In this document: in pieces, positions 1 through 64,000 of the stretch | Layout of the letters: each line of letters starts with the position of its first letter | Position numbering within the stretch: the first letter of the stretch is position 1 | Assembly (NCBI GenBank): GCA_947179485.1 | Contig: OX359245.1 | Coordinates: forward strand, 37,125,067-37,189,066 | Direction of reading: 5' to 3' | DNA length: 64,000 nt | From: Allacma fusca | Lineage: Eukaryota; Arthropoda; Collembola; Symphypleona; Sminthuridae | Translations under genes and position numbers: made by a program | Notes under the pieces: model-generated | Told to the model about the DNA's origin: nothing | The model's input: the letters and a program-made list of their open reading frames with translations, nothing else | Database searches by the model: none

Positions 1-920
1 GTCTAGAATGCACTATTGAAATAGCATTGCAGTAAAGACACCACACGGCTCAGTATCATTCCTGCCTTTTAAATGTAAGTAATAACTAGCCACATTAAGG
101 TCTCCCTCGATCCTTCGTACCATTTCTGCATCTCCTCCTCAATATCTGCAGAATTTCATTAGGGAAATCATACACACTTTTTCTCAGCCAGAAGAACCTG
201 GAAATTGGGACTCAAGTTTGAGTTCACCTTCCAGCATTACATTGCACACGGATTGTTTCAGCAGTAGGGATGAACATTGTTTTAGTAACAGGTGCCATTG
301 TCTAAGACTGCAATTGCTACCTTGTTTACTTTATCGATCCATAATTGAGGCTTTTAGGGCTATAGTGAGTGCATTCAATCTTTGTGGAAAAATCCCATAA
401 GGATTTTATTGTATGAGTTTTATGTCAATAATTTTAATTTTAATTCAAATTCAAAGCCTGGTTATAGCGCTGGATTTTTTTTACGGTTTGAATGGTCAGT
501 TTATTCAGGTAGATAATTTTTGTAAGATTTCGGTTGGAGGTGGATCGCTGACTCTACTGGAAAAATGCAAGACTGAGAAGATCACAAAATTTCCTTGTTA
601 TAAAATTGACTTAACCAGAGTCTGCTTCTCTGTATAAGATCCCGTTTTGTTCTTCACTGCATTTGCCTCTTCTTTCAGCAATTAAGATTCATTTCTTATC
701 AAAAGTTCTTTGGACCCGGGGCCAATTTTAAAGCGCTTTGTAAATGCTGAGAACATCTGTCTTATCACACTGGACATAAGTCCTGGTCTGTGTGTTATTT
801 CCATTGACACTTTTGTAATGAAAATATTGCAGGCTATTCAGATGACTCTAGAATTTTATGAAGTATTTTTTAATAGGAATCGGTTCATAAACACAAAATT
901 TATGAGCGATTGTGTAAAAT
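1..920. repeat. Diverged duplicated flank block, copy 1
   Basis: This block matches 2840-4170 in the same order. Shared landmarks are the string ending ATAGCATTGCAGTAAAG near 20-38 and 2865-2881, a TTCTCAGCC...CCTGGAAATTGG segment near 180 and 3640, an ACCTTCCAGCA segment near 230 and 3680, and a TTTGGACC/TTTGGGCCC segment near 710 and 4030. Insertions and substitutions separate the copies. I see no convincing coding exon in it; the short open frames are not shared between copies. It looks like the upstream or downstream flank of a family unit. Confidence 0.5.
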
Positions 921-1192
921 AAGCTAGAAATATGAGGAGTAATTGAAGAGGCGTCACTTCTCCAACCCCCACGCAGTGTGAGTCTATTGTTTAAACGGAA
1001 CCGTTAAAGGTGATCCGGGAATTTCTAGCGTCTATGGACACAGGAAGACTTCCTGCACGATGGTGGCAGAAATCAGGAAGTCATCGTGGGTCAAAATTTG
1101 AATTTTAGTTCTGAAGAATCCCAGAAAATTTATTGAACGAAGACATATCTTTCTCTATGATCCTGCCCTATGAATGAAAGTAAAAGCGTTCC
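921..1192. other. Unassigned spacer
   Basis: No gene, repeat or element that I recognise. It leads into the TATA box of the possible orphan first exon at 1238. Confidence 0.4.
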
Positions 1193-1199
1193 TATAAAA
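1193..1199 (+). promoter_or_regulatory. Possible TATA box
   Basis: TATAAAA lies about 40 bases before the ATG of the signal-peptide exon at 1238, which would put a start site near 1222-1226. The other genes in this window have no TATA at this place and instead carry a TCAGTT initiator, so this would be a different promoter type. Confidence 0.35.
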
Positions 1200-1237
1200 T
1201 TCAGCTAAACAGCAGAATTGATTATTACAAATTCAGA

Positions 1238-1298
1238 ATGACTCTCAAAACTCCCCTCTCCTGGTGTTTGTTCCTGGTGGCGAGTTTCTCAGGTGCGG
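1238..1298 (+). CDS. Possible orphan first exon encoding a signal peptide
   Basis: An ATG opens a 20-codon stretch reading MTLKTPLSWCLFLVASFSGA. It has a short positive start, a hydrophobic core and small residues at a plausible signal-peptidase site. It then reaches a GTAAAC donor after one extra base, so it would end in phase 1 like the first exons of genes A-C. The residues differ from the MKLTWLVL signal of those genes. I could not find the next exon: no phase-1 microexon with a good acceptor and donor is evident before 6108. It may be the start of a decayed or deleted family member, a different secreted gene, or chance. Confidence 0.35.
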
Positions 1299-1429
1299 GT
1301 AAACATAAAAAATGACATAGGTAGGTTCGGAAAGCTTCTGTGTTAATTTCCGCGAAGATTGGACAAAGTCAGACTATAACCATAAGATGTGACGTGTTAA
1401 GGTGTTAAAGTGTTGTACGAAAGTTTGTA

Positions 1430-1760
1430 TGTAGATTCAGGCTTGAAATTAGATTTACATATGTAAGTTCGTAAAAGATTCAGGTTTGAATTTACATTTA
1501 AATTTGTATAATATTTTCATATAAGATTCATGTTTTAAATTAAATATAATTAAGTTTGAATCGAATTCCAGTTTCATACAACTGTGCATTCAACTTTGGA
1601 TCTAAATTCAAATTTGAATGGAAATTCAGGTTTGAATCTAAACTTAAGTTTAAATTGAAAAGGAGCGAATCAAAGTTTAAGCATGATTCAAAGTTTAAAT
1701 TTAAATCCACATTCAATTTTGAATTGAAAAATCGGTTTGAATCGAAATTGAACCTTTGAC
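1430..1760. repeat. AT-rich degenerate tandem repeat
   Basis: A run of variants of TTTGAATTTAAATTTG and GATTCAGGTTTGAATT, with a period of roughly 12 to 24 bases, continues to about 1760. It is self-complementary in places, which creates overlapping open frames on both strands rich in Phe, Lys, Asn and Ser. These frames are low complexity and I do not regard them as genes. Confidence 0.7.
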
Positions 1761-2839
1761 AGCAAAAGGTATTGGAAATAGTTTTGCAGTCTAAGTGTTG
1801 AATGAATTGTTTTTTTTTTGCGATTCTGCCTCGCACTTTTGTTGTTGTGATTGTTTTTTTTGCTACAACTTTGGCGAATTTGTAGTTGTGGTTTTGTTTC
1901 TTTACAAAACCACAATATATAAAATCACAAAACTCAAGGATACTATATTAAAGCACTAAATACAACGATGCATCAAGTGTTTTTGCAATATACAAAATTA
2001 AAAATAAATTGTAAGTAAACTTTGATTTATTTCCCGCGAGCATTTTAAAACTATAGAGATTCACTGAACTTTCCTAATGATTTTCGAATCAAATTTTCTC
2101 AGTATTCTAAAATTGAGCATGAAAAGAGCATTTCCCCCAAAACTCTGAATACAATAGATTGATTTTCCACAAAAAAGCAGCCGTATCAAAGCTCTGCAAC
2201 TTAAAATCAGCCGTATGGGGAATTGTTCTCTTAAATTTGAAACATCAATGTGTAATACATACGATCGTAAGAATGTCAACTTACAGCAATTAATAAAATC
2301 CAAGTAATATGAGGAGGAAATTAGAAGATTTTTCCAATACTTTTATAGTCATAAGGTGATGGTATCCTGTGGCTTCTTTGAGCCCGGCTTTTAGTATTAC
2401 AGTAAAACCTCCTGTTGTTGAACTTCATTACAGCATACATTTAAAATGTACTATTGCAAGGAGTAGTTACTTTGAAGAATGTATTTACATTTTACATTTA
2501 AAAATAATCAGGAAAAGTAAGTAGTTTCAGAGGGATCTGACACTCAATGTTTTGCTGTGTATCATTAGCATATTCTCCTTGAGTAGAAATTCAGATCTTA
2601 TCAGCCTCCTCATGGCTCAATGGCTCCTAAATAAAAGTCCGGATTGATTGTGAGAAGATCTCATTTGCAGATTAATCATGTTCACTAACAAAAATTGCAT
2701 GCAGTCATTCAATGTTGTGTTCACACCTTTACAGAAGATTGTTGCAGAAAAATTAACATTTGTGCAAACGGGATTGCATCCACGTAATTATCTTTACTCC
2801 GGTGAAGAAACCATTTTCACAAAGATGTCTCTCACAGCA
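1761..2839. other. Non-coding flank
   Basis: No supported gene. 2580-2690 holds one copy of a block also found at 8165-8280 and 8880-8990 (AATTCAGATCTTATCA, then TCAATGG[AC]TCCTAA, then GTGAGAAGATCT). These three copies mark repeated flank sequence. Confidence 0.45.
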
Positions 2840-4170
2840 GTGCTCAAGATTGCCCAGCATTGAAATAGCATTGCAGTAAAGGCACGACGGTCCGGTTTCA
2901 TTCCAGCGTTTCAAATGCAAATTAGTCACTACGTCACATGAAGAACGCACAATGTTTGAGCATAATACATATATGTACATATCATTTATGCATCTCCTCC
3001 ACACACCTTGAACTTCAATGCAGAAGATGCGTGAAAATGTGAAAGATTCACGAAACCCTTATATCATATGATTTTTATTATGGACTAGAGACAATTGTAT
3101 AATATGATATTTAAAAATATCACCTGACATTATGTATAGGTTTTTTGCACAAATGTATTTGCAATGTAACTACAGTCGGGATTCTATACTACAAATATCC
3201 CCTGCTTGGTAATTGGGATTTGCAATGCAATTTTCCCAATATTTACAGCCATTTACATGGAGGTTTCTTAAATCAATTATTTATTCCACAGGTCCGTGAG
3301 GCAAATGCCTTAAAAATAGCTTTTGGCATTTACAGAAGGAATAATTCCGTGACCTTACGGACAATCCAACTACAAGACTACTTTTTAAAAATCCCTTGTT
3401 TAAAAATACTGCTTACAATGAAATGCAAAATATACACAACGTGGTAAATCCCAACGCAGGCATACAATTATGGAGCACTGCTCCGTCAAAGTAATAATGG
3501 TCCAGAATCCAATAGAACGGTCCCTAAGGGATATTTTCATTAGAATTAATTTCAATAATAAAAGAAGAACAGTTATAATCAGTAATAAAAGAGGATTCAA
3601 ATAATAAGCTGTATCTAAAAAAAGTCATGGTATTTATTTCTCTCAGCCGAAAGTTCCTGGAAATTGGCACATTTGAATTTACCTTCCAGCAATAAAGTAA
3701 ACTCTGATTGTTTTGACAGTATTTATGAAAATATTCCTGATAATTTGTGTCACTTTGAGGCTCAAAATTACATTACGAATGAAGTAATTATACTAAGGAA
3801 AAATCCACGATGATGCTTCGAATGCTTTTCCTGCAAGTACAGAGGGTTCACTAGTGCACATTCAGATCTAATATGACATGGTGCCATCAGAGGGAGGTAA
3901 TGAACATTCATGTTTGGGACACCTCTTTTTCAGTATGTTGTTTCAATATCCATATGTATGTAGAACAGCACACTCTGCTTTTTGTAAAACATTTCTTTTT
4001 AGCAATTCAAATTATGAAGTTCGTTGGGTACTTTGGGCCCAGTTCAAAGCTCAAAGTAAACGCTGTCAACCTCCTTACAAACTGAATGAAAATTCCACTG
4101 GATAGCATTTCCATTGTAACTTTTATAAGATAAGCTGCTACTGGTATTGAAGCTTTTAGGACTAGGAGTG
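2840..4170. repeat. Diverged duplicated flank block, copy 2
   Basis: Counterpart of 1-920, longer because of insertions. Landmarks occur in the same order and orientation, so this is a direct duplication. No exon is supported. Confidence 0.5.
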
Positions 4171-6107
4171 CATTATTCAGCCTCACTACCCGAGGTTTAG
4201 TTTGATTTCACAATTGAGCTAAAGTGTTGTCTTCAGTTGCTAAAGATACAGTATTTTCTGAAATTTAATTTTAAATTTGAATAAGCTGGAATATTGAGAC
4301 TCACTCAGTTGTTAATTCCCTGCTTGGCTTTAATAATTGTGAGTGTAGCATTTGCGGAATTAATTTCTGGAAGAATTCTGACAGCTCGTGCCCGGTCAAG
4401 TAGTGTTCGTTATGTCTGAAGTCCCATTGGCTGGGATTACATCCGTGAAGAACGGGATTAATACTAAGACCCCAAGAAGGAACCAAGGACCTGTTTTTGG
4501 ACGAAGGCTGATAGAAGAGTGAATTCATTAAAAATTAAAGGAAGGCTGATGGAAGGGAATAATTCTAAAGGGTAAGTTCATTGGTAGTAATAAGGAAGGG
4601 ATGAAAATGAAAGAAACATCAAAGAGCTTACTTGGTTTTTATTTCCTTTAAAAATTTTTGTTTTTGGTTTTATCAAATTTTGTAATCGTAAATATGAGGC
4701 CAAAGTCAAACGGATGCTCCGATCAAAGTAAATTCACTCATCATTGGGAGCTTAAAATATTCCCAGACCCCATGCCAGACGGACGAAGAGTCAATAAATT
4801 ATACCTAAATTCATAATTATATACATATGTATACCTTCAGCATTGCAAATATCTTTCCTGAATCACATTTATGTTTTAATTTTCAAAACAACCACAGGTT
4901 GGGGAAATTCAGTCATCAGGAGACAAAGTGTTATGGATGTAATTACAACTTTCTAATTTTTTCTCGAGAATGGCGTGACGTTTCAAAAAATTATTATTAA
5001 AAAGCGTAACTGTGTATGATAATCACTGTCATGCCATGAGGATTCAGCCTGAAGCCAATATTACGTTTCAAAGTCAAAAATGGAGGAGGCAGAAATGTGA
5101 GGTAAATTAAATTAAATTAAATTCTCTTGAATCCTTTCAGGTAATTCTTTTTCTTCTAATTTTTCAGGAGTGCATTTTTGAAAAATTTACATTTTTTGTG
5201 TACTTGAAATTTTGTTGGCAGTGGATATCAGTAAAGACAAGGGATTGTGATGCAGGGTTTTCCAATACAAATGTCCTTCTCCTTTCACCCATCATTTTGA
5301 TATTCATTATCTTTTAAAATTTCAATTTAATCCAAACTCCATTAGCATTAAAGTTCGTGCCAGTTCGACCAGGCTTGACCGCTGGAGGTTATCAAATGTG
5401 ATTGTTCCAAAATGAATCGTGAATGATGTCCTCCAGTCTCAACTGAAATTTTCCATGTCAGTTTCCTTAAGAAATCGAAGTTATGGGATTTCGACAAAAC
5501 AATGAATTTTCATTGCGTCAACAGGACATTTTGAGGCAGTACTTTAAAGATATTCTTGCTATAACGGGTGATTAGATCAATAGTGGATAATTGCATATAA
5601 GAGCTTTTTGCCTGTTCTTATGTACAATTTACTAGAAAATAGTGATATTAAATATTTTTAATGGCATTTTTATTTCAGTCAAGGTTTTTTAGTCCCTGGG
5701 ATTTGGCTTCATAAGGGAAGGGAAAGAAATTAATGGCAATAATTAATTTCTAATAATAAGAAATAAATAGGAAACTATGCAATCCCTATGCTGGACATAT
5801 TTCCTGTTGCTAGTTGAACGTTGACTTGGCCCAAGGTTTTTAAGGTAAAGGTTTATGTCGATGTAATACGATTGAAGATCATTAGTCTAACTTTCACCCC
5901 AATACTGTCACCACTGTGTGTCAGATGTGCCAGCACTCTTTTTATGTTTTTCAGGATTTCCTTAAAAGTTCTAAATTCACTACACAACACTACTACTGTA
6001 CTTTATGCATTCGTAACTCAATTTAAAACAACTACAGATATTATGCCAGATTTGACTTTAACGTTATTTAACGTTTATTTAATTTAACGAAAACACTTGA
6101 TTGGCAG
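4171..6107. other. Non-coding stretch upstream of broken gene Z
   Basis: I see no element with terminal repeats and no phase-1 microexon with good splice sites. If gene Z once had the usual string of microexons, they should lie in or before this stretch; either they are too decayed to see or they were deleted. Confidence 0.4.
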
Positions 6108-7448
6108 CGGGGCGAGGGCGAGTCAAAAAGCCTCTGGACTTGGAGGTAAGTTTGTATTGCTTTAGTTAATCTTCTATTTTCGTTTCATTTTTCAGAATAC
6201 CAAAAAACTCATAGAAGGCGTCTCCCAGTGGTCGTCGTGGGTATAAAAAGTTTGTTCCCGTTCCCGTGATGGTGGGAACAGTATTTTAAATAATCGATCC
6301 CATGAATTTAATAAAAATGCGTTCCCGGACCTGTTCCTGTTCCCGTACCCAGAAATTAAAAATGTTGTGGACCCGTACCCGTTCCCACAACTGGTGCTCC
6401 CGTACTTGTTCCCGGGTCCAAATCGTATTGTACTTAAATGTGGTAAAAATTATTATCAGGATTTCAGCAGCCACCATAGTTTTGCAGATAAAAAAACAAA
6501 CAACATGTAGGGAGGCTAAACGCTCCCTCATAGCGAAACGTAACAGCGTAATAACTGATTGTTTAATTCTGCAGAGATTATGTACCAATTAGACCGAATG
6601 TCAACACTTTAAAATGACATACTGGGAAAGGATGCAACAATGAATGGAGCATTGAAGTTGCTCTTCCAATAATAAAATTCAATTTTGATGAGGGTTTCAA
6701 AATGGTACTTAATATTTAAGATCAATTGCTGGACCAAGGATAATTATTTTACATGTACAATATATTCCAAAAATATATGCCAGCACGGATTAGATTCCCT
6801 TTTTTAGCCTTATTTGAAAAAAAAACATTAACTCGAGCAATCAATTTTTCAAGGGTAAAAGTTGCTGCAAAAGTATAAACCAATAATAATTATTTTAATA
6901 TTTATTACATTAACTTGTTGAACTATTTGAGGAAATACCGCAACTGTACTGAAACAGGAGTTCTAACATTATTATCTTCAAGGCAAAGATATGTGTGTAG
7001 AAATTGCAGGAAAAAAAGAATGGAGTGTAATACGCAAATTGAATTTTCTACATAAATAATATACTATCAAGTCTTCTTAGATCAATTTTGAGTACGTTTC
7101 TAGAAGATGGTAAAATTACCCACTTGATCCCGGGAACAACAGGTATGGGAACGGGAACAAAATGAAAGTCTCAGTTCCTGTTCCCTAAGAGCCGGGTCCA
7201 CCTGAGTGTGTTCCTGTTCCCGTATCTAAATTGGTTGCGAACACAATTTTTGTTCCCGTACCCGTTCCCATGCACCCGAGTTTTACCTGTTCCCGTGACG
7301 ACCACTGGGCCGTCGCCGGAAAACACAATTACTACGCGAATTCCAGGGTCCTCGAGCACCCTCTGGTTACAAACCACAACTTGTCAGAATACACTCAGAG
7401 TGTCAGAATTACCCAGGCCTTTGGACAGTAATTACTTGGAAAAAATAG
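6108..7448 (+). pseudogene. Terminal exons of a broken microexon-family gene (Z)
   Basis: Exon 6108-6145 (after TTGGCAG, before GTAAGT) enters in phase 1 and leaves in phase 0. A 50-base intron with a strong pyrimidine tract follows, then the terminal exon from 6196. The frame is open to 6225, where a hAT-like element interrupts it, and resumes at 7308 with GRRRKT, running to a TAG at 7446-7448. The C-terminus matches those of genes A and B at spaced positions: the Arg run followed by KT, PSG plus an aromatic residue, and N.PG. The two halves stay in frame across one copy of the apparent target duplication, which supports a simple insertion. Unlike A and B, the penultimate exon is GC-rich and Arg/Lys-rich, and the terminal exon contains a cysteine. 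Upstream exons are not found. I infer a dead paralogue. Confidence 0.6.
6226..7307. mobile_element. hAT-like non-autonomous element rich in GTTCCCGT repeats
   Basis: The ends are inverted: CAGTGGTCGTC at 6226 and its complement GACGACCACTG ending at 7307. Both subterminal regions are packed with GTTCCCG/CGGGAAC motifs. The interior is AT-rich with no transposase. The flanks GGCGTCTCC and GGCCGTCGCC look like an 8-9 bp target duplication with one mismatch and one indel, so the TSD is imperfect. The CAGTGG end and 8-bp-class TSD fit the hAT superfamily. Open frames inside come from the GTTCCC repeats and are not genes. Confidence 0.65.
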
Positions 7449-10400
7449 ACTAATTTTAATTCCTCCCCTTGTCCGGCGATTCCTCTGAAATCAATTGAAA
7501 AACAAAGTAAACAATGCCTTATTCGGAAACGTGTTTTAAAAAAATCATTCATTCACAAACGCAGGCTCCAAGCTCGGCTGTAATTAAGAATACGTTGGTT
7601 CGACAGTAGCTTAGCTTTTTGTTTGCATGTGCAATGTACTTGGTTGCACCAATCATGACAATTGTTGTGTTTAAGGTTCAGAACACTGTAATAGTTTTTT
7701 TTAAACAGTAGCAGCCGTAGCAAATTTCTGCAAGTAACAAAATCACAGTCGTATAGGAAACAGTTTGTTACACATGTAATAAATTGCGAGTTTTTTGTAT
7801 ACGATCTTATGCTTCGCTTAATGTTACAGGTAAATCCTGAGAAGAAAGTTAATGAAGATTCTTCAACCATTTCTGTAGTCACAAGTTGTAGAATCCTTTC
7901 AGTGACTTTGGACCCTAATTTCAATATTACAGGGAAACTTCTTGGTAATAGCCCCACAAACAGCATTACCTATAGCATTATAATATGTACCAACTGTGAA
8001 CCATATACTTACATTTGAAATGTGATGGTAGGAGAAGCTCATTGATGCATTTGCGTACGTACAACTAATTAGGGTAGTAATTATACTTAAAAGACGTTAT
8101 ACCATATGGAGGCGTTCAGTGAAGAGGGTTTTAGCACAGAACATTTTCGAGTGTAGCATTTGCATTTTCTCTCTTAGTTGGAATTCAGATCTCATCAACC
8201 TCCTCACGATTCAATGGATCCTAAATACGAGTATGGATTGACTGTGAGAAGATTCTTTGGCAGAGTAAACATGCCAATCCATTAAATACATAATTGTTCC
8301 AGTACGTTGTAGAAACAAATTTCCAAGGGATTGTTAATTGCACTAAAATTGACACAAATATCATCCTTTTTCAATCTTCTCATCTCATTCATCACCATGT
8401 TATATTAAAATAGTGTTCTTGTAAATGCAAATTGTTGATCTTAAGACCAATTCTTCCAGTTTTCATTTCCCAGGACAAATAACTAGCTATCTGGTAATTG
8501 CTCCATTTATTTAACACATGTGTAATTGCTATGTAGCTATAGTGCTATAGTCAGGATTATGTACTACGAATATCCACTACTCTGGATTTTGATTTTGGAC
8601 GAAGAGGAAATTATAGATGATTTTTCCTGTATTTTTCCGATCTGCTGATTCAGCACCCGCTTTGATTCCGCCTTACAATATTAATTACATTAAAACTTCC
8701 AATTGGAAAAAGTCATCATAGCATTCATTAACTACACCGTTACAAAGAGTAGCCCGAATGGTGCCTGTACAATTTAATTTCATAAGGAGAAGTCAACTGT
8801 AGTTACCGTGCATACTATTTGGAGGCTATTAGCTAATATAATTCTGACACTCGAAATTTTCCTATGTTACATTATTAGCATTTCTCCCTTAGTTACAATT
8901 CAAATCTTATCTCCTCACGACTCAATGGATCCTAAGTGCGAGTGTGGACTAATTCTGAAAAGATCTCTTATACAGAGTAAGTTTATTCATTGCATGCATG
9001 CAGTGAGTGTTACGGACACACCTTTACAAGAAATTGTCACCGCAGTTCCAGACCACGTTAATATTTTGTATTTCAAATGTCTACAAATAACTGACTTCGC
9101 TTCCAAATAACACACCTTCCAGTAAGAATTTCCTGTGTATTGGAGATTCCATTAGAAATAATATTAGAGTGTATGCATTTTATCGAAAATAACATTAAAT
9201 AACCACATGATGTGACCCTCGTTTAAAAATGATTCTAAAGTACGGGGAGAGATGCAATATATGAACATTACGGTAAATGAGAATAATGTGATCATAGTCC
9301 AGCGAATATTGTAATGCTAAAGTATACAGAGCAGTTTAAAATCCATTAGAAGGGTGTTTACATGGAATTACATATGTTTAAATGTTAATCTCTTGAAATC
9401 CAGAAGGCAACTTCTTAGAATTTAAATAATTATATTTTACATGAACTCATGGACACCCTTATAGCTGCAGATGTACCTTTGTAATTTATACTTTCAAAGA
9501 TATGATAAATCCATAGCATGAGGTTAGAAATTCCAAGCTCCTGCAGATTTGCTTTCGTATAATTACTCTCATCGTTGTGATTAATAAAGTCTTAAATTAA
9601 CCAAAAATGATTCAATAATAACATAGCTTCATTTGCGCTTCCTGTGGGCTTTCCGTAATTTTTTGTAATTTCAATAGGTCCTCTTGGACGTTGTCATTTA
9701 CATGAGATGGCAAATCAAGGAGAGCTTATAAGAAGATTCAAATGAGTTATTTATACATATAAGCGCTTAATTGGAGCTAACACCAGTCGTTCCAAGACTA
9801 GGAGCAGGGATTTACGGAAGAGTTTGCAAATATTTTAGAGAATCATAGAATCAGCAGCAACATCCACATTTGAATTTACATGTTAAGATTGGAGTAAAAC
9901 CATTTTCGAATGCACGGTGCTCTTAGTAAACATTTATAAAGTTATTAATTCCTTCAAACTACCATACAAGGTTTCACTGTAAAAAGTTGCATATTTTTCC
10001 AGTAGTTAAAATTCAGGTGTTATCAAACTAGTGTAAAAGGTTCAGTCCATCCACGGAAAGTCAATGGTTCATGGCGAACAGCTCATGATGATACGTCCTT
10101 GTAAACTGAGCACATCCAGAACATCCTAATTTGAGATATTTACTCATCAGTGAAGATGTAAAATGGTCTAGGCTCATTTCTCAATGAAATCACAATATAG
10201 TTCCAGGAAGTTTTTCCAGCAATAAATAATTAACAAGGTTATTTTTTCATGTGAATTAAATATAACAACAATGTTTAAAAAAAACGGATCATATTCCAAT
10301 TGTTATCCTCACAATGTAACTTACTCACATAATGAGAAGTTTATAGCAAGAGAAAAACTGGTCATGAGGTCAAAGGGAACGTCCACGAAATGTATTCAAA

Positions 10401-10538
10401 TTGCACAGAAAATGATCTTAGAAGATCCCTTAAGGAAATAGTACACTGTCTATACATATGTATGTGCTGCTCTATAGAACAAGCGGTTGGGCGTCAGCCA
10501 GTGTAGGAAATTCAAATTAATTTTTCAGGTCTCCACAG
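7449..10538. other. Intergenic flank with repeated blocks
   Basis: No supported gene. Two further copies of the block first seen at 2580-2690 lie at 8165-8280 and 8880-8990, in the same orientation and with moderate divergence. Overlapping open frames on both strands between 7553 and 8018 are not spliced like the family and resemble nothing I know. The rest has no recognisable feature. Confidence 0.45.
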
Positions 10539-11078
10539 CAAAGGTGTCCAAAAGGTTCAGCCTACCTAAAATACTACATATTTTTTGCAGCTTTGGCTTC
10601 CCTACATATTAACCTACATTATTTATCAAAAATAAATTGTCCACCTATTTGCCTACATATATACTCCTGTAATGTTTCTGCCTATATTTTAGCCTATAAA
10701 GGCCTATATTTTAGCCTATAAAGACCTATTTTTAGCCTATAAAGGCTTATTTTTTCAACTAAAAATCATCTATGTATGTACGTGACTAAAATGTCACGTA
10801 TTTGAAGAATATTTTCAAGATTTATTTTAAGGTTAAATCAAATAATTGCTTGACAAATTTGTCAATAGATTATTAAATATGCTTATTTTTACCTTCGCAA
10901 ACTGCCTACCTTGTTCCTAAATAAAAAGTGAACTCTTGCAGCTCCTACATATAATATAGGATTAATTTTAGCGGTAATTACTGCACCCTATTTTACTACC
11001 TATAATTACTTGGATTTTGCATCCTGCCTATTTTTATCCTATATATAGGCCTATAAATAGGATAGGTGGACACCTTTG
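10539..11078. mobile_element. hAT-like non-autonomous element with AGCCTATA repeats
   Basis: Inverted termini CAAAGGTGTCC (10539) and GGACACCTTTG (to 11078) are bounded by an 8-bp target duplication with one mismatch, CTCCACAG at 10531-10538 and CTGCACAG at 11079-11086. The interior carries a tandem run of TTTAGCCTATAAAGGCCTAT variants around 10680-10750 and related CCTATATA motifs near the right end. There is no transposase. The 8-bp TSD and end sequence fit hAT. Confidence 0.75.
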
Positions 11079-12406
11079 CTGCACAGAGATGTACTTCATA
11101 CAGGAACTGTGTGTCTCCAGAACATCTCTTGAAATCCCATGCAAATGCTGAATGTCAATATTTAAAGTAATGTAGCCAGCCCAGATCTTAACACGAGAGA
11201 TCTATGCAATCTAATGCATTAGATTTCGGAATTTGATTTTCTTATTCTTTGAATAATTTTAAATTGAGGTCTTATCAAGTCAATTATCCACGCATTCAAC
11301 ATGTGCACGAGGTCAAGGTCTCAGATCAGCCTAGTGGCAATTGCAAATGGAATAAATTACAGCGGCTTCTAATGTAGTGCCTTTTTGCAAGGACGTTTCA
11401 AAATGCAATCTTTCATTTATACAGATACATATTTTTAAAAGGAGGTTGTACTGTGTCAAAAAAAATACGAGTCTTATTTAAAGACTTGTATCACAGCATG
11501 AGAAGATGCAAATGCAGACGCAGAGCATTTAATGACAAAAATTATTACTGACGGTAGTATTATGGAGCATTGTTATAGTAAAATAATTAAAAGCCCCTTA
11601 AGAGCAGTCCCTAACGGATTTAAAATTTTTCAATTATAAAAAGGTCATATGTACCTTTTGATATTAAAATTAGAGAGAGTGGATCCTACGCAGGTAAACG
11701 TGCGGACGCTTATAACTGAGAAAGTCTGAATCTTTGTAAGAATTTTACTCTAATTTGAAAGAGATGCAAATAATCAGAGATGCCCAGCGTGAAGGAGATA
11801 ACTTACACTGGCAATTAATACCGCAGCTCATCTCGTGTCACATGCAAAACCGAATCTTGACGCTATCTCATACATTGTAAAGTATACTCTGGATATTGCG
11901 GCTGCATTATAATAGCATTACATTTAAAGGAGCTAAAATAATTAAACACATTGCTATCTATTTATATTCGTATCGACTCCTTTGATTCTAAGAGGACTTT
12001 ATTACGAGGCCCGATTTTGATTTTACGGCTGTTTTTATATGAAGTTCTTTTATTGAGAGAGTGCATTGCATTTCTATTCTAATTATTTACTTGAAGTAGG
12101 GAAATTTATTGAAATGCTTTTATCTTATGGCTAGTTCAAATCTTCACTCTCGATCCATCCAGGGATATTTCGTTTGGGTTTGCATACATTTAATTAGGTT
12201 AAAGTATCTTTATCAAATGCACTTCCTGCTCATTGGACAGATCCTGAGCGTCTATTTTCCCAAACCGAAGCCTGAGAATTTTCCTCTTAGTAACAGCTCT
12301 CATTTGTATTTCTGAGGCTCCTCGGACGAGGGTTTGAATGTTACTAGCACTAGTTACTAATACCAGTAGTTAGATATTGTCTGTAGGAGTTGAATTTATT
12401 GCAGCT
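11079..12406. repeat. 5' flank of gene A, shared with the flanks of B and C
   Basis: This flank is non-coding but aligns with the upstream region of gene B (about 34800-36669) and in part with that of gene C (about 54955-55604). Common landmarks are AGAGATGCCC[AC][AG]CGTGAAGG (11776; 36116), a TTGACRCTRTC segment, an ATTATAATAGCATT segment (absent or altered in C) and the block GGCTTGAATGTTACTAGCAC or close variants just before the promoter. The similarity shows that whole units, not only coding parts, were duplicated in tandem. Confidence 0.7.
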
Positions 12407-12412
12407 TCAGTT
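12407..12412 (+). promoter_or_regulatory. Putative initiator of gene A
   Basis: TCAGTT within GCTTCAGTTAGGTTTG matches the arthropod initiator TCAGT. The same block precedes genes B and C at nearly the same distance from the ATG (95, 95 and 102 bases). No TATA box lies 25-35 bases upstream in any of the three. The start site is inferred, not shown. Confidence 0.5.
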
Positions 12413-12503
12413 AGGTTTGATTTTTGATTATAGGATAGAATAGGAAAAGTATCTTTTGCTACTCACATTTTCAAAATCGAATTTTCTGCTGTAATAATTT
12501 ATA

Positions 12504-12684
12504 ATGAAACTCACTTGGTTGGTATTGGCCTTTATGGCTATAATTGTGCACGTAACATTTGGAGAAACGGCTCCAAGACGGATCCAATCACCTCGGGTCA
12601 AACGAGAGAGCATCCGCCATGCTTCAAGTTCCACTGCATTCGACCGCAGCCTTTCAGGATTTCAAACGCCCGGATCTCAACAAG
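12504..12684 (+). CDS. Gene A exon 1: signal peptide and pro-region
   Basis: It encodes 60 residues plus one base, with the same 181-nt length and GTACAA donor as exon 1 of genes B and C. The first 20 residues are almost identical in all three genes. A dibasic site (RVKR) follows in A, B and C. Beyond it the sequence is Ser/Thr/His-rich and more variable, ending in SQQ or SQP plus the split glycine or alanine codon. The pattern is that of a secreted precursor cut after RVKR, which is inference. Confidence 0.88.
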
Positions 12685-15600
12685 GTACAAGTTGTTTGTC
12701 ATTTTAGACTTAGAATTTATAATTTGGAATTAGTCAGCTCCCGCGGACATTCATTTAGAGACTTTTTTTACATTATTTATAGTTCGGGTTATTATAGTTT
12801 AGGTTTCAAGTCAGCAGGGTAAATGAATTAGAAGAATAAATATTTATATTATCAGGTCATAAGAAAGTTTTTGTTAAAACCGAATTTACTCCGTCCCACT
12901 GTAACCATTTATACAATACGTAGGAGTCTGATTATGAGGGATAGTTTTTTTAAAGATGAAAATAACCTGTCCGTTGCAATTGTATTATCTATACTTCATG
13001 CTTATTTTTGTACTTGTATCACAGTGCCCCATTTCGATAGCAATTTATTATTAAAGTTACCATCCCCGTAAAATGACTTGTAAAATGGTAAACAGAATGT
13101 ATAAATACTAGAAGTTTTTACAATAATTGAATCCTGATTTATAACTTGAGTTCCTGGCTAGAATAGTTTTATAAGTTAAGTTTAGTGAATTGATATTATT
13201 CCATAGGAAATGTAGCAATATCATGACCGATTTTGAAATGGTTTCCCAGTGGCCCAATTTATTTTTTCTATCTGAGTGAAGGACAAGTTTTATTTCTAAA
13301 TGATTTACTTTAATTGTGCATATGCAAAGGTAGGCTAATCATCTGGTGCTATTCAGCAGTAATAATTACATTTCATATCTAGTATTATTTACTTTTCTAT
13401 TTTCTACACAGCTCGACATGTTCGCAGGGCCAGGCCGCAGATCAGTAAGTTTGTATTTTTTACCACTCCCTGTTTTGAGAAATTAACATCTCCTTATTTT
13501 TAAAATGATTTAAACATTTAAGATATTCATACGTACGCTTGTGTTGATTCAGTATGCATGTGCTCTCCCACACTGTGCTCTCGATATAAATGTTCTCTTC
13601 AGAAAAGTTGCTTTCCTAAAGATCCGGATATTAATTTTTAATCACTGTATGTTTAAACTCTTCAATGATATTTTTTTATCTTAATATTCGGGCGTTACTA
13701 CTAGACTCGGTTAGTTTTGACTTGGACAGAGAAGCAGCAATTGCAAGATTGCACTCTCGTTGGGTAAAGTTTAACTAGAAGTAATTATCTGCATGTGAAG
13801 AAACTCCATCATTGAGTTTCCTAATCTCCATTTTCTGCTTTGCATATAAATGCTTTAGAAAAAGGTTGTGTTATATCTCTTGAAAAGTTCCTCAGCACAG
13901 CTCTGAATCCTCACATTAAATATTTACTTTCTATTTTTACTTTCTATTAGCTCTCCAGGACCCCTACACTATTGTAGTCACAGCTGTCTTCTAATAATTT
14001 ACCATTGCTCTTACTGCTCCGAAATTAAAATATAAATGTTTATAAGAATGCAAGGGATATTTTTCTCTTGAGATTTGAGATTTTACGGTAGTAATTTGCA
14101 TTTGAAAAGGTTTTTTTTTTGCAAGAAGAAATGATTCAACACAGTTTAAACTATTTCTCAACTTCATGTCATTTGCCTAACGACTCCTAACAGTTTGGAT
14201 TAAATTTAATATTCAAAGGTCCTACTGATTGTGAGGCATTGGTTTTTGTCGACTATGTTTATGCATGCATGTACATAAGTGCATAGGTGCGAATACATTT
14301 TGAAGTAATATACTCCCTGTGCATGTCACACTGACAAGTAAATTTTCAGATTTGCAATTGCTAAATTTTGAAATGTATAGTGTACCAAGGGTGATGTTCA
14401 TTCTTTAGGAAGTCTAGCGAAATATTCAAGTTGAAAAAAATCATGGAGCTATCTGCTGCTAAATCTGATGTTTACCTATTTATTTTTCCCCGATATAATG
14501 GCAGTCCAATGAAAAATGATTTTTTCCTGGATTTCGTTACTTACATTAATACAATTTTTAGAATGTAGCTATCTTTACAGTAGTGTACGTATTTCGAGAT
14601 AATTTTAAGCTTCAGTTATTGGAATTATTGGGGATAAGTTTCATTTATTGATCTAATATTTGTTTGTATATAAATTCCAGGTTTGGTTGTTGACGGTAAG
14701 AGTCTTTTCCATATACGTTTTGCACTTGTAGCTGTAAATAAGCATGAATATATTTTCTTTATATTCGACCACTTTGTGATTATTGATGTAATATGTTGCC
14801 CACTGGGCTCAAATGTTGTACATGTACAAAAAGTAGAGCTCCAGGAATCTCTAAAGCCACACCGCCAATGGATTAATTTGTAACATCACACATATGTAAT
14901 TATATATGTACATACATGATCCCAATAGCGAGGTGTACTTGGGATTCCCTTTCCCGGCTTCACTATGTATACAGATACTGGCCACTAGTTTAGATTTGCC
15001 CTTTTCCCCTTCCATTTTGTCAATCTCTTTTTCCGTAAAAAATGACTTGAATTTCTCAACAATGTAAATATTCAAATTAAACTTTAAAATTGTTTACGAT
15101 TTTTTACAGTCAACTGAAATAATTGACCAAGCGTTAAATTAGACACAGGGAGTCGATGCCAAACCCTTCATCTTTTATATAAATGTACTTTATTTATTGA
15201 GGCACAAGCAAAGAGCAGCTTGAAATCCCGAGAAAACGATTTTTCCAAGATTTTAAAAAAACATGAAGGGTGGTTTTTGTCACTCGAACAACAAAAATAA
15301 CGCTCGTTCTTCGTATTGTAGCTATAAAATGAAGTTTCAAAATAAGTTTTAGCACATTATAATCCTGAGTTATTTATTATTGAACAAGCCAGTGGTTCTT
15401 ATTCAGATCATGTTTTGAAATTCCATCTTGAAATATATCTACATATTACCCTTGATGTGAAATCATTGAGCTATATCTGTGTTTTCTTCCCCACAGTTCC
15501 ACTGCTCATCAATTCCTATATGGCATGGGATTAATTGGGATTCCATCGCCTCCGTAGATAGCGAATTGCTATTGACCACTGACAGCAACAATAGATTACA

Positions 15601-18600
15601 AGCCAAACTTTGGTTTATTGTAAAAAAAAATATGAACTTTCCTAGTGGGGGAAATTCATTTTAAATTCCAACTTGGGATTACATACAATGGCTTTAAATA
15701 AATCAATTATTTTTATCATTTTTATTTTATCCCAAATATTAAATCATGTGTTGCCCAAGAACATTCTAGATCTTTGTATCCATTGATCAGTTTCTATTCG
15801 AACTTCCCTGTAGATTTTTAATAACAGCAGAATATCAGTCCTTTTATTCCAATGTTCTGTTGTCCAGGATTGACCACGTGGAGTAATGAAATCCCTTCAG
15901 CCCAGTCTCATTTGAAATATGGATTTTTGTGAACATTTCGAACCCTCCCCTGACAAAAGAGGGATTCAAATAATATATCCAGTATTAGTGTAATTACTGG
16001 ATATTTTAATTTCCATCTATTACAATCTAACCAGTCCTCCAAGTTAAATGATAAAATTCGTCCTATGAGAATTTCTAATAGCTTTTATAGCAATTTTCAC
16101 TAATGTTTAAATAATTAAGTAAATACTACAGGAAGAATTATTGATTTAATTCTGGGTTATAACTCTTTTCCAGGGTTGTATGATCTACCATCTGGAGATG
16201 AGCTTGTAATATTTATGTAGCATGTACCTATGGCGTGTATTTATCAAAGTATTTTTTTTTGCACGAGACAAGCTCTGCTGTGTTTAATGTTATTCAAGCA
16301 TCACAAAATTCTTCCTGCTTGAGCAATACAGTTCAATAATCTTTACATAGACGAACGCTCAACCCTTCAGATTGTCATGACAGGCGATCGACTTTTTTAA
16401 AAAACAAACTATTTTCTTTAAAAGCGACTTTTCCTTAAAATAATTACCCATTATATTCATTTAACTTTAATGCCACTTATTTTATTTTAGGGGTTACCAT
16501 CCCTCCTTTTGGTGAAACTTCAGATCTTGATGCGCCGGAAACGGGTAAGTAATTACTTAAATGACATTTAAATATTTTATTTTCTTTCCGCACACTTCGG
16601 AATAGATTGTCTTCCTAGGGAGTTTAAAATTAATAATACTATCACATACATACAATGTCCCTTACAACTCCATCTCGGTCCAGAAATGCCGGCGAATAAA
16701 TTACAAACGTTCTCAGAGATTTAGATTTGAGACTTGCTAGGCCTGAGCAGTAGCTGAACATATTCCATAAAAAATAATCTATTAATTTATTGATTAATTT
16801 TTGGTTTTTGCAAAATTATCTACTACCGATTTAAAAGTGGAAGCTGTGATTCTAGGAATTATGCTATAGACTTTATCATTTCATTATATTTGTAAACAGT
16901 GTTCAACACTTTCCCTGGTACTTTCACTAACATGAGAACTCTGTGAAAGTGCGGCTCAGTGATTACAAACCATTCAATAATCCCTCGAGGAACATTTGTA
17001 ATGTTGAAGCAATTACACTGTTACAAAATACATTTGAATTTTTAAATGTCCCCTTTAACTTGTGCCCATCGCTGTATTCACATCACAATTGCAACGGGAT
17101 TTGTGAGAATGCAAATCTTCCCACCCGAAGGTTAAACTTAATTCAATCGTGCCCCTAACATTAGTATAACATTAGAAATAAAATTAGAATGTTCCAATTT
17201 ATTCCTTCAACTTCAGTTTCACTTACTTTTTGTTTTACAGACGGCACCTGCGACCTCGCAACTGCATGTAAGTACCAAATGACATTGATAGAACATGGAT
17301 TTTGAAGTCACCGGACCAAGCTTATCAATGAGTCATTTTGATTACGTTGTTTATTCATTTTAATCGTAAAGTCGGGAGCACTGAATTTAACTTAATTCTC
17401 CGTTTACAATATAATTGAGGGAGGTGATAGTTACTTTTGCGAGTCCTTAATTTATTTCTCTGCGTCGTTAATCCCAAGTAATTTCCGAATGAGTGAGATT
17501 GTGTTGACGTAGACATTTTTTGGCTCAAAATAACTAATAAATCCTTGGAATCAAGAGAAGTTTAGGTTTTGATAAGACTTTCTTTTTCCAAAACAATTTA
17601 AAGATCTTACCCTTCTGGAAAATATTTTGTCTAAGAATTGTTGATTAAGTTTGAAAATAAATAACAGAGTCTCAGACAACTGGAAAGTAACTGACCATCT
17701 GGAGGAGCTAAGTCTAAGATTTTATGCTGAATTTTGTTTATGGAATTGAGCTTAGTACCTGACAATTTTCACTTTTGAGGAAATAATTGAATTGTATTTT
17801 ACACTTTAATTCTTAATATGTATTTTGTTCAAGAAGCTCACGCTCAGAAGCTGTGTTGTCATATGTCCTAATGTATTCTAGAGTGAAATACATAGATTGA
17901 TGGAGCGTAATGTCAGCAAAGCTTTTGAAGGATATAAATATCGTCAAATGTGATCAAAGGATTAAATCCTTCCAATAGTCTTTCCTCTGAAATCTGAGCA
18001 CATCTGAATTATGTAGAACAAAAATTAAATCCTTAACTACTCTGTCATCTAAAAAATAACATGAGTATATACATATAGATACATGACATACACATCTGTA
18101 GAGTGTCCCAAATTTTCTCATTTAAAAATTTCGGTGCTCAGATTAAATTAATTATTTAGTTACAATTGACCTTCAGAAATGTATCTATTTTTACATTTTG
18201 TAGAATGCATTACCTGACTACCTGTTGCTTTGAATATCATGTGAGCATTACAAAAATTCTGCTACTGTATGTGGATATGACAATTTCATTACTCTTCTAA
18301 TCTAACGATTAACAATTAAGGTTGTCCCGAGAGCAAAATGAATTTGAATTATTTTCAATGTTCCAATCTGTACATTCACGAAAAGGGTTTGGACTCATAT
18401 TAAAATGACAACTTTCCAGTCGTGACAGTCGCTTGACAAGCTTAAAAGTCAGTTGTAAGCTTAACAAATGTATTTGGTTATTCAATTTTATTTGCTTGAC
18501 TTCAATTCTTCTTACCTTATTTTTACAGCTGACTTGACTCCAGAGGAAACAGGTGAGTATAAGCTTATTTAGTATTGTAATTAATGAACGTTCAAATGCT

Positions 18601-21600
18601 AACTTACTATGACACGAATAGTCGTTTTTATTCTTCTGTTGATATTTTTAATTGGCAATTGTCATTGGTTATATTTATGTCAATACCCGTATACAATATA
18701 ATGAGGAAATTTCACACTTTAAACAATTCTCTGTTTCTTAACGATCATAATAATCATAAGCTGATTCGTATTTTGTTAAAGGTAACTTTTCCACTTCCCG
18801 AATTAAATATTACTCATTATATTCGAAAATATGAGTTAATTGAGCAAAAGAATTTGTTTGTAACCAGGGCAAAGTTAAATTAAATATTCAGCAAAGTTTC
18901 CTGAGTTTCTCACTGTGTTGATTACAGAATGACAATAAGGGTCGTATTTAGGGCTAAAACATTTTTATAGACAATACTTTTTTTATGATTGCCTATTTTC
19001 AATCAGATTATACTAATTTCCTAGGGATAATCTAAAAAGAAAATGCTTCCATTCAGCTTGCATTAATTACACTAGAAGCTTAAATAAGCACTCATGATAG
19101 TTTCGACTCAACGTTTCTTCAATAATGTGCAATTGGATTGATTCGGAATTGAGTTATTTATTTATTTATACTAAATGATGTTGCTGTTAACAATTTGAAA
19201 GTTCCTACATCTGGGGGGAAATATTCTGTTGTGATCTAAACTAAACCTATTTAGCAATAAATGTATTCAAGAATTTACCCATCTAAAAATAATTTTTACG
19301 TTTCAATGATTTGATTTAACTTTGACGCCACAAATCTATTTTACAGTTTTGGTCCAAAACGTGATAACTGGGTTGATTCGTGGTAAGATGGCAATTGTTG
19401 CTTTTTGATATAGGATATTATTATACTGACACTGACTCAACTTCTCTGCAAGGGTTATATTTATATTAATATTAATATATTGTAATACTCAAATTTAAAG
19501 TGTTTAAAGTCAATTTATTCATTTAAATTTAAAGCAACTTATTAGTACATTGTTTTTACTGGAAGGTTTATCTTTTTGTTCTAGCATTCTGGTTGCCTTG
19601 AAAGTCAGTTGATTTTGTAAATTTTCCTATTAAATTACACATACCATTCTGTATTTTGAAGCACAACTGCATAGTTGGAATTTGTTTCCATCTTGACATA
19701 TGCTCGAATGTCTTAAGCCAAACCTTTTCATAGCAAATCTAAGTAGACGTCTGTAAATTGAAACAACTTTAACGCCAATTATTTTGTTTTTACAGGTGAT
19801 TGGTCCCTCTCTTCATTGCAGCGTAAGACAACAAATTTTTTGCATGTTAAGGAATAAACATTCCAGTGATAATGTATTTTAACTACCATTTATATTCTCC
19901 CTTTGATTTTTTCCATCGTTAAATTCAAACACTGAAATTATCCCAATTCATCGAATATATTATAATAGAGGTATTCTGCTTTAAAAATGGATACATTTAA
20001 CATGGTAAAATGAATACATTATAAAATCACTTTTCCTTCGCAACAACAATAAACTTTCCCAGATTTTTGCTTTTGAGAATCCCCACAATTTTGAAGCCTG
20101 AATCAAATGTTAATCTGTTGGCCCAACCTTTAATTAACATCAGTAATTCATTGCAATTCCGGACAACGAGGAGTTTAATTTTCTGAAAGCTATCCTAGAT
20201 TTTTCAATGTTTAATAATTATTGATAAAATTCCTTTAATTCATTTTGTTTCATTCCATGGAATTTTTATGATGTATTTGCCCAAATAAGCAGTGTTAACC
20301 CAGTTAATTCAATTCTTCGCAAATATTATTGAGTTGGGCGGACGAGAATTGGAGCTAAATGGAGCTTGTACAGTATTGTATTTGTTCTCCGTTGGGAGTT
20401 AGTTGTCCGCTCTTGTTCAATTAGATTCACAGGGAATGGTCAGCTGATGGTCAGGTATTGGAGATCGTCATATCAAAGTTGTTAAATCTTTGAAAAAATT
20501 GTTCACTTCCAACTTAAAATAGTTTTAACTTTTTAATACACAATATTCATTTAACTATAATGCCACTTACTTTGTTTTCACAGGTATGCTTGATCAGGCG
20601 TCATCAACAGCACAGACGCGTAAGTGTCCATGAGACAATATTAACACTAATTGTAAGTAACATGATAACGCTGACTCAAGTTCCTCGTGTTTGGTCTTGT
20701 GTATTATTTCTCATTATTTTTAATACCAACATTTACAGGACTAAGTTTGTAACTTAAAATTAAAGATGTTACTATTCGTACATTTTCACCAGTGAAACAT
20801 CAGTTTTTTTCTGCTAATTCCCCAGCGACTTTAACAGTCAAGACATTTAATTATGAGCAAGTATTGTCCTCCCCCTCCCCCCGTTTCATAATAAGTATTT
20901 CCATAAAATTGGTTCGCTAATGTTACATACTATCCCATTTTATATTCCATCTACGGCCAACCTTATTTGTCAATAAATATAGAAATTCCATCCTTGAAAG
21001 TAAGGCTTCTTCTGGGGACATATTTTTTGTTCCTTGGGACAATACTGTGTCCCAAGATCCCGCCCCCCAAGAATAACATCCGCAGCAATGATTGTATCAA
21101 TTAGCTTTTTTTAACGTTGCAGCTCGTGGTTGAAATAATAGTAAAAATACATGTTGATTCTATACATTTTCGGCTGGATTTAAAGCCCATGGGATTTTTA
21201 TTTTTCTCTTTAATTTACAAACTCCTCCCCCCCCCCTGTGACCACTGACATCACAATAGCAGCAAGACTAATGAGAATATTTTCTTATCGTCACAGCTCC
21301 TCAGGAGGCTTGAGTCAATCGCGTTGCCAACAGATTTATTTAGGGGTCAATAAATTCAAATAACTTAATGCCACTTATTGTATTTTTACAGCGATGGTTA
21401 AAAGCGGGGATGATCGTAAGTCACAGACCGACGCTCTTAGAACTGAGTGTTCTCACCCTGAATTTGCTTCCAAAAGAGTCATTTTGTTTGCTATTTATTT
21501 AATTTAACCATAAACTTTCTTGTAATGAATTAAATCGAAAACATTTTTATTGAATACTTGAACATTGAAGTTCTTTTTATAGTAAATTCCTTTCAAGCTT

Positions 21601-24600
21601 AATATAGTAATAATTCCAGTTTGCAAAAATTTGTATTTCCTCGTGAATTTGTTTTCACTTGTAAAGCTAGTGTGTTTTCCTTAATATGGTGTTATAAATT
21701 CAGTAGAAATACTCATGAGTCAGTTACTCAATTATTTATGTTTTTGATTTCCAGTGAATTGTGACGGTGACACCCCAACGACGCGTAAGATTTGTTTTTA
21801 CGCTTTATTGAATTTTAATGATAATAAGGCATCCTCTTTGTAGTCAATAATAATCAACACGGTTCTACCCTTTAATTCGCTACTTCTGGATTTTTCTCAT
21901 AATGTGGGCTCTCAATGAGGAATATGCGTTAGTCAATTGACTCAATGACATATTTTGGATCTGTAATGTTTTTAAGTAGTAGATTTATATACAAACAAAC
22001 CGATTAATTATTTTCCTTTTGCTTCCAAGAACGGAGCCAGTTTAATTTGACAGTATTTTTTATTTTTTCGCCCACAATCTCTGCGTTATTTTTGTTCCAT
22101 TACTCCAGTCTAAGTCATTGCGGATTTCCATTTCAGAATTTGGCCAATGTTTAAATGTAATTATTTGTAACTAAAAATTTTATTTCATGTTAAACTGACA
22201 CATTGGACTGGACAGCTAATAACTGTAAAACTACTGGTGAGTTGTCATATTCACTACATACATAGTTAACTAATATATAATTATGTATATAACTAATAAG
22301 TATTATACAGTACTGTACAATAATTATTAGTGGGGAATTAAAAGGGCTGATTGTAATCCCAAGAGTTTTGCGTTTGAACATTGATTTTCTCATTGGATTA
22401 CACGCCACTACCGCACTACCAGGGAGACCCGGGTGGAAATTATTCCCGAAATATTTTTTCAGGAACCAATTTATTTAAACTTTAATGCCGCTTACTTTGA
22501 TTTGCAGGCGGAGTACCGGTCCCGGATAGTATAGCGAGTAAGTAACTGACAAACATTATTTGGAATAACGTTCTCACGCTGACTTGGATTCCCAAAGGGT
22601 GGTTTGGAATCTGTTGATTACTTTATGACTTAGATTTGCCTGATACTTTTGGTCATTAAAAATGTAGGATAAGTCAATAAAATGAATGAAAATTCTTTTA
22701 AATTTCAGCTAACAATTGAAAACTAAAAATAATTTTAGCTTAATTTCCGAAATGCCATCCTAAAAATTAGTATAAAAAATATTTGACTCTAAAGTAAAGG
22801 CTCTAACATACATAAATAATTGGTTATATAAACTTCAGTAATAGTGACAACAGCCTTTTAGTCATTCGAAATTGAATGGAGTTGCTGAACAGTCCATGGT
22901 TATATTTGAAAAGAGTTTTGAAATGACTGTAATATTGGAGAAATTTCAAATTTTAAAACAGGAATGGCTTTAAATTTGCTTTTGTATTATGTTCGCAGTC
23001 ATTGGAAAAGCGCATTATAAAGTAAATTCAGTTAATCATCTATTTGTTTTATTTGCTTTGCAGGAGACTGTGTGCCTACTACCGCAGGTGCTACTTCAAA
23101 ATGTAAAATATTTCATGATTTATTAACTTTTTAAGAATTACAAATACTGCTCATAATCTCATTCGGGAATTAGTCTCCCCCTGATTGTACCTCTTATCCC
23201 TACTACCTTTTGTTATTCAATCCATGGGCTCTTCTCAATAATGAATATGTTTTTTGCACTTGTCCCAATGTCATATTTGAGATAGATGAGGGAATACCCG
23301 CGCAATGAAAATAATTCATATTTTCCTCCCACACATTCTGTAGAAATTATATTCATTTACTTCTTAATTATTGATTCAATTGAGAATTTGTCAACACAAC
23401 TAATTAATTGTAACTATGACATTTTATTTCCATGTTGACCTGATACGTTGGGCGATGCAGATATATGCAAAGCCAATGGTAAGCTTTCCAACTCATTATC
23501 TAATTAATGTATTTAAATTGGATTTTGAGGAGAACAAATAAGTCTATAGAAATAGTGTCAAAATCTCAATAACAAAACTGTTCATATAATTTGCTTCCTG
23601 GGTAATTAGAAATTATTGTAGGATGTCACGTACTTGGAAGTTCAAGATTTTATATTCTAACGAGTTTACGTACAAAAAGAGGAATGTTAATTTTTCAAAT
23701 TTGTTTATAAATTTCATAAAGAAATATTTTATCTCGCTCATGACCCTTTACATTTGAATCGAAAGGGTTCAGGACTTTTTATTTATTACGGAGTTATTCT
23801 CAGTTGACTGTGAGACCATTAGCATTTTATGAAATTACAATTTTTTATCGTTGGAGATCCTAATGGAGATATGTATCTAGTAATTAAAATGAGTCATTTT
23901 TTGATATTTTTTCATGGTCAAAAGTCAGAACAAGGAGAGGCTCATAATTGATTCTCTGTGTATAAAACCCTGTTTGGAATGATATATGTGACAGTACTAT
24001 TGTTATGATATTTTCCATCGTGACAGCTCCTCCACTTACAATTAGTACAAATGTATTATTGACAATCCTAATTAGGAATCAATATATTCATTTAACTCTA
24101 ATGCCACATTCTTTGTTTTTCCAGCCGATTATCCTCCTAGTGCCCAGGGTAAGTAAAAACATTTTTAAAACTATAGCCGGAACTATCACCTATTGGGTTA
24201 TTTGTATTCGATTGTGTATTTATTTTAATTATTGCTAACTCACAATGACTAAATTTATCCCAGTACTACTCCCTATTAAACTATAACCTGTAGGTGATTT
24301 GGATCAGTCGGAATTATTTAATACTAAAATATTCAGGATCACATTATAGTAACTCCCTTATACTTCTGGAGCATTTGAAATATCAAAATATCTTTATTCG
24401 ACAACCGTGTTTATGAAACTTGTTTAAGATATTTTCAGGATCGTCCTCAATAATTATTACAGATTTTAAAGTTTTCCCAAGGAATATAATTAGGAAGGAT
24501 ATCTATTTTAACACTTTGTAACAATAGCACTTCATTAGAATTCCAAAGCCCTGGGTAAGAATTAAAATAATATTCGTCCTCAAATAATTTATTATACTCT

Positions 24601-26274
24601 ACAATGAAATAAGCAAAGCCACATGGGGAATCCAATATTTTCTCATTGTTTCTCATGAATTTTCAACATCTTATTGTTGTATGTGGAAACCTTTCAAGGG
24701 ATGATTATATATTTGTGAATTTATATCATAATTACGTATATTTTTATGAATCCTTGTTGGAAAAATACTTTTAATCTTTTCCTGATTTTGATTATACTCG
24801 TCTTCCGGAAAAATCCTCAATGGACATTTGTTTATTAAGTTTTTATTATTTACAAGCTTAAAGAAGCAATAATAATATATTCCCAATTCAATTTTAATGC
24901 ATTGATGATTTCTGGGATCGGTTGAAAATTGATTTGTTTTCCCAAATCTTGAATTATAAAAGATAAAATATTGGCATTATTTATTAGTTATTTACTTGCG
25001 ATGTCAAAAGACAAGTAATTTAATTATACGATCAAAGTTGTTTACTATATACTACAAAAAAATTACGAAGGGTAGATCAGTTCACTTTTTTTTATTAAGT
25101 TTTTTTTGAGAATGATATCTCTTTCGGTCATTATTCGGAAGTTGTACAATTAATTGCAAAATAGATTTTTTTTTTTTTGAAATAATTATGAATGCCTTTG
25201 ACAAAGACGAAATGATCACATCAGTGGAAGAAGCCCACTGACTAGTTCATGTTAAAAATTAAATTTAGTACGTTTATAAAAAGTATTTAGTCAACATATT
25301 GACCCTTACATGTTCAATCTACACCTCAAAGTATAGGTAAACCAATTATGTGCGTGTCCCGCTTGTTAGGATTTTAAATCAGGTTGTGAAAATGGATGTT
25401 ATAAAAGAATAAATTGTTGAAATAATTCCTCGATTGTTCTATTTCAAATTTACCATCCGAAATACTTTATGGACTCAATTTTCTGACATGGATGACCTGG
25501 ACCACATTATTTTACAATTCTAATTCGTAAAGTCAAAGCCGAAGGCGATTTTGGTAATGAAATCAACTCAACTATTTATTAACATAAACTTACATGGCTT
25601 ACACCCTTCCGAGTAATCCTTTGATTAAAGAATTTGAGACTGTTTTTTTTCGCTCGCTTACAGTCAGCTCACAGTTATTTTTTAATTTCTAAAATTTGTG
25701 CATTCATTTATGCGTAATTTATTCACAACATTTCTCTTTCTGGTTCAGCTACGTAATTAGTTGTTTTTTAAAATCTTCCAGTTTAAAATGTAATAAAATG
25801 AATGGACCAGGAGTTGTCGAGTTTGTCCATGATAATAATTCTGCAAATGCTTTAATTTGTCCAGTTTTCAAAAATTCAATAGTTTTTATTTTTGTTCTTC
25901 TCCATAATTTTGCACTATTAGTTCTTTAAATATTACTTCCATCACAGTCAACTCAAGGGAGGAAATCCAGTACTTGATTTCAAAATAATTGAAAGCAGAG
26001 TAACATTTGTAACTTAAGTGAGGCTGTAAGAGTGAATGAATTTTGGTTATAGGGCAGAGTAAAATAAAATTATAAAACAGAATTGGATAACTGCCATTTG
26101 GGTTAATTTTAAAAGTGTATTAAAATTGTAATTGAAATTCTAGGTCGTCGGAGACGTCGAAAAACTGAGTCATTCTCAGGAGGAAGGTCCCGAACGCCCT
26201 CTGGCTTTAGTCGTCAACCAATCAAAAGATCAGCAGGTTCTCGTAACCTCCCAGGCCAAGGACGAGCCCTTTAA
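12504..26274 (+). CDS. Gene A: secreted, phase-1 microexon protein (17 coding exons, 249 aa)
   Basis: Exons: 12504-12684, 13412-13444, 14681-14695, 16491-16544, 17241-17267, 18529-18552, 19347-19382, 19796-19822, 20584-20619, 21392-21415, 21755-21784, 22216-22236, 22508-22537, 23064-23102, 23461-23478, 24125-24148, 26144-26274. All introns are GT-AG and phase 1, every internal exon is a multiple of three, and the joined frame is open from ATG to TAA. Residues 1-20 are a signal peptide (MKLTWLVLAF...VTFG), followed by a possible propeptide ending RVKR at 31-34. A four-exon cassette spans 104-144. Cysteines fall at 98, 155, 166, 182 and 195, the last four one per exon. The C-terminus (207-249) is Arg/Ser/Gly-rich with a run of five Arg and a later IKR. 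No enzyme domain is visible. The architecture resembles bicycle effectors of aphids; the function is unknown. Exon joins are read by eye without transcript support. Confidence 0.85.
18529..20619 (+). repeat. Gene A four-exon cassette (24/36/27/36 nt)
   Basis: Exons 18529-18552, 19347-19382, 19796-19822 and 20584-20619 encode SDLTPEET, VLVQNVITGLIR, GDWSLSSLQ and RMLDQASSTAQT. This succession of sizes and its flanking introns recur three times in gene B and once in gene C. The second and fourth exons are mostly hydrophobic/amphipathic and would suit short helices. The block 18245-20835 is especially close to 49970-52360 in gene B. Confidence 0.8.
21755..24148 (+). repeat. Gene A paired cysteine cassettes
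   Basis: Two successive three-exon sets each carry one Cys in exon 1, one Cys in exon 2 and none in exon 3: 21755-21784, 22216-22236, 22508-22537, then 23064-23102, 23461-23478, 24125-24148. The introns joining exon 1 to exon 2 of each set end alike (CATGTT.A..TGA...TTGG in both), so the set arose by tandem duplication. Each set could form one disulfide. Confidence 0.75.
24149..26143 (+). other. Last intron of gene A
   Basis: At about 2 kb this is the longest intron of gene A. Its first third resembles the intron after gene B exon 20 (49373 onward, to about 49960). The segment about 25310-25990, beginning ACACCTCAAAGTATAGGTAA, is copied in the ghost unit at 28335-28990. The last 100 bases match the last intron of gene B. 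I found no additional exon. Confidence 0.6.
26144..26274 (+). CDS. Gene A terminal exon, Arg-rich C-terminus
   Basis: It encodes 43 residues (counting the split Gly) and the TAA stop. Features are GRRRRRKT, then SGGRSRTPSG, then QPIKRSAG and NLPGQGRAL. It is close to identical in DNA to the terminal exon of gene B, and related to that of broken gene Z. The dibasic sites could serve proprotein processing or nuclear/nucleolar targeting after delivery; neither is shown. Confidence 0.85.
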
Positions 26275-26596
26275 AGGAAATAAGTGGAATTCAAGCATTC
26301 CTCGCCTCGTTCAACAGTCCTTCAGAAATCTACTTTACAAATTATCTCCTCTTATTATGTATGTATGTAATTATAGAGAAGATTTAATTCGAATCCCGGT
26401 TTCAATGCTCTACTTTAGTCTTGAGCTTAAATATTGAATTAATAGTAATTTCGGATATATAATTTGTATCTTTCATGTGGTTTTGAGGCTGTAGATTCAA
26501 ACCAATTGTTATATTACGCAGGTTGAAGTCAAAAGTGTAAACTTGCTCAAATTCTAATTGTACTGTTTTGTTTCTAAATTGTTCTGATTAATTTAC

Positions 26597-26602
26597 AATA
26601 AA
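26597..26602 (+). terminator. Poly(A) signal of gene A
   Basis: AATAAA lies about 320 bases after the stop, followed within about 40 bases by a GT-rich CTGTGTTTGCTGG. The same arrangement occurs after gene B, where AATAAA is at 52915-52920. Coding-to-signal distance and order are conserved. Confidence 0.7.
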
Positions 26603-27560
26603 AAGCTTAGCTCGTTACATTCTACAACTTAACTCTGTGTTTGCTGGAGCCAAGTCATTCATTTTAAGTGGGACCAAGAATAATTATTTTTAAGTGTCTA
26701 CTTGAGACTCCATAATTTTCTTCTGTAACGCAAACTCCACAGGAAACACTAACACAGGAAATAGAGATAGTTCAAAGGGATATTTCGATTTTTATTACAA
26801 ATTATTCCCAGGAAATTCTGCACAAAACTCTGGCAGTTTCATTCAAATGTCCATACTGGCACATTCTACTAGAAAATATGAATTTTGTGAAAAGATTTAT
26901 TTTGATTTCATGTGAACATCATCAGTCAAGTAGACAACAACGCTGTATTGTGGTATTACTATATAAATATAGGTTATGTAATATTTAGGAAAGCATTTAA
27001 CTAATTATACATATTGGAGATAATCACTGATGTATTTTTTGAATTCGACATGCTCACAATTCTTCAGTTCGTTACATTTAATAATTTGCTGAGATACTGC
27101 CCCATCCCTGGACTGCAATATTTTTAAAGGACAAACTGCATCGTTGTGATTCTGGAAACATGAGACGAAGTCATTTGGCATCAAAGAAGTGCATCTTTCG
27201 GATTATCTTCATTTTTGACCTCGTTAGTATCTGCATATCATCTTCCTCTTCAAGTCTCAAACCGAAACAATGTTCGGAGGTCTGATCTGGATGATTTGTC
27301 TGTCTAAGACAACGGGATGAGCTCTCAAGGTTTACGTTAATAACGTTAATGTAATTATACATAATTTGCAATAATTGAAATCTGTACAAGACCCTAATCA
27401 AAATAATTATACGTTCAGTGTTCATAGAAGTATGTGTGGTGTGGCTTGGGAGAATCTTCATTTAAGAAATAAGTCCTGGTATATTTTCATGTATGTACGA
27501 ATAAACACACATTATCCCTTGAGCAATTATCCAATTTTATAGTTATTCGGATTTTTAAAT
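26603..27560. repeat. 3' flank of gene A, one of three copies
   Basis: It aligns with 29080-30010 (ghost unit) and 52980-53900 (after gene B). Landmarks are GTGGGACCA.GAATAATTAT, TTCAAAGGGATATTTCGA, GAATCTTCATTTAAGAAA and a TCAAGTCTCAA segment. Short open frames within are not shared and are not supported as genes. Confidence 0.7.
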
Positions 27561-30020
27561 ATTTTATTCATTGTATGCAAAAAATAACACAAGCATTAGA
27601 CAACTTCGGATGTAGCTGACAGAAACCAGAAACAGGATTGAATTAACCAACACTCAAACAGAATGCACAATGAAATCTTTTTTTCTGGATTCTCAGTTAC
27701 AAGCACGTGTTCGTATTTTCTGGAATATGTCAGAGTTTCAAATAGCTAATAGATTAGGTTTTGTATAATTACATAACAATCGACTCTCCCTATAACAACT
27801 CCAAAAACAGGAATATGCACACACACTGGGACAATCCTGCTAATTGTGTCGTTATAGGGAAAGAGTCGACTGTGCCATGAATTCATTCATGAATAATCAA
27901 TTATATGTTTTTTATTAGTTAAGAAATGTGCTTTTAGCGGAACTTATTCCATTAGTATATTTGACTATTTAACGATATTTAAAGGCTAAGGACTAAATTA
28001 GAAAGTCTCATGAAAACATGTATTTTGTGATGTTTCCAGCTCCACGTGTCCTCGTAATACTCACTTGTGTAACGTAGACTCTCTGTGGAATGACTCTATT
28101 AATTTGAATCAATAATAATTATAAAAGACAAAAAAATTCCAATAATTATTGTAATGAAGCCTTTCCTGCAAAAAGACACGCAAGATCTGTTAGGAATGTA
28201 TTTATGACATGATGTAAAGTAATGTACAATGTATACAACATGTATCTTTCAGCCCGGGATTACTAACACATTAGATTTAGGAACTTTAGTTTTAGATTCT
28301 TTGTGCAATTTTAAATTGAGGGCTTCATTTCACACCTCAAAGTATAGGTAAACCAATAGTGTACATATCTTGTTAGGATTTTAAATCAGGATGTGAAGAA
28401 GCTGTGATTAAAGAATGAATAAGTGTAACAATACCTCGATTGTTTCTATTTCAAATTTACCATCGGAACTGTTTTATAGACTTCATTTCCCGATCTGGAC
28501 AACATGATTTTTTCCGACAATTATTCGTAAAGCCAACGTCAACTCTGGTAAAGAAATCAACTAAACTATTTATGATCATATAATTTTACAGGGCTTTCAC
28601 TCTTTTCAGTAATCCTTTGAATATAGAAATCCAGACGTTGTTATTTTCCGTCTCTGTACAATCGACTCAATAGTTTTTTTCAAAATTTCTATTAATTGTG
28701 GTATTCGTGCGTAGAGTTTAATCACAACCATTCTCCTTTAGATTCAGCTACGTAATTAATTAAATTAATCAAGTTGTTTTTAAATCTTCCCATTTAAAAT
28801 GTAACGAAATGATTGGACCAGGATTTATATAGTGAGTCCATCAAATGAGTCTCTCGAAATGATTTAATTTTGTTTAGCTTCCAAAAATTCATTGTATTAA
28901 TTTTGTTATTTTTACTTTCTAATAATTCTGTACAAGTTGAGTTTTAAATGCTACTCAAGGAAGGAAATTATTCAGTACTTGATTTTTAAATGAATTGAAA
29001 CTAAAGTAACAGCTCTAAATTAATTGAATCCCGGCCTCAATGCTCTACTTTAGTCTTGAGCTTACAAAGCGACAAGACATACATTTTAAGTGGGACCATG
29101 AATAATTATTTTTAAGCGTCTACTTGAGATTCTATGATTGTCTTCTGGAATGCAAACTCCTTTTGACCAACACAGAAAATAGAGATAGTTCAAAGGGATA
29201 TTTCGACTTTTATTGCAAAATATTTCCAGGAAATTGTACATAAATACTCTGGCAGTTTCATTTACATGACACTGGTACATTCTAATACAAAATATAATTT
29301 TTGAGAAAAGATTTAATTTGATTTTATGTATGTAATTACATATCATCAGCCAAGGCGTAGACAATACTGTGTTCTGGTCCTACTCATTGTAGGCTGAGGA
29401 ATATTTAGGAGCACATTTTATTATAAATATTATAAACATTCAATCATGCATCTTTGAATTACAGTAGACATGAAAACAACTCTTCAATCGGTTACATTGA
29501 CTTATTTGCTGTGGCACTGCCATATCGTTGGACTAGATTGTTTGTAAACACCAAACTGCATCGTTGGGATTCTGGAAACATGAGACGAAGTCTATTTGGC
29601 ATCAAAGAGGTGCATCTCTCTAAACATTTTTTATCTATTACCTCGCTTGGATCTGCATATCATCTTCCTCTTCAAGTCTCAAGCATGAACATTGTTCCAA
29701 TAATGTTTGGAGACCTTCGAGGGATGGATTACCGAAGATAACGAGATGAGCTTTCAAGGTTTACGTTAATAATGCTAATGTAATTACATATACTCAGGCT
29801 TGGCAATTGTTCATAATTGAATTCGTGAAAAGACCCTAATCAAAATATTTATACGCACAGTGAGTCACTGCTCACATAATTACGTCTGGTGTGGTTTTTG
29901 AGAATCTTCATTTAAGAAATAAGCACTGAAATATTTGGATACCTGTGCGAATAAATCATATTATCCTTGGAGCTAATATCCATTTTTATAGCCATCTTAA
30001 TTTTTCAGTATTTTAAAAAT
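27560..30020. pseudogene. Ghost unit: flanks of a family member without its coding body
   Basis: Three tracts in order mirror the outline of a family gene. 27560-28325 resembles the 5' flank of gene B (about 34080-34905: CCATTAGTATA/CATTAGTATAATGA, TCTCATGAAA, TGATGTAAAGTA, TTTTAAATTGAGG). It joins abruptly near 28325 to a copy of the last intron of gene A (28335-28990 against 25310-25990). That joins near 29020 to a copy of the 3' flank beginning CTCAATGCTCTACTTTAGTC. First exon, microexons and terminal exon are all missing. Two internal deletions, or one multi-step loss in a tandem copy, would explain it. Open frames inside are not family exons. Confidence 0.6.
27776..27873. mobile_element. 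Short pogo/Tc1-like palindromic MITE
   Basis: The left end ACAATCGACTCTCCCTATAA is complementary, with small mismatches, to the right end GTTATAGGGAAAGAGTCGAC plus TGT. The element is about 98 bp with no coding capacity. A diverged version sits at the equivalent place upstream of gene B (34217-34389), so insertion predates duplication of the flank. Confidence 0.55.
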
Positions 30021-30176
30021 TCAACGTACAAATTATTATTATTATTATTATTCGACTTTATTCAGTGTCAAAGGAGTCAATATAAGATATTGGTTTTCAC
30101 CCCAGACACAAAGTATCAATTCCATAAAAGAGGTTACAGTCATATTAGGGAAGGCCTGGTTATTAATGAAACAAAT

Positions 30177-31868
30177 TTACATTTTTGTTTCGTCACGGTA
30201 AACAAGTACATGCTTAATAAGCAATTTGTTAAAAGTTGTTAGTTGACAATCACGCATTTTCAAAAGGCTAGGAAGATTATTCCACAGTTTTGTACACATA
30301 TACATGATATTTTTTTCAGCTATTTTCAGCTTGGTCACAGGTTGGTATAATACAATATGATGTGCCGAGCGTAGACGGTCAGAGGAAAGCTTAACCACTA
30401 GCAAGCCGTTGATATAATTCACACAATGTCCATAGTGCACCAAAGAGAACATAAACTTATTACTATAATACACCAAGCGTTCAGATATATTCAAGAGATT
30501 ATAGTACTCATAAATATTAGCAAGTGAGTATGGCTTTCCTGTCCGTCGTTTTATGTGCAAAGACAAAAGGAATTTATCCAATTTATATTGTAGTGTTTCC
30601 ATTTTTGACTTACATATGCTTCCCCATACAAGCAGGCAGTAGTCAATATGAGAGAGCACAAAACAGTTTATTAGTAATCTCTTTGTGCTCTCATTTAGGA
30701 GTCGACGGACACGAAAAACTACACCCATCATTCTGGTGACCTTATTAAGTACATACTCATAGTGGTCCTTAAAACTGAGTTTATCATCTATGAATATACC
30801 CAAGTACTTAAAACTCCGAACTCGTTCTATTGGTTCATTGTCAATGAGTAGATTACATTGAGTCTCAATGTTAGCAGCCTTGTGGAATATCATATACATA
30901 GTTTTTGACGTACTAATAGTAAGTGAATTTTCTTTGATCCAAATATTCAACTTGTCTAACCATAACTGCATTTTAGTGAATAGAGTATTGACACAAGTAT
31001 CATACATGAATAGGACAATATCATCTGCATAACACACATAGTCTATTGTCAGTAACGTGCTTATGTCTGCAAAAAACATAATGAAAAGATATGGGCCGAG
31101 TATTGACCCTTGAGGCACGCCATTGACATCCAAGTACTTCTCTGACACCGTATTGTTCACAATAATCCTGAAACTCCGGTTGTGCAAATAGTCGGATAGT
31201 AATATTAACATTCTGGGATCACACTTAAAGTTATGACGTATCTTATTTAACAAAAGAAGTCTCGAAACCGAGTTGAAGGCCTTCTTTAAGTCAACAAACA
31301 CCGCAAGGACATTAACCGTAGGAATATGTAGATACGTACAAAGCTTATGTATGAATACAAGAGTAGCAGTAAAGCAAGAGCGGCCCCTTCTAAACCCATG
31401 CTGATTCTCATCCATGCTTCTTTCGCAATCAGCACGTAGACGGTTGTATACAATTTTCTCAAAAAGCTTGTTCAAGAAAGGCAGATTATGGATAGGGCGA
31501 TACGAGTCAGGACAGTTCTTGCTACCTTTACCTTTATATATGGGCATAATAGTTGCAGTCTTAAAGTATGTGGGAATTTTACAAGTTGACAACATTATAT
31601 TGAATAACAATAATACAGGGGTTACAATACTGGCCCTGGCAAACACATTATGACTAATTACATCATACCTACTGTTTTTTGTCTTCAAACCCCGATAGGC
31701 ATTCCAGATTTCATTGCTATTTACATAATTAAAATCAGCATAGCATGTCAATGAGTTTTTAAAATTAAGTATGTCCTTGTCAGTGTAGTCACAAGGTACT
31801 GTAAAAGCCTTCGCAAGTTCATTGCTAACTTCGTTGGGCTGAGTTATATCGACATTATCCACACACAA
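30177..31868 (-). pseudogene. LINE reverse transcriptase region
   Basis: The open frame (about 560 codons as delimited) has the reverse transcriptase blocks in order: GKGSKNCPDSYRPI, QHGFRRGRSC, VFVDLKKAFN, GVPQGSILGP, then the catalytic CYADDIVLF, and later SFKYLGIFID and a thumb-like HIDYCLLVWG. The true frame extends upstream of the first listed codon by in-frame residues (KAGTVIDK), but it is cut from the endonuclease frame by a one-base shift near 31870-31910. No LTRs or RNase H domain are apparent. Confidence 0.88.
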
Positions 31869-31873
31869 TTTAT

Positions 31874-33160
31874 CTATAACAGTTCCAGCCTTTCTATTAA
31901 TCCTACAACTTCGTCAACCACGTCCCAAATACCACGGGGGCTTGCTAGATTTTTATTTAGCTGGGATTCAAAGTACATGCGCTTAGCCGCATGTATTTCC
32001 CTTTTAACTTTTGAGCGAAGTTGCTTGTACAGGTTCCAGTGTGGTAATGAGTTATAAGTACTTGCATAATGTTTACATCTATCCCGTTTAACTATATCAC
32101 TGCGTATGTCTTTGTTTATCCAACATTTTGAGGTAGATTTGACTCTTTTACATTTTAACGTAGCAAAATCATACAAAATTTCACGGATAGTTGTGCTGAC
32201 TACATTATAGATAAAGTCAATATCATAGGACTCATTATTCAAAAAGGCCCAGTCGATTTTACAAAGCTCTATGTTCAACTTGTTCCAATCCATATTTTTA
32301 TAGCTACGATAAGTAATTTGTTTGACAGTATGTGAGGTAGCCTTTTTAAAGCTATAGTCAAAACATACATAGTCATGATCTGATAGCCCAGTCGTACAAG
32401 TATACCACTCTATACTAATGTTATCAGGTACATATATATGGTCAATCAATGAACTAGAAGCTCTTTTTCCTAGTACTGTTCGTGTCTTTATGTTGATTAC
32501 CTGTTTGTAATTGTACATATTCAAGCTAGAGATTAGCCTCACTGAGTCAGAACTTACACTTGACAAATCAATGTTAATGTCACCAACTATAACACAGGTA
32601 GATTTGATTTGGGAAAGATATTTAAACAGAGCATCCAGAAACAAAAGAAACTTTTCAACCTGCGCTGAAGGTGGGCGGTAAATAATCACTAATACAGTGG
32701 ACATAAATTCGTTAACTCCAATTTTGCATGCAAGAATCTCAACTCCAGAGTTATACGTATCAATATTTAATTCAATAATTTTATACCTAATACGCTTATG
32801 AAAATACATGAGAATCCCCCCACCTTTTTTATGAGATCTATTCTTAGTAATCAATTCATATCCTGGGATTCTATACAAATTTAAGTTGGTTTCAGAATTA
32901 AAAAAGGTTTCAACACATGTAAAAACATCAATTGTCTTTTCAAAAATAATAGACTTTACCTCTTCAAATTTATAACTCGCAAAATTATTGATATTAAGAT
33001 AAAGAGCTTTCACCAGCTTACGTTGTAAAGTGTGTGCACTCAGCAGACAAGGAGACTCAAATGGGTCAGTTATGTTAAGATCTATGTTTAATAGGCTACT
33101 ATTGATAGCAATATTTTCAGTATCACCTCCAGAGATACATGCAGTGCCATAGATCCTCAA
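31874..33160 (-). pseudogene. LINE endonuclease region
   Basis: The frame of about 428 codons has the marks of the apurinic/apyrimidinic-like endonuclease of LINEs: LYLNINN at the start, VETFF, KKGGGILMYF, IIYRPPS, VGDINIDL and GLSDHDYVCFDY. It ends in a premature stop close to the start of the reverse transcriptase frame. A linker rich in Lys/Arg lies between SDH and the frame end, as usual between the endonuclease and reverse transcriptase of one polyprotein. Confidence 0.85.
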
Positions 33161-33386
33161 TAATTTGTCTATAAGCTGGTAAACTTAAATTCAAACATTT
33201 CCTATGGTACTTGTTAGAACAGATTGCACAACGAAGAGTAAGTACTAGATTTCTAAGCTTAAGCTTACACATAGCACATGATTCACTATTTTTAGCCATA
33301 TTATATAAAAAGCCGTAGTGGGCAGTCACAAGATCAGCAAGCGTCCAGAGATTTATAATGCAGACCGGTGAGTTGAAAAGATCCAA
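33123..33386 (-). pseudogene. LINE N-terminal PHD-like zinc finger
   Basis: The frame carries CAMC, CAIC and HRKC in PHD-like spacing, followed by LWHC just before the frame breaks. The rest of the finger continues in the endonuclease frame near 33140, so a frameshift splits the domain. PHD fingers at this place are known in some CR1-type and related elements. Confidence 0.6.
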
Positions 33387-33560
33387 CGATGCTACAGATG
33401 GACCTTTAGCAAAGGTCGTGACTTAAAGGGCGTCAGGATACCCAGCAGCAGTACAGCTGGAATAACCAAAGTTATTCGTGGCTTTAAGGCAGCCAGGAAC
33501 CTGAACGCAGGACAGTAGACAAGACAAACCACACTGCTCTGCAGTCAGTGTGAGAGTGAA

Positions 33561-34216
33561 ATAATAAACATTAGAATGTACTGCAGCAGGCAAAACACCC
33601 GCCGATTTCCTATTTAATGTTCATGAAGGATGCGATGCAATGGCATTCATTTTCCTATTTTGCATTAAAATGAAGTATTTTCTTGCACAGTATTTCAAGG
33701 GCTGTAAAATTGAAATCTTTATTTTTTTAAATTAATTTTTAATTGGTGTATTTTGGTATTTCACTGTGCACTTTACATGCAAAAACGTAACGAAGAAATA
33801 ATCTTGCAAATATAATGGTTCTAACTAATAATTTTTCTTTGGAATCCATGAGAATGAATCTCAATGCTATTTAATGCCCGTCTTGGCTGTAATCATTTTG
33901 AGCACATCATCTGGACACCCGATTTTAGCAAGGATTCCAGCCACTTGGTGTCCAATCACACAAGTTTTTTATTTAATCTCATCATCCATTCAAAATCGTG
34001 TTCGCACCAAATATATATATATTCTATATCTATATCCTAATAAACAGGTAGAAAACTACGTTTTTTGCATGGGATTGAATTAACACACTCATGAAAGGAA
34101 CGCCTAATATGTTTTTTCTCGCTTCTCCTTTAGAAACATGCGTTCGTAATTTTTGGAGTACATCCAGGGTTCGAATGCTTCAAAAATGTGCTAATAGAAT
34201 AAGGTATGTAAATATA
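33561..34216. repeat. Continuation of the ghost unit 3' flank beyond the LINE
   Basis: It matches 53945-54258 and 54805-54860 after gene B (GGAATCCATGA.AATGAATC, then CGATTTTAG.AAGGATT, then GCCACTTGG, then AATCACACAAGT). At about 33907-33916 it preserves the empty site CATCTGGACA of the hAT-like element that sits at 54259 in the other copy. Confidence 0.65.
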
Positions 34217-34389
34217 ACAGTGGACTTTCCTAAAAATGACAAGGCAGGAATTATTGTGACGCTGTAAGGACAATATCATTATACCGTGGAGATACGACTG
34301 ACAGTTGCATAATTATAAAAATCCTAATTGTGTCTTTATAGAGAAAGATTCTCTACAGGTAGAACCGTTATGGAGAAAGAATCGATTGT
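34217..34389. mobile_element. Degenerate pogo/Tc1-like MITE, longer copy
   Basis: It begins ACAGTGGACTTTCC and ends AAAGAATCGATTGT, an imperfect inverted pair related to the 27776-27873 element. The interior differs and is longer. It is at the equivalent flank position. Confidence 0.4.
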
Positions 34390-35055
34390 AGCATAAATTC
34401 GTCCATGAATACTTGTGTTTTTTTAACGCCGTCCGATTACATAAGAGATGGTCGTTTACCACTCGTTTAGGTACCTAGTTATATGTAAATCGGAACTTAT
34501 GACATTAGTATAATGAACCATTTAACGGTATGTCAAAGCTGAGGATTAAATTAGACAGTCTCATGAAAGCCAATTTAGAGGTGTTACCAGTCCATTTATC
34601 CTTATATTATTACGCACTTGTGTAACATAGACTCTCTATGGATTGATCCTAGTAACGTTTTGTATTAATAATTATATGATAAATAATAATAATAATAAAA
34701 TAATAACTAAATTCCAATTATTATTGTAAATAAGATTTTCCCGTAATATAACACACATTGTCCGTCAGGAATGTTTTTATTGCTTGATGTAAAGTACATC
34801 ATAATGTAGCAAGGCCGGGTTTGAACAAGAAGGATTTCTAATGCATTAGACCATGGAATTCGAATTTTCCATTCTTTGTGTGATTTTAAATTGAGGCCTT
34901 ATCAAGGCAATTACCCAGGCATTCTACATGTGCGCGAGGTCAAGGTCTGTGATCAAGCTGGTGACACTCTCAAAAGGAATACATTTTTGAACATTGCAGT
35001 GGCTTCATTGACAACGCGTTCTTGTAAGTACGCTCCATTAAAATAGGATCCTCGT
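34390..35055. repeat. 5' flank of gene B, distal part
   Basis: Non-coding. It aligns with 27890-28325 in the ghost unit and, from about 34860, with 11210-11400 upstream of gene A. No exon is seen. Confidence 0.6.
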
Positions 35056-35733
35056 TAGTGGTCGGATCGATTCAATTTGATTCGAATTTTTCAATTTGAT
35101 TCAATTTGAAGCTTGAATTGAATCGAAAAACCGATTTTCGATTCAATTTGCCCCAAAGCAATTCAATTCGATTCAATTCACTCAGTGAATCGAATTGAAT
35201 CGTAAATCGAACGATTCAAGTGGGAAAATACAAAATTTTCCTTATGTTACTGGAGTGTCGTATACAGGAAAAACTCGATATAACGGATTTCCAGGGGACC
35301 AGTAAAATTTGTCCACTATAAAAAATGTCCGTTGTATGCAATAATTTTAGCATTGGTTATATGGGAGCTGGACAAACAAATCTGTCCGGTGTAACTAAAT
35401 TTCCGTTGTAGAGCCATCCGTTATATCTCGTTTTTCCTGTACATATTATAAGGGGTATAGTAAAAGCTACGCCAAAATAACAAACGTTGTGGTATACTTA
35501 TGTAGCATTTGGACTTTGAATATGCGGTAAAAAAAAGTACCCGTGCCGAAGCGGTTTTGATGAATTGTTTGAATTGCAATTCACATGATATGATTCGATT
35601 CAGTTCAATACCCAAATCGAATCATTCGATTTGGCTTTGCTGCAAATCGAATCGAAATACTACTGAATCGAATTGAATCGAATTGAATCGAATCGAAAAT
35701 TTCCAATTCTGAATTGAATTGGTCCGACCACTA
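35056..35733. mobile_element. hAT-like element built of GATTCAATT repeats, with a nested insertion
   Basis: A perfect 8-bp target duplication ATCCTCGT (35048-35055 and 35734-35741) bounds inverted ends TAGTGGTCGG and CCGACCACTA. Subterminal regions are long arrays of GATTCAATTTGATTCGAA variants on one side and AATCGAATTGAATCG on the other, so single strands could fold into a very large hairpin. There is no transposase. Another element is nested at 35265-35439. Confidence 0.85.
35265..35439. mobile_element. Pogo-like MITE nested in the hAT-like element
   Basis: Ends CAGGAAAAACTCGATATAAC and the complement of CAGGAAAAACGAGATATAAC form a 23-bp inverted repeat with two mismatches. TA dinucleotides flank it (35263-35264 and 35440-35441), as expected for Tc1/mariner/pogo insertion. 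It is 175 bp long and non-coding. Confidence 0.75.
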
Positions 35734-35741
35734 ATCCTCGT

Positions 35742-36669
35742 ATATGTAATAATTATAGATACATGTGCTTATAAGGATGCTGTACTATGTCAAAAAAAGA
35801 CACTATGAGTCTCATTTAAAAACTCATGTTACAGGATGAGAGGATGCAATGCAGATGCAGAGAATCAAATGACAATATTAGCATTGACAGTAGCATTATG
35901 AAGCATTGTATTATAATGCTAAAAAATCTCAAAACCCCTCTAGAGATGTCCACAATTGAATTTTCAATTTGCAATTAAAAAAAGGTCTTAACATAGTGAG
36001 ATTAAAATGAGTGAGAGTGGATCCTACTCGGGTAAACGAATTGATGCTTAAGACTGTCATATTTAAAGAATTTTTTATTGGAGTTTACTCTAATTTGAAA
36101 GAGATGTAAATTATCAGAGATGCCCCACGTGAAGGCGATTACTCCGCTGCAATAAAAACCGCATCACTTGCCGTTTCATTTGCAAAACCGAACCTTGACA
36201 CTGTCCCGTGTACTGTAAAGTATATTCTGAATATCGCGGCCAAATTATAATAGCATTGCATCTAAAGGAGCTGAAATAATTCAACACATTGTAATCTGTT
36301 TTCGTGTCCATTGATTCTAAAAGGACTTTATTTTGCGGCCCAATTTTGAATTTAGGGTTATTTTCGTATGGAGTCCTTTTATGTGGAGTGTGCACTTCAT
36401 TTCTATTCTAAATATTTACTTGAAGTAGGGAAATTTATTGAAATGCTATTGTCTTGTAAAGTATCTTTATCAATTGCTCTTCTTGCTCATTGGGTAGATC
36501 CTGAGAATCAGTTTCCCCAAAACGAAGCCTGGGTCTTCTCCAATTACAATTAGCAACAGCTCTCATTTGTAATTCTGACGCGCGTCTAACCAGGGCTTGA
36601 ATGTTACTAGCACTCATTACTAACACCAGCAGTTAGATATTGTCTGTAGGAGTTGAATTTATTGCAGCT
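35742..36669. repeat. 5' flank of gene B, proximal part
   Basis: It matches 11410-12406 upstream of gene A almost throughout and gene C from about 54956. Conservation is highest in the last 100 bases before the initiator. Confidence 0.7.
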
Positions 36670-36675
36670 TCAGTT
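36670..36675 (+). promoter_or_regulatory. Putative initiator of gene B
   Basis: TCAGTT in the same GCTTCAGTTAGGTTTG context as gene A, with its A 95 bases before the ATG. No TATA box is visible. Confidence 0.5.
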
Positions 36676-36766
36676 AGGTTTGATTTTTGATTACAGGGTA
36701 GAATAGGAAAAGTATCTTTTGCTACTCACATTTTCAAAATCGAATTTTCTGCTGTAATAATTTAGA

Positions 36767-39700
36767 ATGAAACTCACTTGGCTTGTATTGGCCTGCATGG
36801 CTATAATTGTGCACGTAACATTTGGAGAAATGACTCCAAGACTGGTCCAATCACCTCGGGTTAAACGAAAGAGCATCCGCTATGATTCAACTCCCACTGC
36901 ATTCGATCGCAGCCAATCAGGACTTCAAACGCTGGCATCTCAACCAGGTACAATTTGTTTTTTGTATTAGTACGAGAATTTATAACATTCAATTAGGCAA
37001 CTCCCCCGGGCATTCATTTCGAGACTTTTTTTTACATTTTTCTAGTACGGGTTATAATAGTTTAAGTTTCACCTCAGCAGAGTAAATGAATTAGAAAGCA
37101 AATTCTCAATACAAGTTCATAAGAAAGAGTCTTTTAACGTGAAATTACTCCCTCTCACTGTATTCATTTACGCAGTGCATAGGAAACTGATAATGAGGGA
37201 TAATTATTTAACACGAAAATGATCCGCCCGTTTCAATTACATGGGTTGTATGTACATACTGTTTACTTATTTTTGTTCTTGTATCACAGTGCCCCATTTC
37301 AAAAGCAATTTATTCTATGTGTTCCCGTCTATCTGTACAAATGTATTTGAGTTCCTTGTAAAGGTGAGTAGGGCTTGTAAAATGATAAGCAGGATATATA
37401 AATACTAGGAAATTTTTCAATAATTGAATGCTGATTAATAATCTTAGTTCCAGGTTATAATAATTTTACAAGTTTAGTTTAGTTAGCTGACAACATCAGG
37501 AGAAAATGTAGCAACTTCGTGGGCTTGTCCTTGTCTCAGAGTGCCCCAATTTAAAATTCCACTTTTGAGTGAATGAAAAGTTGTATTTCTAGAAAATTTA
37601 TTTTTACTGTGTGCATATGCACATGTGTAATACTGTAATCATCTGGTGCTGTACAGCAGTATTAATAACATTTTCATGTCTAGAAATAGTTATTTTTCTT
37701 TTTTCTAAACAGCTCGATATGTTCGTGGGGCCAGTCCCGATCCGTTGGGTAAGTTTATATTTTTAATCATTCATTGTTGTAACACATTAACATCTACTTA
37801 TTTTTAAAACGCTTTAAACATTTAAGATAGTCATAAGTAAGCTTGTGTTAATTCAGTACATCCCACACTGTGCTCTCGATATGAATGTTCTGTTCAGAAA
37901 CAGAGCTTCCATAAATATGCGGATATGGACTTTTAATCACTGTATGTTTAAACTCTTAATGAAATTTTTTTGTTCTTATATTCACGCGTAATTACTAGAT
38001 TCGGTTAGTTTTGACTTGGACAGAAAAGCAGGAATTGCAGGATTGCACTCTCCTTTTGTAAAGTTTAGCTGGCATTGTCTTTATGTATGTAAAGCAACTC
38101 GGTCATTCAGTTCCCTATTCTGCTTTGCATATGAATGCTTTAGAAAAGGTTCTCTTGAAACAGTCCTCACCACGGCTCTATGAGTCCTCACTTTAAATAT
38201 TTCCTTCCAATTTTTCCTTTCTATTCGTTCCCCATGACCCCTACAATTTTAAAACAAATGCTTATCAGAACGTAAGGAATTTTTGGCGTCCGAGATTTGA
38301 GATTTGTCGCTAGTAATTTGCATATGAAAATGTGTTTTGTTAGTAGAAATGATTAAACGCAGTTTAGACTATTTCCCAACATCGAATCATTTTTGTTTAA
38401 CTACTCTCTGATTGTTTGTAGGATTTGGATTGAATTTAATATTCAAAGGTCGTACTGATTGTGAGGCCTTGCTGTGACGATTATGCTTTGCTGAATTTTT
38501 ACTTTCTATTCGTTCTCCATGACCCCTGCACTATATTGTTGTTGTAGTAGCTGTTTTCTAATAATTTACCATTTCGTCCGAGATTTGAGATATGACGGTA
38601 GTAATTTACATGTGAAAAGGTATTTTGCAAGAAGAGACGATTCAACGCTAGTTAGACTATTTCCCAACTTGAAGTCATTTAAGTATAACAACTGTCTGAC
38701 GGTTAGCAGGATTTGAATTGAATTTAATAATAATTAAAGGTCATACTGAACGTAAGGCATTGGTTTGACGATTATGCTTACCTATGCATGTTTCTATGTA
38801 CATTCAATGTATTCAAATTCAAAAAATCATTTTTGGTATCTGATGATAAATCTGCTCATTTCCCTCCCCCCCCCCGATATAATCGCAGTCCATTGAAAAA
38901 TGCATTTTTTCAGGGTTTCTTTACTTACGGCAATACAGTTTTTAGAAGCACATATGTATGGAGCTGTCTTTGCAATAGTGTAATTATTTTTAATTAATTG
39001 TAAGCTTTCGAGTTTGGAATTACTGGAGAAAGTTTCATTTATTTTGTTGATATTATTTGTAGAATAGTTCCACCTCTTTTCGCTTTGACTGTCGGTAAGT
39101 GTTTTTATATACAAGTTTTACACCCGTAGTTGTAATTAATCTTGAATCTGTTTTCTTATCAATGTACCGCTTTGTGATTATCCTGGTAATTTCTTACTCA
39201 CTGGGCTCAAACGTTGTACATGTACATGTATATTGCCACTATAGTTCGGATTTGAATTTCTTTCCCCCTCATTTTGTCAATGTTTTTTCGTCACAAAGAA
39301 CTTCATTTTCCCAACGATCTAATTAATTAAATTAAGCTTTCAAATTGCCTACAGACTATTTGCAGTCAACTAGAAAAATTATACAAGCGTGAAATTAGAC
39401 AGAGAGGTGATGCCAAACCCTCCATCTTTTATGCAAATGTCTCTGTATTGTGATTTCACACAGTAGCTTTAAATAAATCGATTCTTTTTATCATTTTTAT
39501 TCTGTCCCAAATATGAACCCATATTTTGCCCAGAAACATTCTGGATCTTGATATCCATTGATTGGATCCTATCCAAACTTACTTGAAGATTTTTGATAAC
39601 AGCAGAATGTTAGTCATTTTATTTCAATGTGTTGTTGTCCCAGGTTGATTATGAGGAGTAGATAATGCAATCTCTACAGTCCAGTTTCATTTGAAATACT

Positions 39701-42700
39701 CATTTTTGTGAACATTTCAAACCCTCCCCTGACAAAAGAGAAATTCGAATAAATAGCTTCTGTAGCAATTATCAGAACTGTTTAAACAATAATTATGTAA
39801 ATACTAAAGAAAAAGTTATGGATTTATTTTTTGGACAGAATTAATTTCCAGGATTATCTTATCTGTCACATGGGTATGAGAGTGTAATATTTATGTAATT
39901 ATGTATGTACATATGTATCTATGGTGTCTATATAAGTACCAATATATTTTTTTATTTTCCAAGAAACATTTTCTGCTATGTTCAATATCATTCAAAGAAA
40001 CATTGTGAAATTCTTGATGAGTAAGCAAGACAGGTCAATAATCTTTACCTAAATAAAAGCTCAGCCCTTCAGATTGATTCGATAGCCGATAGATTTTTTT
40101 TTAAAACAGGCTATATTTTCTTTAAAATCAACCTTAAAATATTTACTCAATATATTTATTTAACTTTACTGCTACTTACTTTATTTCAGATCCTGTGACC
40201 AACCCAAATAATGGTGATAATGTGGGTAAGTAAGTATTTGAATGGCATTCAAATATTTTTATTTTCTTTCCCCACATTTTGAAAAAGATTGTCTTCCTAG
40301 TGAGTTTAAAATCGACAATACTAACAAATGCATAAAATGTCCCTTAAAACTCCAACTCCGTCCGGATTTGTCGGCGAATAAATTTATTAGCGTCCTCAGA
40401 GATCTTTACTTGACACTTTTGCTAGGGCTGAGCCATATAGCTGAACATATTCCATAACAAAATTTATTTATTTTTGGATGAATTTTTGTTTTTGCAAAAT
40501 TACTGATTTACCAGTGGGAGCTGTTAATGTAGGAATTATGCGTAGGCTTTTTTATTTCATTATATTTGTAAACAAACAGTGTTCAGCACTTTCCCTGGTA
40601 CTTTCAATATAATGAGAACTCTATGAAAGTCCAGCTCATTGAACACTCACAATTCAATAATCCCTCGAGGAACATTCGTAATATTGACGGATATAAACTT
40701 TTATGAAATCAATTTGAATTTAAAAATATTCTATTTAAATTGTGCCTATCGTTATATTCACATTACAATTTCAATGGAATTTCTAAGAATGGAAATCTTC
40801 CCAGGCGAGATGAGTTAAACTTAATTCAATCGTGCCATTAACAAATGTATTAAAATTAGAAAGCTTCAAATATTCCTTCAACTTGAGTGTCACTTACTTT
40901 TTGTTTTGCAGGAGATCCGTGCGGCATAATGGTTTCAGTAAGTACCAAATGACATTGATAGAACGTGGATGTTGAAGCCACCAGACCAGGCTTATCAATG
41001 AGTCATTTTGATTACGTTGTTTTTATTCATTTTAATTGTAAGGTTGGGAGCACTGAATTTACAATGTGTTGAAGAGATGTGATTTTGAAAATGGGGGTCA
41101 TTAATTTATTTCTCTGAGTTGTTAATAATTCCAAATAATTTCCGAATGAGTGAGATTGTCTTTCATCAGGTAGAAATTTTTTGGCTCAAAATAACTAACA
41201 AATCCTTGGAATCAAGAGAAGTAGTGGTTTTGATAAGGCTTTATTTTTTCAAATCAATTTAAGGATTTTGCCCATCTAAAATATTTTTTTCTATTTTGTT
41301 GATTAAGTTTGAAAATAAATAACAGAGTCTCAGGCAACTGGAAAATCTTTAACTTCTCTGTCACTTAAGAAATAGCATGACAATATCTCTAGAGTGTCCC
41401 AAATTTTCTCATTCAACAATTTCGGTGTTCAGATTGAAGTATAATTATTTAGTTCCAATTAGCCTTCAGAAATGTATTTTTACATTTTGTATAATGCATT
41501 ACATACCTGGCTACCTGTTGCTGTGAATATCATGTGATCAATTACAAAAATGCTGCTACTGTAATTGAACATGACAATTTAATTACTCTTCTAATCTAAC
41601 GATTAACTGTTAAGATTGTCCCGAGAGCCAATGAATTTGAATTATTTTCAGTGCTCCATTCTGTATGCATTTACGTCAGGGTTTGGTCCCTTATTAAAAT
41701 GTAAAATTTTCAGTCGTGACAGTTGCTCGACAAAATTAAGCCAACCGTATTTTTAACAAATGTATTTAGCTATTTAACTGTATTCATGTAACATTATTAC
41801 CACGTACCTTGTTTTTACAGGTGACTTGAGTGCAGTTCAAGATAGTAAGTACAAACTCTTTGAAATGCTGACTTATAATTATACACGAATAGTTATTTGT
41901 ATTTTTTTCCGACAATTTTTCAAAAATATGCTTCCATTGAGCTTATATTAATTAGATGCATAAATAAGCACTCACGATAGATTGAACTCAACTTTTCTAT
42001 AATAATATTCGATTTGACTGATTGGGTATTGAGCTAATTATTTATTTATGGTAAATGATATATTGCTGTTAAAAATTTGAAAGTCCTGTCTTGCGGGGGA
42101 AAATATTCTTTTTGTGCTCTAAATCTATTTTTTCATTAAATGTTTTCAGCAAGTTACTCATTCAAAAATAATTTTAAAATCTGAATACATTTATTTAATT
42201 TTAACTCCAAGTAATTATCTAAATTTATTTTACAGGGGTCATGCAGGATTTAAAGAACAGATTTCTTGCTGGTAAGACACAAGATGTTGCTTTATGATGT
42301 ATGTACAAGATCAGCATATTATTACACTGACTCGACTTCTCAGCAGGGGTTACATTTATATTTATTCTATCCTTTGTATATTTTAATACTCAAGTTTCAT
42401 GTACTGAAGCCAATTTATTCATTTAAATTTAAAGCCACTTACATTATTTTTCCCGACTTATTCTCTGTTTGTATTACTTTTCTGATTGACATGCAAGCAA
42501 ATTTTTTTTTATTTTTCCTAATAAATTACACATTCCATTCTCTATTTTGCATCACATATTTTGTAGCTAGATTATTAGGATTTTTTCCCATCATGACAGT
42601 TACTTGAATGTCTTAAGTCAATCCTATTCTTAAGGAATCTATTTAAGTGTCCATTAATTGAGTTAACTTTACCGCCACCTACATATTTTGTTTTTCCAGG

Positions 42701-45700
42701 ACAAACCTTCGAAGACGCATACTGGGGTAAGACTAATTTTGATACTATTAAGAACAAACGTTGATTTTTTCTAAAATTCAGTTCGTATACTAATTTATTC
42801 CAATACTTCAAATGCAACACAATCAAGATATTATGTTCTAAATTTTAAAATAAAACATTTCCATCAAATTTCCTTCCTTTAAATTTTCCAGCTTTTGCTT
42901 TTGAGAATTTCCAGCAAATTTTGTGACCCCAGTCAACGGTTAGCTGGTAGCAAAACTTTGATTAATATCCACAAAGCAGTTTCTTACGAACGTGGAGAAC
43001 GAGAAATTCAATTTATTTTCTGAGAAATCTCTTAGATTTTTCAGTCCCAAGTATTGATAAATTAATTACTTTAATTTATTTTATTTCACTCCATGGAATT
43101 TGTATGATGTACTTGTGGAAATTTTAGCACTAATGATATATTCAAGTAAATTTTTTGCTAATATTGTTCGATTGGGTGGACGAAGGGGAGATTGGATTTT
43201 CTCAATGTAATATTAGCTTGAAATTTTCTATTTAAAATAATTATTAGTTTTAACTTAAGATATTACAGAGTAATAATTATTCATTGAACTGTAATGCCAC
43301 TTACCTTTTTTTCGCAGACTTGCTCACTTCATTTGGCAATATCACGGGTTGTAAGTATTCAACATATATTGTTAAGACTAAGTATTATGGTAAGGCTGGT
43401 TGAAATTCCTCATGTTTGGTCATGTGTATTGCTTATTTATTTTAATATCAACATTTAAAGGACTAAGTCTGTACAACTAGAATATTTTTCTTCCCTCTGG
43501 ATATTCATATTCCAGGATTCGCAGAATTCCCCATGAGTAGTTGCCTTGTAGTAATTATGTTGGGTGTTTATTTTCCGAGTATTAAAATTTGCCAAACTTT
43601 TCTTCGTACTTTGAGTATCTTTCTGGAAAGCGTAAAAAATAAATGTGAACACAATTTACGTCTGGAACGTAACTATCCATCTGGAAGAGCTTAGTTTAAG
43701 ACTCTACGTTGAGTTTTTTTATGGAGTAATTATATTTCTTTTGTTTTTTTTAGTACTTTACACTTTTCAGCTTTGAATAATTAATTTAATTGTATTTTAA
43801 ACTTTAATTTCTAATATCCATTATCCATATTATTCAAGAAGCTCACGCTCAGAAGTTATGTAGTCAACTGTCCTAATGAATTCCACAGTGAAATAAATTG
43901 ATTAAGCGTAATGACAGTGGAGCTTTTAAAGGATAAGAATATTCTCAAAAGCGATATTCTTAACTGATGTAGTTGTTTATTTAATTTTATTTATTTGACT
44001 TTAATACCACTTATCTTGTTTTTACAGGTGACTTCAATGACAATGAAGTTGGTGAGTACTTATAAACTTATTTAACATTCTACGTATGAAAGTACGTACA
44101 CTGAAAGTTCCAGTGCTGACTTACTATTACATGAGCAGTCATTTTTATTCTGCTGTTTATATTTTTAGCCAGCAATTGTCATTGGTAATATTTATGTCAA
44201 TTCCTCGTTTGCAATATAAAGAGGAGATTCATGAATCAATTGAGTCTATTGAACAAAAAATAGATATTGTTTGAAATCCGGACAACTAAAATTTAATCTT
44301 CAGCAACGTTTCCTGGATTTCTCACAGTTTTGATTATAAAATGGCAATCAGGGCCGCATTTTGGGGTAAAACATTTTTATGGACAATACTTTTTTATTAA
44401 TTATGACTGCCTATTTTGAATGATATTCTAGTAATTTTTTAATAATAATATTTTTAAAATTAGCTTCCATTAAACTTGTATCAATTACATTAGAGACTTA
44501 AATAATCACTCATGATTATTTCCACTCAACGTCTCTTCAGTAATGTTCAATTGGAATGATTAGGAATTGAGTTAATTATTTATTTATGTTAAATGATGCA
44601 TTGCTGTTAAAAATGTGAAAGTTCCTACATCCGGAGGGAAGAATTCTGTTGTGCTCTAAACTAAACCTAGTTATCAATAAATGTGTTCAAGAATTTACTC
44701 ATCTAAAAATAATTTTACGTTTCAATAACTTGTGAGGGAAATATTCTGCAATGTTCTAAACATATTTTGTCATTAAATGTTTTCAACAAATTACCCATCC
44801 AAAAATAATTTTAGCAATTCAATAAATAACGTTAACACCATCTCCTTTTTTTTGCAGCTACCCTTCACGCAATGTATGACGTATTCAAATCAAGTGAGTG
44901 ATTAAATGTTGATTTACAATGCACAACTCCGATATATTATTACACTTAATTACTCAACTTCTCAGCAGGGGTTGTATTTTTTATATTTATTCTATAGTTT
45001 GTATATTTTAATACTCAAGTTTATTGCACTGAAGTTAATTTCTTCATTTAAATTTAAAGTAATTACTTACATTGTTTTCCTTGGATCTGTTTGTTCTAGA
45101 ATTATTCTGAGTGTCATGAAAGCCAATTGATTTTTTGTATTTTCCTCCAAAATCACACTTTTCATTCTCTATTTTGCAACACATTTGTAGTCAGATTAAT
45201 AGGAATTTTTTAAATCATGACAGTTATACTCCAATGTCTGAATAAGTCAGTCCTATTCTTAATGGATCCATCCAGGCGACCATAAATTGGATCAGCTTTA
45301 ATATCACTTATTTTCTTTTTACAGGAAGTATGACAAACCCAAGTCTTGATGGTAAGACAATTTTTGACCCTGTTAGGAATACAATTTCCAGTGATAATTT
45401 ACTGCCGTTTGTATTCTGTGGTTGATTTTTCCAAATTTACATAAATTACTGAATTTATCGAAACACTTCAAATACAATATAATGGAGATACTGTATTCCG
45501 TTCTAAATTTTAAAAATAATTATATTTACATCATTTTTCCTTCACAGTAATTAACTCTAAACTTCTCCAGATTATTAATTTTGAGATTTCTCACAATTTT
45601 GTGACCCCAATCCAATGTTAGTCTGTAGGGAAAACCTTGATTCATCAAGAAAGTAGCAAAGCAATTTGTTTCAAATCTGGTCAACAAAAAATTCAATTTT

Positions 45701-48700
45701 CTGAAAGAGAGTCTTCAGTTCTTCTGAGATTTTTCAGTCTTTAGTATATTGATAAAATTGCTTTCATTTATTTTACTACATGTCATAGAATTTGTACGAT
45801 GAACTTGCGCAAATAAGCACTATAGTGATAAATTCAACTCCATTTTATATCATCATTCATTATATAAAGCTTAAACCCTTTGAATTTTTTTTAAAGTTTA
45901 ATAGAACACTTTGAAAGCAAAGATTAGATTTCTCAAAGTAATATTAGCTTGTAATTTCCCATTTAAAATAATTACGTTTAACTTTTCAATGTACAGTATT
46001 CATTGAAATATAATGCCACTTACTTTGTTTTCACAGCTTTATTAGCTTTATCATCAGCCAGCGTTCCTGGTAAGCATTGAACAGACATTATTGAGACTAA
46101 CCAAGTAACAAGATAACGCTGGCTCAAGTTCTTCATCTTTGGTCATGTGTAATCCGGATTCACTTTAGCAAAACATTTTGTTTCATATTAAGAAAAAAAC
46201 AGCTCAATGAAATCTCTTGAGTAATTATTTTCAAATAGAACGACACTATGCTTTTAATTAGCTTCTAGTAGTTTGTAGAGCTCAGAGCAACGACTGAACT
46301 ATAGTTAAACAAATTGCATGAAGAATTGTCTACTATGTAGTTGTTCATTCAAGAAATATTCATGTTGCAGGATTAGCAGATTTCTTCATGAGTAATTAGT
46401 TACCTTGTAGTAATTATGTTGGGCGTTTATTTTATCAGAGTAATTATTAAAGTTTGTCAAACTTTTTTTACGTGCTTTTAACATCTCTCGGAAATCGTAA
46501 AAAATTATCAGGTCCCCTTGTGACTACTCACATCACAATTGCAACCAAACTAATGAGATTATTTTCTCACCTTCAAAGCTTCACAGGAGACTTGAGTCAA
46601 TTGCGTTGTTGGAAAATTTTTAACGAGCCAATACATTTATATAATTTTAATTTGCCACTTATTTAATTTTTTTGCAGGAAGAACAGTGCCAGTAGATGAA
46701 AAAGGTAATTTAAAGTTGAACTTTGTTGTGTGAACGGACCCTTGTTATTTATTCATTATTTTATGTTTTTGATTTCCAGTGGCGTGTGTGGACCGCACAG
46801 AAGGCCGTAAGTGTTTCCTTACAATTTGTTGATTTTTAATGATAATAATTAGGGCATTACAGAAATTTTGTAGTAAATAAACCTCAACAGGGTTCTAGCC
46901 TTTACGCACGCTCTTTGTAGATTTTTCGATCGCTATGGGCTCGAAATCTCAATGAGGAATCTGTCAAGTGGAATTTCCTCAATTTCACAATTTGAAACCG
47001 CAATGTGTATAAGTATAGTCAATTTAGATATAGCCAGACCAATTAATTTTTTTTTCGTTTCCAAACCCGGAACTTAATTTAATTTGAAAGTACTTTTGAT
47101 ATTCTTTTTCCAATACTTAAGTCTAAGTCATTGTAGATTTTCAATTTCTCGGAATGTTTCAATGTGACTATTTGTAACTAACAATTTTTTTTTCATGTTG
47201 ACTTCATACATTGGACTGGACAGAAATCTGTACAACATCTGGTGAGTTGCCACATTCAATATACTACATATTAATAATTATTGATATGTCTCGCCTGTAG
47301 ATTATATTTATAAGGAAAGCAAGTATGATGGAGGAAAATAGTACAAGAATTTATAGCTCTTAAAATTTCGCCTGATTAGAAATTCCCATGTCAAGCTCTC
47401 CAGTAATTAATAATTATTAGTAATCCATTATTATTAATTTTATCCAACTTCATGTGTCCCGTTAAAAACCGTCTAATTTGATGCAATTCAATCCCTGGAG
47501 TTCATAGAGAAAATTCTCGTCACAACGACACCTTTTTGTAACCCTACTCTCATTATACCGGACACATTTGTCCATCCCTACCAGAATTTTCTAACCAATT
47601 TATTCAATTAACTTTAATGCCACTTACCTGGATTTGCAGACGGAATCGTAGTGCCGCAGGCTTACTTGGGTAAGTGTTTGATTAACATTATTTGGAATGA
47701 CGTTATCACGCTGACTTGGATTTCCAGAGGGTTGTGTTGACTCTGTCGTTTGCTTTATATTATTTAGATTTACCTGATACTTTTGCTCACAATCAGCAAA
47801 ATGTAGGATAAATCAAACACAGGAATGAAAATGTTTTTAAATAACTCGTTTTTATGGAAACAGTCCTTAATGTGGTACGAGCAGCTACCGTTGGACATTT
47901 GTCAAGTCAAGAAAACAAACACAATTTTATATTTCTGAAAAGAAAGTTAAAACTCAAAATAGTTTTAATGCAATTTATGAAAAATCCCTTCGTAAAAATT
48001 AACATCAAAAATATTTGACTCTAAAGTAAAGACTTTAATTTACATAAATTTTGCAATACAAAATTTAGACTTTGGATTAATCATGACAAGTGATTTTTAG
48101 TCATTCAAAGTTTGATACTGCTAAACTGTCCATTGTCAATATTTGGATTTAGAGTCTTAAAAAATTGCAATATTAGAGAAATTACTCATTTCAAAACAGG
48201 GATGACTTTTATTTAGACTTTGTGGTTTGTTCACAATCATTGGAAAAGCTTTGTATAAAGTAATTTGAGTTAATAATTTATTTGTTTTGCAGTTTGTGGA
48301 CCAGTCAATGGAGTAGGTAAGATCTTTTATGATTTTTTGATTTTTTAAGAGTTACTTAAACGTTTATTCGTTAATACGAGTTATTCATACTGGAATTAGG
48401 CAGGTCAGATTGTACTATTTATTCCGTACCTTTTGATGTTCAGTCTTGGACTCTTCTCTATAAATAATGACTGTGTTTGCCCCAATGGCAAATTTTAGAT
48501 GAGGAAATGCACGAGCAATGAAAATGAAAAAAAAAACTACAAAATTAATTTTTCACTTACACTTGCAATAACAACCAGATTGATTTGTTTTAAAATTATT
48601 TCATATTTTTGTCCCACACATTTTGTATAGCAGTTATATTCCTTTACAACGGTCTTATTTATTATTGATTCTATTGGGAATTCTTGAGCAAAGCTAATTA

Positions 48701-51700
48701 TTTGCAACTATTACATTTTATTTCCATGTTGATCTGATACGCTGGACGATGCAGAAACTTGCACAGTCACAAGTAAGATTTTCAATTCATTTTCTAGTTG
48801 AATTTAAATTGGAATTTGAGAACAAATACACGTCTATAAAAAATAATGATAAAATCTCTATAACAAAACTGTCCATATAATTTGCTTCGTGGGTAATTTG
48901 AAATAATTTATGATGTCACGTATATACTTGTGACTTGGAAGTTCTTGATTTTATTTTCTAATGAGTTTGCGGGCAAATAATATGGAAAGATAATTCTTCA
49001 AATTTGTTTATAAATTGCCCTAAGAAATACTCTGTCTGGCCCATGACTCAAGATTTTTGAATTAAAAAAGTTGAGCACTTTTTATTCATTATCCTGTAAT
49101 TTGATTCAAAGGAAGGTAATAAATAATTTCACGGGATAAGTTTCTTGGTCAACACAAATGGCAAGCTTATAATTGATCCTCTGTGTATAAAACCCTGTTG
49201 GGAATTTTATATGTGACAGTACTATTGTTATGATATTTGTCATCTTGACAGCTCCTCGACTTACAATTAGCTTAATTGTATTACTAACATTCATAATTAG
49301 AAATCAATAAATTCATTTAACTCTAATGCCACTTCTTTGCTTTCACAGGAGCATACACACCTGGACCCTTGCGTAAGTAAAAGATGTTGTTAACACAACA
49401 CTAAAATGTCCTAAAGCCAGCATTACTTCCTATCGATCATTTTAATTCGGATGTTCATTTATTTCAATTATTGTAAACTTGCAAGGGCTGAATTTATCCC
49501 AGTATTATTTCCTATTAGTTTATAAACTGTAGGTGGAATGAATCTGTCGGAAATATTTAATACTAAAATATTCAGGTTCTTTTGGTAGTAATTTCCTTCC
49601 AATTCTGGAACATTGAAAATATCAAAATATGCTCTATTCGACAATTAGTGCGTATGAAACTTTTCTAAACCTTTGGTTAGAACGAATTAATAGTCGTGCT
49701 CAATAATAAAGATTATCATAATAATGCTAAATAATTAATTATTAAACTTTACTATGAAATAAGCAAGGTCAGGTGTGAAATTCAATATTCTCATAGTTTC
49801 CCATGAATTTTCAACATCTTACTGTTGTATGTGGAAACATTGAAAGGAATATACATATATTTATGAATTATATTTTTTTTTTCATGAAGCCGTTTTGGAA
49901 AGACAGTACTTTGGATCTTTTCATGATTTTGATTATTCCTTTCGCCAGTAAAAATGTCTTAGAGCATTATCTGAGCATTACAAAAATGCTGCTACTGCAT
50001 GTGGATATGACAATTAAATTACTCCTCGAATCTAACGATTAATTATTGAGATTGTTTCGAGAGGCAAATCAATTTGAATTATTTTCAATGTTCCAATCTG
50101 TACATTCACGAAAAGGGTTTTGACCCATATTAAAATCAAAACTTTCCAGCCGTGACAGTCGCTCGACAAGCTTAAGTCAATTCTATTCTTAACAAATGTA
50201 TTTGGTTATTTAATTTTATTTGTTTGACTTTAATACCGCTTAACTTATTTTTTCAGGCGGAATGACTGATCCAGAATTTAGTAAGTACAAGCTTATTTAG
50301 TATTGTAATTACTGAACGTTCAAATGCTAACTAACTATGACACGAATAGTCATTTTTATTCTGCTGTTGATATTTTTAATTGGCAATTGTCATTGGTTAC
50401 GATATAATGTCAATATAATGAAGATATTTTAAATAATTTTCTGTTACTTAACCACTATAATAACCTCAGATTCATATTTTTCTAAACGTAATCTTTCTAC
50501 TTCCCTAATTAAATATTACTCATTATATTCAAAAATATGAGCAAAAGAATTAGTTTGTAACCAGGGCAAAGTAAACAAAGTAACAGGCAAAGTCAAATTA
50601 AATATTCAGCAAAGTTTCCTAATTTCTCCCTGCGTTGATTACAGAATGACAATAAGGGTCGTATTTAGGGCTAAAACATTTTTATGGACAATAATTTTTT
50701 TATGATTGCCTATTTTCAATCAGATTATAGTAATTTGTTAGGGATAATCTAAAAAGAAAACGCTTCCATTTAGCTTGTATTAATTACACTAGAGGCTTAA
50801 ATAAACACTCAAGATAGTTTCGATTCAACGTTTTTTCAATAATGTTCAATTGGATTGATTCAGAATTGAGTTATTTATTTATTTATATTAAATAATGTTG
50901 CTGTTACCAATTTGAAAGTTCCTACATCCGGAGGGAAGAATTCTGTGGTGCTCTAAACTAAACCTAGTTATCAATAAATGTGTTCAAGAATTTACCCATC
51001 TAAAAATAATTTTTACGTTTCAATGATTTGATTTAACTTTCACGCCACAAATCTTTTTTACAGATGTTCTCAATTGGGGTGCTTATATAATGAGAGAAGG
51101 TAAGATCGCAAGTGTTGCTTTACGATATACAACTGCAGCATATTATTATACTGACTCAGCTTCTCTGCTAGGGTTATGTTTATATTAGTATTTATACATT
51201 TTAATACTAAAATTTACAGTGTTTAAAGTCAATTTATTCACTTAAATTTAAAGCAACTTATTAGTACATTGTATTTACTGGAAGGTTTATCTGTTTGTTC
51301 TAGCATTCTGGTTGCCTTGAAAGTCTGTTGATTTTGTAAATTCTCCTCTTAAATTAAACATACCATTCTCTATTTTGTAATACAACTGTAGCCAGCATAG
51401 TATGAATTTGTTTCCGTCATGGCATTGCTCGTCGAATGTCTTAAGCCAAACCTATTCTTAACAGATCTAAGTAGGCGTCTGTAAATTGAAATAACTTTAA
51501 CGCCAATTATTTTGTTTTCACAGATCTCCTTAGTGCTGAGCAGATCAAAGGTATGCAAATTTTTTACATGTTAAAGAATAAACGTTCCAGTAATAATTTA
51601 TTTTAACTACCATTTGTATCTGTATTCCGCGGTTGATTTTTTTCATCGTTAAATTCAAACACTGAAATTACCCCAATACATCAAATACATTATATTGAGA

Positions 51701-52596
51701 TTTTTCAGTGTCTAATAATTATTGTTGATAAAATTACTTTAATTTATTTTATTTCATTCCATATAATTTTTATGTTGTGCTTGCACAAACAAGCCGTATT
51801 GACAGAGTCAGTTTAATTCTTCGCCAATATTTTTGAAATGGGTGGACGGGAATTTGAGCTAAATGGAGCTTGTATAGTTGATAGTATTGTAGTTGTACTC
51901 CGTTAAGAGTAAATTGTTCCGCTCTTGTTCGATTAGATTCACAGGGAATGGAGCTGATGGTCAGGTATTGGAGATCGTCATATCAAAGTTGTTAAATCTT
52001 TGAAAAAATTGTACATTTCCAACTTAAAATGGTTTTAACTTTTCAATACACACTTTTCATTTAATTATAATGACTTTGTTTTTACAGCTGTGCTGGATCA
52101 AGAGATAACAAGAGCACAGACTCGTAAGTATTCAAGAGACAATATTAACACTAGCAATAAGTAACATGATCACGCTGACTCAATCTCCTCGTGTTTGGTC
52201 GTGTGTATTGCTCATTAATTTTAATACCTACATGTAAAGAGCTAAGTTTATAACCTGAATCTTATTTAAAAATAAAAATCAATTTAAAGATTCATGTTAC
52301 TGTTCTTACCTTTCACCACTAAAACATCAGTTTTTTTCTGCTAATTTCCCAGCGAATTTTGGTTACAGGATAGAATAAAATTGTCAAACAGAATTGGTAA
52401 CTGCCATTCCGGTTAATTTTAAAAGTGTATTAAAATTGTAATTATTGAAATTCTAGCTAATCGGAGACGTCGACGAACTGAGCCATTCTCAGGAGGAAGG
52501 TCCCGAACGCCCTCTGGCTTTAGACGTCAACCAATCAAAAGATCAGCAGGTCCTCATAACCTCCCAGGCCAAGGACGAGCCCTTCAAAGAAAATAA
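36767..52596 (+). CDS. Gene B: secreted, phase-1 microexon protein (25 exons, about 316 aa)
   Basis: Exons: 36767-36947, 37713-37748, 39068-39094, 40190-40225, 40912-40937, 41821-41844, 42236-42271, 42700-42726, 43318-43350, 44028-44051, 44858-44893, 45325-45351, 46037-46069, 46678-46704, 46780-46806, 47224-47241, 47640-47669, 48293-48316, 48755-48772, 49349-49372, 50257-50280, 51064-51099, 51524-51550, 52088-52123, 52457-52596. All but the fifth are phase 1 to phase 1. Exon 5 has 26 nt; including it shifts the frame to a stop in exon 6, while skipping it keeps the frame open to TAA (316 aa). Signal peptide and RVKR match gene A. Three four-exon cassettes (exons 6-9, 10-13, 21-24) and two cysteine cassettes (15-17, 18-20) follow, then the shared Arg-rich end, 3 residues longer than in A. 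It may be functional through skipping, or newly broken, or the window may have a base error. Function unknown. Confidence 0.8.
40912..40937 (+). pseudogene. Gene B exon 5, 26 nt, frame-breaking
   Basis: Positionally and by sequence it equals the 27-nt exon 5 of genes A (17241-17267) and C (58516-58542), keeping the Cys codon and a CGGCAT core in common with C. Acceptor TTTTGCAG and donor GTAAGT are intact. It is one base short of a multiple of three, so inclusion gives an early stop in the next exon. The conserved intron start (GTACCAAATGACATTGATAG after the first bases) confirms homology. Confidence 0.75.
41821..43350 (+). repeat. Gene B four-exon cassette 1
   Basis: Exons of 24, 36, 27 and 33 nt encode GDLSAVQD, RVMQDLKNRFLA, GQTFEDAYW and DLLTSFGNITG. 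Exon sizes and intron sequences correspond to the gene A cassette; the peptide sequence is quite different apart from the DL start. Confidence 0.78.
44028..46069 (+). repeat. Gene B four-exon cassette 2
   Basis: Exons of 24, 36, 27 and 33 nt encode CDFNDNEV, ATLHAMYDVFKS, RSMTNPSLD and ALLALSSASVP. The first residue is a cysteine created across the splice junction (T plus GT). The introns resemble those of cassettes 1 and 3. The intron before it also matches the intron before the gene A cassette (GAAGCTCACGCTCAGAAG at 43841 and 17834). Confidence 0.78.
46780..49372 (+). repeat. Gene B paired cysteine cassettes
   Basis: Two three-exon sets, 46780-46806/47224-47241/47640-47669 and 48293-48316/48755-48772/49349-49372, encode VACVDRTEG, QICTTS, DGIVVPQAYL, then VCGPVNGV, ETCTVT, RAYTPGPL. 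The Cys positions agree with genes A and C while most other residues do not. The 18-nt exons follow very similar acceptor regions (CATGTTGA.....TACG/ATTGGAC), confirming duplication of the set. Confidence 0.76.
49970..52360 (+). repeat. Gene B four-exon cassette 3, block almost copied from gene A
   Basis: Exons 50257-50280, 51064-51099, 51524-51550 and 52088-52123 encode RGMTDPEF, NVLNWGAYIMRE, DLLSAEQIK and AVLDQEITRAQT. From about 49970 to 52360 the introns align with gene A 18245-20835 at roughly nine bases in ten by eye. At the right end the match stops after TTTCTGCTAATT[TC]CCCAGCGA and the sequence changes directly to the last intron (TTTTGGTTACAGGATAGA). This looks like a 2.4-kb block placed into B by unequal exchange or gene conversion. 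Exon sequences inside the block are far more diverged than the introns. Confidence 0.78.
52457..52596 (+). CDS. Gene B terminal exon, Arg-rich C-terminus
   Basis: Starts P-NRRRRRTE and continues SGGRSRTPSG, RRQPIKRSAG and NLPGQGRAL, then QRK before TAA. It is nearly the same as gene A; a substitution in the gene A stop context explains the three extra residues. The downstream UTR is also nearly identical to that of gene A. Confidence 0.85.
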
Positions 52597-52914
52597 GTGG
52601 AATTCAAGCATTCCTCGCCTCGTTCTACAGTCCTTCAGAAATCTACTTTACAAATTATCTCCTCTTATTATGTATGTACATATGTAATTATAGAGAAGAT
52701 TTAATTCGAATCCCGGTTTCAATGTTCTAATTTAGTCTTGAGCTTAAATGTTGAATTAACAGAAATTTCGGATGTATAAATTGTATCCTTCTTGTGGTTT
52801 TGAGGTTGTAGATTCAAATCGATTGTTATATTATGTAGGTTTGAAGTCAAAAGTGTATACTTGTCCAAATTCTAATTGAACTGTTTTGTTTCTAAATTGT
52901 TCTGATTAATTTAC

Positions 52915-52920
52915 AATAAA
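52915..52920 (+). terminator. Poly(A) signal of gene B
   Basis: AATAAA, about 320 bases after the stop, followed by GT-rich CTGTGTTTGCTGG near 52965. Conserved with gene A. Confidence 0.7.
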
Positions 52921-52979
52921 AAGCTTAGCTCGGAGCTTTGCTCTTTACATTCTACAAGTAATCTCTGTGTTTGCTGGAG

Positions 52980-54250
52980 TCAAGTCATTCATTTGAAGTG
53001 GGACCAAGAATAATTATTTTGAAGTGTCTACTTGAGACTCCATGATTGTCTTCTCTAATCGGAATTTCCTCTGGCCAATACAGGAAGCAGAGATATGGTT
53101 CGAAGGGATATTTTGATTTGAATTATTGCAAATTATTCCCTGGAAATTGTGCACAAAACTTGTGCCAGTATCATTCACATCTGCGTGCAGGCGCATTGTA
53201 ATAGAAAATAACAAAATTTGTAAAAACATATATTTTGAATTTATGCGCATGTAATCAGTCAAGGAGTAGACAAAGTTGTATTGTAATACTATTCAATGTA
53301 CACTGGGGAATATTTAGGAACGCATTTAATTATAAATATTATAAACATTCAATCAACATATTTGAATTAGACATGGTAATAACTCTACATTCGATTGCAT
53401 TGACTTATTTGCTGAGAAACTGTCCCATCATTGGACTGCAATGTTTGTAAACAATAAACTGCATAGTTATGATTCTGGAAACATAAGGTGGAGGCTAATT
53501 AGCATCGAAAAAGTGCATCTATCTGGACATCTTTATCTCTGAACTCGCTTGGATCTGCACATCATTTTCCTTTTCAAATCTCAAGCATAACATTGCTGCA
53601 CTAATGTTCGGAGGCCTGAGCGGGATGGTTTTTCTAAGACAACGAGATTAACTCTGAACGTTTACGTTTATAACGCTAATGAAAATATACATACTGCTAT
53701 TGTATATAATTGAATTCGTGAAAAGGTCCAAGTTAAAATATTTATACGTACCGTGAGTCAATGCTCACCTAATTGCGTGTGATGTAGTTTTTGAGAATCT
53801 TCATTTAAGAAAGAAACACTGAAATATTTTGATACTTTCGCGAATGAAAGCGTATCATCCCTGGAGCTAAATTAAACTCTATGAGCATCCCAATTTTTAA
53901 ATGTTTTAATAATTCAACGTAAAAATTAACGTGGATAATCCTTAGAATGTTGCAGACGGAACATCCGCTGATTTTATATTTCATGTTCATGCAGAATGTG
54001 ATGTAATTAAATTTATTTTCCTATTTAACATTAAAATGGAGTATTTCAAGGGCTGTAGAATTGTAATCTTTAATAACTGATACTACTTTACTGCGCACTT
54101 CCCATGCAAAAATGTAACGAAAAATTAATGTTGAGACTATAATGGTTCTAGCTAATAATTTCCCTTTGGAATCCATGACAATCAATCTCATTTGCTATTT
54201 ATTTCCAATTTTGGCTCTAATAGTTTCAGCATATCCATCATTCTAATAGC
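52980..54250. repeat. 3' flank of gene B
   Basis: It aligns with 26640-27560 after gene A and with 29080-30010 plus 33570-33925 in the ghost unit, and so shows where the LINE entered the latter. No gene is supported. Confidence 0.7.
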
Positions 54251-54258
54251 ATCTGGAT

Positions 54259-54796
54259 TAGGGGTGAGTATCTCGTTGGTTTTAAAATTTTCGTTTGTCT
54301 CGTTCTCGTTTCTGAAAAAAATACGAGAACGAGATATTTTGAGAACGAGAGTAGCGAGAGTTAGCTATGCACGAGACAAACGAGACAGGGCAACTACATG
54401 GTTTTGTGTTGAAATAAATGCAATTTAATTGTGGCCTGCACAAATTCTGGTGAGAGAACATACAGATTTATTTAATTTCACTAATCTGAACAATCTCAAG
54501 GCGCAAAATATTTATTTTTGGGTTTGGACCATACAATTTGAAAACACGAAAGCCTTGAAAAAAACTAATGAAGACCTACCGCAATAAAAGCTAGCACCAA
54601 GACCTGCAAAATGTCTTAATTGGCAAAATGGTATAGCAATACACCCCAGTTTTCATTTTGATATGGGCTTAAACAAGATTTAATTGCAAACGATATTCTC
54701 GTTAAATAAAGCGAGATGTCTCGTCCTGTCTCGTTGATGCATAAAGAACGAGATAAACGAGATTCTCGTCTCGTTGTCTCGTCATACTCACCCCTA
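54259..54796. mobile_element. hAT-like element with CTCGTTT repeats
   Basis: Perfect 8-bp target duplication ATCTGGAT (54251-54258 and 54797-54804), inverted ends TAGGGGTGAGTAT and ATACTCACCCCTA, and subterminal arrays of CTCGTT/AACGAG on both sides. The paralogous empty site CATCTGGACA near 33907 confirms the boundaries. The open frame across its left part comes from the repeats. Confidence 0.88.
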
Positions 54797-54804
54797 ATCT
54801 GGAT

Positions 54805-55604
54805 ACACGATTTTAGGAAGGATTACAGCCACTTGGTTTCTAATCACACAAGTTTTACTATATTGCATCTTACTATTAATTAGCAACTATTCTCAATCGA
54901 TTTCGTACCCAAGTCCGGGGATCCTCATAAGAGGGTACAACACTACATTTTTAACATGCCCAGCGTGATGGAGATTACTCCACTGACAATTAAAGCCACA
55001 GCTCTTTCCGTGTCGCATGCAAAACTGAAACTTGACACTGTCCCATGCACTGTTAAGTAAGTATACTCTGAATATGGCGACTACATTATAATAATAATAT
55101 AAAGGAACTCAAACAATTAAACATATTATAATCTGTTTTGATTATACGAGGACTTTATTATAATGCCCGATTTTGATTTTTGGGTTGTTTTCATATGGCG
55201 TTCTTTTATATGGAGTGTGTACCTCATTTCTATTCTAACTATTTATTTAATTTTGTATTTTTATTGTAAATTTTTTATTAAAATTATAGTAAATTTATTG
55301 AAAGGTTTTTTTCTTGCAGTTATTTCAGTTCCTTACTCTCGAACGATCCATAGATTTTTCCTTTGGGTTTTCAAACTTTGCATACTTTGGATTAGGATAA
55401 AAAATATTTATCAGATGTACTTCCTGCTCATTGGGTAGCTCCTGAGAGTCAATTTTCTCAAGGCGAAGCCTGAGTATTTTCTTCTTTTCAACAGCTGTCA
55501 TTTGTAATTCTGACGCTCGCTTGACCAGGGCTTGAATGTTACTAGCACTAATTACTAATACCAGCAGTTAGACATTGTCTGTAGGAGTTGAATTTATTCA
55601 AGCT
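54805..55604. repeat. 5' flank of gene C
   Basis: From 54956 it resembles the 5' flanks of A (from 11778) and B (from 36118). The conserved block before the initiator is present. An open frame at 55163-55438 lies in this flank and is not conserved as protein in the A and B copies. Confidence 0.65.
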
Positions 55605-55610
55605 TCAGTT
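55605..55610 (+). promoter_or_regulatory. Putative initiator of gene C
   Basis: TCAGTT in the family context, with its A 102 bases before the ATG. No TATA box is visible. Confidence 0.5.
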
Positions 55611-55708
55611 AGGTTTGATTTTTGATTAATTGCAGGGTAAAACATTAAAAGTATCTTTTGTTACTCACATTTTAAAAATTGTCTTTTCTTTTCTTGTAAT
55701 AATTTAGA

Positions 55709-58700
55709 ATGAAACTCACTTGGCTAGTATTGACCTTCATGGCTATACTTGTGCACGTAACATTTGGAGAAATTAACCCAAGAATAATTAAATCCCTTCG
55801 GGTCAAACGAGAGAGCAGTGAACATGTTTCAAGTCCCACTGTAATCGACCACAGCCATTCGGGATTTGAATCGCTGGGATCTCAACCAGGTACAATTTTT
55901 TTTTCATATTAGTTCGAGAATTTGTAACTTACAATTAGGCAACTCCCACGGGCATTCATTTAGAGGTTGTTTTCTTTTACATTATTTCTAGACCGGGTTA
56001 CAATAGTTGAAGTTTTTGAAGGGTTGAAGGGAAGTTGAAGGGTAAATGATTTAGAAAGAAAATTCTCAATACAAGTTCATAAGACAGTTTTTGTTTAAAG
56101 CGAATTTACTCCTTCCCACTATATCCATCTAAGCAATGCGTAGGAAACTGATAATGATAATGAGTGGTAGTTTTTTTGAGACGAAAATGATCTGTCTGTT
56201 ACACTTGCTTGAGTTATATAAACTGTTTGCTTATTTTTGTATTTGTATCATATTGTCCCATTTCAAAAGGAATTTAGTGTTTGTGTTCCTGTCTACATAT
56301 GTACAAATATGTGACTAACTGGGGCTATTGTAAAGGGAATGTAGAAATATTAGGAATGTTTACACTATTTTAATTCGGATGTTATAATATTGCATCTTTT
56401 TAGCTACCTGATTGACAATATCAGTAGAAAATGTAATAATTCGTGGCATATTTTGCACTTGTTTCACAGTGCCCCAATTTAATTTTCCTTTCTGCGTGAG
56501 GGAAGTTTATTTCCAAATATTTTACTTTAATATACTAAGACATGATAATCATCCGGAGCTGTTCAGCAGCTTTAGTTCATTTTCATGTAAAGTATTAATC
56601 ACTTTTCTATTTTCTTTCCAGCTCGATATGCTCGTAGGGCAAGGTCAAATCCGTGGAGTAAGTTTGTACTTTTGATACATTAACATCTTATTTTTAAAAC
56701 GATTTAAACATTTAAGATATTCATACGTAGAATTATGTTAATTCAGTATGCATGTGCTCTCTAAAACTGTGCTTTCGATATAAATGTTCTATTCAGAAAG
56801 AGAACGTCTATAAAGTTGCGGATATGGGCTTTTAATCACTGTATGTTTAGACTCTTCAATGATATTTTTTATCCTGATATTCAAGCATAATTACTAGATT
56901 GGGTTAGTTTTGACTTGGACAGAAAAGCAGCAATTGCAAGATTGCACTCACCTTGGGTGTAGCTTTTAACTGTGAGTATCTGTAAATAATTATATGCAAA
57001 GCACCTCGGTCATTGAGTTCCCTATTATCCATTTTCTGCTTTGCATATAAATGCTTTAGAAAAGGTTATCTTAAAACGGTTCTTACCCAAACGGCTCTGA
57101 GTCCTCACTTTAATTATTTACTTCCAATTTTTACTTTTACATTTGGATTGAATTTAATATTCAAACGTCGTACTGATTGCGAGGCCTTGGTTTGACAATA
57201 ATGCTTATGCATATGTACATGAGTGCATAGGTGCAAATACGTTGTGATGTAATACTGCCTTTGCATGTCATGCTGACGAGTACATCGTCACATGTGTGAT
57301 TTCTAATGTGTGATTCCTTAATTTTGAAATATAATGTGTCAAGGGTGATGTTTAAACTTTAGAAATTGTATCAAAATACTCAAATTCAAAAAAATATTTT
57401 CAGTATTTGCTGCTAAATCTGCTGATTTCCGCTCCCCACCCCGATTTAATCGCAGTCCAATGAAAAACGCAATTTTCCTGGGTTTCTTTACTTACGGCAA
57501 TACAGTTTTTACAAGAACATACATGTGTAGCTGTCTTTGCAACAGTCTATTTTTAGTTAATTTTACGCTGTAGAGGTTAGAATTATTGGAAAAAAATTTC
57601 ATTTATTTACTTATTTGATATTTTATTTTATAGATCTAGCTTCAATTTCTTTGAGATTGGGTAAGTGTTTTTCATACAAGTTTTACAATCGTAGTTGTAA
57701 TTAAGCCTGAATCTCTTTTCTTATAAATATACCGCTTTTTTATATTTTTCTACTAATTTATTGCTCACCAGGCTCAAATGTTGTACATTTTAGTAGAGCT
57801 CAAGGAATGCCTTGGTTTTTGATACTGGTTTACTGCCTTGGTTTTCTAATAGCTTTTATAGCAATTTTCAAAACTGTTTAAATAATTGAGTAAATACTAC
57901 AGGAAGAATAATTATTGATTTATTTCTGATTAATAATTATTTTCCTGGATTATCTGATCTACCACCTGGAGATGAGATTGTTCTATTTATGTAGAATGTA
58001 CCTATGGCGTCTATTTAAAAACATATTTTTTAATTTTTACACGACAAATTTTCTGCTGTGTCCAATGTCATTCAAGCATTATGAAATTGTTGCTGCGTGA
58101 GCAAGACAGTTCAGTAATCTTTACGTAGACAAGCGCTCAACCCTTCAGATTTTCTCGACAGGCGATCGACTTTAAAAAAAACAAACTATTTTCTTTAAAG
58201 GAACTTTTCCTTAAAATAGTTAGCTAATACATTTGTTTAACTTTAATGCTACTTACTTTATTTTAGGCCCTTCGGAAGCTGACACTCCCGTGAGTAAGTA
58301 TTTACTGATGACATTTACATAATTTTATTTTCTTTCCGAACAGTTCGTAATATGTTATCTTACTAGTGAGTGATCACAATTGCAACGGAATTCCTGATTG
58401 AAAAACTTCCCATGCAACAGTTAAACTCAAATTAACCGTGTCCCTAATAGATGTAATTATTAGAATGTTTAAATTATTCCTGTAACTTAAATGTCACTTA
58501 TTTATTTTTTTGCAGCGGACACGTGTGGCATTGATGGTTTACGTAAGTACCAAATGACATTGATAGGAGATGGGTTTTGAAGTCACCGGACCAGGATTAT
58601 CAATGAGTCATTTTGATTACGTTGTTTATTCATTTTAATTGTAAGGTTGGGAGCACTGAACTTAACTCAATTTTCCCTTCACAATGTATTGGAGAGAGGT

Positions 58701-60054
58701 GATTGTTACAATGGAGGTACTTAATTTATTGAATTGATTATAATAATAATTCTTTGAATTTTCAATTACTGTATTATAACTGTAACTGTAATTAATTACT
58801 GTACGTCGATATGACAATAAAGTTACTCCTCGAATCTAACAATTATCCTTTAAGATTGTCACGAGAGCCAAATAAATTTGAATTATTTTCGGTGTCCCAA
58901 TCTGTACATTCACAAAAAGGGTTTGGACCCATAAAAAATTAAAACTTTCCAGTGGTGACAGTCGCTCGACAAACTTAAGTCAATCGTATTCTTAGCAGAT
59001 GTATTTGGTTAATTAATTTTATTTAATTGACTTTCCAATTACCTTGTTTTTACAGGTGACTTGACTGATGAGCAAAAATGTGAGTGTAAACCTCGTTATC
59101 ATTCTAAACACTGAATGCTCAAATGCTAACTTACTATTACACGAATACAGGGGTCGGATTTTTATAAATCTCCCTGTAAGATTTTTTTTATTTTCCCTGC
59201 TGGTCATGATGTCCCTGTTCGAAGCAAGTTTAAAACTCCCTGTTGACAAAATAATTTTCGTAACACACCCCAACAAATTTAAAAATCCCTGCTGAAAAAA
59301 GGTCAACAAATCACTTCAACAATGTCGAAAATCCCTGTTGAGAAAAATCATTTTCAGTAAAACACCTCAACGATTTCAAAAATCCCTGCTGAAAAACTTA
59401 TTTTCCGTAAAACACCTCAACAATTTCGAAAATCCCTGCCAAAAAAAGGGTCAACAGATTTTAAAATCCCTGTTTGCAATTCCGTTTGAAAATTTCCCTG
59501 CTGAAAAATTGTTTTCCCTGGGAAGATTCTTCCCGTCTTCCTACATAAATCCGACCCCTGCACGAATACTAATTTTTTTTATTCTGATTTGGATTTTTTT
59601 TATTGTAATTATCATTTGTTAAATTGATGTCAATACCCAATACAATATAATGAGGAGATTCTGTACTTGTTGCAATTCCCTGCTTCTGAACGACAATAAT
59701 AGCCTTTGGCTGGTTCATATTTTTCCATTTATAATTTTTCCTACTTATTATTTCCGAATTAAATATTAATCAATTTCCGCAAAACAAATTAATTTGTTTG
59801 AAATCCGGGCAACGTAAAATTTAATTTTGAGCAAAGTTTCCGGAATTGCTCACAGTGTTGAATATAGATGGCAATAAGAGTCTTTTGTTTGTAATAAAAC
59901 ATTTTCATCAACAATACTTTTTTATGATGCTTCCATTACGCTTGTATTAATTACATGCTTAAATAAGCACTCATGACAGTTTCGACTCAACTTTTCTACA
60001 ATAATGTTCAATTGGATTGATTAGGAATTGAGTTAATTATTTATGTGTATTGTA

Positions 60055-60106
<52 letters not shown>

Positions 60107-63100
60107 GGGTGGATTAATAAACTAATTTTTACCCTGGCCCTAACCCCCAAAATACATTTGTGGGCCTTTGCATGTGCATGCATGTAATCTGAGGGCCTTA
60201 GTCAATTTTTTTTTACCCTGGCCCTAATTTTTTTTACCCTGGCCGGGCCAGGGTGGGCCACCCCGTAAATCCACCCCTGTATATATATATATATAATTAT
60301 ACAAAGCTGTTAAAAATTGAAGGTTCTGGCTTGCGCAGGAAACTATTCTGTTGTAAACTGATTTTATCATTAAATGTTTTGAAAAAGTCACTCTTTTAAA
60401 AATAATTGCAATATTTCAATAAATTCACTTAGTTTCAGCGACACTTATACTTTGTTTTTGCAGCTGCCGTGGTGACTTATATAGCACTGTTTAAAAATGG
60501 TACGCTACTAAATAAGTATTGTTTTACAAATTACAACTCAACTTCTCAACAGGGGTTGTATTTATATTTTTATTCTACTGCTAATATATTTAAATACTCA
60601 AGTTTATTGCACTGACGTTATTTATTCATTTAAATTTAAACCCACATACATTATTTTAACCCCATGTGCTTAACTGTTGTATTGAGGCGCCCATAAATTT
60701 AATTAACTTTGACGCCACTTTTTTTCTCTTTACAGAACAGTACTCCAAAGCGCAGGATTTTGAAAGTAAGAAAATTTTTGTCATTTTGAGTATTAAGTGC
60801 TCCAGAACTAATTAATTTAAACGCAATTTGTTAGCTGTCGTCGATTTTTTCCGTCGTTAAATTCACGCAATGAATTTACCCCAATACTTTAAATACAATA
60901 TAATGGAGATATTCTGTTTTAAATTTTAAAATGAAAACATTTACATCACCTGTCCGTCACAATAACAGCTTTTCAATGCACAATATCCATGGAACTGTAA
61001 TGCAAATTACTTTGTTTTTACAGCATTGAAAGCAGCCTTTATTCCACAAACGACTAGTAAGTTCCAAGATTTTGAACTCGGTTTAAAGTCCATGGGATTT
61101 TTATTTTTCAATTTAATTTACTCGCTCCTCTCCTCCTGTGACTGCTGACAACACAATTGCAACAAGACTAATGAGAATATTTTCCCATCGTCACAGCTCC
61201 TTAGGAAACTTGAGTCAACTGCTTTGCTAAAACATTTATAAACGAGCTAATAAATTGAATCAATTTTAATGCCTTTTATTTTATTTTCCCAGGTTTCCGA
61301 ATTCTTGCCAACTCGCCAGGTAATTAACAGAACGATTTTCCTTGGATTAAATGTTCTCATATAGAATTTCCATCTTTATGAGTCATTTTGATTATTATTC
61401 CTTTAATTTAGCCCTAAACTTCCCTGTAATGAATTGAACTGAAAACATTATAGAATAATTCAACATTGAAGTTCTTTTTATAATAAATTCCTTAAAATAT
61501 CCTTAACCCAGTAATTGTACCCTGCGGGAAATTGCATTTCCTCAGGATTTGTACTGTATCCAGGCGCGTAGCCAAGGGGGGGGGCAAGGGGGGCAATTGC
61601 CCCCCCCCCCATTCGAAATAAAATACTCTCAAATCACTCAAAAAGTTAAAAATAAATCAGTCCATACCGAGATATGCAAACCTTTTAGTGATTTGACAGT
61701 ACAATTTTTTTATTTGTAAAAAAAATCACTTCGAAACTCAACATATGCAGTATTCGATGTAAATATCTGTGTATAAACAGCATAACTCTAGAATCACCCA
61801 TGCAATTTGCATGTTTCGTGTGAATGATTTATTACCCACGGCTCCTCCCGTCATTAATTGACCCATCCATACGCGCGAAAATCGTATCGCAATGTTTGTC
61901 CATTGCGAGAGCAAAGGATTTCTAGATCAATAAATTTCTATGGAAAAGCATTTCGATACGATTTTCGCGAGTATGGATGGGTCAACTTTTGACGGGAAGA
62001 AGCCGTGGGTTATAAACCATTCAATAAAGAGACGTTTTGGGTGATTCTAGAGTATATTTTTATTGTGTTCATCCTTGCTTAGCGGGTGATTTGAATGCAT
62101 TGCGAAATCACGATTTCACTTTGACCTTTGCCTCGTCGATTTGACTTCAACCTTCAACGGCAACAAAAGTATGGTAACAGCGGCTTTAAATATTTTCATA
62201 TTAAAAGCTTTTAGCTTCTGTAACTTACACGCATCGCTTCGAGGGAATTTTTAAGCTGGATAGAATTATTAAATTAGTGAATTGTATTTAATTCTTCATT
62301 ATGAAAAGGTCAAGCACGCCTGATATCCGCAGTTTCTTTTCGAAGCAAAGACGTGTGTCACAGGAACAGTAGGTTAAGCACCAGCTGAAACGATAGAAGC
62401 GAACCCAGGTCTCAAAATTCTCCGAAATCTGATCAAGCCCAATTAAAAATCTGGTCCAAAATTATTAAAATTTGATGGAATCGTAAAACGTGGAGAATTT
62501 TAAAATCTGAAATTCAGTTTGCAAAATTTGATGCGTTTTACATTCGTGAATTGGATTTCCCATAGAATGTGTCAGTTTACATATGTACGTTCTAATTAAT
62601 GTTGCCCCCCCCCCTTGGCCAATTCCTGGCTACGCGCCTGACTGTATCCACCTGTAAAGCTATTGTGTTTTCCTTGTATGGGTGTTTAATTTTTGTGGAA
62701 AGACTTATTTGATTTATTTATTTATTTATGGTTTTGATTTCCAGCCACATGTCGGACCACCGAAGCTAAGCGTAAGATTTTGTCTACAATTTGTTGATTT
62801 TTAATGATAATAGGGAAATATCATTTTCGTACTTTTTAACTTTTCGTCCTCAATCTCTGATACATTTTTTCCCCCACAATTCAATCTATGTAAGTCATTG
62901 TAGATTTTGGCAATGTTTCAATGTAATTATTTATAACTAAGATTTTTTTTTCATGTTGACTTGATACATTGTACTGAGCAGGAGTCTGTACAGCACGTGG
63001 TGAGTTGTTACGTCAATATACTGCATAATAATAATAATTTATGATATGACTCTCCTGTAGACATTATTTATGAGAAAAAAAGGAATGATGGCGGAAAATA

Positions 63101-63825
63101 GTACAGGAATTTATACCTCTTGAAATTTCCTTTCCTGGCATGGTTAGAATTTCATATGTGAAGCTTTGGAGTGATCATTAGTAATTTAATTGTTAATAAT
63201 TATAACTTCATTTCTCCCGTTAAGATCCCTCTCATCGCACTACTACTATAATTATTAATCGCAAGAGAGATTTGAGTTATTCAATTAACTTTAATGCCAC
63301 TTACCTTTATTTTTGCAGGAGGAACCGTAATAATTCCAAGGAGTAATACGGGTAAGTGATAGAATAACGCTAATTAGAATAACGTTATTAGTCTGACTTG
63401 GAGGGAGTCTTAAGAAACTGTAATATTAGAGAAATTTTAATTAATTATATTAAGGGATGACTTTAAATTAGCCTCATGCTATGATCACAATCATTGGAAA
63501 AACTTGTTGTAAAATTATATTGAGACAGTCAATTATTTGATTTATTTGTTTTGCAGCGGATTGCATTCCAATGGAAGATGGAAGCGGTAAAATCTTTCAT
63601 GATTTATTGATTTTTTAACAGTTACTTAATTACATATATCGCTCATAATCTCACTCGGGAATAAGACGCCCACGATTGTACCACTTCAGTTATATTCATT
63701 TACTACGGTCCTAATTATTAACTCAATTCGGATTTTTTTAACGTAAATAATTATTTATAACTATGACATTTTATTTCCATGTTGATCTGATACGTTGGCC
63801 GACGCAGACCAATGCAGAACCATAA
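55709..63825 (+). CDS. Gene C: secreted, phase-1 microexon protein, 3' end outside the window
   Basis: Exons in view: 55709-55889, 56622-56657, 57634-57660, 58267-58293, 58516-58542, 59056-59079, 60464-60499, 60736-60765, 61024-61056, 61293-61319, 62745-62771, 62982-62999, 63319-63351, 63557-63586, 63808-63825. The joined frame is open for 191 codons, phase 1 throughout. Signal peptide MKLTWLVLTF..., RVKR at 31-34, a Cys in exon 5, one four-exon cassette (exons 6-9: RDLTDEQK, SAVVTYIALFKN, EQYSKAQDFE, TLKAAFIPQTT), then cysteine cassettes with TC, VC, DC and QC. The third cassette exon is 30 rather than 27 nt, still a multiple of three. Donors vary (GTACGC, GTAATT). Introns are longer than in A where mobile elements inserted. 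The Arg-rich terminal exon should lie downstream of 64000. Confidence 0.82.
59148..59560. mobile_element. hAT-like element in a gene C intron, made of AAATCCCTG repeats
   Basis: Perfect 8-bp target duplication CACGAATA (59140-59147 and 59561-59568), ends CAGGGGTCGGATTT and AAATCCGACCCCTG. The interior consists of irregular repeats of AAAATCCCTGCTGAAAAA. The empty site is preserved at 18613-18620 in gene A and the same words occur in gene B cassette 3. Open frames inside are repeat artefacts. Confidence 0.9.
60057..60294. repeat. (AT)n microsatellite split by an element
   Basis: AT dinucleotides run to 60103 and again from 60280 to about 60294, on both sides of the 176-bp element at 60104-60279. 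The homologous intron of gene A has only a short ATTTATTTATTTATA here. Confidence 0.85.
60104..60279. mobile_element. Short inverted-repeat element with CCCTGGCC core, hAT-like
   Basis: Ends CAGGGGTGGATTAA and TAAATCCACCCCTG with an interior of TTTTTACCCTGGCCC repeats. Its target duplication cannot be told from the AT repeat around it. The CAGGGGT start is similar to the 59148 element, suggesting related transposases. Confidence 0.75.
61790..62055. mobile_element. Possible nested palindromic element inside the Zaphod-like hAT
   Basis: ACTCTAGAATCACCCATGC near 61786-61804 faces GGGTGATTCTAGAGT near 62039-62054, and inner parts also pair (TTGACCCATCCATACGCGCG against CGCGAGTATGGATGGGTCAA). The whole is a large hairpin of about 270 bp without coding capacity. 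Flanking TA at each side would fit a piggyBac- or mariner-type MITE but this is not clear. Confidence 0.55.
62301..62372 (+). pseudogene. Transposase N-terminal remnant
   Basis: ATG opens a 23-residue peptide beginning MKRSSTPDIRSFFSKQ before TAG. A start of this kind (Lys/Arg, then a hydrophobic SFF or SFF-like motif) is typical of ZMYM1-like/Zaphod hAT transposases. Nothing further of the transposase remains, so the element is non-autonomous. Confidence 0.5.
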
Positions 63826-64000
63826 GTAAGGTTTCTAATTCATTATTTAGTTAGTTACTTGTATTTAAATTGGATTTTGAAAACAAATAATTACATATAA
63901 TTATAAGATCGGTGACAAAAATCTCCATAACAAAACTATTCGTATGGTTTTCTTCCTGGGAATCTGAAATATTGTATGATGTCACGTACTTGGAAGATCA
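63826..64000 (+). other. Gene C intron 15, cut by the window end
   Basis: It resembles the intron after gene B exon 19 and gene A exon 15 (GATGTCACGTACTTGGAAG...). The next exon, corresponding to gene B exon 20 and gene A exon 16, should lie a few hundred bases beyond. Confidence 0.6.

Follow-up and report, generated by a model that had tools for sequence, protein, structure and literature searches.

Why should two tracts of one gene array agree closely along their introns while the short exons between them look unrelated? The first-pass annotation of the window (the whole 64-kb stretch of DNA analysed here) had described such a contrast between a tract in gene A and one in gene B, and had ascribed it to intense diversifying selection on the mature peptide or to an exon-targeted diversification process. 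Here, we ask how far the contrast holds and which process could have produced it.

The tracts lie in a tandem family of micro-exon genes

The two tracts belong to a tandem family of at least eight micro-exon genes on chromosome 1 of the springtail Allacma fusca, spanning about 240 kb. Their coordinates had been given correctly, but the tracts are internal four-exon cassettes rather than genes, set within larger genes of 14 (gene A) and 22 (gene B) modelled exons. The array holds 14 cassettes, outside which we placed exon-4-like singles at 118798 and 173628 and a fragment at 143781. The features of the window are as follows:

12504-12684, + strand: gene A exon 1, with ATG, signal-like N-terminus MKLTWLVLAFMAIIVHVTFG and basic PRVKR stretch, ending in phase 1
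13412-13444, + strand: gene A member (33 bases) of a conserved micro-exon class (ARYVRGARPDPL), the internal control
16491-17267, + strand: gene A micro-exons 16491-16544 and 17241-17267 (the second Cys-bearing)
18228-20832, + strand: gene A cassette, exons 18529-18552, 19347-19382, 19796-19822 and 20584-20619 with introns
21392-24148, + strand: gene A micro-exons 21392-21415, 21755-21784 (Cys), 22508-22537, 23064-23087 (Cys) and 24125-24148
26144-26274, + strand: gene A last exon, basic C-terminus with RRRR and KR, stop
36767-40225, + strand: gene B 5' part, exon 1 at 36767-36947, then 37713-37748, 39059-39094 and 40190-40225
41376-43640, + strand: gene B cassette B1, exons 41821-41844, 42236-42271, 42700-42726 and 43318-43350
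43662-46505, + strand: gene B cassette B2, exons 44028-44051, 44858-44893, 45325-45351 and 46037-46069
around 44560-44760, + strand: A/B3-like tract in intron 1 of B2
46678-49372, + strand: gene B micro-exons 46678-46704, 46780-46806 (Cys), 47640-47669, 48293-48316 (Cys) and 49349-49372
49958-52359, + strand: gene B cassette B3 (the reported tract), exons 50257-50280, 51064-51099, 51524-51550 and 52088-52123
52457-52596, + strand: gene B last exon
55709-63586, + strand: gene C, part within the window, exon 1 from 55709, then 56622-56657, 57634-57660, 58267-58293 and 58516-58542 (the gene continues past 64000, and its exons are listed singly, not joined into one model)
+ strand: gene C cassette C1, exons 59056-59079, 60464-60499, 60736-60765 and 61024-61056
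+ strand: gene C exons after C1, 61293-61319, 62745-62771, 63319-63351 and 63557-63586

As predicted from sequence, the family layout is a signal-like first exon, many symmetric phase-1 exons of 12-54 bases and a basic last exon, and the micro-exons are predicted to code for short helix-like and Cys elements. The products are probably secreted proteins, secretion having been judged by eye. All modelled internal exons (12 in A, 20 in B, 22 in E and 21 in G) start at codon position 2; phase, symmetry and open frame of single exons were search criteria, and hence are no independent evidence. The first and last exons were located without these criteria, and in four gene models they share the frame of the internal exons, each model keeping one frame from first exon to last. 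A strict splice-site scan yielded few exons.

A pattern search of the array for the first exon found eight family members with this start. Amino acids are identical at 977 of 1260 positions in 21 pairs of seven members (the eighth, with an extra codon, was excluded), and at 319 of 390 positions in the last exons (10 pairs of five). The first and last exons of genes A and B are conserved. Another copy is publicly annotated as P0243, a partial Allacma fusca protein without a name, and its exons are laid out in the same way; its structure prediction is of low confidence (mean pLDDT 45.6). No Pfam family scored above its cut-off for models E and B, no PDB chain matched model B at E <= 1, and the sequence search at E <= 1 returned a single relative, itself from Allacma fusca. 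Our literature searches found no description of this springtail micro-exon family.

Three exons of the reported pair diverge to chance level

In the pairwise alignment, the introns of A (18245-20832) and B (49970-52360) are 88.8% identical over 2190 aligned columns, close to the 90% or so previously estimated by eye. Between them, exon 1 (9/24 identical), exon 2 (11/36; 51064-51099 in B3 against 19347-19382 in A) and exon 3 (3/27; 51524-51550 against 19796-19822) match no better than shuffles, and our recount of the latter two reproduced the original figures exactly. Summed, exons 1-3 are identical at 26% of 87 bases, against a chance expectation of 25.6% from exon composition. The fourth exon is not scrambled (26/36); this and the count for exon 1 add to the first-pass description.

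The border of the contrast lies at the splice sites, as had been proposed. Splice sites of A and B3 fall at the same alignment columns, and the flanks of exons 1-3 are 82-100% identical in 16 distance bins from 1 to 240 bases, with no gradient of divergence toward the exons. When the alignment was scanned in 1991 windows of 24 columns (windows with more than two gap columns excluded), 26 windows had at most 45% identity, each of them sharing six or more columns with an exon. At a threshold of 50%, 44 of 50 windows overlap an exon, and the remaining six begin around 19400, next to an indel 3' of exon 2.

Support for diversifying selection in some of the exons

For the wider family, we compared 13 exon classes, leaving aside one nested 9-base class and those whose mean splice score was below 6; of 664 possible within-class pairs (664 being computed from class sizes), 616 had sufficient aligned flank, and identity counts exclude the 226 of the 616 with unequal exon lengths. 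In 15 exon pairs with identity of 0.60-0.80 and flanks of 0.87-0.93 (about 10% divergence), only 52 of 126 amino acids were kept, while silent differences in same-amino-acid codons were 3/34 at four-fold and 1/18 at two-fold sites, about the intron level; the pairs are not independent, and filtering by exon identity conditions on the outcome. One such comparison, exon 97030 with 205337, gives 0.5/9.5 silent and 10.5/23.5 replacement differences, with flanks at 0.91. Since replacements far exceed silent changes and silent sites change at the intron rate, diversifying selection on the protein product is supported for some of the exons.

The internal control, the conserved ARYV exon, is 0.94-1.00 identical with flanks of 0.87-0.99 in nine listed pairs (gene A's own copy is not among them), and conserved exons of these genes show four-fold silent differences of 55/537 and 16/215. 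In exons below 0.60 identity (20 pairs, flanks about 11% diverged), silent differences reach 16/20 in four-fold same-amino-acid codons, a figure that chance returns to the same amino acid may inflate. Selection is not visible everywhere: in E-G, the youngest whole-gene pair, pN/pS is 0.62 in 17 equal-length variable exons, and this lack of a replacement excess argues against constant acceleration. Exons and introns of this pair changed at about equal rates. The silent divergence of E-G (12.5/114 in variable and 1/96 in conserved exons) was set aside, the flanks of the conserved exons also being more alike in this pair.

Exons that are otherwise unlike retain hydrophobic and cap positions. Among exon 1 peptides, position 3 is hydrophobic in 11/11 and position 4 is S, T, N or G in 11/11; among exon 2 peptides, position 10 is hydrophobic in 10/10 and position 6 in 9/10 (11 of 13 and 10 of 13 placed exons, respectively, close repeats being omitted). 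The hydrophobic positions of exon 2 recur across peptides, and none of 5000 shuffles was as clustered.

Exon and intron likeness disagree

The closest intron flanks of B3 are those of A (89.7%; the next B3 pair, among the best 40 listed by flank similarity, stands at 82.3%), and A is the first match in 22 of 23 windows along B3. Yet of seven comparable cassettes, A is the worst match to B3 exons 1-3 (23/87, with H hardly better at 24/87 and E2 at 40/87; sign test p 0.006, uncorrected, for the best of several candidates). Likewise, A exon 1 is closer to E1, F1 and G1 (19-20/24) than to B3 (9/24). Across four cassette-exon classes, flank and exon identity are uncorrelated (n 56, 76, 73 and 20; p 0.16-0.71) in a test that leaves out pairs with exon identity above 0.85, a filter that again conditions on the outcome.

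The introns themselves are mosaic. Intron 1 of B2 carries the B3/A-like tract listed above, and cassettes with unrelated exons have intron blocks in common. Upstream of exon 1, G1 and G2 are 88-100% identical in seven 50-base bins, then 82%; exon 1 itself has 6/24 identical, and beyond it the identity is 71-90%. Because the intron sister of B3 is its worst exon match and introns are mosaic, introns are not a clean clock; therefore, the ratio of exon to intron rates probably overstates selection.

Selection combined with intron renewal as the favoured explanation

Taking these results together, we favor, with somewhat better than even confidence, a combination of recombination that renews introns and spares exons with diversifying selection on a probably secreted protein whose fold is constrained. 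Selection would alter exposed residues in the mature protein without loss of the fold, and neighbouring copies would continually renew one another's introns through unequal exchange and gene conversion. These events would end mostly within the long introns, and tracts that would overwrite an exon may be blocked by exon heterology or eliminated by selection. If conversion tracts were simply purged, the A-B3 flanks should show a gradient, which we do not see near exons 1-3, so heterology blocking must be assumed. Under this combination, exons would often predate their surrounding introns, and different exon lineages could sit within one young intron pair, as in A/B3.

The leading alternative, which we consider unlikely, is diversifying selection by point mutation alone, with introns as a neutral clock and no recombination. 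The exon classes with high replacement and silent sites at the intron rate agree with it, as do the retained fold positions. In simulations on the intron clock with one uniform omega, rather than a mix of constrained and very fast codons, the codon-position pattern of the four A-B3 exons was not reproduced at K=0.11. At omega 10, positions 1+2 fit (P 0.160), but some 27 of 37 third positions stay identical where 14 are observed (0/300 runs); omega 20 is poor for both position sets (0.960 and 0.007), and omega 40 fits third positions (0.263) while over-scrambling positions 1+2 (0.997). Exons 1-3 alone fit at K=0.11 only near omega 80 (P 0.587 and 0.263 for positions 1+2 and 3), with omega 40 also fitting at K=0.15 (third positions P 0.083) and at K=0.25 (P 0.323), so that extreme selection alone may explain those exons. 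The disagreement between exon and intron likeness is what selection by itself does not easily explain in A-B3.

A different role for recombination, to which we give rather less weight, is that the array may be an exon library: the long introns would stay alike because their likeness permits cassettes to be exchanged between neighbours, exon and intron ancestries would separate, and a shared intronic element near TTTAACTTTAATGCCACTTA, found just upstream of many micro-exons, would serve splicing and perhaps exchange.

Less probable again is block replacement, in which short conversion tracts would import single exons, each with a few bases of flank, from another paralogue. Exon 14 of E and G, which differs in sequence and length (15 and 27), has by eye nearly identical flanks beyond about 60 bases that are less alike nearer the exon, and exon 4 of F1 matches E1 at 17/33 despite 50 identical bases just upstream. 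However, divergence in the A-B3 flanks does not rise near exons 1-3, and a donor search of 284 kb (33-base exons without shuffle control) gave no convincing source for A exons 2-3, B3 exons 1-3 or F1 exon 4. For B3 exon 3 the search returned a 20/27 opposite-strand match at 219078, where 30 shuffles reached at most 19, and the fourth exons of A and B3 match only each other.

We consider a mutation or diversification machinery targeted to exons, the second process proposed at first, very improbable: scrambling in A-B3 is confined to exons and includes third codon positions, but the process is not required, given the ordinary silent divergence of conserved exons in the same genes, the E-G exons that changed at about the intron rate and the retained fold positions. 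It is equally improbable that the exons are non-coding or non-homologous, or the copies assembly errors, for although the gene models were predicted from sequence with phase and open frame as criteria, the shared frame of first and last exons, the layout of P0243, the aligned splice sites and the residue positions recurring across unlike exons support homologous slots.

Precedents in other systems

Divergent exons between alike introns have precedents. In the tandem SSSGP genes of the Hessian fly (Chen et al. 2010, PMC2955719), promoter, signal-peptide region, introns and UTRs are conserved while the mature coding region is diversified, and the authors propose positive selection plus concerted homogenization of the noncoding parts; most groups have one intron, and the SSSGP-2 group has 35 introns. 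The springtail array is likewise tandem, with conserved noncoding parts and signal-like first exon and diversified mature coding sequence. However, the gall midge genes belong to the salivary gland and vary over whole mature regions, whereas in the springtail single micro-exons vary within long shared introns. In the three-finger toxin genes of viperids (ASSET; Doley et al. 2008, PMC2474615), intron segments are alike and some exon segments are switched to unrelated sequence with the fold kept. The springtail genes share the alike introns, unrelated exons and fold signal, but the snake genes have three exons and switch part-exon segments, whereas here whole micro-exons differ, in a protein without known family.

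Two further families resemble the array in gene structure. Bicycle genes of aphids and scale insects (Stern and Han 2022, PMC9168663) have numerous small internal exons that almost always begin at codon position 2, as in our models (where phase was a search criterion); many have signal sequences and evolve fast, and the non-aphid homologues have no obvious CYC motif. Their gene-structure classifier (cut-off 0.72; printed coefficients, aphid-trained, applied to predicted models) gives p 0.983 for A, 0.9998 for B, 1.0000 for E and 0.9999 for G, a score of likeness and not of homology. In the one exon class inspected by eye, where a C-Y-C order occurs, Tyr is present in 4/11 peptides. Schistosome MEGs (PMC4350168, PMC10526429), secreted or gland-associated, have most of their coding sequence in very small symmetric exons, as the springtail coding regions do (symmetry being a search criterion), and three have a mature part with dN/dS above 1. 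The search at E <= 1 found no sequence relation to either family, and membership was rejected for both, the host being a springtail and not an aphid, phylloxerid or scale insect, and MEGs being flatworm genes. The COX1 of the host is 93% identical to a Sminthuridae record, and a reverse transcriptase search gave no more than a hint of arthropods.

Implications

Our results call for caution in that intron-scaled rates can overstate selection where recombination renews introns. Micro-exon genes, shared introns and hypervariable, probably secreted peptides come together in a single springtail array, whose 14 cassettes offer a direct test of the question left by the Hessian fly genes, namely, how noncoding parts stay alike while the coding parts between them diverge.

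Exon and intron divergence in the gene A and gene B cassettes

The first-pass annotation had described a tract of gene A and a tract of gene B as alike in their introns and dissimilar in their exons. We aligned the two units, each a cassette of four exons with its introns (gene A, 18245-20832; cassette B3 of gene B, 49970-52360), and found that the relationship is real, with introns 88.8% identical over 2190 aligned columns, against roughly 90% estimated by eye. With fixed exon slots, the identities are 9/24, 11/36, 3/27, and 26/36 for exons 1 to 4, the same counts that had been claimed for exons 2 and 3. Pooled, exons 1-3 are 26% identical over 87 bases (25.6% expected from composition), and each lies at shuffle level, the probability of an equal or better shuffle being 0.138, 0.432, and 0.974, respectively; exon 4 is clearly related (0 of 2000 shuffles equal or better). 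Since the flanks of exons 1-3 retain 82-100% identity per bin (1 to 240 bases) while the exons themselves are at composition level, the border of divergence falls at the splice sites, as had been proposed. The lowest flank bin (82% of 11 bases) covers donor-side positions 3-6.

The cassettes belong to a tandem micro-exon family

The window lies at C1:37125067-37189066. Comparison of 284 kb around it, in which exons were sought by their phase, an open frame, and a length in multiples of three, yielded 13 classes of symmetric phase-1 micro-exons, comprising 134 exons after overlaps were resolved. The models of genes A, B, E, and G have 14, 22, 24, and 23 exons and open frames of 681, 924, 903, and 900 bases, respectively. 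Genes E, F, and G, like those with later letters, are situated outside the window, and their positions extend its numbering past 64000. Eight first exons, all beginning MKLTW, were identified by pattern search. That of gene D (71537, in array coordinates continued past the window end) may be altered or broken, because the filter that recognized the usual phase-1 donor in seven of the eight did not detect one there.

The four-exon cassette is recurrent (14 placed, 10 with all four exons). Peptide positions were counted in 11 (exon 1) and 10 (exon 2) of 13 exons, close repeats being omitted. Exon 1 codes for a short cap, with position 3 hydrophobic in 11/11 and position 4 S, T, N, or G in 11/11. 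Exon 2 codes for an amphipathic stretch, hydrophobic at positions 3, 6, 7, and 10 in 8, 9, 7, and 10 of 10, a clustering equaled in 0 of 5000 shuffles. Pfam gave no family above cut-off for the gene E and B models, and PDB no chain matching the gene B model. Among 3516 candidates, only one protein relative of the gene E model was found at E <= 1, a partial, unnamed protein from Allacma fusca. Judged by eye, it fuses the terminal part of one family gene to the beginning of a second and has the same exon layout. Mitochondrial COX1 from the genome that contains the window is 93% identical to a Sminthuridae cluster.

Selection on the exons

We grouped 390 pairs of exons of equal length by the identity of their flanks. 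In the bands 0.93-1, 0.87-0.93, 0.82-0.87, 0.77-0.82, and 0.70-0.77 (n = 16, 51, 95, 161, and 67), the exons were on average 0.92, 0.68, 0.49, 0.42, and 0.39 identical. The ARYV exon, a conserved class that served as internal control, stays at 0.94-1.00 in the nine listed pairs with flanks of at least 0.87; therefore, micro-exons are not unstable as such. In exons of 0.60-0.80 identity with flanks of 0.87-0.93 (15 pairs), amino acids are kept at 52 of 126 positions, and silent differences occur at 3/34 four-fold and 1/18 two-fold codons for the same amino acid. We read this as positive selection on exons whose silent sites change at an ordinary rate.

The diversifying selection suggested by the first-pass annotation is supported for this group; however, genes E and G provide a contrary case, with pN/pS of 0.62 across 17 equal-length variable exons. 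Their cassette exons are 95.1% and 88.3% identical, and the surrounding introns 94.7% and 92.5%. Two more E-G exons, 14 and 20, are of unequal length. Exon 14 also differs in sequence and has, by eye, a halo of raised divergence of ~60 bases around it, which looks like the exchange of a small block.

Probable differences in ancestry between exons and introns

In simulations with uniform omega on K=0.11 (300 runs), no value matched all four A-B3 exons. At omega 10, positions 1 and 2 fit and third positions were too alike (the observed 14/37 was reached in 0/300 runs); at omega 40, third positions fit and positions 1 and 2 were too different, only a few of the 300 runs being at least as identical as the observed exons. 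When the simulation is restricted to exons 1-3, an omega near 80 fits both sets of positions, so that extreme selection may account for these three exons. In the 20 exon pairs below 0.60 identity with flanks of 0.87-0.93, silent differences affect 16 of 20 four-fold codons and 7 of 13 two-fold codons; these pairs are not independent, and chance returns may contribute.

The flanks most similar to those of B3 are those of A, which ranks first in 22 of 23 sequence windows along B3. Yet A is the poorest match to B3 exons 1-3 among the seven comparable cassettes: of 87 bases, 23 match in A, 24 in H, 27 in B1, 29 in B2, 36 in C2, 38 in G2, and 40 in E2 (E2 versus A, sign test, p 0.006, uncorrected). 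Exon 1 of A matches E1 and G1 at 20/24 each, compared with 9/24 for B3. Introns have probably moved between cassettes. Intron 1 of B2 contains a stretch resembling A and B3. Between the two gene G cassettes, G1 and G2, identity is 88-100% in seven bins of 50 bases ahead of exon 1, drops to 82% in the bin next to it, is 6/24 in exon 1 itself, and ranges over 71-90% downstream.

A shared intronic element and neighboring features

A 3' element close to TTTAACTTTAATGCCACTTA is common to introns that precede exons of different classes. Of the 134 exons, 23, drawn from 5 of the 13 classes, have the 8-mer AATGCCAC 10-45 bases ahead of them, where 0.36 would be expected; the array contains 27 copies of this 8-mer in all. 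The element may act in splicing, or may be left over from the duplication by which the micro-exons multiplied.

Features of the array and its surroundings
Near 20560 and 24100: examples of the intronic 3' element, 10-45 bases upstream of micro-exons
28324-30035: partial duplicate of the gene A 3' end and downstream flank (25313-27588 side)
30177-33422, minus strand: LINE-type retroelement between genes A and B, with reverse transcriptase and endonuclease above Pfam cut-offs
59225-59447: minisatellite in intron 1 of cassette C1 of gene C, unit of ~50 bases, 4.6 copies
61785-62053: inverted repeat in a gene C intron, arms 61843-61903 and 61940-62000, 87% complementary
C8:28385001-28405000, minus strand: dispersed family copy on another chromosome, 5' and 3' modules ~69-83% like the array

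Within the duplicate, 29020-29064 is a 45-base piece that corresponds to sequence immediately 3' of the last exon. In the LINE, the domains lie in separate overlapping frames and a PHD/C1-like stretch falls just under cut-off; two of three organism-named relatives among the matches listed are from the springtail Orchesella dallaii. The last exon of the C8 copy begins like those of the array and then departs from them; it may be degenerate. Four near full-length COX1 sequences outside the mitochondrial contig (C12:58139742, C12:57617062, C5:4638854, and C8:22971501), whose only stops are TGA, would be recent nuclear mitochondrial DNA copies or assembly pieces.

Comparison with known systems

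The best literature matches included no paper on a micro-exon or fast-evolving secreted springtail family of this kind. A published bicycle-gene classifier scored the A, B, E, and G models at 0.983 to 1.000; the likeness is one of gene structure only, and the taxon does not fit. In snake three-finger toxins, exon segments have been switched between similar introns (PMC2474615). The Hessian fly authors proposed selection together with exchange that keeps noncoding parts alike (PMC2955719), the same pair of forces that we propose for the Allacma fusca family: diversifying selection would act on the family inside a fixed fold, and exchange within the long introns would keep its noncoding parts young.
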